Source: Subtercola boreus | Lineage (GTDB): Bacteria; Actinomycetota; Actinomycetes; Actinomycetales; Microbacteriaceae | Length of the DNA: 64,000 nt | Assembly: GCF_003399645.1 (NCBI RefSeq) | Contig: NZ_NBXD01000012.1 | Coordinates: forward strand, 62,001-126,000 | Reading direction: 5' to 3' | Part shown: in pieces, positions 1 through 64,000 of the stretch | How the letters are laid out: the number at the start of each line of letters is the position of its first letter | How positions within the stretch are numbered: position 1 is the first letter of the stretch | The notes under the pieces: model-generated | Told to the model about the DNA's origin: nothing | Databases searched by the model: none | What the model saw: only the letters and a program-made list of their open reading frames with translations | Position numbers and translations under genes: made by a program

Positions 1-2
1 AG

Positions 3-68
3 GTCGTCGGTACCGACGACCCGCGGGTGACCGCGGCCCGCCGCCGGCTGACCATGCTGCTGTACTGA
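3..68 (+). CDS. C-terminal end of an unidentified upstream gene (partial)
   Basis: An open frame enters from the left edge and stops at TGA 66-68. It encodes about 21 residues ending in ...TMLLY, rich in Arg, Thr and Ala. It is too short to assign to a family. It is called because this frame is open to the edge and the next gene begins only after a palindrome. The call could be chance in such GC-rich DNA. Confidence 0.35.
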   Translation, partial: VVGTDDPRVTAARRRLTMLLY

Positions 69-113
69 CAGGCCTCGCCCCCGCACTGACGCCGCCACCC
101 GTGTCAGCTGTCG

Positions 114-129
114 GCCGGGCATGCCCGGC
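114..129. repeat. 16-bp perfect palindrome upstream of the AI-2E family gene
   Basis: GCCGGGCATGCCCGGC is perfectly self-complementary. It ends six bases before the -10 box of the following gene, so it covers the -35 region. It could be an operator, or the remains of a terminator for the gene ending at 68. There is no T-tract. Confidence 0.5.
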
Positions 130-134
130 TGCAA

Positions 135-140
135 TACAGT
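135..140 (+). promoter_or_regulatory. -10 box of a probable leaderless promoter
   Basis: TACAGT ends six bases before the ATG at 147, so transcription should start at or next to the A of the start codon. No Shine-Dalgarno sequence precedes the ATG. The same spacing recurs upstream of many genes here (glgE, herA-like, mnmA, GNAT, DUF427, type III PKS, aldo/keto reductase, dinB). Confidence 0.55.
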
Positions 141-146
141 CGACCT

Positions 147-1268
147 ATGTGGAAACGAACGCCCCCAGCACCCTCCCAGGCAAAAGTCTCACCTGAAGTG
201 CAGGTGGCGACCGAGGGGTCGCGGGCCTTCGCGCAGGTCAACGCCTTCAAGATCGGTCTGCTCGGGGCTCTCGGGGTGCTGGTCGCCCTCGTCATCGGCG
301 GCCTGGTCACCCAGCTGGGCACCGTGCTCATCTACGTGGGCGTCGCGCTGTTCATCGCACTGGGGCTCGATCCCCTGGTGTCGAGGCTGTCGAAGCGGAT
401 GCCCCGAGGCCTGGCCATCGGGGTCGTGTTCGGCTTCGTGGTGCTCGTTCTCGCGGCGCTGCTCCTGACGATCATCCCGATCATCGTGGAGCAGACCGGC
501 AACCTCGTCAACAACTTTCCGACCTACATCTCCAACCTGCAGGCCCAGCAGTGGGTGAAAGACCTCGAACAGCAGCTGTCGGGCGTCGTCAGCGTCGACG
601 ACATCATCACCAACCTGCAGTCGTTCCTCAGCCCCGACAAGATCCTCTCTGTCGGCGGCGGCATCCTGGCGGTGGGCGCCGGTGTGGCGAGCGGGGTGAC
701 GGGCACGGTCATCGTGCTGATCCTCACGCTGTACTTCCTCGCCTCGCTGCGTTCGATGAAGCGCGTCACGTACCGTTTCGTGCCCGCCACCAAGCGCGCG
801 TCGTTCGCGGACATCACCGAGCAGATCACGGCGGCCGTGGGTCGGTACGTGGTCGGCCAGATCTCCCTGGCGCTGGTCAACGGCGTGCTGAGCTTCATCT
901 TTCTGACGATCATCGGGGCGCCCCTGCCGGTGCTGCTCGCGTTCATTGCGTTCCTGCTGTCACTGGTGCCGCTCGTGGGTACGGTCACCGGGTCGGCCAT
1001 CATCGTGCTCATCAGCCTGCTCGCGTCGCCGCTCACCGCGCTCGTCGCTGCGATCTACTACCTCGTCTACATGCAGGTGGAGGCGTACCTTCTGAGCCCG
1101 CGCATCATGAACAAGGCGGTGTCGGTGCCCGGCGCGGTCGTGGTGATCGGCGCGGTAGCGGGTGGCACCATCGGCGGCGTACTCGGCGCCCTGGTCGCCA
1201 TCCCGATAGCGGCCTCCGTCATCATCATCATCGAGAAGGTCGTCTTCCCCCAGCAGGACGCCAAATAA
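147..1268 (+). CDS. AI-2E family transporter (UPF0118 membrane protein)
   Basis: This 373-residue polytopic membrane protein belongs to the PerM/TqsA/YdiK family, now called AI-2E transporters. The first ~30 residues are cytoplasmic. Hydrophobic segments follow at about 35-55, 60-75 and 90-115, then a soluble loop (about 120-165), and further membrane segments to the C-terminus. The conserved SLVPLVGT-type loop and the IMNKAVSVPG stretch near the end are typical. Family members export small molecules or ions, but substrate is not predictable here. The ATG at 147 is favoured because a -10 box sits six bases upstream. The gene stands alone and converges on glgB. Confidence 0.9.
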   Translation: MWKRTPPAPSQAKVSPEVQVATEGSRAFAQVNAFKIGLLGALGVLVALVIGGLVTQLGTVLIYVGVALFIALGLDPLVSRLSKRMPRGLAIGVVFGFVVLVLAALLLTIIPIIVEQTGNLVNNFPTYISNLQAQQWVKDLEQQLSGVVSVDDIITNLQSFLSPDKILSVGGGILAVGAGVASGVTGTVIVLILTLYFLASLRSMKRVTYRFVPATKRASFADITEQITAAVGRYVVGQISLALVNGVLSFIFLTIIGAPLPVLLAFIAFLLSLVPLVGTVTGSAIIVLISLLASPLTALVAAIYYLVYMQVEAYLLSPRIMNKAVSVPGAVVVIGAVAGGTIGGVLGALVAIPIAASVIIIIEKVVFPQQDAK

Positions 1269-1270
1269 CA

Positions 1271-1329
1271 ATCGAGAGGTCGATATCTCTCCAAAAACGC
1301 GAGTTTCGGAGAGATATCGACCTCTCGAT
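1271..1329. terminator. 22-bp perfect inverted repeat between convergent genes, likely bidirectional terminator
   Basis: Arms 1271-1292 and 1308-1329 are perfectly complementary around a 15-base loop. The repeat lies directly after the AI-2E family stop and before the glgB stop, where both transcripts need to end. The stem is unusually long, only moderately GC-rich, and lacks a clear T-tract. It could therefore be a mobile palindromic repeat element serving as a terminator. Confidence 0.7.
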
Positions 1330-1340
1330 CGGCCGGGCGG

Positions 1341-1380
1341 TGTCAGGCCCGGGGGTGCGGTGTCAGGCCCGGGGGCGGGG
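1341..1380. repeat. 20-bp tandem duplication spanning the glgB stop codon
   Basis: Two 20-base units (1341-1360 and 1361-1380) differ at only two positions (1356 and 1358). The glgB stop lies in the second unit, and the first unit carries the same stop triplet again downstream. This looks like a recent slippage duplication with little effect on the protein. Confidence 0.6.
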
Positions 1381-3585
1381 CTTGAGGTAGAGGGCCGCCA
1401 AGGGGGGGAGGGTGAGTTCCACCGAGGCGGGGCGACCCTGCCAGGGGGTGTTCTCGGCGTTGACGGCACCGAAGTTGCCGACGCCCGATCCGCCGTACTC
1501 GAGGGCGTCGGTGTTGATGACCTCATCCCAGATGCCGCTGAACGGCAGTGAGACGCGGTACGGGCCGACGGGGGCGCCGCTGAAATTCATCAGCACCGCG
1601 ATGGGGTTGCCCTCGGCATCCCAGCGCAGGAACGACACCAGGTTCTTCTCGCTCGAACCGCCGTCGATCCACTCGAAGCCGGCCGACTCGTTGTCGCGCA
1701 GCCACAGCGCCGGGTTCTCCCGGTACACCCGGTTCAGCGACGACACGAGGTGCAGCAGCGAGCGGTGCACGGGCTGGTCGAGAATCCACCAGTCGAGGCC
1801 GCGTTCCTCGCTCCACTCGGACGGCTGGCCGAACTCCTGGCCCATGAAGAGCAGCTGCTTGCCCGGGTGCGCCCACATGAACCCGAGGTAGGCGCGCAGG
1901 TTCGCGAGCTTCTGCCAGTGGTCGCCGGGCATCTTGGTCAGCAGCGAACCCTTGCCGTGCACGACCTCGTCGTGCGAGATCGGCAGCATGAAGTTCTCGC
2001 TGAACGCGTAGACGAAGGAGAACGTGATCTCGCCGTGGTGGTGGGAGCGGTAGAGGGGGTCGGTCTCGATGTACGACAGCGTGTCGTGCATCCAGCCCAT
2101 GTTCCACTTGATGCCGAAGCCGAGGCCGCCCTGCGAGGTGGGCTTGGTGACACCCGGCCAGCTGGTCGACTCCTCGGCGATCATCACGATGCCCGGGTAG
2201 CGCTTGTAGGCAGTGGCGTTGACCTCCTGCAGCAGGCTGATCGCCTCGAGGTTCTCACGCCCGCCGTACTGGTTCGGCAGCCACTCGCCCTCTTTGCGGG
2301 AGTAGTCGAGATAGAGCATGGATGCCACGGCGTCGACCCGCAGGCCGTCGATGTGGAATTCCTCGAACCAGTAGAGAGCGTTCGCGACCAGGAAGTTGCG
2401 CACCTTCGAGTCGCCGAAGTTGAAGACGAGCGTGCCCCAGTCGGGTTGCTCGCCACGGCGCGGGTCGGAGTGTTCGTAGAGGGGCTGCCCATCGAAGTTC
2501 GCCAGCGCGAATTCGTCTTTCGGGAAGTGGCCCGGCACCCAGTCGAGCAGCACGCCGAAGCCCGCCTGGTGCAGGCGGTCGATGAGGTACCGCAGGTCAT
2601 CCGGGGTGCCGAAGCGGGCCGTGGGGGAGTAGTAGCCCGAGACCTGGTAGCCCCACGAGCCGCCGAACGGATGCTCCGCGAGGGGCATGAACTCGACGTG
2701 CGTGAAGCCCAGCTCGTTCAGGTAGTCGATCAGGGGGTCGGCGAGGGTGCGGTAGTCGAGGCCCGGACGCCACGACCCGAGATGCATCTCGTAGACGCTC
2801 ATCGCCGAGTTGTGCGGGTCGGTCTCGGCGCGCTTCGCCATGAACGCCGTGTCGCCCCACTCGTAGAACGAATCGGTGATGACGGATGCCGTCAGGGGAG
2901 GCACCTCGGAGCGGCGCGCCATCGGGTCGGCCTTCTGCACCCACCCGCCATGTTGGGAGAGGAGCTCGAACTTGTACGTGCTGCCGGGCTCGAGGTCGGG
3001 GATGAAGACCTCCCAGACTCCCGTGGCGCCGAGGCTGCGCATGGAGTGGCGCGTGCCGTCCCAGCCGTTGAAGTCGCCGATCACGCGGGCTGCGCGGGCG
3101 TGCGGTGCCCAGACGCTGAACGCGGTGCCGGCGAAGTCGCCGTCGATACCGTGAACCGTGCGGTAGTGGGCGCCGAGAACATCCCACAGCTGTTCGTGGC
3201 GGCCCTCACCGATGAGGTGCAGGTCGAGGTCGCCGAGGGTGGGGCCGAAGCGGTAGGGGTCGTCGGCGGTCCAGACGGAGCCGTCGTCGTAGGTGGCGTC
3301 GATGGTGTAGTCGCCGAGGCCGGTGATGGTGAAGCCCTGCCAGATGCCGCCGTACAGGTGCTGAAGCGAGGTGCGCGCCCCGTTCGCGAGCACCGCGCTG
3401 ACCTCGCTGGCGAGCGGGCGGAGGGTGCGGATGACCGTGACGGCATCTCCCTCGCTCGACGGGTCGACGAGGTGCTGCCCGAGAACGGAGTGCGGGTCGT
3501 AGTAGGAGCCGGTGGCCACCTGCTGCAGCACGCTCTCGGGGACTTCGTTGTGCCTGAGGGCGGTGAGGCCGTCGATCTGGGACAT
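1363..3585 (-). CDS. glgB: 1,4-alpha-glucan branching enzyme GlgB (GH13)
   Basis: GlgB forms alpha-1,6 branches in glycogen or GlgE-derived alpha-glucan. The product has 740 residues, the usual size. It has an N-terminal glucan-binding region, a CBM48 domain (about 120-230) and a GH13 barrel. Visible motifs are DGLRVDAVASM with nucleophile Asp418, MIAEESTSWPG with acid/base Glu471, and ISHDEVVHGKGSL with the transition-state His/Asp. The ATG at 3585 (MSQIDGLTAL) is chosen because it overlaps the glgE stop as TGATG, giving translational coupling. The frame stays open far upstream, but that extension is Arg/Pro-rich antisense-like sequence inside glgE and not protein. Confidence 0.96.
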   Translation of the reverse strand: MSQIDGLTALRHNEVPESVLQQVATGSYYDPHSVLGQHLVDPSSEGDAVTVIRTLRPLASEVSAVLANGARTSLQHLYGGIWQGFTITGLGDYTIDATYDDGSVWTADDPYRFGPTLGDLDLHLIGEGRHEQLWDVLGAHYRTVHGIDGDFAGTAFSVWAPHARAARVIGDFNGWDGTRHSMRSLGATGVWEVFIPDLEPGSTYKFELLSQHGGWVQKADPMARRSEVPPLTASVITDSFYEWGDTAFMAKRAETDPHNSAMSVYEMHLGSWRPGLDYRTLADPLIDYLNELGFTHVEFMPLAEHPFGGSWGYQVSGYYSPTARFGTPDDLRYLIDRLHQAGFGVLLDWVPGHFPKDEFALANFDGQPLYEHSDPRRGEQPDWGTLVFNFGDSKVRNFLVANALYWFEEFHIDGLRVDAVASMLYLDYSRKEGEWLPNQYGGRENLEAISLLQEVNATAYKRYPGIVMIAEESTSWPGVTKPTSQGGLGFGIKWNMGWMHDTLSYIETDPLYRSHHHGEITFSFVYAFSENFMLPISHDEVVHGKGSLLTKMPGDHWQKLANLRAYLGFMWAHPGKQLLFMGQEFGQPSEWSEERGLDWWILDQPVHRSLLHLVSSLNRVYRENPALWLRDNESAGFEWIDGGSSEKNLVSFLRWDAEGNPIAVLMNFSGAPVGPYRVSLPFSGIWDEVINTDALEYGGSGVGNFGAVNAENTPWQGRPASVELTLPPLAALYLKPRPRA

Positions 3586-5765
3586 CAGTGGGGGTCCGTT
3601 CCGTCGGAGGACGTCGGCGATTCGGTGGAGGCGCCGGAAAGTGCATCCGGAGCCGTGGGCGGTTCTGTCTCGGTTTCGCTCGAAGGGTCGGGGCCGTACT
3701 GCACCGAGAGGATGTGCACGGGTTCGGCGAAGGCGTTCAGTCGCACGTAGTTGTCGGCGCCCCAGATCCACGAGTCGCCGGTGAGCTGGTCGGTCACCCT
3801 GAACGACGCACCCGGCTCGAGGCCGAACTTCGTCACGTCGAGGCGCACCGTGGTCTCCCGAACGGCGTACGGGTCGACGTTGGCGATCACGATGAGGCCG
3901 TCGGGCCGCCCGCTCGCGGTGTACTCGCCCGCGACGTACTTGCTGTAGACGATGATCGAGTCGTCGTCGCTGGCGTGGATGTCGAGGTTTCTCAGTTGTG
4001 CCAGCGCCGGATGCTCGTTGCGGATCTGGTTGAGCCGGGTGATGTAGGGCGCGAGCGACAGGCCCTGTGCCTCGGCGGCTTCGAAGTCCCGCGGCCGGTA
4101 CTCGTACTTCTCGTTGTCGATGTTCTCCTCGGAGCCCGGCCGCGCCACGTTCTCGACGAGCTCGTAGCCCGAGTAGACGCCCCACGTCGGGGCCCCGGTC
4201 GCCGCGATCGCCGCGCGCACCTTGTATGCCGGACGGCCGCCGAACTGCAGGTAGGCATGCAGGATGTCGGGGGTGTTCACGAACAGGTTCGGGCGGAAGA
4301 ACGCTGCCGTCTCGTGCGACAGGCCGTCGAGGAACTCCTCGAGCTCCTCCCTGGTGTTCCGCCAGGTGAAGTAGGTGTACGACTGCGTGAAACCCACCTT
4401 CGCGAGGCTCTGCATGAGCGCAGGCCGGGTGAAGGCTTCGGCGAGCCAGATAACATCGGGGTTCTCGGCCATGACCGTCGCGATCAGCCACTTCCAGAAG
4501 TCGAGCGGCTTGGTGTGCGGGTTGTCGACACGGAAGATCGTGACGCCGGCCGCGATCCAGAACCGGATGATGCGCAGCGCCTCGGCCCTGATTCCAGCCG
4601 GGTCGTTGTCGAAGTTGATCGGATAGATGTCCTGGTACTTCTTCGGCGGGTTCTCGGCATAGGCGATCGACCCGTCGGGAAGGGTGGTGAACCACTCCGG
4701 GTGCTCCTTGACCCACGGATGATCGGGGGAGGCCTGCAGCGCGAAGTCGAGCGCCACCTCCAGCCCCGCGGTCTTCGCGGCCTGCACGAACTCGGTGAAG
4801 GCCGCCATGCCGCCGAGATCGGGATGCACGGTGTCGTGTCCGCCGGCCGCGCCGCCGATCGCCCAGGGCGACCCCGGGTCGCCGGGGGCCGTGGTGAGCG
4901 AGTTGTTCGGGCCCTTGCGGAAGGCTTCGCCGATGGGGTGGATGGGCGGCAGGTAGAGCACGTCGAACCCCATGGCCGCGACCTCGGGCAGGCGGGCGGC
5001 GGCGGTGCGGAAGGTTCCGCTGGTCCACGTGCCGTCAGCATCCTGCGACGCGCCGATGGAGCGGGGGAAGAACTCGTACCACGAGCCGAAGCCGGCGCGC
5101 TGGCGCTCGACGTTCAGCGGCTGCCAGGCGGAGAAGGTGTCGAGACTGGCGATCGGCGCGCTCTCGACCGCGGTCAAGACCGCCGGTGCCGTAGCGGCCG
5201 CCAGCCGATCGGTGGCAGGCACGGCGCTGTCGAGCACCGAGGCCGCGAGGTCGAGGAAGACCGTGCGGTCTGCCGCGGGCCGTGTGGTGTCGGCGCCCGC
5301 GCGGGTGAAGAGTTCGCCTGCGATGGCGAACATGAGCTCGACATCGATTCCGGCGGGCACCTTGATCGAGGCGTTGTGGTGCCACGTCTCGTAGTCGTCG
5401 CTGAACGCGCGGATACGGAATCGCCAGGCGCCCTGGGTGGGCAGCTGGGCGAGGGTCTGGTAGCGGTCGAGGCCGACCCCGATCATCCGGAGCCCGTAGC
5501 TCGAGACGGCACCCGAGGGGTCTTCGAGTTCGAGGCGTGCCCCCACGGCATCGTGCCCCTCGCGGAAGACGGTCGCGCCGAACGGCACCACCTCGCCCGC
5601 GAAGGCCTTGGCGGGCCAGCGGCCGCCCGAGACGGAAGGGAACACGTCGACGATCGGGATGCGCCCGATGGCGGGCGTGAAAGCTGTCACACCAGCGGGT
5701 GCGGCTGCCTTGGCCTGCTTGATCGTCGTGCCTTTTACGGTCGTTTTTGCCACTGTCTTAGCCAC
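3585..5765 (-). CDS. glgE: Alpha-1,4-glucan:maltose-1-phosphate maltosyltransferase GlgE (GH13_3)
   Basis: GlgE transfers maltosyl units from maltose-1-phosphate to growing alpha-1,4-glucan, the actinobacterial route from trehalose to glucan. The 726-residue protein has the N-terminal beta domain (GRIPIVDVFPSV), the barrel motif VLYLPPIHPIG, the nucleophile Asp414 in FRVDNPHTKP and the acid/base Glu443 in WLAEAFTRP. Phosphate-site motifs such as NPPKKYQDI are also present. The GTG at 5765 is chosen because a TACGGT -10 box lies six bases upstream with no ribosome-binding site, suggesting a leaderless message. The C-terminal ~35 residues are a Ser/Thr/Pro/Glu-rich tail. The partners that make maltose-1-phosphate (TreS/Mak or GlgM) are not in the window. 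Confidence 0.95.
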   Translation of the reverse strand: MAKTVAKTTVKGTTIKQAKAAAPAGVTAFTPAIGRIPIVDVFPSVSGGRWPAKAFAGEVVPFGATVFREGHDAVGARLELEDPSGAVSSYGLRMIGVGLDRYQTLAQLPTQGAWRFRIRAFSDDYETWHHNASIKVPAGIDVELMFAIAGELFTRAGADTTRPAADRTVFLDLAASVLDSAVPATDRLAAATAPAVLTAVESAPIASLDTFSAWQPLNVERQRAGFGSWYEFFPRSIGASQDADGTWTSGTFRTAAARLPEVAAMGFDVLYLPPIHPIGEAFRKGPNNSLTTAPGDPGSPWAIGGAAGGHDTVHPDLGGMAAFTEFVQAAKTAGLEVALDFALQASPDHPWVKEHPEWFTTLPDGSIAYAENPPKKYQDIYPINFDNDPAGIRAEALRIIRFWIAAGVTIFRVDNPHTKPLDFWKWLIATVMAENPDVIWLAEAFTRPALMQSLAKVGFTQSYTYFTWRNTREELEEFLDGLSHETAAFFRPNLFVNTPDILHAYLQFGGRPAYKVRAAIAATGAPTWGVYSGYELVENVARPGSEENIDNEKYEYRPRDFEAAEAQGLSLAPYITRLNQIRNEHPALAQLRNLDIHASDDDSIIVYSKYVAGEYTASGRPDGLIVIANVDPYAVRETTVRLDVTKFGLEPGASFRVTDQLTGDSWIWGADNYVRLNAFAEPVHILSVQYGPDPSSETETEPPTAPDALSGASTESPTSSDGTDPH

Positions 5766-5771
5766 TGTTCG

Positions 5772-5777
5772 ACCGTA
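5772..5777 (-). promoter_or_regulatory. -10 box of a probable leaderless glgE promoter
   Basis: On the minus strand TACGGT precedes the glgE GTG by exactly six bases. This is the main reason for choosing GTG 5765 over an upstream start. It lies in the ~115-bp divergent region shared with glgP. Confidence 0.5.
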
Positions 5778-5881
5778 CCAACAAAGCGCGGTGAACCGCG
5801 GCAGAACATTCACCCCTTGTGCGTTTGGCGCTCGGTCACCTTCTCGCTCTAGGCTTTGCCCCAAACCCGAAGGAGCTGTGC

Positions 5882-8497
5882 GTGAAAGCCATCAGGAAAT
5901 TCACCGTTCGATCTGTTCTCCCCCCGGAACTGTCGGCTGTCGGTGAGCTCGTCGCGAACCTGCGCTGGTCGTGGCACGAGCCGACCCGCAAGCTCCTCGC
6001 GCACATCTCGCCCGACGACTGGGAGGCGACCACCGGCGACCCGATCGCGCTGCTGGGAGCGGTGAGCCCCGACCGTCTTGCCCAGCTCGCGGCCGATGAG
6101 GGCTTCGTGGCCTGGGCGAACAGCCTGCGCGACGACCTGAACCGCTACCTCTCCGAGCCGCGCTGGTACCAGGCGCTCGACGAACCGAAGCCCACGAGCA
6201 TCGGCTACTTCTCTCCCGAGTTCGGAATCGCGGCGGCGCTGCCGCAGTATTCGGGCGGTCTCGGCATCCTGGCGGGCGACCACCTCAAGGCGGCGAGCGA
6301 CCTCGGTGTTCCGATCGTGGGCGTCGGCCTGTTCTACCGCGCCGGCTACTTTCGCCAGGCGATCTCTCGCGACGGCTGGCAGCAGGAGAGCTACCCCGTG
6401 CTCGACCCCGATGGACTGCCGCTGAGCGTGCTGCGCCTGGCCGACGGAGCGCCGGCCCAGGTCGTGCTCGCGCTGCCGGATGACCGTGCCCTCTACGCCC
6501 GCATCTGGCAGGCCCAGGTGGGCCGGGTCAAGCTTCTGCTGCTCGACACCGACATCCCCGACAACGACGACGATCTGCGTTCGGTCACCGACCGGCTCTA
6601 CGGCGGTGGCGGCGAGCACCGGCTGCTGCAGGAGCTGCTGCTCGGCATCGGCGGCAAGCGTGCGCTGAAGATCTACAGCGAACTGACCGACTCCCCCGAG
6701 CCCGAGGTCTACCACACCAACGAAGGGCACGCGGGCTTCCAGGGCCTCGAGCGCATCTGCGACCTGATCGGCGAGGGGCTCTCGTTCGACGTCGCTCTCC
6801 AGGTGGTTCGCGCGGGTACGGTCTTCACGACCCACACACCCGTTCCCGCGGGCATCGACCGCTTCGAAGCCGCGCTCGTCGAGCGGTACTTCTCCACCGA
6901 CCTGCTTCCCGGCGTCGACGTTCAGCAGGTGCTCGCCCTCGGCAACGAGGTCGCCAACGGCGGTGCGCCCGGCATGTTCAACATGGCGGTGATGGGGCTG
7001 CGGCTCGCGCAGCGTGCCAACGGTGTCTCCCAGCTGCACGGCGAGGTGAGCCGCGGGATGTTCGCTGGCCTCTGGCCCGGATTCGACCAGTCTGAGGTAC
7101 CGATCACCTCGGTCACCAACGGTGTGCACGCGCCGACCTGGACCGACCCGCTGCTCATCGAGCTGGCGCAGAACAAGCTCGGTACCTCGGAGACGGCGAC
7201 GGCGAACTGGGCCTCGCCCGATGTCAGCGACGATGACCTGTGGGCGGTGCGCAACGACATGCGCCGCCAGCTCGTGTTCGACGCCCGCCACCGCGTGACC
7301 GAGGCGTGGCTCGAGCAGAGCCCGGGCTCCATTCCGCCGGCGTGGTATCGCACGCTGCTCGACCCCGCCGTGCTGACGATCGGGTTCGCCCGACGCGTTC
7401 CGACGTACAAGCGCCTCACGCTGATGCTGCACGACCCCGCCCGCCTGAAGTCGATTCTGCTGAACCCCACCCAGCCTGTGCAGCTGGTGATCGCGGGGAA
7501 GTCGCATCCGGCCGACGAGGAGGGCAAGCGGCTCATCCAGAAGCTGGTGCAGTTCGCGAGCGACCCGGAGGTGCGCCACCGCATCGTCTTCCTGCCGAAC
7601 TACGACATCGGCATGGCGCAGAAGCTCTACCCGGGCACGGATGTCTGGCTGAACAACCCGCTGCGCCCGCTCGAGGCGTGTGGAACATCCGGAATGAAGG
7701 CGGCTCTCAACGGCGGACTCAACCTGTCGATCCTCGACGGCTGGTGGAACGAGTACTACGACGGCGAGAACGGCTGGGCCATCCCGACCGCCGACTCGGT
7801 CGACACCCCCGAGGAGCGCGACCAGCTCGAGTCGGAGGCGCTCTACGACCTCATCGAGCACCAGGTGGCGCCCAGGTTCTACGACCGCAACGCCCAGGGG
7901 CTGCCCGAACGGTGGACGAAGTCGATCAGGCACACGCTCTCGACCCTCTCGCCGCAGCTCTCGGCCGAGCGCATGGTGAGCGAGTACGCGCTGCGGCTCT
8001 ACCTGCCGGCCGCAGCCGCGGCGACCGCCGTCATCGACCACGACTACGGCCCGGCCACGGCCCTGGCGGAATGGAAGGAACAGGAGCGGGCGGCCTGGCC
8101 GTCGGTCGCGGTCGTTCACGTCGAGTCGGGCGGGCTCGACGACACGCCGCAGGTCGGCGATGAGCTGCAGGTGCGGGCGCGGGTCAACCTGGGCTCGCTG
8201 ACGCCGTCCGACGTCTCGGTGCAGGTCGTCTACGGGCACACCACGAACGGCGATCAGCTGGCGGATGTTCGGACCGTCTCGCTCGCGCCGGCCGTGCTGT
8301 CGACGGCGACGACCCCGATCACGGTGGTGACGCCGGAGGGCGGCGCTCCCGAGAGCGACTCCGAGGGTCTCTACGGCTTCTCGGGCACGGTCGTACTGGG
8401 CCGCGCCGGCTCGTTCGGCTACACGGTACGCGTGGTGCCCCGGCACGAGAACCTGGCCTCGTCGGCCGAGCTCGGGCTGGTGGCGACCGCACGCTAA
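5882..8497 (+). CDS. glgP: Alpha-glucan (glycogen) phosphorylase GlgP, actinobacterial type
   Basis: GlgP releases glucose-1-phosphate from non-reducing ends of alpha-glucan, using pyridoxal phosphate. The 871-residue protein begins with the DUF3417 domain (about 10-120) found in the actinobacterial/archaeal phosphorylase branch. The GT35 domain follows: YFSPEFGIAAALPQYSGGLGILAGDHLKAASDL is split over roughly residues 112-146, with VYHTNEGHAGF later. The PLP lysine is Lys606 in CGTSGMKAALNGG. The C-terminal ~120 residues form a beta-rich extension. The GTG at 5882 is chosen because AAGGAG (5870-5875) lies six bases upstream. A weak TAGGCT -10 at 5850-5855 fits a promoter divergent from glgE. 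Confidence 0.95.
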   Translation: MKAIRKFTVRSVLPPELSAVGELVANLRWSWHEPTRKLLAHISPDDWEATTGDPIALLGAVSPDRLAQLAADEGFVAWANSLRDDLNRYLSEPRWYQALDEPKPTSIGYFSPEFGIAAALPQYSGGLGILAGDHLKAASDLGVPIVGVGLFYRAGYFRQAISRDGWQQESYPVLDPDGLPLSVLRLADGAPAQVVLALPDDRALYARIWQAQVGRVKLLLLDTDIPDNDDDLRSVTDRLYGGGGEHRLLQELLLGIGGKRALKIYSELTDSPEPEVYHTNEGHAGFQGLERICDLIGEGLSFDVALQVVRAGTVFTTHTPVPAGIDRFEAALVERYFSTDLLPGVDVQQVLALGNEVANGGAPGMFNMAVMGLRLAQRANGVSQLHGEVSRGMFAGLWPGFDQSEVPITSVTNGVHAPTWTDPLLIELAQNKLGTSETATANWASPDVSDDDLWAVRNDMRRQLVFDARHRVTEAWLEQSPGSIPPAWYRTLLDPAVLTIGFARRVPTYKRLTLMLHDPARLKSILLNPTQPVQLVIAGKSHPADEEGKRLIQKLVQFASDPEVRHRIVFLPNYDIGMAQKLYPGTDVWLNNPLRPLEACGTSGMKAALNGGLNLSILDGWWNEYYDGENGWAIPTADSVDTPEERDQLESEALYDLIEHQVAPRFYDRNAQGLPERWTKSIRHTLSTLSPQLSAERMVSEYALRLYLPAAAAATAVIDHDYGPATALAEWKEQERAAWPSVAVVHVESGGLDDTPQVGDELQVRARVNLGSLTPSDVSVQVVYGHTTNGDQLADVRTVSLAPAVLSTATTPITVVTPEGGAPESDSEGLYGFSGTVVLGRAGSFGYTVRVVPRHENLASSAELGLVATAR

Positions 8498-8546
8498 CCG
8501 CGCGTGCCCGCTGCGGCCCGCGGCAGCCTGTGGCCTGCGGCCCGCG

Positions 8547-8616
8547 GCGTAAAAGAGGATTGGACGCGCGCTGGGGTCGAGGAGACCGCAGCGCCCCGCC
8601 CAGTCCTCTTTTACGC
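8547..8616. terminator. Long stem-loop between convergent glgP and glgX
   Basis: Arms 8547-8563 and 8600-8616 pair over 17 bases with one G-T wobble, including a perfect 13-bp AT-containing section. An inner hairpin (gcgctg/cagcgc) sits in the loop. The element follows the glgP stop by 49 bases and precedes the glgX stop by 45. The A-run on one side and T-run on the other suit bidirectional intrinsic termination. Confidence 0.7.
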
Positions 8617-8661
8617 GAGTGGGTGGGTGGGATGGTGGGACGGGGGTGCCGGCGCGGCTGG

Positions 8662-10725
8662 TCAGTGGGCGCGGTAGAGCTGCATCGACGAGCCGGAGAC
8701 CGGTACCCGTACTCCCGGTTCGAGGGCGGGGAGCTGGGCATCCGGAGCCGTCGGTGCGTCTTCGGCGCTGTCCCAGAGCAGCTCGTAGCACTCGACGCCC
8801 TCGTGCCGGGGGAGCGTGATGGTGGTCGCCTGCTCGACGCCGTGGATGACGACGAGCACACGGTTGAACTCCTCGTGCTCGGGGGTGGAGGCGGCGAGGA
8901 ACTGAAGGGTGCGGTTCTCGGGGCTGTTCCAGTCGACATTGCTCATCTCGCCGCCATCGGCGTCGTACCAGTCCATCTGGCTTGCGCTCGGCGTGGTCTC
9001 GCCGAAGACACCGAAATGGGAGGGTCGCAGGGCGGAGTTCTCACGGCGGAGCTTCAACAGGTGCTGCGTGGTCTGCCAGAGCCCGTTCTGCCACTTGCGA
9101 CGGTCCCAGCTCAACCAGGTCAGCTCGGAGTCGTGACAGTAGGCGTTGTTGTTGCCCTTCTGGCTGCGCCCGAACTCGTCGCCCGCCGTGATCATCGGGA
9201 TGCCCGCGGAGAGCAGGAGCGTGCCCATCAGGTTGCGGATGGTTCGGCGCCGGGCCGCCTCGATGCTCCTGTTGGGGGTTGCGCCCTCGACACCGTGGTT
9301 GTACGACATGTTGTTGTCGGTTCCGTCGCGGTTCGACTCGCCGTTGCCCACGTTGTGTTTGACGTCGTAGGCCGTGAGGTCGGCCAGAGTGAACCCGTCG
9401 TGGGCGGTGACGAAGTTGATCGACGCGAGCGGGCCGCGCTGCTGCGAGAAGGTGTTCGCCGACCCGGCGAGGCGTGTGGCGAGCATCCCGACCCCGTCGC
9501 CCGGCGAACCGTGCTCTCGGATCGACTTCGTGTCGCGCAGCCAGAACTTCCGCATGCGGTCGCGGTAACGGTCGTTCCACTCGTGCCAGCCCGGCGCGAA
9601 ATTGCCGGTCTGCCAGCCGCCCATGCCGACATCCCACGGTTCGGCGATCATCTTCACGCCTGTGAGGTCGGGGTCGTTCGTGATGGCGTGGAGCAGCGGA
9701 TGATCGGGGTCGAAGTACGCGTCGTGATTCCGCCCGAGCGTGGCCGCCAGGTCGAAGCGGAAGCCGTCGATCTGCACTTCGTTCGCCCAGTACTTCAGCG
9801 AGTCGAGCACCAACCGGGAGACGGCGGGAACGCTGGTGTCGACGCTGTTGCCGCATCCGGTGACATCGATGTAGTGGCCGGCCTTCGTCTGGCGGTAGTA
9901 GTTCGCGTTGTCGATGCCACGGAAACTACTGCGAGGCCCGGTGATGCCCTCCTCGGCCGTGTGGTTGTAGACGACGTCGAGGATGACCTCGAGGCCTGCC
10001 TCGTGCAACAGCTTGACCATGCCCTTGAACTCGCGAAGGATCGCGCTCGGACCGTTCTGCTGCGCCGCTTTCGTGCCGTACAACGGGTGAGGGGTGAAGA
10101 AGTTGAGCGTGTTGTAGCCCCAGTAGTTCGTGAGGCCCTGCTTCATGAGGCGACGCTCCGACACGAACGCGTGCACGGGCAGCAGCTGGACCGCCGTGAC
10201 TCCGAGCTTCTGGAGGTAGCCGATGGTGGTCTCGTGCGCGAGACCGGCGTAGGTGCCGCGCAGGTGCTCAGGCATGCGCGTGTTCAGCCTGCTCAGGCCC
10301 TTCACGTGGCCCTCGTAGATGACCGTGTGGTCGAGCGGGGTGTTCGGCTTCGTCGCCCCGTTCCAGTCGAAGTCGGTGTCGACGACGACCCCCCGCCAGA
10401 GGTCGGGGCCGGTGCGGGTGAGGCCGCGCGCGTAGGGGTCGAGCATGAGGGTCGTGGGGTCGAAGCTGTTCTGCGGGTGCTCGGGGCCGTTCGGGCCGGC
10501 CACCCGCAGGGCGTAGCGCCGACCCGGTGCGAGCGACCTGGTGCGCGCCAGCCAGACACTGCTGCCATCCCGGGTCATCGTGACGGTCTTGAAGATCCAG
10601 TTCGGGTCTTTCTGGTCGAACAGGCACAGTTCGATGCTCGTCGCGTTCTCGCTCCAGACCCGGAGCTCCCCGCCCGCCGCCGTCTGCCGGATGCCGAGAT
10701 GGGCGAAAGGGTCGGCCTGAGTCAT
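8662..10725 (-). CDS. glgX: Glycogen debranching enzyme GlgX (GH13 isoamylase type), first copy
   Basis: GlgX hydrolyses alpha-1,6 branches left after phosphorylase action, so it pairs with the neighbouring glgP. The 687-residue protein has an N-terminal CBM48 domain (about 10-110), then the GH13 barrel with VILDVVYNHTAEG, IDGFRFDLAATLGR (nucleophile Asp), KMIAEPWDVG (acid Glu) and NFVTAHDGFTLADL. The typical GDEFGRSQKGNNNAYCHD region follows. The ATG at 10725 is preceded by TACTCT seven bases upstream and no ribosome-binding site, so the mRNA may be leaderless. A second paralogue lies at 62526-64000 beside treY/treZ, implying separate roles in glycogen breakdown and trehalose synthesis. Confidence 0.95.
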   Translation of the reverse strand: MTQADPFAHLGIRQTAAGGELRVWSENATSIELCLFDQKDPNWIFKTVTMTRDGSSVWLARTRSLAPGRRYALRVAGPNGPEHPQNSFDPTTLMLDPYARGLTRTGPDLWRGVVVDTDFDWNGATKPNTPLDHTVIYEGHVKGLSRLNTRMPEHLRGTYAGLAHETTIGYLQKLGVTAVQLLPVHAFVSERRLMKQGLTNYWGYNTLNFFTPHPLYGTKAAQQNGPSAILREFKGMVKLLHEAGLEVILDVVYNHTAEEGITGPRSSFRGIDNANYYRQTKAGHYIDVTGCGNSVDTSVPAVSRLVLDSLKYWANEVQIDGFRFDLAATLGRNHDAYFDPDHPLLHAITNDPDLTGVKMIAEPWDVGMGGWQTGNFAPGWHEWNDRYRDRMRKFWLRDTKSIREHGSPGDGVGMLATRLAGSANTFSQQRGPLASINFVTAHDGFTLADLTAYDVKHNVGNGESNRDGTDNNMSYNHGVEGATPNRSIEAARRRTIRNLMGTLLLSAGIPMITAGDEFGRSQKGNNNAYCHDSELTWLSWDRRKWQNGLWQTTQHLLKLRRENSALRPSHFGVFGETTPSASQMDWYDADGGEMSNVDWNSPENRTLQFLAASTPEHEEFNRVLVVIHGVEQATTITLPRHEGVECYELLWDSAEDAPTAPDAQLPALEPGVRVPVSGSSMQLYRAH

Positions 10726-10791
10726 GAGTTCTAGAGTAGTGAGTGCGTGTTACGGGCTTGTTCACGTTCAGTTGTGTTGGGAGTGCCGGGT

Positions 10792-11973
10792 TTGGCCATC
10801 TACCTCGATCATGCGGCGACCACGCCGCTGACCCCCGCCGCGCTCGCCGCGTATGTGGAGGCGCTCGGTGTGGTGGGCAATCCGTCGTCGATCCACACGC
10901 AGGGGCAGCAGGCGAAACGGATGCTCGAGGAGGCCCGCGAGACGGTGGCGGGTTCGCTCGGGGCCGAGGCGGTCGAAGTCGTCTTCACCTCGGGCGGTAC
11001 CGAGTCGGTGAACCTCGGGGTGAAGGGGTTGTTCTGGGCGCGGGGTGGCTCAGCCGTGCGGCCGCGCATCCTGGTGCCGGGCGGGGAGCACCACTCGACG
11101 AACGACGCAGTGGAGTGGCTCGTGCAGTACGAGGGCGCCGTCGTGGAGTGGCTCCCCGTCGACGCCCTCGGGCGACTGGCGCCATCTGTGCTCTCGGATC
11201 GACTCGCCGCGGGTGCCGACGATGTGGCGCTCGTGTCGTTCCTGTGGGCGAACAATGAGGTGGGGACGCTGCAGCCCGTAGCTTCGCTTGCCGAGGTCGC
11301 GGCGCGGTACGGGGTTCCGGTGCATGTGGATGCGGTGTCGGCGTACGGGTACGTGCCGATCGACTTCGGTGCGCTCGGGGTCGCTGCACTGAGCGTGTCG
11401 GCGCACAAGATCGGCGGGCCGGTGGGCGTCGGGGCGTTACTGCTGTCGCGTCGCGCGGAGGTCGTTCCCCTCATCCACGGGGGTGGGCAGCAGCGCGGGC
11501 GCTCGGGCACTCAGGATGCCGCGGGCGCCGCCGCGTTCGCCGCCGCCGCGCGGGCTGCGGTCGAGGAGTTTCCGGCGTTCGCGGACTCGGTGGGGGCGCT
11601 GCGGGATCGGCTGGTCACCGGCATCCGCTCGGCTGTGCCGACCGCTGTGCTGCGGGGCGATCCGTCTGCTGAGGGGCGGTTGCCGGGCAACGCGCACTTC
11701 ACGTTCCCCGGCTGCGAGGGAGATTCGCTGCTCTTCCTGCTCGACATGGCCGGTTTCTCGGTCTCGACCGGTTCGGCGTGCCAGGCGGGCGTCCCGGAGG
11801 TGTCGCACGTCCTGACGGCGATGGGTGTGCCCGAGTCCGAGGCCCGCGGGGCCCTTCGCATCACGCTCGGCCACGGCACGACCGCGGCGGAGGTCGACGC
11901 CCTCGTGGCGGCGCTTCCGGCGGCGGTCGCCCGTGCCTCGAAGGCCGGCTTCGCCGACCGCCGCGTCGCCTGA
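10792..11973 (+). CDS. Cysteine desulfurase, IscS/NifS family
   Basis: This PLP-dependent enzyme removes sulfur from L-cysteine and passes it to carriers such as MnmA for tRNA 2-thiouridine or to Fe-S assembly. The 393-residue product starts YLDHAATTPL. It carries TSGGTESVNLGVKG, the substrate motif HVDAVSAYGY, the Schiff-base lysine in SVSAHKIGGPVG, and the catalytic Cys loop in STGSACQAG. TTG 10792 is preferred because GGGAG (10779-10783) lies eight bases upstream and homologues begin at this point. A GTG at 10747 would add 15 poorly conserved residues. The gene often neighbours mnmA in actinobacteria; here about 14 kb separates them. Confidence 0.9.
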   Translation: MAIYLDHAATTPLTPAALAAYVEALGVVGNPSSIHTQGQQAKRMLEEARETVAGSLGAEAVEVVFTSGGTESVNLGVKGLFWARGGSAVRPRILVPGGEHHSTNDAVEWLVQYEGAVVEWLPVDALGRLAPSVLSDRLAAGADDVALVSFLWANNEVGTLQPVASLAEVAARYGVPVHVDAVSAYGYVPIDFGALGVAALSVSAHKIGGPVGVGALLLSRRAEVVPLIHGGGQQRGRSGTQDAAGAAAFAAAARAAVEEFPAFADSVGALRDRLVTGIRSAVPTAVLRGDPSAEGRLPGNAHFTFPGCEGDSLLFLLDMAGFSVSTGSACQAGVPEVSHVLTAMGVPESEARGALRITLGHGTTAAEVDALVAALPAAVARASKAGFADRRVA

Positions 11974-11989
11974 CCCGTCCGGGTGCGGG

Positions 11990-13879
11990 TCAGCGGCGGC
12001 GGCGGGTGCCGAAGATTCCGGAGACGACGCTGGTCAGGATGGTGCGCGTCGCGCGTGAACCCAGAACGTCTTCGAGGATGTTCGGCTGCGAGCGGGAGCT
12101 GGTGCGGGAGCCGGTTGCGCGGCGATCCCGCTCGCGGTCGGCCGCAGCATCCTGGGCCCGGGCCTTCGCGAGAGAGCGGTCGTAGTCGGCCTGTGCTTTC
12201 GCCTCGGCTTTGGCGGCGCCTGCGGCAGCCTTCTGGGAGGCCCTTTCGGCGGCGGCCTGCTGTTTCGCTGCTGCCGCGGCGACCTTCGCGTCTTCGACGG
12301 CCTGCTCCGCGGCTGCAGCGGCCTCGGCGGCGGTGTTCAGCTTCGCCGTCAGGATCTCCCGCGCAGATTCGCGGTCGATGACCGGACCGTACCGGGCCAG
12401 GAGGGGCGATGCGGTGACCGCAGCGTCGATCTGGGCATCCGGAGTCGGAGACATCGAGCCCTGCGGCGCGCGGAGCCGCGTCCACGCGACCGGGCTGGGA
12501 GCGCCCTTCTCGTTCATGACCGTGACGATCGCTTCTCCCGTAGCCAGGTTCTGCAGCACTTCGGCAAGGTCGTAGCCCGATTTCGGGTACGTCGAGACGG
12601 TCGCGCGCAACGCTTTTGCGTCATCCGGTGTGAAGGCTCGCAGCTGGTGCTGGATGCGCGACCCGAGCTGTGCGAGCACGTCGCCGGGCACGTCTTTCGG
12701 CGTCTGCGTGACGAAGAAGATACCGACGCCCTTGGAACGGATGAGGCGCACCGTCTGCGTGATCGACGCGATGAAGTCCTTCGACGCGTTGGTGAAGAGC
12801 AGGTGCGCCTCGTCGAAGAAGAACACGAGCTTCGGCTTGTCGAGGTCGCCGACCTCGGGCAGGTCGTTGTAGAGATCGGCCAACAACCACATCAGGAAGG
12901 TGGAGAACAGGGCGGGTTTGTCGGCGACTCCGGGCACCTCGAGCAGACTGACGATTCCGCGGCCGTCAGCCGTGGTGCGCAGGAACTCCGCCGTGTCGAT
13001 CTCGGTCTCGCCGAAGAAGACGTCGGCGCCCTGGTCGGCGAACGTGATCAGTTCGCGGAGGATCACGCCGACGGTCGCGGGCGAGATGCCGCCGAGGTCG
13101 ACGAGTTCGGCCTTGCCGGCGTCGCTGGCGAGGTAGCTGAGCACGGAGCGGAGGTCGCTCAGATCGAGCAGGGGGAGCCCGGCGCGGTCGGCGTAGTGGA
13201 AGACGAGGCCGAGGCTCGACTCCTGGGTGTCGTTGAGCCCGAGCACTTTGCTCATGAGCAGCGACCCGAAGCCAGCGACAGTGGCGCGGATCGGGATGCC
13301 GCGCCCCACGCCGCCGAGGCTGAAGAACTCGGTCGTGGTTGCGGCCGGCTGCCAGTCCTGGCCGATGCCACCCGTGCGTTCGAGGAGTTCGGGGCTGCTG
13401 GTGCCTGCGCTCGCGATGCCCGAGAGGTCGCCCTTGATGTCGGCGGCGAAGACGGGCACACCCTGGGCCGCGAGCTGTTCGGCCAGCACCTGGAGGGTCT
13501 TGGTCTTGCCGGTTCCGGTGGCGCCAGCGACGAGCCCGTGGCGGTTGGTCATGGCGAGCGGGATGCGCACCTGCACGTCGGGCAGGGCGTTGCCGTTGAC
13601 GAGGGCGCCCATTTCCAGGGCTGCCCCCGTGAAGGAGTAGCCGGCTCGGATGGTGTCGACGGCGGCGGGTGGGAGGGGGGCGGGGGGTGCTGGGGTGGCG
13701 GGTGCAGCAGCGGCGGGTGCTGGGGTGGCGGGTGCTGGGGTGGCGGCGTTCGACTGGGCCTGGGCCTGGACATCCTGAGCCCGCTTCAGCGCGGACTCGG
13801 CCGCCTCCTGAGCTACACGGGCGGCTTCGACCGCGGCGGCGGCCTCCTCTTGGGCGATCCGGAGTGCGTCATCGGTCAT
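11990..13879 (-). CDS. HerA-like helicase/ATPase, DUF853 (YjgR) family
   Basis: This 629-residue protein of the HerA-FtsK P-loop superfamily has a Walker A motif near residue 120 (GATGTGKTKTLQ) and Walker B around FFFDEAHLLF. The C-terminal DUF853 domain includes GVGIFFVTQTPKDVP. Residues 1-40 form an Ala/Glu-rich helix and about 40-80 an Ala/Pro linker built from short repeats. About residues 510-590 are a charged Ala/Lys/Glu coiled coil ending in basic sequence. Family members are implicated in DNA processing, but the role of this branch is unknown. TAAGCT sits six bases upstream of the ATG, suggesting a leaderless message. The gene converges on the desulfurase with 16 bases between stops. 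Confidence 0.88.
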   Translation of the reverse strand: MTDDALRIAQEEAAAAVEAARVAQEAAESALKRAQDVQAQAQSNAATPAPATPAPAAAAPATPAPPAPLPPAAVDTIRAGYSFTGAALEMGALVNGNALPDVQVRIPLAMTNRHGLVAGATGTGKTKTLQVLAEQLAAQGVPVFAADIKGDLSGIASAGTSSPELLERTGGIGQDWQPAATTTEFFSLGGVGRGIPIRATVAGFGSLLMSKVLGLNDTQESSLGLVFHYADRAGLPLLDLSDLRSVLSYLASDAGKAELVDLGGISPATVGVILRELITFADQGADVFFGETEIDTAEFLRTTADGRGIVSLLEVPGVADKPALFSTFLMWLLADLYNDLPEVGDLDKPKLVFFFDEAHLLFTNASKDFIASITQTVRLIRSKGVGIFFVTQTPKDVPGDVLAQLGSRIQHQLRAFTPDDAKALRATVSTYPKSGYDLAEVLQNLATGEAIVTVMNEKGAPSPVAWTRLRAPQGSMSPTPDAQIDAAVTASPLLARYGPVIDRESAREILTAKLNTAAEAAAAAEQAVEDAKVAAAAAKQQAAAERASQKAAAGAAKAEAKAQADYDRSLAKARAQDAAADRERDRRATGSRTSSRSQPNILEDVLGSRATRTILTSVVSGIFGTRRRR

Positions 13880-13955
13880 GCCGCCAGCTTACGACCGAGC
13901 GCCCGCGGCCACGTCGTCGAGCTGACGGTACCGACAGGGTCGTCGCTGCTTCCGT

Positions 13956-14930
13956 TCAGGGGCGGAGCACCCCGGCCGCGGCATAGATCGCGTCGATCAG
14001 CACCATGTTGGCGACGCTGTCCGCACCTTCGGTGAGGAGCGGCACACCTGACGAGAGCCCGTCGACAAGTGCGTCGAGCTGGTGGTCGTAGGTCTCTTCG
14101 CCCCTGACCGTCCAGTTTCTCTCGACCCCGTCGATTCTCGAGGTGAGAGAGTGCCCGCGTGAGGGGAACACGAGGTTCTCGACGTGCAGCGTGCCGAGGG
14201 TTCCGACAGCGTCGAACGACGCATTCAGGTGCGGATGCTCGACCATCGCCGAGGTCACGCGAGCCTCCACTCCCGAGGGGAAGCGCAGCAGAGCATCCAC
14301 GCTGAGGTCGGCGCCGAGCGGATTGAGCGTGGCCGACGCCTCGACCACCTCCGGCTCCTCGCCGAGGAACGCCCGCACCCAGTGCAGCGGGTAGCAGCCG
14401 AGGTCCATCAGGGAACCGCCGCCGAGCAGGGGGTCGTGCCGCAGTGACGCCGGGTCGAAGACGTTGGTGCTCGAGAAGTCGGCGCTGACGGAGAGGATCT
14501 CGCCGAGCATCCCCGATGCCCGCACCGCGTCGAGTTCGGCGCTGAGGGGGTGGTACCGGTCGTGGAACGCCTCGATGAGTCGGAACCCCGACGCGTCGGC
14601 GGCATCCACCATGCGCTGGGCTTCGGCGGCGTTCATCGCGAAGGGTTTCTCGCAGAGCACATGCTTGCCGGCTTCGAGCGCTCGGATCGACCATTCGGCG
14701 TGCTCAGACGGGGGAAGGGCGTTGTAGACGAGATCGATCTCGGGGTCGTCGAGCAGCGCGGCGTAGCCCTCGTAGCTCCGTGCGATGCCGTGTTCGGCAG
14801 CGTAGCGGGCGCCCGAAGCGGCGCTGCGTGCCGCGACGGCCAACACCGCGACATCCGTTCGCCGCCGAGCGGGACGGATGATGGCTGCGGGTGCGATTCC
14901 GGCCGCGCCGAGGATTCCGATGGTCAACAT
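13956..14930 (-). CDS. Gfo/Idh/MocA family NAD(P)-dependent oxidoreductase
   Basis: The product (324 residues) is a sugar dehydrogenase-type oxidoreductase. It has an N-terminal Rossmann fold (GILGAAGIAP near residue 5), the EKPF motif (LCEKPFAMNAAEA, about 95-105), and the C-terminal sheet domain with GGSLMDLGCYPLHW. The motifs resemble the dihydrodiol/xylose dehydrogenase-like branch. Substrate is not determinable. It is the last gene of the uronate operon. Its ATG overlaps the aldehyde dehydrogenase stop, and GGAG precedes it by 10 bases. The upstream open frame contains aldehyde dehydrogenase coding sequence in another frame and is not part of it. It may act on a sugar acid or lactone feeding the pathway. 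Confidence 0.85.
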   Translation of the reverse strand: MLTIGILGAAGIAPAAIIRPARRRTDVAVLAVAARSAASGARYAAEHGIARSYEGYAALLDDPEIDLVYNALPPSEHAEWSIRALEAGKHVLCEKPFAMNAAEAQRMVDAADASGFRLIEAFHDRYHPLSAELDAVRASGMLGEILSVSADFSSTNVFDPASLRHDPLLGGGSLMDLGCYPLHWVRAFLGEEPEVVEASATLNPLGADLSVDALLRFPSGVEARVTSAMVEHPHLNASFDAVGTLGTLHVENLVFPSRGHSLTSRIDGVERNWTVRGEETYDHQLDALVDGLSSGVPLLTEGADSVANMVLIDAIYAAAGVLRP

Positions 14931-16393
14931 GGCTGAGCGACTCCATTCACACGCTGGGAAACACCCCAGGGGTTCGACGACTGCACCGCAGCGGGCAGCC
15001 GGCCCTCGTCGAAGTTCTGGTATGCGACGGGGCGGAGGAACCGTCGTATCGCTTCGGCCCCCACTGAACCGTACATCGCGTTCGACGACGCCGGCCACGG
15101 ACCACCGTGGTGCATCGACCACGAGACCGCGACCCCGGTCGGCCAGTCGTTCAGCAGCACCCGGCCCACGCGGCGGCCGAGGTGCTCGACGAGTGCGGTG
15201 ATGTCGTCTTCGTCTTCGGCGAAGACCGATGCGGTGAGCTGGCCGTCGAGTGCGTCGATGGTGTCGAGCACGTCATCGAGATCGTCGTACGAGACGATGA
15301 CCGACGAGGGGCCGAACCGTTCCTGGAACACCGACGGGTCGGTGCGGGCCACCGCCACCGAGGCGCTCCAGAGCACCGGCGTCGCGGAGCGGGCGGCGGG
15401 GTCGCGAGATCCGGTCACACCGGGCACCCCGGTCACGCCCTTCGTTTCCGCGAGTCGTCCAATGCCGGCGTGGAATTCCCGCGCGACACTCTCGGTCACC
15501 ATCGGCGCCGCCGAGGTGCCCTGCAGCAGTGTCAGGAGATGCTCGCCCGTCACGCCGGGGCCCGGCGCGAACAGGATGCCGGGGCTCGTGCAGAGCTGCC
15601 CGTTGCTGACGGTCATCGACGAAACCAGTCCGGCCTCGATCTCCGCGCGTCTCGCCGCCCATGCCCGGGGCGTGACGATGACGGGATTGACGCTTCCCAT
15701 CTCCGCATAGAACGGAATAGGGACGGGCCGCTCTTCGGCCACGCGGGTCAGCGCGACACCGCCGCGGATGCTGCCGGTGAACGCGCCGGCCGCGATGTGC
15801 GGATGCTTCAGCACCTCGACGGCGAGCTCGTCGCCCTCGACGAGCGTGAAGAGGGCGGCCGGCAGTCCTGACTCCGAGAGGGCGGCTGAGACGAGGGTCT
15901 CGAGCAGGCGCGCGAGCTCCGGATGCCCGGGGTGGCCCTTCGCGACCACGGCGCAACCCGCAGCCCACGCCGAAGCGGTGTCGGTTCCGACGACCCCGAA
16001 CGCGAAGGGGAAGTTGCTCGCCGCGAACACCAGCACCGGACCGAGCGGAACGTTCATGCGCCGGTGGTCTCTGACAGGCGGCTTCGCCTCAGCGTTCTCT
16101 TCGGTGATCGAGATGTCGAGCCACGACCCCTCGGCCACCACCTCGGCCGCCAGTCGCACTTGTTTGATCGTGCGGGTGAATTCTCCGGCGAGTCGATCTG
16201 CCGGGATGAGGGTCTCCCGCGCGGCGACCGCGACGGCTTCGTCGGCCCGCTCCGCAAGGAACGACGCGACCCTGTTCAGGGCTGCGCTCCGCTCGAGGGG
16301 GGTCGTCGACGCCCAGAGTTCTGACGCTCGGTGGGTCTCGTCGAGGGCGTCGGTCAGGGCGGAGGCGTCGGTGGCGACATCCAGAACCGTCAT
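14924..16393 (-). CDS. 2,5-dioxovalerate (alpha-ketoglutaric semialdehyde) dehydrogenase
   Basis: This is probably the last enzyme of oxidative uronate breakdown, converting 2-oxoglutarate semialdehyde to 2-oxoglutarate with NAD(P)+. The 489-residue aldehyde dehydrogenase has the substrate-pocket region VFAASNFPFAFGVVG, the nucleotide motif AFTGSIRGG, and catalytic Cys268 in NGQLCTSPG. The C-T-x-P-G context is typical of ketoglutarate-semialdehyde dehydrogenases rather than succinate-semialdehyde enzymes. The ATG at 16393 overlaps the enolase-family stop as ATGA. Co-location with KDG dehydratase and uronate dehydrogenase supports the substrate call. Confidence 0.9.
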   Translation of the reverse strand: MTVLDVATDASALTDALDETHRASELWASTTPLERSAALNRVASFLAERADEAVAVAARETLIPADRLAGEFTRTIKQVRLAAEVVAEGSWLDISITEENAEAKPPVRDHRRMNVPLGPVLVFAASNFPFAFGVVGTDTASAWAAGCAVVAKGHPGHPELARLLETLVSAALSESGLPAALFTLVEGDELAVEVLKHPHIAAGAFTGSIRGGVALTRVAEERPVPIPFYAEMGSVNPVIVTPRAWAARRAEIEAGLVSSMTVSNGQLCTSPGILFAPGPGVTGEHLLTLLQGTSAAPMVTESVAREFHAGIGRLAETKGVTGVPGVTGSRDPAARSATPVLWSASVAVARTDPSVFQERFGPSSVIVSYDDLDDVLDTIDALDGQLTASVFAEDEDDITALVEHLGRRVGRVLLNDWPTGVAVSWSMHHGGPWPASSNAMYGSVGAEAIRRFLRPVAYQNFDEGRLPAAVQSSNPWGVSQRVNGVAQPC

Positions 16394-17559
16394 CGCGTGG
16401 TGCTCACAGTGTTGGCGGCGATGTAGTCGAAGTCGATGGGGTCGCCGAGTCCGCTGGCGGTCGGCAGCGGCACGTTCCCGTTCTCGTCGATCGCGTCGAC
16501 GACGGCCGTGAGGTGCGGCAGCGGTGTCTCGGAATCGAGGTGCGGGTGCAGCAGCCCCGTCTCGTACCAGCGGCCGTTCGGCGCTCCACCGAGCACGGCG
16601 AGCGAACCGACGCCCCCGCCGTGGATCTCGCAGTCCATGCCGAAGGATTCGGCGAGGTGGCAGACCTTCAGGGCCGACGAGATGCCGCCGGCGCTGTGCA
16701 CACCGATGCGCAGGATGTCGACGGCGCCCGAAGCGGCCCACTCTGCCCGCGAGCGGAACTTGCCCTCGACGCTCTCCGGCCCGGCGATGAGCAGGTCGAC
16801 CTGGTCGGCGAGCCACTTGTACGACGACATGGAGTATTCGTCCATCGGCTCCTCCATCCAGGCGTAGTTCAGTTTGTCCAGTTCGCGGGCGATGTAGAGG
16901 GCGTCGGAGCGGTTGTACCAGTGGTAGCAGTCGAGCATCAGCACGATGTCGGGTCCGACGGCTTCGCGAACGGCGGCGCAGGCGCGAACGTCCATCCGGG
17001 CATCCGGAGCGAAGGAGACGGGCGGCATCCAGGTGTGCAGCTTCACGGCTTTGTAGCCCTTTGCCACGAGGTCGACGGCGAACGCTGCGTAGTCGTCCGG
17101 GCTGCTGAGCCCGCCCACCACGTCGTCGCCGCACATCGTGCTGGCGTAGGCGGGCACTTCGTCGCGCACCCCGCCGAGCAGCTTCCAGACGGGCTGGTCG
17201 AGGCGACGGCCGGCGTAGTCCCACAGGGCCTGCTCGACGAACGACAGGGCCCGCTCGTGCAGCCGCCCGTAGGCTCCGCGCTGCGCGAGGTAGAGGTCCT
17301 GCCAGATCTTCTCCCGGCGGAGCGGATCCTGCCCGACGAGCAACGGCCGGATGTACTGAGTGAGAACGCCTTCCCTCAGGTAGTCGCCCGCGACCAGGCT
17401 GAACCCCTGATTGCCCTCGTTGTCGGTGATGGTCAGCAGCATGCCGGTTGCGGGCACGCCGGTCTCGCTGGGGTGGGCGTGGCCCTCCGAGTCCTCCCAG
17501 TTGCGGGTGAGCGTGGAGAAGGACGTCATGCTAACGCTTTCGACGACGGTGGAGTTCAT
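16390..17559 (-). CDS. Enolase-superfamily (mandelate racemase/muconate lactonizing type) sugar-acid dehydratase
   Basis: The 389-residue protein has the enolase-superfamily N-terminal capping domain and a C-terminal barrel. Visible elements are KAVKLHTW (KxH in place of the usual KxK base motif), metal ligands in LMLDCYHWY, WMEEPMDEY and IAGPESVEG, and the catalytic His in CEIHGGG near residue 315. In this operon it most likely dehydrates D-galactarate or D-glucarate to 5-dehydro-4-deoxyglucarate. Alternatively it could act as a lactone cycloisomerase, as in Agrobacterium Gci. Both flanking genes overlap it by four bases. The exact substrate cannot be read from sequence. Confidence 0.82.
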   Translation of the reverse strand: MNSTVVESVSMTSFSTLTRNWEDSEGHAHPSETGVPATGMLLTITDNEGNQGFSLVAGDYLREGVLTQYIRPLLVGQDPLRREKIWQDLYLAQRGAYGRLHERALSFVEQALWDYAGRRLDQPVWKLLGGVRDEVPAYASTMCGDDVVGGLSSPDDYAAFAVDLVAKGYKAVKLHTWMPPVSFAPDARMDVRACAAVREAVGPDIVLMLDCYHWYNRSDALYIARELDKLNYAWMEEPMDEYSMSSYKWLADQVDLLIAGPESVEGKFRSRAEWAASGAVDILRIGVHSAGGISSALKVCHLAESFGMDCEIHGGGVGSLAVLGGAPNGRWYETGLLHPHLDSETPLPHLTAVVDAIDENGNVPLPTASGLGDPIDFDYIAANTVSTTR

Positions 17560-18782
17560 CGGTCGGGTTCCGTTTCTGTGGGTATGGATCGGGTTCTTGC
17601 GCCGGGCAGTTCGGCGAGCCCGAGGGTGTCGAAGTCGGCGGGGCGCTGGGCGCCGAGGTGGTAGAGAAAGAGCTCGTCGAGCGCGCCGATCGGCGGGGTG
17701 CCGGTCGGATGCGAGTCAGCCAGGGCCTCGCGCACAGTCGCGCCGGAGCGGGTGAGGTTCAGCGTGCCGGCAACCCGGGCGGCGCCCCACTCGGCGAAGG
17801 TCTGCGCGTCGGCCCAGCCGGCGCCCCCGGGAGCCGAGAGTTCGGCGCAGAAGCCGCTGGCTCCGCCGGGCTGAGCGTCGGCCGAGGTCACGGAGGCGAA
17901 CGGGCCGAACGTCTGCTGGTGCGCGGTCGCCGCGAGCGTGAGGTCGAGTGGTTGCCCGCCCTCCGGTTCGGCGAGTTCGGACAGGAAACGCGTGCTGGCG
18001 CTCCTCCGCAGCTCGTCGAGCTGTACGAGTACCGCGGCGACTTCGTCCGCCGTGGCTGCGGCACCGGGACGACCACCCCCACGAGCTCGGCCACGCGCGA
18101 AAGCCGCCCGGAGAACCGCACCTGCGGCCGCCAGATCGATGCCGCGCTGCCGGGCATCCTGTTCGCATGCTGTGCAGAAGCAGACTGAGAGCAGGTCGAT
18201 CGCACTGTCATCGAGGGCACTGAACGGGGATTTGTCGTGGGCGACGAGGTGCCGGAACCCGAGCGGCTGGAGGCTTTCGATGAGAAAGCGGTCGACTCCG
18301 GTCTGGTTCAGCACGTCGACGAGCAGGCCGCGGGCGTACTCCCTTACTTCGGCGTTCGACGGGCAGAGCGCGAATCGACTTCGGTTGCCGAACAGGTCGA
18401 CCGTCGAGAACGCTGCCTCGGGCGAGCCCGCTTCGTGGTCTGCATGGGTCAGAACGACCCAGGCGCGAACGCCCAGCCCCGCCTCACGGGCGGTGTCGAC
18501 CGAGCGCGGGAAGAGATTGTGCGGCAGCCCCACGGGTGGGCGGGGTCGAAGCGCTCTGCCCACCCAGCGGTCGGAGCCTGGGAGGTAGTGGGCGCTCCGC
18601 TGCTGCTGGATGACCGCGACGCTGCCATCCGGCCTCCAACTGAGTGCGCGCACCGCGTGGTAACTCGACGCGATCGCCAGTTCATCGACGCCGCCCTCTC
18701 GCCACTGGGCCGCGCGTCCCGGATGATCGACCAGGTCCCACGGGTAGGCCTGTCCGATCATCCGGAGCGTTGGAGACTGCAC
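17556..18782 (-). CDS. Unrecognised protein with CxCxxC motif in the uronate operon
   Basis: I do not recognise this 408-residue product with certainty. It is soluble with no signal peptide. It begins GQAYPWDLVDHPG, has a LALCPSNAEVREYARGLL-like region near 140, and carries LSVCFCTACEQDA around residue 190. Alternating strands and helices, and the cysteine motif as sometimes seen in glycoside-hydrolase-like barrels, suggest a TIM-barrel hydrolase. This is inference. Its stop overlaps the enolase-family start (ATGA), and its GTG start lies three bases after the binding-protein stop, so it is firmly in the operon. ATG 18761 is an alternative start. It is a candidate for the missing lactonase or a uronide hydrolase. 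Confidence 0.75.
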   Translation of the reverse strand: MQSPTLRMIGQAYPWDLVDHPGRAAQWREGGVDELAIASSYHAVRALSWRPDGSVAVIQQQRSAHYLPGSDRWVGRALRPRPPVGLPHNLFPRSVDTAREAGLGVRAWVVLTHADHEAGSPEAAFSTVDLFGNRSRFALCPSNAEVREYARGLLVDVLNQTGVDRFLIESLQPLGFRHLVAHDKSPFSALDDSAIDLLSVCFCTACEQDARQRGIDLAAAGAVLRAAFARGRARGGGRPGAAATADEVAAVLVQLDELRRSASTRFLSELAEPEGGQPLDLTLAATAHQQTFGPFASVTSADAQPGGASGFCAELSAPGGAGWADAQTFAEWGAARVAGTLNLTRSGATVREALADSHPTGTPPIGALDELFLYHLGAQRPADFDTLGLAELPGARTRSIPTETEPDR

Positions 18783-18785
18783 GAG

Positions 18786-20117
18786 CTACTTGCCGCCGAA
18801 CTGCGTCTGGTACTCGGCCTCGGCGGTGTTCACCTTGTCGGCCCAGTCACTCGCGAACTGCTGTGCGGTGGTCTGCTTCAGAAGCACCGCCTGCCACTCC
18901 TGCGCCATGTCGGTCAGGATCGAGTTCCAGTCCGGCAGGTAGAGCGGCGAAGTGACGATGGTGTTCGCCTTGTCGCCCAGTGCGTCGATGCTCACCGAGA
19001 TGGGCTGGTTGCCGGCGACCCAGGCGTCGGCACGGGAATCCGAGTTGCCGGGGATCTGGTTCGTCGTCTGGTTCCACTGGCTGTTGATGTCGTGCGAGAG
19101 GAGGAACTGCGTGAACTTCCACGCCGGATCCGGGTGCTTCGAGCCGGAGAACACCGCGGGCCCTTCGGGGGTCGGTGCGACGAGCGTGCGGGCGCCCGAG
19201 GAAGTGGCCGCGGGCATCGGGGCCGCCACGGCGACACCTTCGCCGAAGGCCTTCACATGGTTGGCTGCGGAGCCGAGGTTGTGCTGCACCATCGCTGCCT
19301 TGCCCGAGTCGAACGCCGTGATCATGTCCTGATAGGCGTAGCTCACGTCGGCCTGGGAGGTGTCGACGTTGTAGATGTCGGCGAACTGCTGCAGGCACGA
19401 CGCGACCTTCGGGTCACTCAGCGTCGTCTTGTCGTCTGCGTCGAAGAAGCTGCTGATGGCGCTGCACGAGTAGGCGACGGGCACGAGCTGGTTCACGCTG
19501 CCCGCGCCGCCGCGCATCGCGAAGCCGTACTGGCCGGCCCCGGAGTTGGTGAGCGTCTTCGCCGCCGTATAGAAGTCTGCCCACGTGTCGGGAGGGGAGA
19601 CCCCGGCAGCCTTGAACTGATCCTGTCGATACCAAATGGTGTCGGGGGTGGCCGTCATCGGCAGGATGTAGAGCTTGTGGTCGAACGAGGATCCGTGAGC
19701 GGCGGTAAGGGCATCTTCGGCGATGTGGCCGTTCAGGTCACTGGAGCTCAGCATGTCGTCGAGCGGCGTCAGGGCGCTCTGGGCGGCCAGGCTGCTCGCC
19801 ATCCAGCCGACGACGATTCCGACGTCGGGGGTCGAGCCGCCGGCGACGGCCGTCTGGTACTTCGTTGCGGCGTCTGAAGCGGGGATGCCCACGTAGTCGA
19901 CCTTGATAGCCGGGTTCTGCGCCTCGAACTTCGAGATGATGTCCTGGTAGAGCGGAGTGCGGTCGGGGCCACCGTTGTTGTCCCAGAACGTGATGGTCAC
20001 GGGGTTTTCGGCGGTTCCCTCGTCACCTCCGGATGACGAGCTGCAGGCGGCGAGGCCGCCCAGCAGGCTGGTCGCAGCGACCAGCGCCAGACCCTTGAGT
20101 ACGCGGTTTCTCTTCAT
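18786..20117 (-). CDS. ABC transporter sugar-binding lipoprotein (extracellular solute-binding family 1)
   Basis: This 443-residue lipoprotein is the substrate-capturing subunit of the adjacent permease pair. The N-terminus is a type II signal peptide with basic start, hydrophobic core and lipobox LAAC at about residue 25, followed by a Ser/Gly linker. The mature part starts NPVTITFWDNNGG and has the two-lobed family 1 fold with a conserved Trp/Asp-rich C-terminal half. GAGGAG lies about seven bases before ATG 20117. By context it should bind uronic acids or oligouronides. No ATP-binding subunit is encoded nearby, so a shared MsiK/UgpC-type ATPase elsewhere must energise it. Confidence 0.92.
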   Translation of the reverse strand: MKRNRVLKGLALVAATSLLGGLAACSSSSGGDEGTAENPVTITFWDNNGGPDRTPLYQDIISKFEAQNPAIKVDYVGIPASDAATKYQTAVAGGSTPDVGIVVGWMASSLAAQSALTPLDDMLSSSDLNGHIAEDALTAAHGSSFDHKLYILPMTATPDTIWYRQDQFKAAGVSPPDTWADFYTAAKTLTNSGAGQYGFAMRGGAGSVNQLVPVAYSCSAISSFFDADDKTTLSDPKVASCLQQFADIYNVDTSQADVSYAYQDMITAFDSGKAAMVQHNLGSAANHVKAFGEGVAVAAPMPAATSSGARTLVAPTPEGPAVFSGSKHPDPAWKFTQFLLSHDINSQWNQTTNQIPGNSDSRADAWVAGNQPISVSIDALGDKANTIVTSPLYLPDWNSILTDMAQEWQAVLLKQTTAQQFASDWADKVNTAEAEYQTQFGGK

Positions 20118-20161
20118 TTCATTTCTCCTCTTTGAGTGTTGTGGTGCTGCGGGGTGGAAGG

Positions 20162-21034
20162 TCAGCCCTTGACCGCTCCGGCGCTGACGCCCTGCACGAG
20201 AAAGCGCTGCATGAATGCGAAGACGATCACGACGGGCACCGCGGCGACGACGCCGCCTGCAGCCAGGGCGCCGTAGTCGGCGGAGTACTCGCCGATGGCC
20301 GAGTTGAGGCCGATCGGCAGAGTGAACCTGTCGTTGTGGTTGATGAACATGAGGGCGAACAGGAAGTTGTTCCACGCCCCGATGAAGGCGAACGAGCCGA
20401 CAGCCACGATCGCCGGCCGGAGGAGCGGGAGCACGACAGCGCAGAACGCCCGGAACCTCGAGCATCCATCGATCATTGCGGCCTCTTCGAGCTCGATCGG
20501 GATGTTCTTCAGAAAGTTGCTCATCAGAATGGCGCAGAGCGGCAGTTGGAAGACGGTGTCGGAGATGATCAGTGCGAACAGGTTGTCGATGAGCCCGAGC
20601 TGCTTGAAGATCAGGAACAGCGGGATGAGGAGCATCGCGCCCGGCACGAACTGGGTCGCCAGCAGCACCACCATGAACGGTGACTTGCCGCGGAACTCGA
20701 AGCGGGCGAGCGCGTAGCCGGTGAGGAGCGCGAGCACGACCGTGAAGAGCAGCGTGCAGAGAGCAACGGCGACGCTGTTCCAGAGGTAGGTCGAGAAGCC
20801 GAGGTCGGTCCACACCGTCTTGAGATGGTCGAACGTGAACGGAACCGGAAGGGGCAGGGTGCTTCCGGTCTGCCGGAAGGCGAAGACGATCATCCAGTAG
20901 AACGGAACGAGCGTGAAGAGCAGGAACGCGCCCACGGGCAGGCCATGGTTGAAGATCCCGCTCCTGGTCTCGCCGGGAGCCCGCTCTCTCGTGGGGCGAC
21001 GGTTCAGGGCCGGCGGTGAGGCGAGCGCGGTCAT
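20162..21034 (-). CDS. ABC sugar transporter permease, MalG type
   Basis: The 290-residue inner-membrane permease has six hydrophobic segments and the EAA loop near residue 190 (IELEEAAMIDGCSRFRAF), which docks the ATPase. The C-terminus is the short VQGVSAGAVKG tail characteristic of MalG-like subunits. The N-terminal ~30 residues are cytoplasmic and basic. Its start overlaps the stop of the MalF-type gene by four bases, and the binding protein follows after 44 bases. It is part of the presumed uronate importer. Confidence 0.92.
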   Translation of the reverse strand: MTALASPPALNRRPTRERAPGETRSGIFNHGLPVGAFLLFTLVPFYWMIVFAFRQTGSTLPLPVPFTFDHLKTVWTDLGFSTYLWNSVAVALCTLLFTVVLALLTGYALARFEFRGKSPFMVVLLATQFVPGAMLLIPLFLIFKQLGLIDNLFALIISDTVFQLPLCAILMSNFLKNIPIELEEAAMIDGCSRFRAFCAVVLPLLRPAIVAVGSFAFIGAWNNFLFALMFINHNDRFTLPIGLNSAIGEYSADYGALAAGGVVAAVPVVIVFAFMQRFLVQGVSAGAVKG

Positions 21035-21993
21035 TTGCTTTCCTTCCGAGAGGCGCGGCCGAAGTAGAGGTAGATCATGCTGAAGACCAGAAGGATCACG
21101 AAGCCGGCGATGGTGAGCGCCGAGCCGTAGCCGAAGTTCCGCGCTCCGACCGCCTCGTTGACGATGTAGAGGGGGAGGGTCGTCGTGGCGCCCGCGGGCC
21201 CTCCGCCCGTGAGGGTGTAGAGCAGATCGACGTTGTTGAACTCCCAGACCGCCCGCAGCAGTGTGGTGATGATGATCGCCTCGCGGAGGTACGGGAGGGT
21301 GACGTAGCGGAACTGTTTGAACGCACTCGCCCCGTCGACGTCAGCGGCCTCGTAGACGTCTTTCGGAATCGACTGCATGTCGGCGAGCAGCATGATCGCG
21401 AAGAACGGCAGTCCCCGCCAGAGCTCCGCGATCACGGCTGCCCAGAAGGCCGATCCACCCGCCGCGAGCGGCGCGAAGCCGCTCTGGGCACCCAGCTGGC
21501 TGAGCACGTCGGCGATTCCCGTCGTGGGGTTGTAGATGAGCAGCCAGATCTGCGTGGCGAGCACGCCAGAGATGGCCCACGGGGCGAACATCAGGGCACG
21601 CACGAGCGCGCGACCGCGGAACACCCTGTTCAGCAGCAGGGCGAGGGCAAGGCCGAGAACGAGCTGCAGCACGACTTCGGCGACCACCCACACGCTGGTG
21701 ATGCCGAGCGAACTCCAGAACTGCGGGTCGTCGAACAGCATGGTGTGGAAGTTGTCGAGGCCGATGAATTTCGTCGCCCACGGCTTGCTGAGGTTGTACT
21801 GGAACAGACTGAAGTAGACGACTGTTCCCACCGGAACCGCGATGAACACGGTGATCAGCACGATCGCCGGGGTGATGAGTCCATAGGGGCCGCGGAACCA
21901 GCGGCCCCGGCGCTTCCGCGCCTGCCGTGGTGGTGATCCGCCGGCAGCAGCTGCCGGCGCGACTGGCGTCTTTGCCAGGATGGTGGAGGTCAT
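21031..21993 (-). CDS. ABC sugar transporter permease, MalF type
   Basis: The 320-residue permease has about six membrane segments and the EAA loop around residue 220 (YEAADVDGASAFKQFRYVTLP). The N-terminal ~40 residues are Ala/Pro/Arg-rich and cytoplasmic. It partners the MalG-type subunit with which it overlaps by four bases. It begins nine bases after the KDG dehydratase stop, which places the transporter under the same promoter as the catabolic genes. Confidence 0.92.
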   Translation of the reverse strand: MTSTILAKTPVAPAAAAGGSPPRQARKRRGRWFRGPYGLITPAIVLITVFIAVPVGTVVYFSLFQYNLSKPWATKFIGLDNFHTMLFDDPQFWSSLGITSVWVVAEVVLQLVLGLALALLLNRVFRGRALVRALMFAPWAISGVLATQIWLLIYNPTTGIADVLSQLGAQSGFAPLAAGGSAFWAAVIAELWRGLPFFAIMLLADMQSIPKDVYEAADVDGASAFKQFRYVTLPYLREAIIITTLLRAVWEFNNVDLLYTLTGGGPAGATTTLPLYIVNEAVGARNFGYGSALTIAGFVILLVFSMIYLYFGRASRKESK

Positions 21994-22002
21994 GGTTCCT
22001 TC

Positions 22003-22947
22003 CTATGCGTGTGCGCCGGTCGCGTCCCCGGCGACCAGGGATCGCTCCTCGAGGGCCGTGCGGGCCGTCGCGAGCAGGTTCCGCAGATCGTCGAGATCTG
22101 CGGCGAGGGGTGCGGTCAACGGCGCCCGTACGGGACCGAGCGGTCGGCCATCCACACTCGCAGCGGCCTTGACCAGCGAGACGTGATAGCCGAGCTGGCG
22201 GTCGCGGATGCGAGTGAACGGGATGAAGAACTCCCGCAGCAACCACTCGAGCGTCTCGTCGTCGTCGGCGGCGAAGGCGCGGTAGAACGCCAGCGCGATA
22301 TCGGGGGCGAAGGCGAACACGGCGGACGAATACAGGGGAACGCCCACGGCGCGGTACGCCCGCATGGACACCTCGGCGGTCGGCAGTCCGTTGAAGAACA
22401 TGAACGAGTCGAATCCTGCTGCTCGCACGGCGGAGACGGTGGCCTGCATCCGGGTGAGGTCGCCGACTCCGTCCTTCAGACCGATGACGTTCGGCAGTTT
22501 CGCGAGTTCGACGACGACATCGGGGGAGAAGATCATTCCTGACCGCTGGTAGACGATCACCGGGATGGGGGACGACGCCGCGATCTGGCTCACATAGTCG
22601 ACGAGTCCCCGTTCCGAGGCGAGGATCAGATATGGCGGCAGGAGAAGCAGCCCTTCGGCGCCGGCGCGGCCGAGGCCCCTTGCCGTCTCGATGGCAGCAG
22701 CCACGCTGCCGCCGGTGCCCACCAGAACCGGAACCCGACCCGCTGCCGCCTCGACCGCCACGGTACCCACCTCGATGACTTCGGCGACCGTCAGAGCGTG
22801 GAATTCGCCGGTGCCGCAGGCCGCGAACACACTGGCCGCACCGGCTGCGACGCCGTCCGCGACGTGCCGCGCGAGGAGGTCGACGTCGACCGATCCATCA
22901 TTGGCGAACGGCGTCACCGGGAAGAAGAGGAGGCCTTGTAGGTCCAT
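22003..22947 (-). CDS. 5-dehydro-4-deoxyglucarate dehydratase (KDG dehydratase, DapA family)
   Basis: The enzyme dehydrates and decarboxylates 5-dehydro-4-deoxy-D-glucarate to 2-oxoglutarate semialdehyde. The 314-residue protein matches this DapA subfamily: GLLFFPVTPFANDGSVD at the N-terminus, FAACGTGEFHALT in place of the usual GTTGE, IVYQRSG with the conserved Tyr, and the Schiff-base lysine in NVIGLKDGVGD near residue 182. ATG 22947 is chosen because AAGGA lies ten bases upstream. A GTG at 22956 is too close to that site. It is the first gene of the eight-gene minus-strand operon and faces the IclR gene across an AT-rich control region. Confidence 0.93.
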   Translation of the reverse strand: MDLQGLLFFPVTPFANDGSVDVDLLARHVADGVAAGAASVFAACGTGEFHALTVAEVIEVGTVAVEAAAGRVPVLVGTGGSVAAAIETARGLGRAGAEGLLLLPPYLILASERGLVDYVSQIAASSPIPVIVYQRSGMIFSPDVVVELAKLPNVIGLKDGVGDLTRMQATVSAVRAAGFDSFMFFNGLPTAEVSMRAYRAVGVPLYSSAVFAFAPDIALAFYRAFAADDDETLEWLLREFFIPFTRIRDRQLGYHVSLVKAAASVDGRPLGPVRAPLTAPLAADLDDLRNLLATARTALEERSLVAGDATGAHA

Positions 22948-22983
22948 TACTTTCACATCCTTGAAAACATTTCATAACCTTGT

Positions 22984-23004
22984 ATGATGTTACGAGTACA
23001 TCAT
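22984..23004. promoter_or_regulatory. Inverted repeat in the divergent kdgD-iclR control region, candidate operator
   Basis: ATGATGT-N7-ACATCAT is a perfect 7-bp inverted repeat in an unusually AT-rich ~107-bp intergenic stretch. It lies between the divergent KDG dehydratase and IclR genes, 37 bases from the former start and 50 from the latter. Size and position suit binding of the adjacent IclR-family dimer and control of both directions. Confidence 0.55.
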
Positions 23005-23054
23005 CTGTTTTTCATCATTGTCAACACCATGACTCGAACAATCGAGGATTCTGC

Positions 23055-23876
23055 GTGAGCATAGATCGCATGACGCAACCTGCTGCGGCCAAGCCGTCGG
23101 CGAGCAAGAACACCGAGACCGAGGTCAAGTCGGCCGCCCGAACCATCGAGCTGCTCGAGATGCTCGCCGGCGAGACGCGGCCTCTCACCCTCTCCGAGAT
23201 CGCCTCCCGACTCTCCTTCCCTGTCTCGAGCGTGCACCAGCTGCTGCGCACGCTCGTCTCCCGCGGGTGGCTGGCCACGACCACAGACGGAGTCGGGGGC
23301 GGGTACACGATCGGGGTGCGGGCGCTGATGACGGGGATGTCATTCCTCGAACGCGATCCCGTCGTGCAGGCGATGAAGCCGATTCTGACGATGCTCCGCG
23401 AGGAGCTCGGCGAGACGATCCATCTCGCCCGGCTCGACGGGTCACGCATGGTCTACCTGGTCAGCCGTGAATCGGAGCACCAGCTCCGCGCGGTGAGCCG
23501 AGTCGGGCAGGCTCTGCCCGCACACGCGACGGGTCTCGGCAAGGCAGCGCTCGCCGCGCTGCCTGACGAAGAGGTGCAGCAGCGACTCGGCGAGACCCTC
23601 GTGCAGATCACGCCCCACACGATCGACTCGATGCCCGAACTCCTTGCCGATCTGGCATTGACACGGCGCCGCGGGTACGCCGCCGAGCAGGAGGAGAACA
23701 CGGTGGGCAATGCCTGCATCGCGGTCGCCATCCCCGACGTTCCGGGGCACTATGCGGTCAGCTGCTCTGTGCCGTTGATGCGCATGACACCGGAACGGGC
23801 ATCCACCATTGCCCAGACCCTGCAGGTGGGCGTGCGAATGGCCTCGAACTCACTCGCCGGACAGGGGATGCGCTGA
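23055..23876 (+). CDS. IclR-family transcriptional regulator of the uronate island
   Basis: The 273-residue regulator has an N-terminal winged helix-turn-helix (about 30-90, with LTLSEIASRLSFPVSSVHQLLRTL spread over residues 46-69). The C-terminal IclR effector domain follows, with GLGKAALAALPDEEV and the late motif GNACIAVAIPDVPGHYAVS. GTG 23055 is chosen because GAGGA (23044-23048) lies six bases upstream. It overlaps the uronate dehydrogenase start by one base (TGATG), so the two are co-transcribed. It probably senses a uronate or aldarate intermediate and controls the divergent operon through the inverted repeat at 22984-23004. Confidence 0.9.
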   Translation: MSIDRMTQPAAAKPSASKNTETEVKSAARTIELLEMLAGETRPLTLSEIASRLSFPVSSVHQLLRTLVSRGWLATTTDGVGGGYTIGVRALMTGMSFLERDPVVQAMKPILTMLREELGETIHLARLDGSRMVYLVSRESEHQLRAVSRVGQALPAHATGLGKAALAALPDEEVQQRLGETLVQITPHTIDSMPELLADLALTRRRGYAAEQEENTVGNACIAVAIPDVPGHYAVSCSVPLMRMTPERASTIAQTLQVGVRMASNSLAGQGMR

Positions 23877-24649
23877 TGGTCGCCGAGCCACTCGTTCTGA
23901 TCACCGGTGCGGGCGGGGCCCTCGGCACCGTGCTTCGCCACAGGCTCCCCGACCTCGGCTGGCGTGTGAGAGGTCTCGAGCTACGACCGGGCTCCGACGA
24001 CGCGCCGGACACCGTGGTCGGCTCCGTCGCCGATCCCGACGTGATGAAGGTCGCCTGCGAGGGTGTCGACAGTATCGTGCACCTCGGTGGCACCTCGGTT
24101 CCCGGGCACGGGTGGGGCGCGTACCTCGAGAACAACATCCACGGCACCCAAACGGTGCTCGAGGCCGCGCGGCTCGCCGGGGTGCGCCGGGTGGCGTTGG
24201 CCAGCAGCAATCACGCGGCCGGCTATGTCGAGCGGCGCGATCGGCCCCTGCCCGCGGATGTGGTGGTGCGCCCCGACAGCTTCTACGGGGTGAGCAAGGC
24301 CGCGATCGAAGCGCTCGGTTCCTTCTACGCGGATGAGTACGGGTTGCAGACGACGAGCATCCGGATCGGGTCGTGCTTTCCCGAGGTCACCTCGTGGCGG
24401 ATGCTCTCCACCTGGTTGAGCGAAGACGACTTCGTGCGGCTGGTCGAGGCTGCTCTCAGGGGCCCCTGGCACGGCCACAGCACGGTCTGGGGAATCTCGC
24501 GGAACACGCGCCGCTGGTGGTCGCTCGAGGCTGGCGAGAGAATCGGTTACCGCCCCCAAGACGATGCCGAAGCCTTCGCAACCACACTTGTCGAGGAACC
24601 GACCGACCGGGTTGGGGGGTCTTCCCCGCCAGCTCTCGTCAGAGGGTGA
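23876..24649 (+). CDS. udh: NAD-dependent uronate dehydrogenase (extended SDR)
   Basis: Udh oxidises D-galacturonate or D-glucuronate to the aldarolactone, the entry step of the oxidative pathway. The 257-residue protein has the Rossmann motif TGAGGALG, VHLGGTS, the ASSNHAAGY segment, the catalytic Tyr-x3-Lys in RPDSFYGVSKAA, and RIGSCFPEVTSWRMLSTWLS. The motifs and spacing closely follow Agrobacterium uronate dehydrogenase from memory. It is coupled to the IclR gene. Its last ten bases overlap the convergent nuclease-family gene. The remaining steps lie on the opposite strand (KDG dehydratase, ketoglutarate-semialdehyde dehydrogenase, enolase-family dehydratase). Confidence 0.9.
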   Translation: MVAEPLVLITGAGGALGTVLRHRLPDLGWRVRGLELRPGSDDAPDTVVGSVADPDVMKVACEGVDSIVHLGGTSVPGHGWGAYLENNIHGTQTVLEAARLAGVRRVALASSNHAAGYVERRDRPLPADVVVRPDSFYGVSKAAIEALGSFYADEYGLQTTSIRIGSCFPEVTSWRMLSTWLSEDDFVRLVEAALRGPWHGHSTVWGISRNTRRWWSLEAGERIGYRPQDDAEAFATTLVEEPTDRVGGSSPPALVRG

Positions 24650-25691
24650 GCGTCGCCAGGATCGCGCGGTGGTCGCTGTCGCCCGCGGTGAGAGTGGTGT
24701 TCGCCGTGACGGTCATGCCGCGCTGCAGGAGATGGTCGAGGCGTGTCACCGGGAGCGTCGACGGCCAGGTGTTGCCGAACATCCCGCTCGTCTGGTTCGG
24801 CTCGGCGAGCTGGGAGAAGATGCCGCTCATCGCCCGGTCGGTGGATGCCGCGTTGAAGTCGCCGACGGCGATGACGCGCTCGTTCTCGTCGTTCGGCAGC
24901 GTGTCTGCGAGTGCGGTGAGCATCGAGTTGCGGGCCGAGACGTCACCCGGCCGGGCAGACGCGGCGTGGATGACGTAGATGCTCACGAGTCCCTGCGGGG
25001 TGTCGAGGTCGGCGGCGAGCGCACGGTTCCAGCCGAGGCCGAGGTTGAGCGGCTGGGCGTTGATGACGGGGTATCTGCTCCAGAGGCCGACAGTGCCGAC
25101 GCCGAACGAGTACGGGTACTGAGCCGCCAGCGTCGACGAGATGCTGTCGAAGTCGGCGTCGGTCATCTCTTCGAGGGCGATCACGTCGGCTCCGGTCGCG
25201 GCAAGCGCACGGGCGGAGGTGACACCGGTGCCCGACGATGCCTCGATGTTCTGGCTCGCGACGGTGAGGGCGGTGGTGCCGGTGCTCGTGGCGCCGGTGC
25301 CGGTGGTGCCTGCCGCGACGGATGCCGGCGAGCTCCACGCCAGCGGCACGATGGCCGGAACGAACAGCAGCGCCCAGACCAGCGACGGAACGAGCACGGC
25401 GAAAAGCGAACGGCCGTACCGGCTGACCACTCCGAGTACGAACAGAACGGGTATGACGAGACCGAACCACGCAATGACGCTGTCGACGACGAGGCCGACA
25501 CCACCGACATCCGGAATCCACCGGTGCAGCAGCAGAAGCCCGGCGAGCGCGAGCGACAGAACGACGACGCAGCCGGCCAGGGCAGGGCGTCGTTGTTTCG
25601 TGGCGCGGGCAGGCCGGTCGGAAGCGTCACGGCTTCTGTCGTCGGGCGCGGTTCGGGTGGAAGGGGAGAGCAGGGACATCGGTTTCATCAT
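24639..25691 (-). CDS. Membrane-anchored endonuclease/exonuclease/phosphatase family protein
   Basis: The 350-residue protein begins with a charged cytoplasmic stretch. Three hydrophobic helices (about 32-55, 58-80, 85-110) and a Gly/Thr-rich linker follow. An extracytoplasmic EEP domain then carries VASQNIEAS, DVIALEEMTDADF (metal Glu), VIAVGDFNA (Asp/Asn) and SDHRAIL (His). The layout matches actinobacterial membrane EEP proteins of unknown substrate, possibly phosphodiesterases or nucleases. ATG 25691 is chosen as the first of three close Met codons; no convincing ribosome-binding site decides between them. It is divergent from mnmA and overlaps the udh tail by 11 bases. Confidence 0.82.
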   Translation of the reverse strand: MMKPMSLLSPSTRTAPDDRSRDASDRPARATKQRRPALAGCVVVLSLALAGLLLLHRWIPDVGGVGLVVDSVIAWFGLVIPVLFVLGVVSRYGRSLFAVLVPSLVWALLFVPAIVPLAWSSPASVAAGTTGTGATSTGTTALTVASQNIEASSGTGVTSARALAATGADVIALEEMTDADFDSISSTLAAQYPYSFGVGTVGLWSRYPVINAQPLNLGLGWNRALAADLDTPQGLVSIYVIHAASARPGDVSARNSMLTALADTLPNDENERVIAVGDFNAASTDRAMSGIFSQLAEPNQTSGMFGNTWPSTLPVTRLDHLLQRGMTVTANTTLTAGDSDHRAILATLTL

Positions 25692-25749
25692 CGCCGATCT
25701 GTCTGAGGCTTTCGTGTCAGAGCTGTGCACAGGTTCGCCGTGTCGCGGG

Positions 25750-25758
25750 TTATCCACA
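25750..25758 (+). promoter_or_regulatory. Perfect DnaA box upstream of mnmA
   Basis: TTATCCACA matches the consensus DnaA box exactly. It sits 50 bases before the mnmA ATG, in the region divergent from the nuclease-family gene. A 10-bp palindrome, CTGTGCACAG (25723-25732), lies just upstream. With only one perfect box there is no sign of an origin here. A regulatory or titration role is possible. Confidence 0.45.
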
Positions 25759-25795
25759 GATGCGGGTGACCCCCGCGGCTGTCGGCCGTGGCGCA

Positions 25796-25801
25796 TACAC
25801 T
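25796..25801 (+). promoter_or_regulatory. -10 box of a probable leaderless mnmA promoter
   Basis: TACACT ends six bases before ATG 25808, and no Shine-Dalgarno sequence is present, so the first transcribed base should be the A of the start codon. Confidence 0.55.
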
Positions 25802-25807
25802 TAAAAC

Positions 25808-26959
25808 ATGAAGGTTCTGGCAGCAATGAGCGGAGGCGTCGACTCCGCAGTGGCCGCGGCGCGCGCGGTCGAGGCGGGGCACGACGTGGTCGGGGTGCAT
25901 CTCGCGCTCAGCCGTATGCCCGGCACCCTGCGCACCGGCAGCCGTGGTTGCTGCACCATCGAAGACTCCTCCGATGCGCAGCGTGCGGCGAACATCATCG
26001 GCATCCCCTACTACGTGTGGGACTTCTCCGAGCGGTTCAAGCTCGACGTGGTCGATGATTTCATCGCCGAGTACGAGGCCGGGCGCACCCCCAATCCGTG
26101 CATGCGGTGCAATGAGCGCATCAAGTTCGCGGCGCTGCTGGAGAAGGCCCTCGACCTCGGCTTCGACGCCGTCGCGACCGGGCACTACGCCACCATTTCG
26201 ACGGATGCTGCGGGCAATCGTGAGCTGCACCGGGCGAGCGCCTGGGCGAAAGACCAGAGCTACGTGCTCGGGGTGCTCACCGCAGACCAGCTCGCGCACT
26301 CCATGTTCCCGCTCGGGGCCACTCCGTCGAAAGCCCTGGTTCGCGCCGAGGCGGCCGAGCGAGGGTTCAGCGTCGCGAACAAGCCCGACAGCCACGACAT
26401 CTGCTTCATCCCCGACGGAGACACCCGCGGCTGGCTCGCCGACAGGGTGGGCACGCAGCCGGGTGGGGAGATCGTCGAACGGGATGGAACGGTGGTCGGC
26501 AACCATGACGGCGCGCGCGGCTTCACGGTCGGCCAGCGACGGGGGCTGCACCTGGGCAGCCTGGCCGAAGACGGCCGTCGCCGATTCGTCCTCGAGGTCA
26601 AGCCGGCGACGAACACCGTCGTCGTGGGTCCCCGGGAGGCACTCGCCATCGCCGAGATCGCCGGGTCGAGGTTCACGTGGGCGGGGGTCGCTCCCACCCA
26701 TCCGGAGGTCGCCTTCGAGTGCGAGGTGCAGATCCGGGCGCACGCCGATCCAGTGCCCGCTGTGGCGCAGGTCGTGCGGGTGGCTCCAGAGGAGGGTACC
26801 GGTGGTACGGGCGGCGTCGAGCTGGTCATCCGGCCGCATTCTCCCCTGATCGGAGTCTCGCCGGGGCAGACGGCCGTGGTCTACGTCGGCACGCGGGTGC
26901 TGGGGCAGACGACGATCGACCGCACGGTGAGTGCTGTGCCCGTCGTCACGGCCGCCTGA
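25808..26959 (+). CDS. mnmA: tRNA-specific 2-thiouridylase MnmA
   Basis: MnmA thiolates U34 of tRNA Lys, Glu and Gln using sulfur relayed from a cysteine desulfurase. The 383-residue protein has the PP-loop [10 protein letters not shown] at residues 8-17, the catalytic Cys in [12 protein letters not shown] (about 100), the second catalytic Cys in [11 protein letters not shown] (about 200), and the C-terminal beta-barrel with [12 protein letters not shown]. The C-terminal Thr/Gly-containing tail is slightly extended. It leads the housekeeping run mnmA-ligA-gatCAB on the plus strand. The start is supported by a -10 box six bases upstream. Confidence 0.96.
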
Positions 26960-27000
26960 GCCACTCCGCCACACACTCGAGAACGCAACGAAAACGGTGA

Positions 27001-29631
<2,631 letters not shown>

Positions 29632-29641
29632 CCGCAACGAA

Positions 29642-29647
29642 TAGAAT
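29642..29647 (+). promoter_or_regulatory. -10 box of a candidate gatCAB promoter
   Basis: TAGAAT lies 10 bases after the ligA stop and 75 bases upstream of the gatC start. It would give gatCAB its own promoter and a leader of about 70 bases containing short tgcatcacc repeats. Confidence 0.4.
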
Positions 29648-29722
29648 CGATGGGTTGTCCGGGGCCACATCACCCGCACCACTTGCATCACCTGCATCAC
29701 CCCAGAAGCCTTACGGAGTCGC

Positions 29723-30088
29723 ATGTCATTCGAAACACCCCCGACCGTCAGTACGAGCGCGAACAGCCGCCCGGCCGGTTCGGGCGAGCCCGGCGAGATC
29801 ACGACCGAGCAGGTCGCGCACCTGGCGGGGCTGGCACGCATCCACCTCACGCCCGACGAGATCACCAAACTCACGGGCGAGCTGGCCGCGATCGTTGAGA
29901 ACGTCGCCAAGGTGACTGAGGTGGCGACACCCGACGTTCCGGCGACGAGCCACCCGATCCCCCTCACGAATGTCTTTCGCCAAGACGTCGTCGGCCTCAC
30001 ACTGACGCAGGAGCAGGCTCTCTCGGGCGCACCCGAACACGACGGCAGCCGTTTCCGCGTCTCCGCAATTCTGGGGGAGGAGCAGTGA
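29723..30088 (+). CDS. gatC: Aspartyl/glutamyl-tRNA amidotransferase subunit C
   Basis: GatC is the small scaffold subunit of GatCAB, which converts Glu-tRNA(Gln) or Asp-tRNA(Asn) to the amidated form. The 121-residue protein has an extended, disordered ~25-residue start. The family core follows: [33 protein letters not shown] and the C-terminal [12 protein letters not shown] (29715-29718) precedes the ATG by four bases. Its stop overlaps the gatA start by four bases. Confidence 0.95.
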
Positions 30089-31632
30089 GCCACGATCTGA
30101 CCCGCCTCAACGCCTCCGATCTGGCCGCGAAGCTCGCATCGGGTGAGGTGTCGAGCCTGGAGGCGACGGATGCGCACCTCGACCGCATCCGGGCCGTCGA
30201 CCACGACGTGCACGCCTTCCTCCATGTCGCGGCTGACGCTGCCCGCGCGACCGCGAAAGCCGTGGACGCCAGACGCGCCGCAGGAGAAGCTCTCGGTGCC
30301 CTCGCCGGCGTTCCGATCGCCATCAAAGACGTGCTGTGCACCATCGACATGCCCTCGACCGCAGGCTCGAAGATTCTCGAGGGCTGGGTGCCGCCGTACG
30401 ATGCGACCGTCGTCGCGAAACTGCGCAACGCCGACCTCATCCCGCTCGGCAAGACCAACATGGACGAATTCGCCATGGGCTCGTCGACGGAGCATTCAGC
30501 GTACGGCCCGACGCACAACCCGTGGGACCTCGAGCGCATCCCGGGCGGCTCCGGGGGAGGGTCGGCTGCGGCCGTCGCAGCCTTCGAGGCTCCGCTCGCG
30601 CTCGGCAGCGACACCGGCGGATCGATCCGCCAGCCCGCTGCGGTCACCGGGTCGGTGGGCGTCAAGCCGACATACGGCGGCGTCTCGCGCTACGGGGCCA
30701 TCGCCTTGGCCTCGAGCCTCGACCAGGTCGGGCCGGTCAGCCGCTCCGTGCTCGACGCGGCCCTCCTCCACGACGTGATCGGCGGCCACGACCCGCGTGA
30801 CTCCACCAGCCTCACCGATGTGTGGCCGAGCTTCGCCGACGCGGCCCGCTCCGGCCAGCGCGACCGCAGCCTGAAGGGGCTGAAGATCGGTGTCGTCAAG
30901 GAACTCGGCGGTGACGGCTTCCAGGCCGGCGTCACCCAGCGCTTCCAGGAGGCGCTCACTCTGCTCACCGCGGCCGGGGCCGAGGTCGTCGAGGTCTCCA
31001 CCCCGAGCTTCGAGTATGCGATCTCGGCGTACTACCTCATCCTGCCCGCCGAGGCCTCGTCGAACCTCGCGAAGTTCGACTCGGTGCGCTTCGGAATGCG
31101 CGTCAACCCGGTGGGCGGCGGAACGGTCGAAGACGTCATGTCGGCAACTCGCGAAGCGGGCTTCGGCCCCGAGGTCAAGCGACGCATCATCCTCGGCACC
31201 TATGCGCTGAGCGCGGGTTACTACGACGCGTACTACGGCAGCGCTCAGAAGGTGCGAACGCTCATCCAGCGCGACTTCGCCCGGGTCTTCGCCGACGTCG
31301 ACGTGCTGGTCAGCCCGAGTGCACCGACCACGGCGTTCAAGCTCGGCGAGAAGCTCGAAGACCCGCTGGCGATGTACCTGAACGACCTCACGACGATTCC
31401 GGCCAACCTCGCAGGCGTGCCCGGCATCAGTCTTCCTGTCGGGCTTGCTCCCGAAGACGGACTGCCGGTCGGCATTCAGTTCATGGCTCCGGCGAGGCAG
31501 GATGCACGGCTCTACTCGGTGGGGGCGACACTCGAGGCGCTTCTCGAAGACCAGTGGGGGCATCCGCTGCTCAGCGAAGCGCCCGATCTGACCCCGCAGG
31601 AAATGTTCGCGTCTGAGGAAGGTGCAGTCTGA
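30085..31632 (+). CDS. gatA: Aspartyl/glutamyl-tRNA amidotransferase subunit A
   Basis: GatA is the glutaminase subunit that releases ammonia for transamidation. The 515-residue amidase-signature protein shows the catalytic Lys in [12 protein letters not shown] (about residue 81), the cis-Ser in [14 protein letters not shown] and the nucleophile Ser in [13 protein letters not shown]. The GTG start overlaps gatC (GTGA), and the TGA overlaps the gatB ATG by one base, so the three subunits are translationally coupled. Confidence 0.97.
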
Positions 31633-33146
31633 TGGCCAAGGCCGAACTGATGGATTACGACAGGGCGATCGAGCTGTTCGAGCCGGTGCTCGGTTTCGAG
31701 GTGCACGTCGAGCTGAACACCAAGACCAAGATGTTCTCCGACGCGCCGAACTTCTTCGGCGGCGAGCCGAACACCAACGTGACGCCGGTCGACCTCGGTC
31801 TGCCGGGTTCGCTGCCCGTGGTGAACGAGCAGGCCGTGAAGTATTCGATCAGCCTGGGCCTGGCCCTCGGATGTTCGATCGCCCCGTCGTCGCGCTTCGC
31901 CCGAAAGAACTACTTCTACCCCGACCTGGCGAAGAACTACCAGATCTCGCAATTCGACGAGCCGATCGCCTTCGGTGGTTCGGTCGAGGTGGAGCTGGCC
32001 GACGGCCGGCTCTTCACCGTGCCGATCGAACGCGCCCACATGGAGGAGGACGCCGGCAAGCTCACGCACGTCGGCGGGGCCACCGGCCGCATCCAGGGCG
32101 CCGAGTACTCCCTCGTCGACTACAACCGCGCCGGAGTCCCGCTGGTGGAGATCGTGACCGACATCATCTACGGCGCCGAGGCTGACGCGCCCGAGCTGGC
32201 GAAGGCCTACGTCTCGACGATCCGCGATATCGTGGTGTCGCTCGGCATCTCCGACGCGAAGATGGAGCGCGGCAACCTGCGCTGCGACGCGAACATCTCG
32301 CTGAGGCGTCGCACGGCTCCGGGTGAGCCGCCCGCGAAGCTCGGCACCCGAACCGAGACGAAGAACGTGAACTCGCTGCGTTCGGTCGAGCGGGCCATCC
32401 GGTACGAGATCCAGCGCCAGGCGGCCATCCTCGAAAAGGGTGGCACGATCATCCAGGAGACGCGGCACTGGCACGAAGACACCGGCCAGACCTCGGCCGG
32501 GCGCCCCAAGAGCGACGCCGACGACTACCGGTACTTTCCCGAGCCCGACCTGCTGCCGGTCGAGCCGTCCGCCGAGCTGATCGCCGAGCTTCGTGCGGCG
32601 CTGCCGGAGGCCCCGGCCATCCGTCGCCGACGGCTCAAGGCCGACTGGGGTTTCACCGACCTCGAGTTCCAGGATGTAGTGAACTCCGGTCTTCTCACCG
32701 AGATCGTCGAGACCACCGCGGCCGGTGCATCGGCGCAGGCCGCGCGCAAGTGGTGGACGGGTGAGATCGCCCGCATCGCGAACTCCCGCGGGGTCGACGC
32801 ATCGACGCTGGTGACACCGATGCACGTGTCGGAGCTGGTGGCGCTGGTCGAGGCGGGGACGCTCACCGACCGGCTGGCCCGCCAGGTGCTGGAGGGCGTG
32901 ATCGACGGCGAGGGAACCCCCGATGAGGTCGTCGCGGGGCGCGGGCTCGCGGTCGTCTCCGACGATGGTGCGCTCATCGCTGCGATCGACGAGGCGCTGG
33001 CTTCCCAACCGGATGTTCTCGCGAAGATCCGAGACGGGAAGGTGCAGGCGGCCGGGGCCGTGATCGGTGCCGTGATGAAGGCGATGCGCGGGCAGGCCGA
33101 CGCGGCGCGCGTGCGCGAGCTCGTGCTGGAGCGCGCGAGCGCGTAG
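31632..33146 (+). CDS. gatB: Aspartyl/glutamyl-tRNA amidotransferase subunit B
   Basis: GatB is the kinase and tRNA-binding subunit of GatCAB. The 504-residue protein begins with the catalytic domain ([67 protein letters not shown]). It ends with the helical cradle and YqeY-like tail ([18 protein letters not shown]). It is the last gene of the translation-related operon and is followed by ~200 bases without a gene. Confidence 0.97.
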
Positions 33147-33249
33147 CGCGCCCTGCCGCGCCGCGGGGCCTAGTGCCCTGCCGCGTGGCATGGCGGGCCG
33201 CTCCCGCGCGCTGTCGGCGGACCGTCGACGGCGATTGCACCGGGCCGTA

Positions 33250-33308
33250 ATTCAGGCCCCACGGGCCGCGAGGCGGCAGGTATCGACGCCGGGCCCCTCA
33301 GCCTGAAT
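33250..33308. terminator. Candidate stem-loop after gatB
   Basis: The 33147-33348 gap holds no convincing gene. Arms attcaggc (33250-33257) and gcctgaat (33301-33308) pair perfectly, with a GC-rich interior that can form smaller hairpins. Its placement between the convergent gatB and DUF1345 stops suggests termination. The stem is short and the loop long, so support is modest. Confidence 0.35.
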
Positions 33309-33348
33309 GGGTGCCCGGGAGAGCGCGGGATGCGGTGGGAGGGCGCGG

Positions 33349-34008
33349 TCAGCCCGCCAGGCCCGCCACGAGGTTGATGGTGGCCGCGAGGATGACGGCG
33401 CCGAAGACGTACGAGACCAGGGCGTGTCGGAGTGCTGTCGATCGAAGGTCGCTCGACTGGAAGGAGGTGTCGGAGACCTGATAGGTCATGCCGATCGTGA
33501 AGGCGATGTAGGCGAAGTCGCTATAGCGGGGCGGCTCCTTCTGGTTGAAGTCGATGCCCCCGTCGTTTCCCCGGTAGAACAGCGACGCGTATCGCAGCAT
33601 GAACAGTGTGTGCACCAGGGCCCACGACAGAGTGAGGCTCAGAACGGCCAGGGCCCCCACGGCGAAGCGTGCCACGCCGCTGGCGTCCTGGGTGACGAGC
33701 AGCACGATCGCGACAGCGGCGATGCTGGCCAGGCTCGAGAGCAGGATGAGCAGCTCGCTCGCCCCGCGCGAGGGGTCTTCGCGGGTTGCGTGAGCTGCCG
33801 TCTGTTCGGCGGAGGTGTTGTGCGTTCGCACCCAGACCCACACGACGTAGGTCGCCGAGGCGCACACCCAGCCGACGACCGCTGCACCCTCCCAGAACCC
33901 GAGCAACCCCGAGACCAGTGCCGCGGCCACCCCGATCACGAGCATCCAGGCGACCCGAGCGGCGGAGCGGTGCATCAGTGGTACGGCGGAGGCGCCAGAG
34001 GTGGTCAT
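33349..34008 (-). CDS. DUF1345 domain-containing membrane protein
   Basis: The 219-residue protein has about five hydrophobic segments (roughly 18-36, 40-60, 85-105, 115-135 and 195-215). It carries the DUF1345 signature near the C-terminal third: SDFAYIAFTIGMTYQVSDT, followed by RHALVSYVFGAVILA. The function of the family is unknown. The ATG is preceded by AGGA at about nine bases. It stands alone between the gatB terminus and an MFS gene. Confidence 0.88.
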   Translation of the reverse strand: MTTSGASAVPLMHRSAARVAWMLVIGVAAALVSGLLGFWEGAAVVGWVCASATYVVWVWVRTHNTSAEQTAAHATREDPSRGASELLILLSSLASIAAVAIVLLVTQDASGVARFAVGALAVLSLTLSWALVHTLFMLRYASLFYRGNDGGIDFNQKEPPRYSDFAYIAFTIGMTYQVSDTSFQSSDLRSTALRHALVSYVFGAVILAATINLVAGLAG

Positions 34009-34107
34009 GGTGGAATCCTGCCACTTCGGGCCCGGGTCGTCATTCAGGCGCGCGCCCGCACCGGCCTGCGTGTGTCACGGGCACCAGCAGCGCAGCGCAG
34101 CGGTGCG

Positions 34108-35502
34108 TCAGCGTGCCCCCGATCCGACGGTGACCTCGACGGGGATGGTGCTTGTAGCGGGGCCGGCCGGCCGGGCATCCGGAGCAGGCTCGATGCTCAC
34201 GAACCGGGGAGCATGCAGGAGGTGCACGCGCAGGCGCAGGCGGCCCTGGCGGGCGAGGATGACGCCGATCGTAGACGCCGCGACCACCGGCACCATCCCC
34301 GAGATCGCCATTCCGACGTGTGCGCCCCAGGTCTCGACAATGAAACCCATGAGGGGCCCACCGATCGCCTGGCCGCCGAGCAGAACCAGCACGTAGACCG
34401 ACATGACACGGCCGCGCACTGCGAGGTTGGAGGAGAGCTGCACGAGCGAGTTCGCCCCGGTGATGAAGAGGAGGTTCGCGAACCCGACTCCCACAAGCAC
34501 GAGGGAGAAGAACAGCTGCCCGGTCATGAACCCGGCCGTGGCCTGCAGCAGCCCGAAGACTCCGGCGCTGATGATCACCGTTCGAAGGCGAATGCCACGC
34601 CGGCGCGTCGAGGCCAGCGCCCCAGTGAAAGCTCCGATCGCAAGCAGGGAGTTGAAGAGCCCGTACCCGCCGGCACCGACCCGGAACACGTCGTTCGCGA
34701 ACGAAGCGAGCAGCACGGGCATCGAGAAGGTGAAGAGCGACAGCACAGCGACCATGATGACCGTCCACAGGATCGCGGGCTTCGAAGCGACGTACTTCAG
34801 CCCCTCGCGCAGCTGGCCCTTCGCGCGAACCGCCTGCGCAGTCGGGTGCAACTCCTGAACCCGAAGGAGAAGCAACGCGCCCACGACGAACAGGCAACTC
34901 ACGGCATTGATGGCGAACGACCAACCGGCGCCCACCGCCACCAGGAGCACCCCGCTGATCGCAGGGCCCACCAGCCCACCGAGCTGGAACACCGACGAGT
35001 TGATGCTGATCGCATTGTGGAGGTAGGTGGGCCCGACCAGTTCGTTCACGAACACCTGGCGGGCCGGGTTGTCGAAGACCGTGACGCTGCCGACCAGGAA
35101 GGCGATGATGTAGACATGCCACACCTCGACCACCCCGGTGAGGGTCAGGACAGCGAGCAGCGCCGCGAACACGAACAGGGCCAGCTGGGTCGCCAGCAGG
35201 ATGGCCCGTCGGGAGTGCCGGTCGATGAACACCCCGCCGAGCAGCCCGAAGAAGAGCATCGGAGCGAACTGCATCGCAACCGTGATGCCCACTGCGGCGA
35301 CGCTCCCGGAGAGCTCGAGCACGAGCCAGTCCTGGGCGATGCGCTGCATCCAGGTGCCGGTCATCGAGACCATGTTCGAGAAGGTGAACAGTCGGTAGTT
35401 GCGGATGCGCAGCGACACGAGGGTGTCTCGCCAGAGCGGGCGTTCCGTGATGATCGTTATGGGGGCGGTGTGCGGCAGAGCGTGGGAGTACGGGGGAGTC
35501 AC
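34108..35502 (-). CDS. MFS transporter, EntS/MFS_3-like exporter
   Basis: The 464-residue, 12-helix major facilitator protein resembles the EntS-type efflux subfamily. It has FTFSNMVSMTGTWMQRIAQDWLVL in TM1 (about 40-63), the GGVFIDRHSRR loop between TM2 and TM3, and DNPARQVFVNELV in the TM4-5 region. A hydrophilic C-terminal tail follows. The GTG at 35502 is the only nearby start; no strong ribosome-binding site is visible. It is divergent from a LysR regulator that probably controls it. The exported compound is unknown. Confidence 0.88.
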   Translation of the reverse strand: MTPPYSHALPHTAPITIITERPLWRDTLVSLRIRNYRLFTFSNMVSMTGTWMQRIAQDWLVLELSGSVAAVGITVAMQFAPMLFFGLLGGVFIDRHSRRAILLATQLALFVFAALLAVLTLTGVVEVWHVYIIAFLVGSVTVFDNPARQVFVNELVGPTYLHNAISINSSVFQLGGLVGPAISGVLLVAVGAGWSFAINAVSCLFVVGALLLLRVQELHPTAQAVRAKGQLREGLKYVASKPAILWTVIMVAVLSLFTFSMPVLLASFANDVFRVGAGGYGLFNSLLAIGAFTGALASTRRRGIRLRTVIISAGVFGLLQATAGFMTGQLFFSLVLVGVGFANLLFITGANSLVQLSSNLAVRGRVMSVYVLVLLGGQAIGGPLMGFIVETWGAHVGMAISGMVPVVAASTIGVILARQGRLRLRVHLLHAPRFVSIEPAPDARPAGPATSTIPVEVTVGSGAR

Positions 35503-35623
35503 AGAAGGAACCTAAATACGTTTCGAGTAAATGTCTTTCTTCGAAGCTACCGGTGCGATCATCATTGTTACGGTGAATTGACCCTATTACTCTCATTGCA
35601 TATTCGAATGGAAGGCCTGCCAG
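35503..35623. promoter_or_regulatory. Divergent MFS/LysR control region
   Basis: This 121-bp region is AT-richer than its neighbours. It holds two 8-bp palindromes with a TTCGAA core (cttcgaag near 35540 and attcgaat near 35603), plus a half-match ttcgag near 35522. LysR regulators usually bind interrupted palindromes in such divergent regions. Assignment of these sites is inference. Confidence 0.35.
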
Positions 35624-36478
35624 ATGTTCGATCCGGTGCTGTTGTCGACGTTCCTTGCTGTAGCTGAAACACGGAGTTTCACCCTGGCGGCGGGTCGTCT
35701 GGGCATCAGCCAGCCCACCGTGAGCCAGCACATCCGCAAGCTCGAAGAGGCGGCGGGCCGTCAGCTGGTGGCTCGCGACACCCGGGATGTGCGGATGACC
35801 GACAACGGCGATGCGATGGCGGGGTTCGCTCGCACCATCCTCGCGGCGCACTCCTCGGCGGAGGCGTACTTCTCGGGGTCGGCGATGCGGGGTCGGTTGA
35901 GGTTCGGCGCTGCCGACGACCTGGCCATCACCCAGCTGCCGCGGATTCTCCGGCACTTCAGACAGCTGTACCCCCAGATCAATCTGGAGCTGACCGTCAA
36001 CCAGAGCACCCAGCTCTATCGCCGGCTGAAGAGCGGGCAGCTCGACCTCATCTTCATCAAGCGGCTCTCCGATTCCGACGAGGGTGCCCTCGTGAGGCGG
36101 GACACCCTCGTCTGGGTCGGCCAGGAGAAGACGCTCGTCGAGCACGGTGCGCCTGTGCCGCTGATCGTCTACCAGGCTCCGAGCATCAGTCGGCAGAGCG
36201 CGATCGATGCCCTCGAGGATGGCGGCCGCACCTGGCGGATCACCTGCAACACCCGCGAGGTCAACGGTATGCTCGCTGCTGTGCGCGCAGGTCTGGGTAT
36301 CGCCGTCTTTCCGCAATCGCTAATACCCGATGACCTCGTGATCGTGGGGCCGAGGTTCGGGCTGCCGGAGCTCGGGCACGTCGATTTTCGGTTGCTGTCG
36401 AACCCGCTGGCGGCGGCTGAGCCGGTCGAGGCGCTGACGACGGCGATCATGGGCAGGCCGATCAGCCGTACGGCGTGA
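35624..36478 (+). CDS. LysR-family transcriptional regulator
   Basis: The 284-residue protein has the LysR winged helix-turn-helix at the N-terminus (STFLAVAETRSFTLAAGRLG, then ISQPTVSQHIRKLEE at about 33-47). A periplasmic-binding-like effector domain follows (about 90-280). GGAAGG precedes the ATG by about nine bases. By position it should regulate the divergent MFS exporter and itself. Confidence 0.92.
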   Translation: MFDPVLLSTFLAVAETRSFTLAAGRLGISQPTVSQHIRKLEEAAGRQLVARDTRDVRMTDNGDAMAGFARTILAAHSSAEAYFSGSAMRGRLRFGAADDLAITQLPRILRHFRQLYPQINLELTVNQSTQLYRRLKSGQLDLIFIKRLSDSDEGALVRRDTLVWVGQEKTLVEHGAPVPLIVYQAPSISRQSAIDALEDGGRTWRITCNTREVNGMLAAVRAGLGIAVFPQSLIPDDLVIVGPRFGLPELGHVDFRLLSNPLAAAEPVEALTTAIMGRPISRTA

Positions 36479-36658
36479 GGGAAGTATCGGCCACGTCCAG
36501 TTGGTCGACCTTCGGAGGGGCGTTGTCATCGGTGCCCCTTCCTTCAGCAGTTACTCGATGTCACGCTCTAGCGTGGGTACTGGCTGCCGGACCGGGCAGC
36601 GGGGTGCGCGAATCTGTGGAGAACGCGAGCATCTTCGCAAATGTGGAGGAGAAGAACT

Positions 36659-37450
36659 GTGGGCTTTCTCGATCGTCTTCTGGGCCGCGACGATGCGCCT
36701 GAAGAACGCGCCGCAGCCAGCGGCTCAGGTGTGAGTGGCGGCTCGGGTGCGAAGGGCGGTTCGGGCACCGCCGTGCCGGCGAAGACCGACGACGAGATCG
36801 CGGTGGAGCGGTACCGCTATCTGCTGCGCACCGCGCCGCCCGAGACCATCGAGCAGGTTCACACGGAGGCCTTCGGCAGGCTCACGTCGGAGCAGCGTGC
36901 CCTGATCTTCTCCGAGCTGACCCAGAATGCCCCTGTCGGCGACACGCCAGCAGATGATTCTCCGGCGGCGCTCGCCCGTTCGGCCACACGCTCGGAGCTG
37001 CGGCAGCCCGGGCTGCTCGAGAAATCGTTCCGAGGATCGGGTGCGCAAGGTACCGGCGCGCAGGGTGCCGGTACGGCTGCGGGCGGCGGGCGCGGGATGA
37101 TCGGCGGTGCGGGATCCGGTGGCATGGGTTCGGGCGGCATGGGGTTCGGCGGTATGTTCGCCAGCTCCCTGCTCGGATCGGTCGCCGGTTACGTGATCGG
37201 CTCGTCGATAGCGCAGGCCTTCATCCCGGACTCCGTCGGAACGGACCAGGCGGCTGACGCGAACGCCGGAGACGAGACGAACGCCGAGGGCTCCGACACC
37301 TCGGCGGACCAGGGTGGCGACCAGTCCGGTGACCAGTCCGGTGACTATTCCACCGATGAGGGCGGCGACTACAGCTCCGACCCCGGTGGTGGGTTCGGCG
37401 ACGGTGGCGGCGACTTCGGTGGCGATCTCGGCGGCGACTTCGGGTTCTGA
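36659..37450 (+). CDS. Gly/Asp-rich hypothetical protein
   Basis: I do not recognise a functional family for this 263-residue protein. It starts GFLDRLLGRDD and has a Gly-rich spacer. A helical module at about 45-95 (VERYRYLLRTAPPETIEQVH and EAFGRLTSEQRALIF) is conserved-looking. A Gly/Ala/Met-rich hydrophobic stretch follows at about 140-190, including FGGMFASSLLGSVAGYVIG. The tail is strongly acidic and built from Asp-Gly-Gly/Asp-Gln-Ser repeats ending DFGF. GTG 36659 is chosen because GGAGGAG (36646-36652) lies six bases upstream. Similar proteins are often vaguely annotated in actinobacteria. Confidence 0.75.
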   Translation: MGFLDRLLGRDDAPEERAAASGSGVSGGSGAKGGSGTAVPAKTDDEIAVERYRYLLRTAPPETIEQVHTEAFGRLTSEQRALIFSELTQNAPVGDTPADDSPAALARSATRSELRQPGLLEKSFRGSGAQGTGAQGAGTAAGGGRGMIGGAGSGGMGSGGMGFGGMFASSLLGSVAGYVIGSSIAQAFIPDSVGTDQAADANAGDETNAEGSDTSADQGGDQSGDQSGDYSTDEGGDYSSDPGGGFGDGGGDFGGDLGGDFGF

Positions 37451-37512
37451 TCGCGGTGAACCGGAAGCATCCGCCTCGCTGCGCGGAAGGCCGCAGCTGA
37501 TCGAAACCGTCT

Positions 37513-38478
37513 TCAGTCGAGGGGGAAGGTCACGCCCGTCAGGCGCTCTGAGGCCGACCACAGTCGGCGGGCGGCGCTCTCGTTCTCGGCGCGTTTCGCG
37601 AAATGAGCGAATCCGGGGGTTCCGGTGAGTTCGAGGAAGCCGGAAGGGCCGTAGTAGTCTCCGTTGAGCGCGTCGGCGTTCGTCGCCGCGAATAGTTCGG
37701 GAAGCGCTCCCTCGGCTGCCGACTGAGACATCCCGGGCAGTGACGACAGGCGGCTGGCCGCGGTGTGCGGCTTCTTCCGACCGAGGTTGGGGCCCGATGA
37801 CTGCAGGTTCGTTCGGCTGAAGCCCGGGTGCGCCGCGACGCTGGTGATCTGCCAGCCGAGCGCTGCGCTTCGGCGGCCGAGTTCCTTCGCGAACATCAGA
37901 TTGGCGAGCTTGGACTGCCCGTAGGCCGTCCAGGCGTTGTAGTGCTTCTCGCTCTGGAGGTCGTCGAGGTTCAGGCGGCCCATCCAGTGCATGATGCTCG
38001 ACATCGTGATGACCCGGGGAGCGTCTGCGCGCAGGAGCGCTGACATCAGTCGTCCCGTCAGGGCGAAGTGCCCGAGATGGTTCGTGCCGAACTGCAGTTC
38101 GAAGCCGTTGTCGGTGAGGGTGCGGCGGGGGACCGCCATGACGCCGGCGTTGTTGAACAGGAGGTCCAGCGGCAGGCCGTCGGCACAGACCTTCCCGGCG
38201 AGGCGCTCGACCGACGAGAGGTCGGCGAGATCGAGTGCCTCGAGCGAGACGGCGCCAGAACGGATGCCTCTGTCGCCGCGGATCGCCCGCAGGCGAGCCA
38301 GCGCCGCCGCACCCTTCTCTGCCGACCGCGCTGTGATGACGACGTCGGCCCCCGCGGCGCTCAGGCGGGCCGCCGTCTCGAACCCGAGGCCGGAGTTCCC
38401 GCCGGTGACGAGCGCCCTCAGCCCTCCCAGGTCGGGTAGCTCGATAGCGTACTTCGGGCGAACTGCGGCATTCCTCAC
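37513..38478 (-). CDS. Short-chain dehydrogenase/reductase (retinol dehydrogenase-like)
   Basis: The 321-residue SDR has the cofactor motif TGGNSGLGFETA at about residue 25, NNAGVMAVPRRT, and the catalytic Ser in ITMSSIMH. The active-site Tyr-x3-Lys is in YGQSKLANLMFAKEL. The size and FGTNHLGHFALT stretch fit the retinol-dehydrogenase/oxidoreductase-like SDRs common in actinobacteria. Substrate is unknown. Its start overlaps the stop of the DinB-like gene by four bases, indicating an operon. Confidence 0.9.
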   Translation of the reverse strand: MRNAAVRPKYAIELPDLGGLRALVTGGNSGLGFETAARLSAAGADVVITARSAEKGAAALARLRAIRGDRGIRSGAVSLEALDLADLSSVERLAGKVCADGLPLDLLFNNAGVMAVPRRTLTDNGFELQFGTNHLGHFALTGRLMSALLRADAPRVITMSSIMHWMGRLNLDDLQSEKHYNAWTAYGQSKLANLMFAKELGRRSAALGWQITSVAAHPGFSRTNLQSSGPNLGRKKPHTAASRLSSLPGMSQSAAEGALPELFAATNADALNGDYYGPSGFLELTGTPGFAHFAKRAENESAARRLWSASERLTGVTFPLD

Positions 38479-39035
38479 CCGCGGTCGTCTCTCCCGGTGA
38501 GCGCCAGGAGACGCGACTGGAGGGGGGCATCATCCGGAACCGGCACGGGCGACTCGAACAGCCCGCTGGCCTCGAGCGTGTCTTTCTGGGGTTCGAACAC
38601 CGAGTAGACCGCCTCGACGAGGGCGCTGTCGAGAATGTCGGGCGAATGGGTGGCGCGCGCGAGATCCCAGGTGTGGATGGTGACGTCGGAGACCTGCTCG
38701 CGCAGATATTCATGGGCCGGGATCGTTCCGTACGAGACATGCACCGGGGCTTCACGGTCAGCCTTCGACCAGGCAGCGGCGGCAGCCGCGGAGTACGTGT
38801 GCCACTCGGCGATCAGGTCGTCGCCAAGACGCTTGATGAGGGGCTTGGCCTCGCGCACGGTGCGTCCCTCGAGCAGGAGTGGAACCCACTGCTGCTCTTC
38901 GATGACGTGCTGGACGAGTTGGTGCGTGTTCCACTCGGTGTCGGGCGTCGGTGCTGCCCAGTCGGTGACTGCCGAGAGACGCGTGCTGAACTCCGCGTGC
39001 GCGGTCTGATGGAGGCTGATCCAGTCGGTGGCCAT
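38475..39035 (-). CDS. TIGR03086-like metal-binding protein (DinB/maleylpyruvate isomerase fold)
   Basis: The 186-residue protein has the four-helix DinB/MDMPI-like fold: WNTHQLVQHVIEEQQW around residue 35 with a metal-ligand His, and VSDVTIHTWDLARAT around 135 with the second His. Members may use mycothiol or act as thiol-dependent enzymes. ATG 39035 is chosen because AAGGA lies eight bases upstream; an upstream Met in MCQKGPP would include the ribosome-binding site. It is coupled to the SDR gene. Confidence 0.82.
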   Translation of the reverse strand: MATDWISLHQTAHAEFSTRLSAVTDWAAPTPDTEWNTHQLVQHVIEEQQWVPLLLEGRTVREAKPLIKRLGDDLIAEWHTYSAAAAAAWSKADREAPVHVSYGTIPAHEYLREQVSDVTIHTWDLARATHSPDILDSALVEAVYSVFEPQKDTLEASGLFESPVPVPDDAPLQSRLLALTGRDDRG

Positions 39036-39112
39036 GGGGGGTCCTTTCTGACACAAGAGTAAAGCCCGCGGTCGGGTGAGGCATTCCGCGCGACTCGAAA
39101 CGGTGTACGTAT

Positions 39113-39118
39113 TAGCGT
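39113..39118 (+). promoter_or_regulatory. -10 box of a probable leaderless GNAT promoter
   Basis: TAGCGT ends six bases before ATG 39125, with no ribosome-binding site between. Confidence 0.5.
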
Positions 39119-39124
39119 TGGGAC

Positions 39125-39664
39125 ATGACCGTGCAGACCCGGCCCCTTCGCGAGGATGACCTCTCCGACCTCCTTGCGTTGAACAACGCGGCCGTGCCGG
39201 CGGTCAATGCACTCGATGAGCCGGCTCTCAGCGCTCTCATCGCGGCGAGCCACGGATCGCTTGCCGTCGTCGACTGCGAGCATCCGGAGCAGCTCGCCGG
39301 ATTCGTGATCTGCCTGCTGCCGGGTCGTGAGTATGCGAGTGAGAACTACCGGTGGTTCTCCGCTCGGTCGACCAGCTTTCTCTACGTCGACCGCATCGTG
39401 ATCGCTGAGGGTTCGCGCGGTGGCGGGCTCGGACAGGTGCTCTACGCAAGTGTGTTCGCGACCGCCCGGGCGGCAGGAGCCGCCGAGGTGTTCTGCGAGG
39501 TGAACCTCGAGCCGCCGAACCCCGGTTCGCTCGTGTTCCACGAACGCCTGGGATTCGCCGAGGTCGGTCGGCAGTCGACCAAGAGCGGGTCGGTCGTGGT
39601 GGCCCTGCTCGCACGGGACGTCTGGGCGCCGCGCTCCAAGCCCGCTCTCGGGTTGCAGGCTTAG
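39125..39664 (+). CDS. GNAT family N-acetyltransferase
   Basis: The 179-residue acetyltransferase starts TVQTRPLREDDLSDLLALNN. The acetyl-CoA-binding stretch is at about 90-115 (VDRIVIAEGSRGGGLGQVLY, with the R/Q-x-x-G-x-G/A pattern), followed by NPGSLVFHERLGFAEVGRQ. The acceptor substrate cannot be predicted. It is followed nine bases later by DUF427, whose own -10 box overlaps the stop of this gene. Confidence 0.88.
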   Translation: MTVQTRPLREDDLSDLLALNNAAVPAVNALDEPALSALIAASHGSLAVVDCEHPEQLAGFVICLLPGREYASENYRWFSARSTSFLYVDRIVIAEGSRGGGLGQVLYASVFATARAAGAAEVFCEVNLEPPNPGSLVFHERLGFAEVGRQSTKSGSVVVALLARDVWAPRSKPALGLQA

Positions 39665-39667
39665 CCT
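39662..39667 (+). promoter_or_regulatory. -10 box of a probable leaderless DUF427 promoter
   Basis: TAGCCT includes the TAG stop of the GNAT gene and ends six bases before the ATG of DUF427. Confidence 0.45.
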
Positions 39668-39673
39668 CGCCCC

Positions 39674-40177
39674 ATGCATCCCTCTCCAGCCCAGCGCGTC
39701 GTACCCCAACCCGGCCAGGAATCGGTCTGGGACTACCCACGGCCCCCGCGGGTCGAGCCGAGTGCTGAGCGCATCGTCGTGGTGCTCGGGGGGCAGAGAA
39801 TTCTCGACACGACCGACTCGGTGCGGGTGCTCGAGACGAGCCACCCTCCCGTCTACTACGTTCCGCGGGCGGCGTTCGTCTCCGGTGCGCTGACGGATGC
39901 CCGGGGTTCGTCGTTCTGCGAATTCAAAGGTGTGGCCGGCTACCTCTCGGTGCGTGGCGGAACCGAGACCGCCCCGTCGGCCGCCTGGTACTACGCGAAC
40001 CCGTCGAAGGGATTCGAGTCCCTCGCGGGCAGGGTCGCGCTCTACCCGGCTTCGATGGATTCCTGCACGGTCGACGGCGAAACGGTGACCCGGCAGGAGG
40101 GCGACTTCTATGGCGGCTGGATCACCTCCCGCGTGGTGGGGCCGTTCAAGGGCGCCCCGGGCACGCTCGGCTGGTAA
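39674..40177 (+). CDS. DUF427 domain-containing protein
   Basis: The 167-residue protein matches the DUF427 family: VWDYPRPPRVEP, then ETSHPPVYYVPRAAF, a Cys/Glu/Lys stretch FCEFKGVAGYLSV, and AWYYANPSKGFESLAGRVALYP. These small beta-rich domains are of unknown function. The last 70 bases overlap the convergent GntR gene. The GNAT-DUF427 pairing may be functional or accidental. Confidence 0.88.
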   Translation: MHPSPAQRVVPQPGQESVWDYPRPPRVEPSAERIVVVLGGQRILDTTDSVRVLETSHPPVYYVPRAAFVSGALTDARGSSFCEFKGVAGYLSVRGGTETAPSAAWYYANPSKGFESLAGRVALYPASMDSCTVDGETVTRQEGDFYGGWITSRVVGPFKGAPGTLGW

Positions 40178-40881
40178 CTCGAGGTGCCGAGGCGTACCTC
40201 ATTCGGCCGCCCGAGCACCTCGAAACCCAGGGCCCGCAGCGTGAGGGTGCGTTGCTCGTCGACGGCGCGCACCAGGCGTTGACGGGTGTTTCGGATGTGC
40301 GTTGCGGCGAGACCCGCCGCCCGGTCTGCATCGCGTGAGCGGAGGGCGTCGACGATGCCCTGGTGCTCGGCCAGCGCGAGAGCCCGGGACTGTTCGGTTC
40401 GCACTTCGAGCCAGCGCGTGCGGGAGAGTCTCATCATCGACGTTTCGATCGAGGCGACCATGAACGGATTCTCGCTCAGGCGCACCAGTTCGACGTGGAA
40501 GTCTGTTCCCCCGCGATGGCCCGCCTCCTGTGACCCCTGCGGGTCGAAGGCGCGCATCAGCTCACCGAGCGCCTCGAGATCGGAATTCGACGCCCGCTCC
40601 GCCGCCAGCCGCGTGGCGGCCACCTCCACGGCTTCCCGGAACTCCATCAGCGACCCCACCTCATCGAGGTCGAGGGGAGCAACGATCCACCCCCGGCCGT
40701 CGCGCCGCACAAGCCCCTCCGACTCCAGCCGCATCAGCGCTGCCCGCACGGGGGTGCGGGAGGCGGCGAGTTCCGCTTCCAGGCCGCGTTCGGTCAGCCT
40801 CGAGCCGGGCCGCATCGCAAGGCTCAGGATGCCCTGCCTCAGCTCCTCGTAGATGTGAGCCGTCTGCGACATTTCCGCCAT
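40108..40881 (-). CDS. GntR-family regulator, FCD (FadR) subfamily
   Basis: The 257-residue regulator has an N-terminal winged helix (about 5-75, with GSRLTERGLEAELAASRTPVR over residues 26-46). The helical FCD effector domain follows, with likely metal ligands in DFHVELVRLSENPF and AEHQGIVDAL ... AATHIRNTR. ATG 40881 is chosen because TAGTCT lies seven bases upstream. A longer start at 40911 would place the coding region inside the twin operator at 40901-40923. The C-terminal 23 codons overlap DUF427 antisense. It probably controls the divergent MFS gene and itself. Confidence 0.88.
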   Translation of the reverse strand: MAEMSQTAHIYEELRQGILSLAMRPGSRLTERGLEAELAASRTPVRAALMRLESEGLVRRDGRGWIVAPLDLDEVGSLMEFREAVEVAATRLAAERASNSDLEALGELMRAFDPQGSQEAGHRGGTDFHVELVRLSENPFMVASIETSMMRLSRTRWLEVRTEQSRALALAEHQGIVDALRSRDADRAAGLAATHIRNTRQRLVRAVDEQRTLTLRALGFEVLGRPNEVRLGTSSYQPSVPGAPLNGPTTREVIQPP

Positions 40882-40900
40882 GTCGATGAGACTAGCATGG

Positions 40901-40923
40901 TGGTATACCATTTTGGTATACCA
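40901..40923. promoter_or_regulatory. Twin TGGTATACCA palindromes, candidate GntR operator
   Basis: Two perfect 10-bp palindromes TGGTATACCA (40901-40910 and 40914-40923) are separated by three bases in the gap between the divergent GntR and MFS genes. The pattern fits known FadR-subfamily operators (TNGTNNACNA-like). It covers the -35 area of the GntR promoter, consistent with autoregulation. Confidence 0.7.
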
Positions 40924-40953
40924 AGAGGACGCCAGCCAGAAGGGACGCTCGCC

Positions 40954-42180
40954 ATGAATCAGGACGTCGCATCGACGGCCCCGCGGTCAGGTGTTCGACT
41001 CGGCCTCCGCCCCTGGGCCATGCTCGCGCTCGGACTGTTCGCGCAGGTCGCCGGTTCGCTCGCGATCACGACGCCGGCCTTTCTGGTGCCGCTGCTGAAC
41101 TCCGAGCGCGGCCTGTCGCTGGGCGAAGCCGGGCTGCTCGTCGCAGCGCCCTCGGTGGGCATGGTTCTCACGCTCATTCTGTGGGGCGCACTGGCCGACC
41201 GGGTCGGCGAACGCTGGGTCATCGGCTCGGGCCTGGCCGTAGCCGCGCTCGCTGTTCTCGGGGCGGTGCTGTCGAACGACCTTGTCTCCACGGCGCTCTT
41301 CTTTCTCGTCGCGGGCATGGGCGCCGCCAGCGCGAATGCGGCAGGAGGCCGATTGGTGGTCGGCTGGTTCCCTTCGAACCGGCGGGGGCTCGCGATGGGC
41401 ATCCGGCAGATGGCGCAGCCTCTGGGGGTGGCGATCGCCGCCATCGTCATTCCGCCCCTCGCCGAAGCCGCGGGAGTGTCGCTCGTGCTGGTGTTCCCGC
41501 TCGTCGTGGTCTCGGTCGCCGCGTTGCTCGCCCTGGTCTTCATCGTCGATCCGCCGCGGGGGCCGACAGCGGCGGCCGGGCCGGTGCCGACCCGGCCCGT
41601 CAACCCCTATCGAACCAGTTCGCTGCTCTGGCGCATCCACACGGTGTCCGTGCTGCTCGTTGTGCCACAGTTCGTGGTGTCGACCTTCGCACTGGTATGG
41701 CTGATCAATTCCGAGGGCTGGCAGCCGTTGGCCGCCGGCCTCGTCGTCGGCATCTCCCAGTTGGTGGGAGCGTTCGGACGCATTCTGGTCGGGGTGATCT
41801 CCGACCGGGTCGGTAGCCGAATGGGCCCGCTGAAGGCGGTGGCCGCCTCGGCGAGCCTCGTGATGGTGGTGCTCGCCCTCACGGACTGGTTCGAGCTCTC
41901 CGCATTCGCCGCCGTCGGAATTGTTCTCGCCTCTGCGGTCACCGTCGCCGACAACGGGTTGGCCTTCACGGCGGTCGCCGAAAGTGCGGGAACCGGCTGG
42001 TCGGGCCGTGCCCTGGGGGCCCAGAACACCGCGCAATACCTCGCAGCTGCCGCTACGGCACCCCTCGTCGGCGTGCTGATCGGAGCCGTCGGATTCGCCG
42101 GTGCCTTCGCCATCACGGCCGTTCTGCCCCTTGTCTCGCTGCCGCTCATTCCCCCTGATCGCCGGGCGAGCAAGCTATAG
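40954..42180 (+). CDS. MFS transporter (CynX/NimT or organic-anion type)
   Basis: The 408-residue, 12-helix transporter has GALADRVGERWVIGSG in the TM2-3 loop, GWFPSNRRGLAMGIRQMAQPLG around residue 140 (the MFS region of anion and organic-acid carriers), and a matching C-half loop DRVGSRMGPLK. ATG 40954 lies ten bases after AAGGGA. It is divergent from the FCD-type GntR gene with a twin palindromic operator between, which suggests inducible uptake of a small organic acid. Substrate is unknown. Confidence 0.87.
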   Translation: MNQDVASTAPRSGVRLGLRPWAMLALGLFAQVAGSLAITTPAFLVPLLNSERGLSLGEAGLLVAAPSVGMVLTLILWGALADRVGERWVIGSGLAVAALAVLGAVLSNDLVSTALFFLVAGMGAASANAAGGRLVVGWFPSNRRGLAMGIRQMAQPLGVAIAAIVIPPLAEAAGVSLVLVFPLVVVSVAALLALVFIVDPPRGPTAAAGPVPTRPVNPYRTSSLLWRIHTVSVLLVVPQFVVSTFALVWLINSEGWQPLAAGLVVGISQLVGAFGRILVGVISDRVGSRMGPLKAVAASASLVMVVLALTDWFELSAFAAVGIVLASAVTVADNGLAFTAVAESAGTGWSGRALGAQNTAQYLAAAATAPLVGVLIGAVGFAGAFAITAVLPLVSLPLIPPDRRASKL

Positions 42181-42252
42181 CCCCAGGGTTGTGGGTGGTA
42201 GCGCTCTCCCTCCCCGGGGTCAAGCGCGCATTTCGAGTCCGTCAGCTCGTGA

Positions 42253-42258
42253 TAGCGT
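42253..42258 (+). promoter_or_regulatory. -10 box of a probable leaderless promoter for the phenolic-lipid operon
   Basis: TAGCGT ends six bases before the ATG of the type III polyketide synthase, and no ribosome-binding site is present. It separates this operon from the upstream MFS gene. Confidence 0.5.
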
Positions 42259-42264
42259 GCAAAA

Positions 42265-43344
42265 ATGCCACGAATCGCGGGTGTTGCCGCAGCCTTCCCT
42301 CCTCACTCGTACCCACAGTCGGAGATCACAGAACTGCTCGGTCCGATCATCACCAACGACACCTCGAAACGGGCGTTGCTGAACCGCCTGCACGCGAACA
42401 GTCGTGTCGACCGTCGGCACCTGGTGATGCCCTACGAGTGGTACCAGGACAGCAGTATGAACTTCACGGTGACGAACAGTCTGTTCATCACCGCGGCCAT
42501 CGACCTGGCAGAGGAGGCGGTGGTCTCGGCGCTGGCCAAGGCACACCTGCAGCCGCGCGACGTCGACTACATCGTCTTCACCTCGGTCACCGGAATCTCG
42601 GCGCCATCGGTGGATGCGCTTCTCGCGCTGCGGCTCGACTTTCGCTCCGACGTGAAGAGGGTTCCGATGTTCGGCCTCGGCTGCGTGGCCGGGGCCGCGG
42701 GAATCGCACGGCTCAACGACTACCTCGTCGGGCATCCGGATGATGTCGCCCTCCTCATTTCGGTCGAGCTCTGTTCGCTCACCGTGCAGCGGGGCGACGA
42801 TTCGATGGGCAACCTCGTCGCCAGCGGACTGTTCGGCGACGGCGCCGCGGCAGTGGTCATGACGGGTGCCGACCGGGCCGAGAAGCTGCCGGTGACCGGG
42901 CCCGACGTGCTCGACTCGCGCAGTCGGCTCTACCCGGGCACCGAAGCCGTTCTCGGCTTCAACCCCGGGGAGAGCGGGTTTCGCATCGTGCTCACCGCCG
43001 GTGTGGCCGACGTGATCGACGAGCACTTCGATTCGGATGTCGTCGGTTTTCTCGACGAGCACGGCTGTTCGGTGGCCGACATCGATGTGTGGCTGGCGCA
43101 TCCCGGTGGGCCGCGTGTTCTGCAGTCGTTCGCCTCGGCGCTCTCGCTGCCGGAGGGGGCACTCGATATCAGCTGGGAGTCGATGGCTGAGAAGGGCAAC
43201 ATGTCTTCAGCATCGATCCTTCATGTGCTCGCCCTCACGCTCGAGCGGGATCGGTTCGAGCCCGGCGACCGTGGCCTGCTCTTCGCTCTCGGGCCCGGGG
43301 TGTGCGCTGAGATCGTTCTGCTGCAGTGGCCTGAGAACGTCTGA
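42265..43344 (+). CDS. Type III polyketide synthase (SrsA/alkylresorcinol synthase-like)
   Basis: The 359-residue chalcone/stilbene synthase-fold enzyme condenses malonyl-CoA-type extenders onto an acyl-CoA starter. The catalytic triad is visible: Cys140 in GLGCVAGAAG, His279 in LAHPGGPRVLQ and Asn312 in EKGNMSSASIL. The next two genes are an isoprenylcysteine-type methyltransferase and a flavin monooxygenase. This trio matches Streptomyces srsABC, which makes methylated phenolic lipids (alkylresorcinols and quinones) with fatty starters. Exact product length and starter are unknown. The methyltransferase gene begins three bases after its stop. Confidence 0.93.
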   Translation: MPRIAGVAAAFPPHSYPQSEITELLGPIITNDTSKRALLNRLHANSRVDRRHLVMPYEWYQDSSMNFTVTNSLFITAAIDLAEEAVVSALAKAHLQPRDVDYIVFTSVTGISAPSVDALLALRLDFRSDVKRVPMFGLGCVAGAAGIARLNDYLVGHPDDVALLISVELCSLTVQRGDDSMGNLVASGLFGDGAAAVVMTGADRAEKLPVTGPDVLDSRSRLYPGTEAVLGFNPGESGFRIVLTAGVADVIDEHFDSDVVGFLDEHGCSVADIDVWLAHPGGPRVLQSFASALSLPEGALDISWESMAEKGNMSSASILHVLALTLERDRFEPGDRGLLFALGPGVCAEIVLLQWPENV

Positions 43345-43347
43345 CAG

Positions 43348-43881
43348 ATGATCTTCTATGCCGCTCTCATCCTGGCAACCGGTGCCGAGCGGATCGTTGA
43401 ACTCGCGGTGTCGACGAAGAACGCGAAGTGGGCGTTCGCGCGGGGTGGCGTGGAGTTCGGGCGGGGTCACTTTCCGTTCATGGTCACGTTGCACACGGGT
43501 ATGCTGCTCGCCTGCCTGCTCGAGGTGTTCCTGCTGCAGCGGGCCTTCCTGCCGTGGCTCGGCTGGCCGATGCTGGTGATCGCCCTCGCCTGCCAGGGGC
43601 TTCGCTGGTGGTGCATCCGCACGCTCGGTTCGCGGTGGAACACCCGCGTGATCATCGTTCCGGGCCTGCCCTTGGTCGAGAGGGGGCCGTACAGGTACCT
43701 CCGGCATCCGAACTACGTCGCCGTCATCGCGGAGGGGGTCGCTCTGCCTCTGGTGTATTCCGCCTGGATCACCGCGCTCGTCTTCACCGTGGTGAATCTG
43801 GTGCTGCTCTTCCGCTTCCGCATTCCGGTCGAAGACCGCGCATTGGCGTTCGGGCTCAGCGAAGCAGCGCGGCAGGACTGA
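43348..43881 (+). CDS. Isoprenylcysteine carboxyl methyltransferase (ICMT)-family membrane methyltransferase (SrsB-like)
   Basis: The 177-residue protein has four or five membrane segments. It carries the ICMT signature near residue 110-130: LVERGPYRYLRHPNYVAVIAE, then the C-terminal EDRALAFGL stretch. In the srs phenolic-lipid pathway an enzyme of this type methylates the phenolic hydroxyl of alkylresorcinol using S-adenosylmethionine. It is tightly linked to the polyketide synthase (3 bases) and the flavoprotein (12 bases). Confidence 0.88.
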   Translation: MIFYAALILATGAERIVELAVSTKNAKWAFARGGVEFGRGHFPFMVTLHTGMLLACLLEVFLLQRAFLPWLGWPMLVIALACQGLRWWCIRTLGSRWNTRVIIVPGLPLVERGPYRYLRHPNYVAVIAEGVALPLVYSAWITALVFTVVNLVLLFRFRIPVEDRALAFGLSEAARQD

Positions 43882-43893
43882 CCGGGCGGGCCG

Positions 43894-45075
43894 ATGCAGA
43901 ATCCGGATGTCATCGTCGTCGGAGCGGGCCCCGTCGGGCTCGCTTCGGCCGTCGGCGCGCGGCTCGCCGGGCTCCGGGTGGTCGTCGTCGACCCGCGGCC
44001 GTCGCCGGTCGACAAAGCGTGCGGAGAGGGGCTGATGCCGGGGGCGCTCGCCGAACTCGAGCGCCTCGGGATCGATCCGCACGGGCATCCGATCACAGGA
44101 ATCACCTATCGGAGCGGTGGTCACGTCGCGGCCCACGACTTCGCAGAAGCATGCGGGCGTGGGGTGCGTCGCACCGAGCTCTCGCGCGCGCTCCACGAGC
44201 GGGCCGTCTCGCTGGGCGTCGACTTCGCCGAGGCGCGGGTCACCTCGCTGGTTCAGGATGCCCGGGGGGTGCGGGTCGCGCTGGGAGACGGTTCGAGCAT
44301 CCGCGGTCGCTGGTTGCTCGGCTGCGACGGCCTGCACTCCACCGTGCGGCGGCTCGCCGGACTGGAGCTGGCCGCGGCCCGGCCCCCGGCCCGAGCTGGA
44401 GGTGCTGGCGGTGCTGGCGGTGCTGGTGGTGCGGCGGGCGCGCACGCGGTCAAGCGCTACGGGCTGCGGCGACACTATCGTCTCGCGCCGTGGAGCAGCC
44501 GGGTCGAGGTGTTCTGGGGGGAGGGTTTCGAACTCTACGTCACCCCGGTCGACGACGGGTTGGTGGGCGTGGCGCTGCTGGGTCCGCGGGGGCTGGAGCT
44601 CGAGTCGGCAATCGAGACGATACCCGAACTGGCCGAACGGCTTCGGGGTGTTGCGACCGATGGTGCGGTGGCCGGGGCGGGCGTGCTGCGGCAGCGGGTG
44701 GCGGCCCATTCGGCGGGCCGGGTGCTGCTGGTGGGTGACGCATCGGGCTATGTCGATGCTCTGACGGGTGAGGGGATGCGGGTGGGGTTCGCGCAAGCTG
44801 CGGCCGCGGTGAAGGTGATCGTGGAACACAGAGGCAATGACGGCCGCGGTGTGCCTCGCGCGCGTGCGGGCTCGGGCGCGCAACCGGCGACTGCAGCGGT
44901 TGCACGACCGGTGGTGGCGTACGAGCGGGCGTGGCGGCGGGCATCCGGAACCGCCAACCGGTTCACCATGGCGCTGCTCCTCGCGTCGAAGTCACCCCTC
45001 AGGCGGGCGATCGTCCCTGTGGCTGCGAAGGTTCCGGCGGTGTTCGCGGCAGCGGTCGAGGTCATCGCGCGCTGA
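43894..45075 (+). CDS. FAD-dependent monooxygenase (SrsC-like)
   Basis: The 393-residue flavoprotein hydroxylase has the FAD motif VIVVGAGPVGLASAVGARLAG at the start (about 5-25), the DG motif in LLGCDGLHSTVRRLAG and the GD motif in VLLVGDASGYVDALTGEG. In srsABC the third gene product hydroxylates the alkylresorcinol ring toward quinones. A Gly/Ala-rich insertion (about 168-185, encoded by 9-bp repeats at 44401-44436) and an Ala/Arg-rich stretch near 320 look like disordered linkers. The C-terminal helix may associate with membrane. Confidence 0.88.
   Translation: MQNPDVIVVGAGPVGLASAVGARLAGLRVVVVDPRPSPVDKACGEGLMPGALAELERLGIDPHGHPITGITYRSGGHVAAHDFAEACGRGVRRTELSRALHERAVSLGVDFAEARVTSLVQDARGVRVALGDGSSIRGRWLLGCDGLHSTVRRLAGLELAAARPPARAGGAGGAGGAGGAAGAHAVKRYGLRRHYRLAPWSSRVEVFWGEGFELYVTPVDDGLVGVALLGPRGLELESAIETIPELAERLRGVATDGAVAGAGVLRQRVAAHSAGRVLLVGDASGYVDALTGEGMRVGFAQAAAAVKVIVEHRGNDGRGVPRARAGSGAQPATAAVARPVVAYERAWRRASGTANRFTMALLLASKSPLRRAIVPVAAKVPAVFAAAVEVIAR
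44401..44436 (+). repeat. 9-bp tandem repeat in the flavin monooxygenase gene
   Basis: Four 9-base units (ggtgctggc and variants) encode Gly-Ala-Gly repeats. Changes in copy number would stay in frame and lengthen or shorten a surface loop. Confidence 0.65.
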
Positions 45076-45222
45076 GATCCACGACAGGGCTGTGGGCCGC
45101 CAAACGCCGTGCGCGCGACGTGCACCGGACCAACGACGAGGCGCACCCCCGCACCACTTAACCGGCTGGGAGTTGTGCGTCAAGGGTGCGCCACGCCCGC
45201 CAAGCGGGGCGAGACTGGAGGG

Positions 45223-46164
45223 GTGAGTATCTTTCCCGAATCCCTGCGCAATCGGCTGCGTTCGACCTTCACCAACCAGCCGGAGGGATCGCCGGAATGG
45301 GTGATGAAGCTCGAAGAGGGAGACGATGCCGGGTTCTTCGCCCCCGACTCCGCGACCTGGGCGGTGCACGGCCAGACCGCGACGATCGTGGCGGGTGTGC
45401 GGGCGCTGCTCATGCAGGCACTGCACCCGGGCGCCATGGCCGGAGTCCACGACTGGTCGCGGTACAAGGAGGATCCGCTCGGCAGGCTTGCGGGAACCAT
45501 CCGCTGGATCTACACGGTCAGCTACGCCGACACTGCCACCGCGATCTCGACGTCGAACTGGGTGCTGCGGCTGCACGGGAAGGTGGTCGGCAGCTACCTC
45601 GACGCCCAGGACCGTGAGAAGCCGTACTCGGCGAACGACCCCGAGCTGCTCTCCTGGGTGCACCTCGCGTTCACCGATTCGTTCCTCGCCACGGCGAAAC
45701 TCTGGAGCAGCCCCATTCCGGGCGGCCCCGACGCCTACGTGCGGGAGTGGGCGAAAGCGGGGGAGCTGATGGGGGTTCCGAACCCGCCGCGCTCCGAGGC
45801 CGAACTGGCCGCGCAGCTGCGGGCGTTCTACGATGCCGGCGTGCTGAAGAGCGACGACCGTGTGGCGGAGGCGGTGAAGTTCATCCGCCGCCCACCGCTC
45901 GCGAAGGCACTGATGCCCGGTTATGCCGTGCTCTTCGAGGGAGCGGTCGCGTCGATTCCGCCGCTCTACCGCGACATGCTGAAGCTGAAACCGGCGAGGC
46001 TCGGGCCTGTCGCCCTGCCCGCCGAGCTGCCGACGAAGCTTGTGCTCAAGGTCATCGGCAACATGCTCGGGCACGATGACCCGAGTGCGACCCAGGCGCG
46101 CAAGCGACTCCGACGCCTCGGTATCGACGCTCCGGTGAGGGCGGGGTCAGGCGGAGTGGCCTGA
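45223..46164 (+). CDS. MpaB/rubber oxygenase-like protein (DUF2236)
   Basis: The 313-residue protein belongs to the DUF2236 family of oxygenase MpaB and latex-clearing-type heme proteins, which includes enzymes that cleave isoprenoid chains oxidatively. Conserved features are LLMQALHPGAMAGVHDWSRYKEDPLGRL split over about 65-92, RLAGTIRWIYTVSY and LLSWVHLAFTDSFL. GTG 45223 is preferred although the upstream GGAG is very close; the longer frame from 45109 adds poorly conserved Arg/Pro-rich sequence. It lies 147 bases after the phenolic-lipid trio and may act on its product, which is inference. Confidence 0.85.
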   Translation: MSIFPESLRNRLRSTFTNQPEGSPEWVMKLEEGDDAGFFAPDSATWAVHGQTATIVAGVRALLMQALHPGAMAGVHDWSRYKEDPLGRLAGTIRWIYTVSYADTATAISTSNWVLRLHGKVVGSYLDAQDREKPYSANDPELLSWVHLAFTDSFLATAKLWSSPIPGGPDAYVREWAKAGELMGVPNPPRSEAELAAQLRAFYDAGVLKSDDRVAEAVKFIRRPPLAKALMPGYAVLFEGAVASIPPLYRDMLKLKPARLGPVALPAELPTKLVLKVIGNMLGHDDPSATQARKRLRRLGIDAPVRAGSGGVA

Positions 46165-46190
46165 GCCGCGGCATCCGGAACCCGCCGAGC

Positions 46191-46260
46191 CGGAACGCGG
46201 CCCTATCGGAGCGCGGCCCTACCGGAGCGCGGCCCTACCGGAGCGCGGCCCTACCGGAAC
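46191..46260. repeat. 16-bp tandem repeat, about 4.4 copies
   Basis: Units of cggagcgcggccctac start at 46191 (two mismatches), 46207, 46223 and 46239, with a partial fifth at 46255. The array lies after the MpaB-like stop. Its last copy supplies the stop codon and final codons of the small minus-strand membrane protein. Confidence 0.75.
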
Positions 46261-46487
46261 CGCATCGTCGGCGGCAGCGGCTTCGGCGGCTCCGAGAGCT
46301 TGCGCACGCGCCGCCGCTCCAGTCGCGCCGAGATGACCATCACAGCCGCGAAGACGATGGCGGCCATCATGACGACGAGCAGCGCCGTGCCGTAGACCCC
46401 GTGCGTGAGCGCGTTCACCACGGCAGCGACGACGACGATGAACCCGCCGGCGAGGCCCAGAACCGAGAAGCGTGTCGCGCGATCCAC
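46251..46487 (-). CDS. Small two-helix membrane protein
   Basis: The 78-residue product has two hydrophobic helices (about 7-27 and 31-50), followed by a basic segment (SARLERRRVRKL) and a Pro-rich tail. No family is recognised. GTG 46487 is chosen because it begins eight bases after the aldo/keto reductase stop, which suggests co-transcription. A longer frame from 46547 would run into the reductase. The stop codon is part of a 16-bp repeat array, so the C-terminus may vary between strains. Confidence 0.6.
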   Translation of the reverse strand: MDRATRFSVLGLAGGFIVVVAAVVNALTHGVYGTALLVVMMAAIVFAAVMVISARLERRRVRKLSEPPKPLPPTMRFR

Positions 46488-46494
46488 GGATGCC

Positions 46495-47496
46495 CTAGCC
46501 GACCCGTGTCGCCGGTGACACCGTCTTGGCGGGGTCGCGCTCGACAAGGTCGCCGAGGGCCTCGTCGATCGCGGTGAGCACGGCGGGCTCGAGTTTCACT
46601 CCGGCGGCGGCCACGTTCGACGCGATCTGCTCGGGCTTGGACGCGCCGATGATCGCCGACGCCACATTCGGGTTCTGCAGGACCCACGCCACCGCGAGCT
46701 GCGCCATCGTGAGGCTGAGTTCGTCGGCGATGGGCTGCAGCTTCTGCACCCGAGTGAGCGTCTCGTCGTCGAGCCAACGCTTGATGAACTGCTCGCCGCC
46801 CTTGCTGTCGGTGGCTCGGGAGCCGGCCGGAACCGCCGCGCCCGGCTTGTACTTGCCCGACAGGGCACCGCCCGCGACGGGCGACCAGACGATCTGGGAG
46901 AGCCCGAGCTCCTCCGACACGGGAACGACGTCGGCCTCGATGACCCGCCAGAGCATCGAGTACTGCGGCTGGTTCGAGACGAGCGAAATGCCCAGCCGGT
47001 GCGCGAGCGCCGACGCCTCGCGCAGCTGCGGGGCGGTCCACTCGCTGACCCCGATGTAGAGCGCCTTGCCCTGGCGCACGATGTCGGCGAAGGCGGTCAT
47101 CGTCTCTTCGAGCGGCGTCTCGTAGTCGTAGCGGTGCGCCTGGTAGAGGTCGACGTAGTCGGTGCGCAACCGTCGGAGAGATCCGTCGATCGACTCCATG
47201 ATGTGCTTCCGGCTGAGGCCGGTGTCGTTCGGGCCCGGGCCGGTCGGAAAGTAGACCTTGGTGAAGATCTCGATCGAGGAACGGCGCTGGTGCCTCAGTG
47301 CCTTGCCCAGCACCTTCTCCGCTGCCGTGGCAGCGTACGCGTCAGCCGTGTCGAACGTGGTGATGCCGTTCTCGAGCGCGGCAGCGACGCTCGCCTGCGC
47401 GATCTCGTTCTCGACCTGCGACCCGTGTGTGAGCCAGTTGCCGTAGGTGATCTCTGAGATCTTGAGTCCGCTGTTGCCGAGGTACCTGAATTCCAT
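46495..47496 (-). CDS. Aldo/keto reductase (Kv beta-subunit-like)
   Basis: The 333-residue NADPH-dependent reductase starts MEFRYLGNSGLKISEITYG. It has the Asp/Tyr pair in TTFDTADAYA (about 48-57), the catalytic Lys in IEIFTKVYF, His in LYQAHRYD and the cofactor-phosphate loop IIGASKPEQIASN near 285. It resembles the shaker/Kv-beta AKR6/7-like branch. Substrate is unknown. TAGCCT sits six bases upstream of the ATG, so the message may be leaderless. Confidence 0.93.
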   Translation of the reverse strand: MEFRYLGNSGLKISEITYGNWLTHGSQVENEIAQASVAAALENGITTFDTADAYAATAAEKVLGKALRHQRRSSIEIFTKVYFPTGPGPNDTGLSRKHIMESIDGSLRRLRTDYVDLYQAHRYDYETPLEETMTAFADIVRQGKALYIGVSEWTAPQLREASALAHRLGISLVSNQPQYSMLWRVIEADVVPVSEELGLSQIVWSPVAGGALSGKYKPGAAVPAGSRATDSKGGEQFIKRWLDDETLTRVQKLQPIADELSLTMAQLAVAWVLQNPNVASAIIGASKPEQIASNVAAAGVKLEPAVLTAIDEALGDLVERDPAKTVSPATRVG

Positions 47497-47502
47497 ACCC
47501 TC

Positions 47503-47508
47503 AGGCTA
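47503..47508 (-). promoter_or_regulatory. -10 box of a probable leaderless aldo/keto reductase promoter
   Basis: On the minus strand TAGCCT ends exactly six bases before ATG 47496. The interval gagggt could also act as a very close ribosome-binding site. Confidence 0.45.
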
Positions 47509-47549
47509 ACCGTTCCGGATGCCCGCCACCCCGGTGAGGAGCCGCCGGT

Positions 47550-50468
47550 CTAACGCTGCAGCCCCATCTTCGCGATGCCGAGCAGCGACTCGTGCGGCAG
47601 GAACGCCCGCGTCAGCCCCAGCGCGATCTTGGGCAGATCACCCTCGTCGCGGTAGAGCAGGCTCATCCGCTCGTAGCGCGGGTTGAACTTGGTTTTGAAG
47701 TTGTGCAGCGACTGGAATCCGTAGAGCGGCTCGAGCATCTTGCCGAGCGAGTCGAGCACGGCATCGATTCCGGATGCCTCGTACCCGGCTGCGTGCGCGA
47801 GTGGCGCCCCCGAGAGCGACACGAACAACGCCCCTTCGGCCTGGAAGTGCAGGCACGACGATGCGATCAGGTATTCCATGACGGGCCGGAACGAGCCATC
47901 GTCGCGGCGGCGCATCAGGTCGAGCGTCCAACCGCGCACCGTGTCGTCTGCACCGTAGACCGGCAGCCAGGAGAGCACGCCCTGAACGGTGCCCGATTCA
48001 TCAAGAGCCAGCGCGGTCTTGACGTGCGGGTCGAGTGCTTCGTCGACTCCGCCCAGCGTGAATCCCATCTCGGGGAGCGCCTTGTCGCCGACCCACTCCT
48101 CCGAGATCGCACGAACCTGCGAGACGATCTCCCAGGGCTCATCGGCGAGCACGGTCATCCGGAACGTGACCTTTTCGCGGTCGGCACGGTTCAGGGCCGA
48201 CCGGATGGCCTGCCACTTCTTGCCCGTCATCTCGAGGGTGGGCAGGTCGATGATGGTGTCTTCGGCGACCTGCAGGTGCGTCCACCCCTCGGGTGCGGCG
48301 GCGAGCGTCGCATCGGAGACCGAGAACAGGCACGGGGCGAGCCCGATGCGTTCGCACTCGGCCACCCATTCGGCGATGGTCTCGCCCACGTTCTCGGCCG
48401 GCCCGATGGGGTCGCCGAGGGCGAGCGCTACGCCCGATCGCTGCTGGTAGGCGACAAAACTCGCGCCGTCGGCGGTGACGAAATACCGGTTCTCGTCCCA
48501 CATCGTCATCCACGAGAGGGTGCCTCCGCCGTCGGTGGTGAGGATGGCGAGCGGGGTCTTGCGGGCATCCGTCGTCTGTCGCACGACCCGTCGCGAACGG
48601 CGCCAGGGTACGCGGTAGGCTCCGCGACCGAGCCACAGGATGACCAGCAGCGCGATCCAGAGCGAGGAGTTCGTCAGGGCCTCGAAGAGACTCGGCGAGA
48701 AATCCACCGCCACGACGGCGTACACCAGCAGGGCGATGACCTCGATGACGTTGAACACCCCGAGCCCGAACGCGATCACCCACGGCAGGCGGTGACCCAG
48801 GCGCACCCCGTTTGCGATGAGTGCGACGATCAGCACGTCGATACCGACGTCGATCCAGGTGCTGGCGCCCGGCGCGGCCGTGGTGGTGGGGTCGTCGGAG
48901 GGCAGCAGAGTGCCGGCGACCTCGACGATGGCGAGGATGACCAGGCCGGCGAAGGCGAGGATGCGCCACTCCCTGCTGCTCGGTCGCCCGGCGCGCGTGC
49001 CCCGGGGCTGCACGAACGGAACCACCAGCATCACGACGACCACACCGAAGAAGTGCTCGATGTCGGCCATCGTGCCGATGTAGAACAGCGAGACGATGGC
49101 GAAGGCGAGCAGAGCGAAACGCAGCCGGAGGCGCCATGGCGCGCGGAGGGTCACGAGAACGGCCGCCAGGCAGGCGAACATTCCGCCGGAGGGGCCGACG
49201 TCGTAGTGGTCCTGCAGCTGTGCCGCCCAATCGCTGTCGAACGAGCGCGAGGCGAGGAGAAAGAAGACCGTTCCGATGACGGCCACGATCTGGCCACCCG
49301 CGAAGATGCCGAAGGCCCGGAACGAGCCGAACGTGCGCTCGGCCCAGCCGACGCCGACGATCAGGCCGACCAGGGTGATCGCATAGTGGATGGGCAGTTG
49401 CGAGAAGAACGTACCCGTGATCAGGGTCCACCAGTGGCCGTCGAGGAACGAGGGCAGACCGTACGCGATCTCGGGGTACCAGGAGCGGCGGGAGATCGGG
49501 TCCCAGAGGGCGCCGGTGACGATCGCCAGCACCAGGAAGACGAGGAACAGCCCGGCGGTGAAGGGCGTGCGCCGGATGGCTCGGCCTACAGGGGCGAACA
49601 CGGTCGCGAGCGCCGCGCCCACGCCGGCCAGCCCTGCGACTCCGGGGCCTGCGGCGCTGCCCGGGGTGCCCGGCGTGATGCCGGCCGAGGCGGCGAGCGG
49701 GCTGAGGCTGCCGTCGGGGGTGAAGAGGTCGCTCATCGTGAGGGCGGCGGCCGGGGCATTCTGGGCCTGCCCCGGATGCTGCGGGGTGGGCGTCTGGGGC
49801 GCCGACCCGGCTGGCGCAGCCGGCCCCGGCGCCACGGCTGGTACTGCCGCACCCGGGGCCACGGCTGGCGCAGCTGCGCGGCGGCGCGCCCGGTAGACCG
49901 ACACGGTGGCGAGGACGATCAGCGTGAGGAGCACGGCGAGCAGTGCGACCCAGGTGAACTGGTGGATGAGCTCCTCCGCTGCGCGGCCGAGCAGGCTGAC
50001 GACCAGCACCACGGCACCGCTCCACACGACGGCCCCGGCGACGTTCGCGACGAGAAAGCGGCGGTAGGGCATCCGGAGCGTTCCCGCCAGCGGCCCGATG
50101 AGCACACGGAGGAACGCGACGAACCGCCCGCCGAACACGGCGAGGGCGCCCCACCGGTTCATCACGCCGATGGCGCGGTGGATGCTGTCGGGGCTGAACC
50201 GCGCCGGAAAGCGTCTCGACAGAATGATGAGCAGCCGCACTCCGAAGCGGCGCCCGATGACGTACCCGGCCGAATCGCCGATCACCGCGCCGACGGCAGC
50301 CGCGAGTGCAACGAGCCAGGGCGAGACCGCGCCCTCGAGAGACACCAGCGTGGCCGCGACGAGGATCGTCTCGCCGGGTAGGGGCACACCCAGGCTCTCG
50401 ACCGCAACGAAGACGGCAACGGCGAGAAGCACCGCGACGGCCGGGATGGTCTCGAGCCAATGGTCCAC
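47550..50468 (-). CDS. VTT (DedA-like)-rhomboid-DUF2156 fusion membrane protein
   Basis: This 972-residue polytopic protein fuses three modules. Residues about 5-185 form a VTT/DedA-like domain (GVPLPGETILVAATL, GDSAGYVIGRRFG, FGGRFVAFLRVLIGPLAG). An Ala/Pro linker (about 195-245) follows. Residues about 300-490 form a rhomboid-like unit with Ser427 in VGPSGGMFA and His472 in DIEHFFG, so the catalytic dyad is present. The loop Asn of rhomboid proteases is replaced (HYAIT). After more helices, about 640-970 is a DUF2156 domain as in the C-terminus of MprF-type lysylphosphatidylglycerol synthases. GTG 50468 follows a GAGGGGGG ribosome-binding site. It likely acts on membrane lipids or proteins. 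Confidence 0.85.
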   Translation of the reverse strand: MDHWLETIPAVAVLLAVAVFVAVESLGVPLPGETILVAATLVSLEGAVSPWLVALAAAVGAVIGDSAGYVIGRRFGVRLLIILSRRFPARFSPDSIHRAIGVMNRWGALAVFGGRFVAFLRVLIGPLAGTLRMPYRRFLVANVAGAVVWSGAVVLVVSLLGRAAEELIHQFTWVALLAVLLTLIVLATVSVYRARRRAAAPAVAPGAAVPAVAPGPAAPAGSAPQTPTPQHPGQAQNAPAAALTMSDLFTPDGSLSPLAASAGITPGTPGSAAGPGVAGLAGVGAALATVFAPVGRAIRRTPFTAGLFLVFLVLAIVTGALWDPISRRSWYPEIAYGLPSFLDGHWWTLITGTFFSQLPIHYAITLVGLIVGVGWAERTFGSFRAFGIFAGGQIVAVIGTVFFLLASRSFDSDWAAQLQDHYDVGPSGGMFACLAAVLVTLRAPWRLRLRFALLAFAIVSLFYIGTMADIEHFFGVVVVMLVVPFVQPRGTRAGRPSSREWRILAFAGLVILAIVEVAGTLLPSDDPTTTAAPGASTWIDVGIDVLIVALIANGVRLGHRLPWVIAFGLGVFNVIEVIALLVYAVVAVDFSPSLFEALTNSSLWIALLVILWLGRGAYRVPWRRSRRVVRQTTDARKTPLAILTTDGGGTLSWMTMWDENRYFVTADGASFVAYQQRSGVALALGDPIGPAENVGETIAEWVAECERIGLAPCLFSVSDATLAAAPEGWTHLQVAEDTIIDLPTLEMTGKKWQAIRSALNRADREKVTFRMTVLADEPWEIVSQVRAISEEWVGDKALPEMGFTLGGVDEALDPHVKTALALDESGTVQGVLSWLPVYGADDTVRGWTLDLMRRRDDGSFRPVMEYLIASSCLHFQAEGALFVSLSGAPLAHAAGYEASGIDAVLDSLGKMLEPLYGFQSLHNFKTKFNPRYERMSLLYRDEGDLPKIALGLTRAFLPHESLLGIAKMGLQR

Positions 50469-50620
50469 GTGGAGCCCCCCTCTGATGCGCCGACGGGCGT
50501 GCCCGCCCCTGCAGGTGGGTCTCAGTTTAGGGTCGGCTGTGACCGCCTGCGGGGGACCCTGCCCGTCTCGGCCCACGTTCACTCGAACGGGGGTGCGAGG
50601 GGCGCCGCCCTCCGGATGGG

Positions 50621-51151
50621 CTACCCGGGCATGACAACCCACGGCGGGTCGCCGGGGCCTGCGAACGAGCCCATCACCCGGCCGTTCGTCGCATCGAACA
50701 TGAGGGTGCCCCAGGTGTAGGTGGAACCCTGTCCGAACTGGGGAACGAAGGTACCCACCCCGGTCCCGAGGATGACCAGGTCTGTGGGTGCGTAGCCGTA
50801 CGGGGTTCCACTGGTGAAACCCGAGATCGTGTCGAGCGACACGGTCGTGACGAAGATCCGGTCGAGCTGCGGGAATTCGCCGGGGCTCTCCCTGACCCAG
50901 TCCTCGACCTGGGCTGACGTCGGCGGCATCCCCCCGGAGATGCTGCCGCCCGTGGGCTTGGCCGCGTTCGGGTCGATCGTGGACTCCGGCGGATCGGTGG
51001 GTGTCTCGAACGACTCAGCAGCCGAGGGGGGCGTGGACGCGACATCCCCGATCACGGCGCTGCCGGAGCCGACCGAGGCGCAGCCGCAAAGCGAGACGGC
51101 GACGGCCGCAGCCGTCACGACAGCGCCCACTGTCGCCGTCATTCGAGCCAT
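50621..51151 (-). CDS. Putative secreted lipoprotein
   Basis: The 176-residue product has a signal peptide with hydrophobic core (TATVGAVVTAAAVAVSL) and a lipobox-like LCGC at about residues 25-28, then a Ser/Pro/Thr-rich linker. A globular domain follows, with WVRESPGEFPQLDRIFVTTVSL and YTWGTLMFDATNGRVMGSF. No family is recognised. ATG 51151 is chosen because longer starts at 51177 or upstream would bury the signal peptide. It is divergent from the ABC-F gene. The 152-bp gap to the fusion gene holds a candidate minus-strand -10 (TAAACT at 50524-50529). Confidence 0.7.
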   Translation of the reverse strand: MARMTATVGAVVTAAAVAVSLCGCASVGSGSAVIGDVASTPPSAAESFETPTDPPESTIDPNAAKPTGGSISGGMPPTSAQVEDWVRESPGEFPQLDRIFVTTVSLDTISGFTSGTPYGYAPTDLVILGTGVGTFVPQFGQGSTYTWGTLMFDATNGRVMGSFAGPGDPPWVVMPG

Positions 51152-51235
51152 TTCCCGACCCCCGGTTCTCATCATCGTCGCCGGGCGACGGACGGTCAAT
51201 GGGGCAGAGCGCACCTTCCTGCCACACTGGTACGC

Positions 51236-52873
51236 ATGACTGCAACACTCGTCGCGAAGGCGCTCTCGGGCGGCCACGGGCACCGCACCCTCTTCTCGGG
51301 GCTCGACCTCACCGTCGCTCCGGGTGACGTGGTCGGCCTCACGGGCGCGAATGGCGCCGGCAAGACGACGCTGCTGCGGCTGCTCGCCGGGGTCGACCAG
51401 CCGCTGGCGGGAACCGTGTCGCTGTCACCGCCCGACGCCTTCGTGGGCTGGCTGCCCCAGGAGCACGAGCGCATCCGGGGTGAGAGCATCACCGACTACA
51501 TCGGTCGCCGCACCGGCGCCACGGCCGCCACGATCGAGATGGAACGCGCCTCGGAGGCCCTCGGTTCGGGCGACGCGGCCGATGCCGATGCGTACTCGGT
51601 TGCGCTCGATCGTTGGCTGGCGAGCGGCGCCGCCGATCTCGACGACCGGATGCCCGCCACCCTCGCCGAGCTCGGTCTCGCAGCAGACGTCTCGCTGCCG
51701 ATGACCGGCCTCTCGGGTGGGCAGGCTGCGCGGGTGGCGCTGGCGGCGCTGCTGCTGTCGCGCTTCGACCTCGTGCTGCTCGACGAACCCACGAACGACC
51801 TCGACCTCGACGGGCTCGCGCGTCTCGAAGCGTTCGTGAAGGGCTTGCGTGGGGGAGTGGTGCTCGTGTCGCACGACCGAGAGTTTCTGGCGCGGTGCGT
51901 CACGACCGTGGTCGAGCTCGACCTCGCGCAGAACAGCATCGCCGTGTACAACGGCGGGTACGAGTCGTTCCTCGAGGAGCGCTCGACCGCGAGGCGCCAC
52001 GCGCGCGAGAACTACGACGAGTTCGCGGCGAAGAAGGCCGACCTGGTCGGCCGGGCGCGCACCCAGCGCGAGTGGTCGTCGCAGGGTGTCCGCAACGCGA
52101 TGAAGAAATCGCCTGACAACGACAAGATCCGTCGCAGGGCCGCCGCCGAGTCGAGCGAGAAGCAGGCGCAGAAGGTGCGCCAGATGGAGAGCCGCATCGC
52201 GCGCCTCGACGAGGTCGACGAACCGCGCAAGGAGTGGCAGTTGCAGTTCACGATCGGATCGGCGCCCCGATCGAGCGCGGTGGTCTCGACGCTGAGCGGC
52301 GCAGTGGCGACGCAGGGTTCGTTCACGCTCGGGCCGGTCTCGCTGCAGGTCGACGGCGGCGACCGGATCGGGATCACCGGGCCGAACGGCTCCGGCAAGT
52401 CGACCCTGTTGCGCCTGCTGCTCGGCACGCAGGCGCCGTCTTCGGGCTCTGCCTCCCTTGGCCGGAGCGTCGCCATCGGCGAGATCGACCAGGCGCGTGC
52501 GTCGCTCGAGGGCTCCGCCGTGCTCTTCGAGGCGGTCGCGGCCGAGGTGCCCGAGATGCCGCTCGCCGAGGTACGAACGCTGCTCGCCAAGTTCGGGCTC
52601 AGGGCCGACCACGTCGACCGCCCCGTCGACAGCCTCTCTCCCGGCGAGCGCACCCGGGCAGCACTCGCGCTGCTGCAGGCCCGCGGCGTGAACCTGCTCG
52701 TGCTCGACGAGCCCACCAACCACCTCGATCTGCCGGCGATCGAGCAGCTCGAGCAGGCTCTCGACGCCTACGAGGGCACGCTGCTGCTCGTGACGCACGA
52801 CCGTCGCATGCTCGAGACGGTCACGCTGAACCGCCAGTGGAGCGTGGCCGACGGGCAGGTGACCGAGTCATGA
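51236..52873 (+). CDS. ABC-F family ATPase (two nucleotide-binding domains)
   Basis: The 545-residue cytoplasmic protein has two ABC domains and no membrane segments. The first domain has GANGAGKTTLL at about 41, signature LSGGQAARVAL and Walker B LVLLDEPTNDLD. The charged linker (about 240-330) is rich in Arg/Lys/Glu. The second domain has GPNGSGKSTLL, SPGERTRAALA and LLVLDEPTNHLD. ABC-F proteins act on the ribosome, some as antibiotic-resistance factors; this one cannot be assigned to a resistance class by sight. A weak CACACT -10 lies seven bases before the ATG. Its stop overlaps the DUF1697 start. Confidence 0.93.
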   Translation: MTATLVAKALSGGHGHRTLFSGLDLTVAPGDVVGLTGANGAGKTTLLRLLAGVDQPLAGTVSLSPPDAFVGWLPQEHERIRGESITDYIGRRTGATAATIEMERASEALGSGDAADADAYSVALDRWLASGAADLDDRMPATLAELGLAADVSLPMTGLSGGQAARVALAALLLSRFDLVLLDEPTNDLDLDGLARLEAFVKGLRGGVVLVSHDREFLARCVTTVVELDLAQNSIAVYNGGYESFLEERSTARRHARENYDEFAAKKADLVGRARTQREWSSQGVRNAMKKSPDNDKIRRRAAAESSEKQAQKVRQMESRIARLDEVDEPRKEWQLQFTIGSAPRSSAVVSTLSGAVATQGSFTLGPVSLQVDGGDRIGITGPNGSGKSTLLRLLLGTQAPSSGSASLGRSVAIGEIDQARASLEGSAVLFEAVAAEVPEMPLAEVRTLLAKFGLRADHVDRPVDSLSPGERTRAALALLQARGVNLLVLDEPTNHLDLPAIEQLEQALDAYEGTLLLVTHDRRMLETVTLNRQWSVADGQVTES

Positions 52874-53532
52874 GCGGTGCGGGCGCGGCCAAGGGCGCGG
52901 CCGCCGATTCAGCCGGTGGCGGCGGCTCGTACGTCGGGCTCGTGCGGGGAATCAACGTCGGCGTGGGCAACCGTATCCCGATGGCAGATTTCCGCGCCGT
53001 CTTCGAGGGGCTCGGCTTCGCCGACGTGAAGACGCTGCTGCAGAGTGGCAACGTGGTCTTCGACGCGGCCCGCGACCTCACGCTCGCCGATGTGGCCGCC
53101 ATCGAAGAAGCGTTCGCCGCCCGGGCCGGCTTTCGTGCGGGGTTCGTGGTGCTGGGCACGGGGCAGTTCCTCGAGATCCTCGACGCGAACCCGCTGCTCG
53201 ACGTCGCCACCGACCCATCGCGGCTGGTCGTCACCTTCCTGCCGCAGGCTCCGGATGCCCGGGGTGGAGCATCCCGCACCCCCGGCCCCCGCACGGCCGA
53301 CCCCCGCGCGGCCGGCCCCCTCGCCGCGATCGCCCTCCCCGACGCCGACAGCACCCTCCCCGAGGTACTGGCGACGGGGCCGCACGCGGTCTACTCCTGG
53401 CACCCCGACGGCATCTCGAACAGCCGCCTCCCGGCCTCGTTCTGGAAGCAGCTCGGCCCCGTCTACACGGCCCGCAACCTCAACACCGCGAACAAAATCG
53501 CCGCACTCCTCCGAGGGCGCTCCACCTCCTGA
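52870..53532 (+). CDS. DUF1697 domain-containing protein
   Basis: The 220-residue protein has a Gly/Ala-rich start, then the family core: YVGLVRGINVGVGNRIPM, LGFADVKTLLQSGNVVF and the C-terminal TARNLNTANKIAALL. Function is unknown. A Pro/Arg/Ala-rich insertion around residues 130-155 is encoded by extremely GC-rich sequence resembling the repeats just downstream. The ATG overlaps the ABC-F stop as ATGA, so the two are co-translated. Confidence 0.88.
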   Translation: MSGAGAAKGAAADSAGGGGSYVGLVRGINVGVGNRIPMADFRAVFEGLGFADVKTLLQSGNVVFDAARDLTLADVAAIEEAFAARAGFRAGFVVLGTGQFLEILDANPLLDVATDPSRLVVTFLPQAPDARGGASRTPGPRTADPRAAGPLAAIALPDADSTLPEVLATGPHAVYSWHPDGISNSRLPASFWKQLGPVYTARNLNTANKIAALLRGRSTS

Positions 53533-53542
53533 CGCTACGCTC

Positions 53543-53580
53543 CCGCGCTCCCGCGCCCCCGCGCCCCCGCGCCCCCGCGG
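53543..53580 (+). repeat. 8-bp C-rich tandem repeat
   Basis: Nearly five units of ccgcgccc run from 53543 to 53580, directly after the DUF1697 stop. They form the first part of a 294-bp gene-free stretch (53533-53826). Confidence 0.65.
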
Positions 53581-53605
53581 GCTCCTGCGCGGGGATACGC
53601 GGTCG

Positions 53606-53649
53606 TTTGTCGCATCCGCGAGTGCGCGCGCATGCGCGGATGCGACAAA
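53606..53649. terminator. 15-bp perfect inverted repeat, likely terminator
   Basis: Arms 53606-53620 and 53635-53649 (tttgtcgcatccgcg and complement) enclose a 14-base loop that is itself palindromic (tgcgcgcgca). A stable hairpin is expected about 75 bases after the DUF1697 stop. It would end the ABC-F/DUF1697 transcript. No T-tract follows. Confidence 0.6.
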
Positions 53650-53678
53650 TGGGCGCGGAACCCGCGAAACCTCGGCGC

Positions 53679-53802
53679 GGGCGCGGCGGGGGCGGGTGGG
53701 TGCGGGCCGGGGGCGCGGCGGGGGCGGGTGGGTGCGGGCCGCGGGCGCGGCGGGGGTGGGTGCGTGCGGGCCGGGGGCGCGGCGGGGGCCGGGGCGGGTG
53801 TC
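53679..53802 (+). repeat. 32-bp G-rich tandem repeat, about 3.7 copies
   Basis: The gcgcggc start of the unit recurs at 53681, 53713, 53745 and 53777, exactly 32 bases apart. Each unit has several G-runs (ggggg, ggg, ggg), so quadruplex formation on the plus strand is plausible. No spacers are present, so this is not CRISPR. The array ends about 25 bases before the dinB ATG. Confidence 0.7.
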
Positions 53803-53814
53803 GCTGGGCGCGCT

Positions 53815-53820
53815 TAGGCT
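53815..53820 (+). promoter_or_regulatory. -10 box of a probable leaderless dinB promoter
   Basis: TAGGCT ends six bases before ATG 53827. Its -35 region would fall inside or at the edge of the 32-bp G-rich repeats. Confidence 0.5.
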
Positions 53821-53826
53821 GAGAGT

Positions 53827-55239
53827 ATGACGGAGGCGAAGCGGGCGGCAGGGTGGGAGTCCCGGCCGGTGCCTGCGCGCACCCCGATCCCTTCGCGAAC
53901 GCCTCCGCCCGGCAGCTCGAAGGCGCCGGGGGCAGACCGCGCTGCCACGGGCCGGGCCCCGAGTGCCGGCGAGCACATCTTCGGCGGCGGCGAAGACGAC
54001 GGCACGTCGACCATGCTGCACATCGACATGGATGCGTTCTTCGCCTCTGTCGAGCTGCTCGAGCATCCTGAACTCCGCGGGCTCCCGGTGATCATCGGCG
54101 GAGCGGGCGGCCGCGGCGTCGTCACCTCGGCCACCTATGAAGCCCGGCGCTTCGGGGTGCACTCGGCCATGCCCACCGCCCGCGCCCTGCAGCTCTGCCC
54201 GAAGGCGATCGTGCTGCCGAGCCACTACGAGCGGTACCGGCACTACTCGGCCCAGGTGATGAACATCTTTCAAGACGTCACGCCGCTGGTCGAACCGCTG
54301 AGTATCGACGAGGCGTTCCTCGACGTGGCGGGTGCCCGGCGCCTGCTGGGCTCGCCCTCGACCATCGGCAGAGCGGTGCGTGCGCGGGTCGAATCCGAGA
54401 CCGGGCTCACTTGCTCGGTGGGAGCTGCGTCGACGAAATTCATCGCGAAGATGGCCTCCGGCCGGGCCAAGCCCGACGGGATGCTCGTGGTGCCGGGGGC
54501 CGAGTCGCTGAACTTCCTGCACCCGCTGCCCGTCGGGGCGCTCTGGGGGGTCGGCGCCAGCACCGCGGAGGCGCTGACACGACTCGGCATCCGCACCGTC
54601 GGCGACCTCGCTGCGACCCCGCTGCCGACGCTCGTGTCGCGGGTCGGTGAGGCATCCGGCACGAAGCTCCACCGCCTGGCCAACGGCCACGACGGGCGCT
54701 CGGTGGTGACGCAGCACGTGGAGAAGAGCATCGGGCACGAGATGACGTTCGAGTTCGACATGCACGACCCCCGGCAGCTCCGGCTCGAACTGCTGCGGCT
54801 CTCCGACCAGGTCGCGGTGCGCCTGCGCCGGGCGGGCCTCGCGGCGAAGACGGTCGCCCTGAAGGTGCGGTTCAGCGACTTCTCCACGATCTCGCGGTCG
54901 CGAACGCTCGGCGAGCCGACCGATCTGGCGCAGACGATCTCCGACGCGGCGCGCGACCTGTTCGACCATGTCGGGCTCGACCAGCGCATCCGCCTGATCG
55001 GCGTGCGCGCCGAGAACCTGGTCGAAGCGAGCGAGACGGTGCATCAGCCCTCCCTGTGGGACGACGAGTCCGCTCCGCCGTCGGGCTGGCGCGATGCAGA
55101 GGTCACGGTCGACCGCGTGGTCGAGAAGTTCGGCCGGGACATCCTGAAGCGTGCGTCGCTCGTCGAGCCCGGCCCGCGTGAACGCCGGCGCACCGACCGA
55201 AGGCAACCGCCGACGACCGATGAAGGTTCCCGGGGTTGA
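53827..55239 (+). CDS. dinB: DNA polymerase IV (Y-family, DinB)
   Basis: DinB is a translesion DNA polymerase. The 470-residue protein has a ~60-residue disordered Pro/Arg/Ala-rich leader. The catalytic motifs LHIDMDAFFASVE (metal Asp residues) and SIDEAFLDVAG follow, then the thumb helix-hairpin-helix region (LWGVGASTAEALTRLGIRTV, split over about 239-258) and the little-finger domain with SIGHEMTFEFD. The C-terminus has HQPSLWDD, which could be a beta-clamp-binding motif. The start is supported by the -10 box six bases upstream. The leader could instead be trimmed by an internal start near residue 63. Confidence 0.94.
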   Translation: MTEAKRAAGWESRPVPARTPIPSRTPPPGSSKAPGADRAATGRAPSAGEHIFGGGEDDGTSTMLHIDMDAFFASVELLEHPELRGLPVIIGGAGGRGVVTSATYEARRFGVHSAMPTARALQLCPKAIVLPSHYERYRHYSAQVMNIFQDVTPLVEPLSIDEAFLDVAGARRLLGSPSTIGRAVRARVESETGLTCSVGAASTKFIAKMASGRAKPDGMLVVPGAESLNFLHPLPVGALWGVGASTAEALTRLGIRTVGDLAATPLPTLVSRVGEASGTKLHRLANGHDGRSVVTQHVEKSIGHEMTFEFDMHDPRQLRLELLRLSDQVAVRLRRAGLAAKTVALKVRFSDFSTISRSRTLGEPTDLAQTISDAARDLFDHVGLDQRIRLIGVRAENLVEASETVHQPSLWDDESAPPSGWRDAEVTVDRVVEKFGRDILKRASLVEPGPRERRRTDRRQPPTTDEGSRG

Positions 55240-55264
55240 CCTTCTGCGCAGTATCGCGCATGCT
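55236..55264 (+). promoter_or_regulatory. -35/-10 promoter of the first secreted repeat protein
   Basis: TTGACC (55236-55241), a 17-base spacer and CATGCT (55259-55264) form a promoter. It overlaps the dinB stop codon. A gggccgg-a-ccggccc hairpin (55273-55287) lies at the expected transcript start. The same layout precedes the second paralogue. Confidence 0.55.
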
Positions 55265-55321
55265 CACGAGGGGGGCCGGACCGGCCCGGCACGAGCACGA
55301 CGGCTTCAAGGGGGAACGGGC

Positions 55322-56674
55322 ATGTTCGCACAGGGTCTGAAGAAGACAGGCAGAGTCGCTGCGGGGGTCGTCGTGACCGCCGCGCTGGCATTGACGGGAG
55401 CGGTGTCGGCCACGGCCGCCGTACCAGCGGCAACAACCGCCATCACGACCGTGGCAGCAACCAGTACCGCGGCGGCAAACAGCACAGCGAGCACGGTAGC
55501 CGCAGCGGCGACCATCACCCCGCCGAGCCCGCCGGTCTCGCTCGAACTCACCGAGTTCCCCGGCCGTGACGGCGTCATCTGGCTCGAGGTGGTCAAGGCG
55601 GGTTCCCACGGCAGCGCCACGCTCGACCAGCTCAGCTACCTCTACGACCTGAACGGCGACGGAGTCTGGCGCCAGCCCGACTACGGGTACAAGCCCGGTT
55701 CCGACGACTTCGGGGTCGTTGCGAGCAAAGGCATCGTCGAGGGTCACACCTACAGCATCCGGCTGATCGCCCGTGCCACCATCAAGGGCCGCATCTACGA
55801 CAGCGTTCCGAGTGCCGCCGTTTCGACCTACGTCTTCAACGAGCTCGCCCTCACGTACTCGCCGAAGACGGTTGTATCGGGCGATACCGTCACGGTCTCG
55901 TGGGATCTGACCCAGTCCCTGCACGGCCAGCGAGCCGACATCACCTTCGGCACCGATCCCGATCTCGGTGTGGGCGGGCCGGTCGGCCCGGTCGGCAGCG
56001 TCACGCTTCGCCCCGGTTACTCCACCACGGTGACAGCGACGCTGAACGTGATCGGTGAGAACCTCGACTTCGACTACCGCGACTATTCCACGACGGTGAC
56101 CACCGGTGCAGCGAGCAGCGGCGCACCCCTCACCCAGACGCCGAAGCCGACGATCGTCGGCGATCCGCTGGTCGGTTCGGTGCTGACCGCCCAGGCGGGA
56201 ACCTGGAAGCCGCAGCCCGTCACCCTCAGCTACCAGTGGAGCCGCAACGGCGCAGCCATCGCCGGCGCGACCCGTTCGCAGTACACCCTCGTCACGGCTG
56301 ATGCCGGTGCCAGGGTCACCGTCGCCGTCACCGGCCGCACTCCTTCGGGCGCAAGCGCGACGGTGGCATCATCACCGACGGAGACCGTCGCCGCGCGGGT
56401 CATCACCGGCGTGCAGAACTATCTCAACGGCACCCAGATCGTCGGCTACACCCTGTACGCAGAGACCCGGGGTGTCTCCCCGCTGGGCGTGGCCTTCACC
56501 TACCAGTGGCTGAGCGACGGAGCTCCCATCGCCGGCGACACGAAGGCCGTGCACCAGGTCGTACCGGCCGACGTCGGTCACCGCATCTCCCTCGCGATCA
56601 CGGCGCGGAAGACCGGGTACCCGACCGTGAGCCTGGTGACGTACGAGACGGATCCGGTCGAGGCAGCCAAGTAG
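55322..56674 (+). CDS. Secreted cell-surface protein with Ig-like repeat domains, paralogue 1
   Basis: The 450-residue exported protein has an N-terminal signal peptide (MFAQGLKKTGRVAAG, then a hydrophobic core, cleavage near AVSATAA) and a Thr/Ala-rich spacer. A novel-looking ~200-residue domain follows with LYDLNGDGVWRQPDYG, IVEGHTYSIRLIARATIKG and SWDLTQSLHGQR. Two actinobacterial surface-repeat modules come next (PTIVGDPLVGSVLTAQAGTW ... YQWSRNGAAIAGAT and YQWLSDGAPIAGDT). ATG 55322 follows GGGGG and aligns with the start of the paralogue. No anchor motif is visible, so it is probably secreted. Function is unknown. Confidence 0.82.
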   Translation: MFAQGLKKTGRVAAGVVVTAALALTGAVSATAAVPAATTAITTVAATSTAAANSTASTVAAAATITPPSPPVSLELTEFPGRDGVIWLEVVKAGSHGSATLDQLSYLYDLNGDGVWRQPDYGYKPGSDDFGVVASKGIVEGHTYSIRLIARATIKGRIYDSVPSAAVSTYVFNELALTYSPKTVVSGDTVTVSWDLTQSLHGQRADITFGTDPDLGVGGPVGPVGSVTLRPGYSTTVTATLNVIGENLDFDYRDYSTTVTTGAASSGAPLTQTPKPTIVGDPLVGSVLTAQAGTWKPQPVTLSYQWSRNGAAIAGATRSQYTLVTADAGARVTVAVTGRTPSGASATVASSPTETVAARVITGVQNYLNGTQIVGYTLYAETRGVSPLGVAFTYQWLSDGAPIAGDTKAVHQVVPADVGHRISLAITARKTGYPTVSLVTYETDPVEAAK

Positions 56675-56687
56675 CCGACCCCGAGGC

Positions 56688-56716
56688 TTGACGCCGGCCG
56701 CCCCGGTGCGCATGAT
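56688..56716 (+). promoter_or_regulatory. -35/-10 promoter of the second secreted repeat protein
   Basis: TTGACG (56688-56693), a 17-base spacer and CATGAT (56711-56716) mirror the promoter of the first paralogue. A gggcc-gggtc-ggccc hairpin (56725-56739) again lies at the predicted transcript start. Confidence 0.55.
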
Positions 56717-56763
56717 CGGCTGGAGGGCCGGGTCGGCCCCGGGGTGATTCGAGGGGGAATCGG

Positions 56764-58057
56764 ATGTTCGCACGAGGTCTGGCGAAGACAGTCACGGCGG
56801 CGATGGGGCTGGGTCTGGCGGCCACGCTGGCCCTCGGCGGCGCGATGCCGGCGACGGCAGCACCGCTGCCCGCAGCCGCTGCCCGCAGCCGCGCCCGCAG
56901 CCGCGCCCGCAGCCGTGCCCCCGGGCCCGCCCACCGTGACCGACCAGACCATGTTCCCCGGTCGTCAGGGCATCATCTTCTACGAGATCGTCAGGGAGGG
57001 AACGTTCGGCAGCGCCACGCGTGACCAGATCACTTACCAGTACGACCTCAACGGCGACAACGTCTGGCGAAAGCCCGACTTCTTCCGTGTCGCCGGACCG
57101 GACACGTTCTCGTTTTTGACCGGGAAGGACCTCGTCGAGGGAACGGTCAACGTGGTGCGTCTCAGGGCGGTCGCGACCATCAAGGGCCGCGTCTACGCCA
57201 GCGTACCGAGCGCCCCGATCGGCACCTACGTCTTCGGCGAGATCGACCGGAACTACACACTGAAGACCGTCGTGGCGGCAGACACGGTGACCGTCTCGTG
57301 GGACATCACCGCGGCACTGCACGGGCAGCGGGCGACCATCGAGTTCTCCGACGACTCCGATTTCCAGTACGTCGGCCCGGTGGGCAGCGTCACCATCCGC
57401 CCGGGGTTCTCCCAGACCGTCACGCCGAAGCTCGATGTGATCGGCGAGAATCTCGACTTCGACATGGTCACCTACCAGACGACGGTCACGACCGGCCCCG
57501 CCGGTACCGGTGCAGCCTTCACCCAGACGCCCAAGCCCACCATCGTCGGTACGCCACAGGTCGGCTCCGTGCTCACGGCCCAGACCGGAACGTGGAAGCC
57601 GCTCCCTGTGACCTTCAGCTACCAGTGGAGCCGCAACGGCGTGCCCCTCGCCGGGGCGACCCGATCGCAGTACACACCGGCCGCGGCTGACGCGGGGGCC
57701 GCCCTGTCCGTCACCGTGACCGGTCGCACGCCGTCGGGCTCGAGTGCCTCCCTCGAGTCGACGCCCACAGCGGCGATCGCCGCTCGCGTCATCAGCGGTG
57801 TGGGGTACGCGACAAACGGCACCCCGTCCGTCGGGAACACCCTCTCGGCAGACGTGGCCAATGTCACCCCCCTGGGCGCGACGTTCACCTTCCAGTGGTT
57901 GAGCGACGGAGCGCCGATTCCCGGCCAGACGAGATCGTCGTACCGGATCGTGCAGGCCGACCTCGGCCACTACCTCTCCGTGTCGATCACCGCACGCAAG
58001 ACCGGCTACCCCAGCACCACTCTGACGACCGAGCCCTACCCGGTCACGGCCGGCTGA
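56764..58057 (+). pseudogene. Secreted Ig-like repeat protein, paralogue 2, with a one-base frameshift
   Basis: The signal peptide (MFARGLAKTVTAAMGLG, hydrophobic core, ATAAP) begins at ATG 56764, but the mature domain is in the +1 frame. The mature part (TVTDQTMFPGRQGIIFYEIV onward) closely parallels paralogue 1 to the end. The shift falls in a 12-bp repeat (gccgcgcccgca) around 56870-56920, where one unit has 13 bases. Removing one base would restore a ~430-residue protein with a Pro-Ala linker. It may be a real inactivation, phase variation, or a sequence error in a GC-rich repeat. The intact promoter, ribosome-binding site and downstream frame favour a recent event or an error. Confidence 0.65.
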
Positions 58058-58081
58058 GCGGCGCCGAGAGCCCGGCGCCGC
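58058..58081. terminator. 9-bp GC-rich stem-loop between convergent genes
   Basis: gcggcgccg (58058-58066) pairs with cggcgccgc (58073-58081) around a six-base loop. It occupies nearly the whole gap between the repeat-protein stop (58057) and the treZ stop (58087). It is probably a shared terminator, although no T-tract is present. Confidence 0.6.
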
Positions 58082-58086
58082 CAGCC

Positions 58087-60072
58087 TCAGGCGCGCCGAT
58101 AGACCGTCGCCGAATGCGCGGGGAGGGTACCCGGTGCGCCAGCCCCGGCGCCGGATGCTCCGGCGTCAACGTCGGCCAGCACATCCTGGGTTGACAGCAG
58201 CACCTCGCCGAGGGCGTCGTCGATCATCGAGGCATCGACCGGGGCTTCCGAGAAGTTGATGAGCACGCGGATGTCGCCGCGGCGCACCTCGAACCAGCGC
58301 GCCTGCTCGTCGAAGCGCACGGCAACCTCTGTGAAGCGCGGATCGGTGAACTCGGGCAGACCGTGCCGGAGTGTCGCGAGGTCGCGGTAGAGACGGAGGA
58401 GCTTCGTGTGGCGTCCACTCTCGGTCTCGCTCCAGTCGAGCTTCGAGTTCGTGAACGTCGACGGGTCCTGCGGGTCGGGCACCTCGTTCTCGTCCCAGCC
58501 CATTTTGGCGAACTCGGCGATGCGGCCCTTGGCGGTGGCCTCACCGAGCTCGGGCTCCGGATGCGACGTGAAGAACTGCCACGGAGTCGAGGCCGCCCAC
58601 TCCTCACCCATGAACAGCATCGGGGTGAACGGCCCGAGCAGGGTGAGCACAGCGGCGATGGCGAGCTGGCCATCCGTCAGCGACGCGGTCAGCCGGTCGC
58701 CGGTCGCCCGGTTGCCGATCTGGTCGTGGTTCTGGTTCGCCACCACGAGCCGCCACGTGGATACGTGGGCGGTGTCGATCGGCTTACCGTGCGTCTTCTC
58801 GCGGAAGGTCGAAAAGGTGCCGTTGTGGAAGAACCCCTCCGTCAGCACCTTGCCGAGTGCCGACAGCGAGTCGAAGTCCTCGTAGTATCCGGTCGTCTCG
58901 CGGGTGAGGGCGACGTGCACCGCGTGGTGGAAGTCGTCGCTCCACTGCCCGGTGAGCCCGTAGCCATGGCTCTCCCGCGGGGTGAACATGACCGGATCAT
59001 TGAGGTCGGACTCGGCGATGAGGGTGAGCGGCTTGCCCAGGAAGCTCGAGAGAGCATCCACCTCGGTCGACAGCTGGGCGAGCAGGTGCACGGGTGAGGA
59101 GTCCTGCAGGGCGTGCACCGCATCGAGGCGCAGCCCATCGACGTGGTAGTCGTTCAGCCACATCAGCGCGTTGTCGATGATGTAGCGGCGCACCTCGGCG
59201 GAATCGTCGCCGTCGAGATTGATGGCCGAGCCCCAGGTGTTGGCCGCCGCATCGTTCAGGTACGGGCCGTACAGCGGCAGGTAGTTGCCGCTCGGGCCGA
59301 GGTGGTTGTAGACGACATCCTGAATGACGCCCAGGCCTCTCGCATGACAGGCGTCGACGAAACGCTGGTAACCCTCAGGCCCGCCGTAGAGCTCGTGAAC
59401 GGCGAACCAGAGCACGCCGTCGTAGCCCCAGTTGTGCGTTCCGTTGAAGGCGTTCACGGGCAGCAGCTCGACGAAGTCGACACCGATCGACACGAGGTGG
59501 TCGAGCTTGCCGATCGCGGCCTCGAGGGTTCCCTGCGGAGTGAAGGTGCCGAGGTGTAGTTCGTAGATCTCGCCGCCCGCGAGCTGGCGGCCCTTCCACG
59601 TCTCGTCGCTCCAGACGAAGGTGGTGGGGTCGTAGCTGCGCGAGAGACCGTGCACGCCCGAGGGCTGGCGCCGCGAGCGCGGGTCGGGCAGCACCTGTTC
59701 GTCTTCGATATGAGTGGGCACGCTCGAGTAGATCGGCCCCTCGGCACCGGCGTCGGCGTAGGAGTCGCCGTCGTCATCGGACGGGTCGCCTTCGAGAGGC
59801 GTCACAACGTAGCCGTAGTCGGCCTCGATGAAGCCCGCGAGCCCGGGCGCGGTCCACCAGCCGTCATCGCTCGGTTCCATGGTGATGGAGCGGAGCGCAT
59901 CGGTGGTTGCGCTTTCCCCCGCAGCATCCACGTCGGTCGTCTCCGGGTCTGCGGATGCCGCAGCAGCGGCAGCCCCGAGGTCGACCTTGTCGCCGGCCGC
60001 CCCCAGCTCCCGCAGCCGCAAGGTAACCGCTTGTGCCCGGGGCGCCCACACATCGAACTGTTTGATCGTCAT
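58087..60072 (-). CDS. treZ: Malto-oligosyltrehalose trehalohydrolase TreZ (GH13)
   Basis: TreZ cleaves trehalose from maltooligosyl-trehalose made by TreY. The 661-residue protein begins [16 protein letters not shown] (CBM48-like). The GH13 barrel has [49 protein letters not shown] (nucleophile Asp), [10 protein letters not shown] (acid Glu) and [14 protein letters not shown]. An acidic insertion (about 100-125) interrupts the N-terminal domain. ATG 60072 is preferred because GAGG lies nine bases upstream. A GTG at 60087, overlapping the treY stop as GTGA, is a real alternative. It follows treY on the same strand. Confidence 0.94.
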
Positions 60073-60083
60073 AGCCGTACGCC

Positions 60084-62489
60084 TCACGCCTCGGTTGCCG
60101 GCGCGAGCAACGCGACCGGGTATTCACTCAACAGCTCGGAGAGCAGCAGGTTGTCGCCGCTGAACGACCGCCCGGTGATCACGTCGACCACGCGCGCCGA
60201 GTCGAGGTCGAGGCTCGTGTCACCCCAGCCCCCTGCCGCAGCGAGCCCGACGGGCAGGCGCGTGGCGACCGTCACCGCAGTGTCGCGATCGAATGCCACG
60301 ACATGGCCGGCGGCGGAACCCGATGCGGTCAGGGGCCGGTAGCCCTGGAACAGCCCTGGCCGGTCGCGCTTCAGCCGCAGTGCGCGGGAGGTCACCAGCA
60401 GTTTGGCTGCACCGCTCGCATCGATGGCCGGCCTGAACCCGCCGTCGATCGACGACAGCAGCACGCGGCGTTTGGTGTAGTCCACCGGTCGGCGGTTGTC
60501 GGGGTCGACGAGCGACGTCTCCCACAGCTCGCTGCCCTGATAGACGTCGGGCGATCCCGGCGCGGTCAGCTGCAGCAGCTTCAGTGACAGCGAGTTCGAC
60601 CAGCCCGGCTGCTCGACCCTGGCGAGGAACGCGGCCAGCACAGACCCCACCTCGGGGTCGTCGAATGCGCTGTCGATCAGAGCGTGCATCCGCTCTTCGA
60701 ACGTTTCGTTCACATCGAGCCAGCCCGTCGAGTCGCCCGCTTCCCGCGAGGCCTTCTCGGCGTAGGCGTGCAGGCGTTCGCGCGACGCCGGCCACGAGCC
60801 CACGATCGCCTGCCAGAGCAGGTTCTCGAGCTGGCCGTCGCCGAGCGGCGCCAGCGCGCGCAGCTGGCTGAGAGTGGATGCCCATTCCGCCGTCAGTTCG
60901 GAGATCACGCTGATGCGGGCACGCGTGTCTTCGCCACGCTTCGTGTCGTGCGTCGAGAGCGTCGTCATGGCGTTCGGGTAGGAGCGCAGGCGAGCCACCT
61001 GGCGTTTGTGAAATTCGGGTACCGCGACGGCGAACTCTCCCGGGTCGGCCCCGACCTCGTTGAGGGAGGTGAGCCGGTTGTAGCGGTAGAACGCGGTGTC
61101 TTCGACGCCCTTCGCCATGACCATGCCCGAGGTCTGCTGAAAGCGCTTCGCGGCCTCGTTGTCGGGGTCACCGAGCGCCGGAAGGATGGCGTCGATCGTG
61201 CCGGCGAGGTCGGGCCGGTGCTCCCGGGCGAGCGTGGCAGCGGCCTCGAGCTGGTCGAGCCCGAGCGGCAGGTACGAACGGTAGACGGGGAAGCAGGTGA
61301 GCAGTTCGGCGATCGCGTCGGCCACGTCGTCGTCCATCGCGTCGACGCCGGATGCGCCCGGCCCCGAGGCACCGGGACCGCCCGCGCCACCCGAGAGCGC
61401 TCCGGCGGTATCGAGCGCGCCACTCGCGGCGAGGTCGCGCTGCAGACGCAGCACCTCCGAGCGGAGGATGCCGTCGGCGATACCGCGCTTGGTGGTGTGG
61501 ATGAGGTTCTCGAACGTCTCGGGCGCGGGACGATCATCCGTCGCCAACGCCTGGTCGAGGGCGTCCAGGGCCGCCTGGCCGGCCGGATCGACCAGCACGC
61601 GGTCGAAGTCGGCGAGAGCGTCGTACCCGGTGGTGCCGGCGGTCGGCCAGGAGGAGGGCATCTGCTCGCGGCCCTCGAGGATCTTCTCGACGAGCACGTA
61701 GCCCTGCCCCGTCAGCGCGCTCAGGCGGTCGAGGTAGGTGCCCGGGTCGCGGAGCCCGTCGGGGTGGTCGACGCGCAGGCCGTCGGCGAGGCCCTCGCGG
61801 AACCACCGCGCGATCTCGACGTGGGAGTCATCGAACACGACCTGCTCCTCGACGCGGATGCCCGCGAGCGAATTCACCGCGAAGAACCTACGGTAGTTCA
61901 GGGCGTCGTCTGCACGTCGCCAGTCCATCAGCTCATAGTGCTGGCGCTGCAGCACCGTCGTCGCCGAGTCGCCCTCGGTGTAGCTGCCCGGGGCGATCGG
62001 ATAGACGTTGTCGTAGTAGTGCAGTTCGTCGCCGACCACCTCGAGGCCCTCGATCTCCTCGCCGGCGACCGGCGCCGACCCGAGCACGGGGATGCGCACC
62101 TTGCCGCCACCGAAGGCCCAGTCCACGTCGAAGTACGACGCGTAGGCGGAGGCCTGCCCATTCTTCAGCAGGTCCCACCACCAGCCGCTGATGGTCGGAG
62201 TCGCGACGCCCACGTGGTTGGGAACGATGTCGATGAGCACACCCAACCCGAGCCTCCGCGCGGCCGCCACCGCGGCGGAGAGCCCCGCGGCCCCGCCCCT
62301 TGCGGGATCGATCTCGGAGTGGTCGACCACGTCGTATCCGTGGTCGCTGCCCGCCTCGGCCCTCAGCAGCGGGGAGAGGTAGAGCCAGTCCGCTCCCAGG
62401 TCGTGGATGTACGAGGCTTCGGCGGCGGCGTCGTTCAGGGTGAACGCCGACGTGATCTGCAACCGGTAGGTCGACTTGGGAACAGGCAT
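60084..62489 (-). CDS. treY: Malto-oligosyltrehalose synthase TreY (GH13)
   Basis: TreY rearranges the reducing-end bond of maltooligosaccharides to alpha,alpha-1,1, producing maltooligosyl-trehalose. The 801-residue protein starts [21 protein letters not shown], with [47 protein letters not shown] (nucleophile Asp), [14 protein letters not shown] (acid Glu) and [16 protein letters not shown], all typical of TreY. A Gly/Ala/Ser linker near 370-385 is an unusual low-complexity insert. Together with treZ and the following glgX/treX it forms the TreXYZ route from glycogen to trehalose. Confidence 0.96.
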
Positions 62490-62525
62490 GGGTCTCTTTC
62501 GCCGTACGCAGGAGGGGAGTGGGTG

Positions 62526-64000
62526 CTATCCGACCGACGGCCGGGTGGCGGGAATGGTGATCGTCTGTATCGCGCCCGTCATGCTGCTGAGCGAGGCGGC
62601 GACGGAGTGATCGGGATCGGCCGTCTCGCGCCGGTGGGCGCGCAGCACCATCATCGATTTCGGCCAGACGGTGAGGATGGCGCCGGGCTTCGACGGGTCC
62701 TGGTCGGTCGCCTGGCCGGCGGTGTCGATCACGACGTCCCACGCGGCGCCGTACTCCGCGCTCGGCAGAGTGAAGGCAACGTTGACGTCGTCGGCGTTGA
62801 AGTAGACGAGGAAGTTGACGTCGGTGACGCGCTCACCGCGGTAGTCGCGACCGCGGATGCCCTGCCCGTTGAGAAAGACACCGAGCGAACGGCTGAGCGC
62901 AGCATCCCATTCCTCCGGCTCCATCTCGAGCGCGTCGGGGTTCAGCCACACGATGTCGGGCAGCGGCTCGCCGCGACCACGGCGCACGGGCCGACCGTCG
63001 AAGAAGCGGCTGCGGCGGAACGTCGGATGCTCCTTGCGCAGCCGCATCACGGCCGCGGTGAATTCGGTCAGCGGCTCGTCGGCACGCTTCCAGTGCACCC
63101 ACGAGATCTCATTGTCTTGTGCGTAGGTGTTGTTGTTGCCGTTCTGGGTGCGGCCGAGTTCGTCTCCGTGCAGCAGCATCGGAACGCCCTGCGACAGCAG
63201 CAGCGTGGCCAGGAAGTTGCGCTGCTGGCGCGCACGCAGGCTCCGGATGTCGGTGTCTTCTGTCGGGCCCTCTGCGCCGCTGTTCCAGCTGCGGTTGCTC
63301 GACTCCCCGTCGTTGCCGTTCTCGCCGTTGGCATCGTTGTGCTTCTCGTTGTACGAAACCAGGTCGGCGAGGGTGAAGCCGTCGTGTGCGGTGACGAAGT
63401 TGATCGAGGCCACCGGGCGGCGGCCGGAGTGCTCATAGAGGTCGGCCGAGCCGGTGAAACGCGACGCGAACTCGCCGAGCGTCGACGGCTCGCCGCGCCA
63501 GAAGTCGCGAACGGTGTCGCGGTACTTGCCGTTCCACTCCGACCACTGCGGCGGGAAGTTGCCCACCTGGTAGCCGCCGGGGCCGACATCCCACGGCTCG
63601 GCGATCAGCTTCACCTGCGACACCACCGGGTCCTGCTGCACGAGCTCGAAGAAGCTCGACAGGCGGTCGACGTCGTAGAACTCGCGGGCCAGGGTCGAGG
63701 CCAGGTCGAAACGGAAGCCGTCGACGTGCATCTCGGTGACCCAGTAGCGCAGGGAGTCCATGATCAGCTGGAGGGAGTGCGGGTGGCGCACATTCAGCGT
63801 GTTGCCCGTGCCGGTGTAGTCCATGTAGTACCGCTTGTCGTCGTCCATGACCCGGTAGTACGCCTCGTTGTCGATACCCCGGAAGGAGATCGTCGGGCCC
63901 AGATGGTTGCCCTCGGCGGTGTGGTTGTACACGACGTCAAGAATCACTTCGATGTTGGCAGCGTGCAAGGCCTTGACCATGCCCTTGAACTCCTGCACCT
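62526..64000 (-). CDS. glgX: Glycogen debranching enzyme GlgX/TreX, second copy (partial, 5' end beyond the window)
   Basis: About 490 C-terminal residues are present; the gene starts past the right edge. Visible motifs are VILDVVYNHTAEGN, VDGFRFDLASTLAR (nucleophile Asp), KLIAEPWDVGPGGY (acid Glu), NFVTAHDGFTLADL and GDELGRTQNGNNNTYAQD. It differs clearly from the first copy at 8662-10725. It lies 36 bases upstream of treY in the same direction, so it is probably the TreX-type isoamylase supplying unbranched chains for TreY/TreZ. Confidence 0.95.
   Translation of the reverse strand, partial: VQEFKGMVKALHAANIEVILDVVYNHTAEGNHLGPTISFRGIDNEAYYRVMDDDKRYYMDYTGTGNTLNVRHPHSLQLIMDSLRYWVTEMHVDGFRFDLASTLAREFYDVDRLSSFFELVQQDPVVSQVKLIAEPWDVGPGGYQVGNFPPQWSEWNGKYRDTVRDFWRGEPSTLGEFASRFTGSADLYEHSGRRPVASINFVTAHDGFTLADLVSYNEKHNDANGENGNDGESSNRSWNSGAEGPTEDTDIRSLRARQQRNFLATLLLSQGVPMLLHGDELGRTQNGNNNTYAQDNEISWVHWKRADEPLTEFTAAVMRLRKEHPTFRRSRFFDGRPVRRGRGEPLPDIVWLNPDALEMEPEEWDAALSRSLGVFLNGQGIRGRDYRGERVTDVNFLVYFNADDVNVAFTLPSAEYGAAWDVVIDTAGQATDQDPSKPGAILTVWPKSMMVLRAHRRETADPDHSVAASLSSMTGAIQTITIPATRPSVG

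Follow-up and report, generated by a model that had tools for sequence, protein, structure and literature searches.

A conserved protein of no named family in an actinobacterial hexuronate cassette: a putative aldarolactone hydrolase

Gene content of the cassette

Ten intact open reading frames occupy positions 13956-24649 of the window, the 64-kb stretch of DNA analysed here. Eight lie on the minus strand, and an iclR-udh pair is divergent on the plus strand. Pfam and NCBIfam profiles assign families to nine of the ten products; the 408-aa product, referred to below as UNK, has none. By coordinate, the minus-strand genes encode an accessory Gfo/Idh/MocA oxidoreductase (13956..14930; Pfam PF01408), an aldehyde dehydrogenase (14924..16393; Pfam Aldedh), an enolase-superfamily aldarate dehydratase of the 4hcd/4mmw/1rvk type (16390..17559), UNK (17556..18782), an ABC transporter solute-binding protein with an ATG start at 20117 behind AGGAG (18786..20117; PF01547), permease 2 (20162..21034; PF00528), permease 1 (21031..21993; PF00528) and KdgD, a 5-dehydro-4-deoxyglucarate dehydratase (22003..22956). 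The plus strand encodes an IclR-family regulator (23055..23876; PF01614, PF09339), with a GTG start at 23055 behind AGGA and an alternative TTG start at 22980, and the uronate dehydrogenase Udh (23876..24649). Neighbours on the same strand overlap or are at most 44 bp apart, and this spacing is operon-like; with 23055 as the IclR start, 98 bp separate the divergent kdgD and iclR genes. An initial annotation counted eight linked genes on one strand, which is right for the minus strand but leaves out the divergent regulator and Udh. The iscS/mnmA site lacks the cassette in three of six same-genus genomes, the other three giving no clear picture, and the cassette looks inserted there. Base composition gives no foreign mark (67.1% G+C for the island versus 68.5%).

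There is sequence evidence for most of the pathway enzymes. Udh matches the solved uronate dehydrogenase 3rft at E 1.8e-52, with the SSNH, YGVSK and RIGSC...MLSTW stretches aligned, and KdgD scores 386.6 bits against a cut-off of 278 for the PRK03620 subfamily and matches 4ur7 at E 1e-53. The closest structure is a uronate dehydrogenase for Udh and a keto-deoxy-galactarate dehydratase for KdgD. Both identifications made in the initial annotation therefore hold, although KdgD falls under the stricter TIGR03249 equivalog cut-off (304.9 versus 373.95). The annotated enolase-family aldarate dehydratase is likewise borne out at the level of sequence: it matches 4mmw/4hcd at E 1.3e-132 over nearly its full length, with KLHTW, EEPMDE and GPES aligned, and is 73% identical to its Naasia counterpart. 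We take 4hcd and 4mmw to be D-glucarate dehydratases carrying the database title of isomerase/lactonizing enzyme and, together with 1rvk, to be enolase-family proteins of Agrobacterium. The aldehyde dehydrogenase has 1eyy (E 1.2e-96) and 3v4c (E 8.3e-84) as its nearest solved relatives, and its Cys context, NGQLCTSPG, aligns. Its superfamily is certain, as annotated, but it is below every cut-off among 25 of 39 NCBIfam families listed, including two for 2,5-dioxovalerate/KGSA dehydrogenases; 2-oxoglutarate semialdehyde is its probable substrate from context. The nearest solved relatives of the Gfo/Idh/MocA protein are glucose-fructose oxidoreductase and sugar 3-ketoreductase. PMC4476818 describes a Udh from Streptomyces viridochromogenes as already characterised.

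The importer has no ATPase gene within the cluster, as noted initially. Elsewhere in the genome, one UgpC/MsmK-type ATPase exceeds its family cut-off (G000:C24:85609-86685; 466.6 bits versus 432). The solute-binding protein and two permeases would take up a small uronide or a hexuronate, probably together with a shared ATPase whose gene lies elsewhere. From its divergent position, IclR probably controls both arms. A putative operator, the inverted repeat TGAAA-N3-TTTCA, lies by the kdgD start (22962..22974). The looser form TGAA-N5-TTCA, found also at window position 54260, occurs 20 times in 80 related loci (described below) versus 3.7 expected (mean of three mononucleotide shuffles), and 17 of the 20 sites fall between -350 and +40 relative to the start of a core or importer gene. 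The full form occurs once in the 80 loci, away from such starts. A second palindrome with 7-bp arms, ATGATGT-N7-ACATCAT (22984..23004), is possibly due to chance; there are 101 such 7-bp-arm repeats in the 64 kb, and none of the 80 loci contains this exact sequence pattern.

A conserved protein without a family name

UNK matches no Pfam or NCBIfam family, and its best PDB sequence match has an E value of 0.69. We noticed no paper on it among those listed by searches of a set of open-licence papers, in which it has no name to search by. At least 276 relatives were found; the best 80 were kept as loci, a set that leans to close relatives. AlphaFold predicts a confident barrel in two models (pLDDT 87.5 and 95.7), and the nearest solved folds in Foldseek are mostly glycoside hydrolases. 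These neighbours include a GH29-type fucosidase, Cwp19, beta-amylase, PgaB, GH42 and, with the window model only, a GH156 exosialidase; the named matches have 8-13% identity and query TM scores of 0.43-0.60. As predicted, this fold favours a glycosidase at least as well as a lactonase. GHL10 and GHL6 matches below the cut-off in two of ten scanned relatives point the same way, although neither the window protein nor any of the ten meets the cut-off of a glycoside hydrolase family profile.

The conserved residues argue in more than one direction. Acids conserved at 90% of 57 sequences are D16, D20, D/E133, E169, D/E183 and D/E370. The pattern of clan GH-A is two Glu. UNK has the barrel in its predicted models but not the acids on strands 4 and 7: E169, on the strand counted as 4, is present in 57 of 57 sequences, and strand 337-342, counted as strand 7, has no acid conserved at 90%. 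This departure from the classical pattern tells against a glycosidase and is compatible with an isomerase, an epimerase or a non-catalytic partner. Around E169 are the invariant cysteines C140 and C201-x-C203-x2-C206, which may form a Cys4 metal site; the pattern presumably resembles the Zn site of GH42, again in favour of a glycosidase. An invariant polar set (Y41, H42, R45, W108, H113, E169, H178, H182, K184 and H375) looks catalytic, which speaks against a non-catalytic role.

UNK tracks udh

UNK is closely tied to udh. Among the 80 loci, udh lies within about 10 kb in 75, kdgD in 64 and a GlucD-type dehydratase gene in 76, the last being less than 120 bp upstream of UNK on the same strand in 67. 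The five loci below the udh threshold comprise L036 (a match of 87 bits), L043 and L109, whose contigs measure 4.2 and 4.4 kb, and two loci with no match, L069 and L108. Given udh in 75 of these best 80 of 276 relatives, many Actinobacteria have the arrangement. We therefore reject rarity of the pathway in this phylum; the initial annotation had described it as known mainly from proteobacteria. Among 64 kdgD loci sampled from genomes taken to be actinobacterial, UNK is present in all 13 that bear udh and in none of the 51 that do not. This sample combines 24 loci (all those listed by one search apart from the window itself) with 40 hand-chosen ones (23 + 17; one to three per genus); nine of the 13 come from one genus and two from another, the contigs of L336 and L337 appear from their lengths to be those of L047 and L048, and four of the 51 stretches are short (L300, L314, L318 and L331, at 12.5, 9.6, 12.5 and 4.7 kb). 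The best udh scores leave a gap from 63 to 167 bits, which makes the split by udh independent of threshold.

Could UNK instead follow another gene of the cassette? Nine of the 13 udh-kdgD loci have no GlucD-type match (L210, L211, L212, L214, L216, L217, L218, L220 and L329), nor do the stretches of L061, L077 and L106. Among the 80 UNK loci, 22 combine udh and kdgD but show no ABC part that scores above threshold. Thus, UNK tracks udh rather than the dehydratase or the importer. ABC permease matches also track udh (12 of 13 versus 14 of 51 kdgD loci), as a glycosidase fed by the importer would lead one to expect, although the 22 loci without an ABC part nearby count against that reading. Matches to gfo over threshold show the reverse (0 of 13 versus 8 of 51).

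The tie between UNK and udh fails outside kdgD loci. Of 50 Udh-like matches outside the eight clusters, 40, which belong to the window's family, have no UNK or kdgD match nearby. One of these 40, L144, shares 65% identity with the Udh of the window, and the motifs of the 40 are similar to those of cluster Udhs, with no clear separation. That every Udh-like match marks a uronate cluster is rejected on the basis of these 40 loci and of Udh-like SDRs in hpa clusters. Distant UNK relatives are found in other contexts, with RidA, alanine racemase, GH20 and D-aminoacylase. L077 carries a diverged second UNK copy beside GH35 and GH88-type genes, and a neighbour family that recurs in 12 of the 80 loci is pectate lyase, judging from L042, the single member scanned (PF00544); both are what a glycosidase might keep as company. 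The recurrent families come from a crude frame caller that missed some genes, including the UNK of L077. From its tie to udh in kdgD loci, UNK very probably acts in the uronate half of the pathway.

The lactone step and the role of UNK

Udh would make an aldaro-1,5-lactone from a hexuronate, the enolase-family enzyme would dehydrate the aldarate, KdgD would dehydrate and decarboxylate, and the aldehyde dehydrogenase would finish, giving 2-oxoglutarate. We regard it as highly likely that the cassette encodes this oxidative hexuronate pathway; the reading is well supported by sequence, from which the enzyme activities and regulation are also deduced. The initial annotation arrived at the same uronate to 2-oxoglutarate set with importer and IclR regulator, and to that extent it stands. 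Its description of the set as complete-looking passes over one step if the dehydratase does not itself use the lactone, because no product is a recognised lactonase. Indeed, none of the ten matches an SGL or amidohydrolase profile. Elsewhere, the genome encodes a clear SGL protein and a second, weak SGL match. With one SMP-30 protein from this genome as the only query, matches were found in none of the 13 udh-kdgD loci and in one of the 80 UNK loci.

We tentatively propose, at somewhat less than an even chance, that UNK fills this step as a putative hydrolase: built as a barrel of glycoside-hydrolase type, possibly with a Cys4 metal site, it would open the Udh lactone to aldarate. The broader claim is more tentative still, namely that UNK is the founding member of a new aldaro-1,5-lactone hydrolase family, which would replace SMP-30, Gli and Gci non-orthologously in Actinobacteria and some Xanthomonadales. 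Gci is an enolase-family protein. According to PMC6353982, it acts on the lactone itself. By analogy, the window dehydratase might do so as well, and no such step would then be left for UNK. The window enzyme scores 445 bits to 4hcd versus 105 bits to 4ggb, which we take to be Gci. Lactone opening or rearrangement may also be spontaneous; the change from 1,5- to 1,4-lactone appeared so in the same paper (PMC6353982).

The hydrolase proposal has a serious competitor, which we rate as possible though not probable: UNK could be a cytosolic glycoside hydrolase of a new family, with a GH42/GHL-like barrel, releasing uronate from imported di- or oligosaccharides. The fold, the cysteines, the importer and the neighbouring carbohydrate-active genes described above favour it. 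Beyond the missing acid, however, it would be surprising to find a substrate-specific glycosidase in all udh-kdgD sets sampled from the phylum. UNK might instead isomerise the lactone, epimerise the aldarate or serve as a partner without catalytic activity, but we consider this unlikely; A. tumefaciens does have an isomerase, Gli (PMC6353982), whereas isomerisation by UNK has no direct support. That the cassette works on a sugar acid other than hexuronates is very improbable: the aldehyde dehydrogenase and Gfo/Idh/MocA protein reach no listed substrate-specific cut-off and Udh-like SDRs are also part of other pathways, those of hpa clusters for example, but Udh, KdgD and the enolase-family dehydratase fit one known route, and the closest structures agree.

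What would follow if UNK were the aldarolactone hydrolase? First, a lactone step without an assigned enzyme would be filled in the plant-sugar-acid route of many Actinobacteria. Second, a family of at least 276 relatives would gain a function. Third, the enzymes could serve aldaric-acid production. Fourth, a lactonase on a glycosidase-type barrel would neatly illustrate how enzymes are reused, because a glyconolactone resembles the glycosidase transition state. Should UNK turn out to be a uronosidase, it would represent a glycosidase family without a Pfam or NCBIfam name.

Comparison with known systems

The predicted fold of UNK is like that of the GH42, GHL10, GHL6, Cwp19 and GH156 barrel hydrolases, from which UNK differs in reaching no Pfam cut-off and in having no conserved acid on strand 337-342. 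SMP-30-type lactonases are beta-propellers, unrelated in sequence to UNK. Like UNK, they adjoin udh in their gene sets: in Caballeronia and Cupriavidus plasmids, udh is directly followed by SMP-30, and UNK was not found. Plasmids of Ensifer and Pseudosulfitobacter carry both udh and kdgD but neither a UNK nor an SMP-30 match, which counts against the proposed role of UNK. In P. putida, the lactonase of this type is PP_1170, which matters for growth on uronates (PMC9007349). Enzymes named for the lactone step elsewhere are Gli, Gci, UxuL and UxuF, and the pathway of A. tumefaciens and Pseudomonas consists of Udh, Gli/Gci or a lactonase, KdgD and KGSADH (both from PMC6353982). The cassette similarly clusters Udh, KdgD, an enolase-family dehydratase and an aldehyde dehydrogenase. 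Unlike that pathway, it has no recognised lactonase or Gli-type amidohydrolase, contains UNK and IclR, and resides in an actinobacterial host. Its dehydratase is of the 4hcd/4mmw/1rvk type, whereas most other UNK clusters have the GlucD type (76 of 80). The cassette is a known kind of gene set, and the unnamed but conserved UNK is its most informative part.

Genes of the cassette

The cassette at 13956–24649 comprises ten genes, every one intact. Eight lie on the minus strand and encode a Gfo/Idh/MocA oxidoreductase, an aldehyde dehydrogenase, an enolase-superfamily dehydratase, a 408-aa protein (17556–18782; here called UNK), a solute-binding protein, two permeases, and the 5-dehydro-4-deoxyglucarate dehydratase KdgD. 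The IclR regulator and uronate dehydrogenase (Udh) genes have the opposite orientation. Pfam and NCBIfam assign families to nine of the ten products; UNK matches no family in either, and its best match among PDB sequences is at chance level (E 0.69). The enolase-superfamily dehydratase is close to 4hcd, 4mmw and 1rvk (E 1.3e-132), Udh is a relative of 3rft (E 1.8e-52), and KdgD, a relative of 4ur7 (E 1e-53), scores above the PRK03620 subfamily cut-off and below the stricter TIGR03249 cut-off. We infer the substrate assignment of the aldehyde dehydrogenase, whose nearest structures are 1eyy and 3v4c. There is no ATPase gene within the cluster; one UgpC/MsmK-type ATPase above cut-off is encoded elsewhere in the same genome. 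Family searches recognized no lactonase among the ten products. The enolase-family enzyme might itself process the Udh lactone, as Gci does.

UNK and its genomic partners

UNK is a conserved partner of uronate genes. A scan of a species-genome collection uncovered 276 relatives, and the best 80 of these have within ~10 kb udh (75/80), a GlucD-type dehydratase gene (76/80), kdgD (64/80), an aldehyde dehydrogenase gene (61/80) and iclR (59/80). At 67 of these best 80 loci, UNK is preceded by a same-strand GlucD-type gene whose end lies <120 bp away. Hosts of UNK relatives are chiefly Actinobacteria, plus Rhodanobacter, Rudaea and one Acidobacteria MAG. The window and Naasia (locus L032) form a branch with a different dehydratase type and importer around UNK; both dehydratase types occur together at two MAG loci, L054 and L083. 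In the window's family, taken to be Microbacteriaceae, 12 of 299 genomes have an UNK relative, the window genome included, and the other 11 relatives divide into seven among uronate genes (L021–L026, L031) and four in other contexts (L027–L030).

Some related loci have unusual features. No ATG, GTG or TTG lies around the expected start of the Naasia UNK frame (L021 9533, equivalent to L032 9989), which opens in register with an ATC directly after the stop codon of the solute-binding protein gene. A DUF2264 protein is encoded next to udh in Rhodanobacter (L077 4009–5274), and a Rudaea frame (L106 4079–5329) resembles it by eye.

Is UNK tied to udh or to the pathway as a whole? With kdgD as an anchor chosen independently of UNK, we compared 64 loci, 24 from a phylum sample and 40 from samples at order and class level, selected by genus. 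UNK is present at 13/13 loci with udh and 0/51 without (Fisher p 7.6e-14, relatedness ignored); the 13 belong to four genera, which contribute nine, two, one and one loci. The best udh score is ≤63 bits across the 51 loci and ≥167 bits across the 13. The split is visible within a single genus, g91, since nine of its loci have udh and UNK and six have neither. GlucD-type genes occur at 4/13 udh-bearing versus 20/51 udh-less loci, and aldehyde dehydrogenase genes at 3/13 versus 31/51; set against the UNK counts, these numbers indicate that UNK tracks udh in kdgD loci, not the aldarate half. ABC permease matches are likewise skewed to udh loci (12/13 versus 14/51), and the SMP-30 lactonase family is matched at 0/13 udh-bearing loci.

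The linkage breaks down elsewhere. In the window's family, 40 Udh-like genes located apart from kdgD have motifs much like those of cluster Udhs, yet UNK was found near none of them. One of these orphan Udh-like genes (L144 9183–9968) shares 65% identity with the window Udh; the stretch around it has no match to kdgD, UNK or a dehydratase. Udh matches occur in 223 plasmid records, nine of which were inspected; four of the nine resemble uronate loci, with SMP-30 in two of the four and UNK in none. Ensifer and Pseudosulfitobacter plasmids have udh and kdgD, with neither an UNK nor an SMP-30 match. Distant UNK relatives occur in 150 plasmid records, none aligning across >80% of the query length. 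On a haloarchaeal plasmid (L018 8871–11149), an enolase-family gene and an UNK relative overlap by four bases, adjoining IclR and ABC genes.

Possible functions of UNK

What might UNK do? We tentatively favor a lactonase that would open the lactone made by Udh over an enzyme that cleaves uronides, for three reasons. First, UNK is tied to udh. Second, the sets at 22 UNK loci have no importer found nearby. Third, SMP-30 is matched at none of the 13 udh-bearing kdgD loci and at one of the best 80 of 276 UNK loci, and it follows udh on Caballeronia and Cupriavidus plasmids, where UNK was not found.

The alternative, that UNK releases uronate from an imported uronide, is only slightly less likely and has evidence in its favor. 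A family that recurs beside UNK at 12/80 loci has a pectate lyase as its single scanned member, and a diverged second UNK-like copy in a Rhodanobacter MAG (L077 18475–19836) adjoins GH35, GH88/DUF4861 and MFS genes. The predicted fold is also of glycoside hydrolase type. Confident AlphaFold models of the window UNK (pLDDT 87.5, pTM 0.89) and a Microbispora member (pLDDT 95.7, pTM 0.93) match mostly glycoside hydrolase barrels in Foldseek, namely Cwp19, a GH29-type fucosidase, beta-amylase, PgaB, GH42 and, from the window model only, a GH156 exosialidase; the best of these named matches have query TM 0.43–0.60 and 8–13% identity.

Whether lactonase or not, UNK has many fixed residues. Y41, H42, R45, W108, H113, C140, E169, H178, H182, K184, C201, C203, C206, R259 and H375 are invariant over 57 sequences, position 16 is D in 56/57, and no acid in strand 337–342 reaches 90% conservation. 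Eight relatives from other contexts retain Y41, H42, W108, E169 and the four cysteines, and vary at R45 (2/8), K184 (4/8) and H375 (5/8). Because they vary there, R45, K184 and H375 may serve in recognition of uronate.

Origin of the cassette

In the window, an iscS-like/HerA-like/exonuclease-phosphatase/mnmA/ligA neighborhood (10747–29631) is interrupted by the cassette. Three of six same-genus genomes have a cassette-free site. The HerA-like and exonuclease/phosphatase genes, which border the cassette in the window, are adjacent ahead of mnmA in G090, whereas the exonuclease/phosphatase gene has an iscS-like neighbor in G286 and G248. For G153, G203 and G007, the stretch stops too early to show the site. 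None of the six has an UNK match, or a Udh match at E 1e-30, and the Naasia set lies in a different neighborhood (birA-like and purK-like genes, named by eye). Thus, the cassette was probably inserted, despite a G+C content near that of the window.

Comparison with known systems

The pathway and its enzymes are known. The Udh product is a lactone processed by Gli, Gci, UxuL or UxuF in other bacteria (PMC6353982), the PP_1170 lactonase matters for growth on uronates (PMC9007349), and an actinobacterial Udh has already been characterized (PMC4476818). We noticed no publication on UNK in the open-licence literature searched. If UxuF is a homologue of UNK, the lactonase reading would be strengthened and the novelty of UNK lowered.
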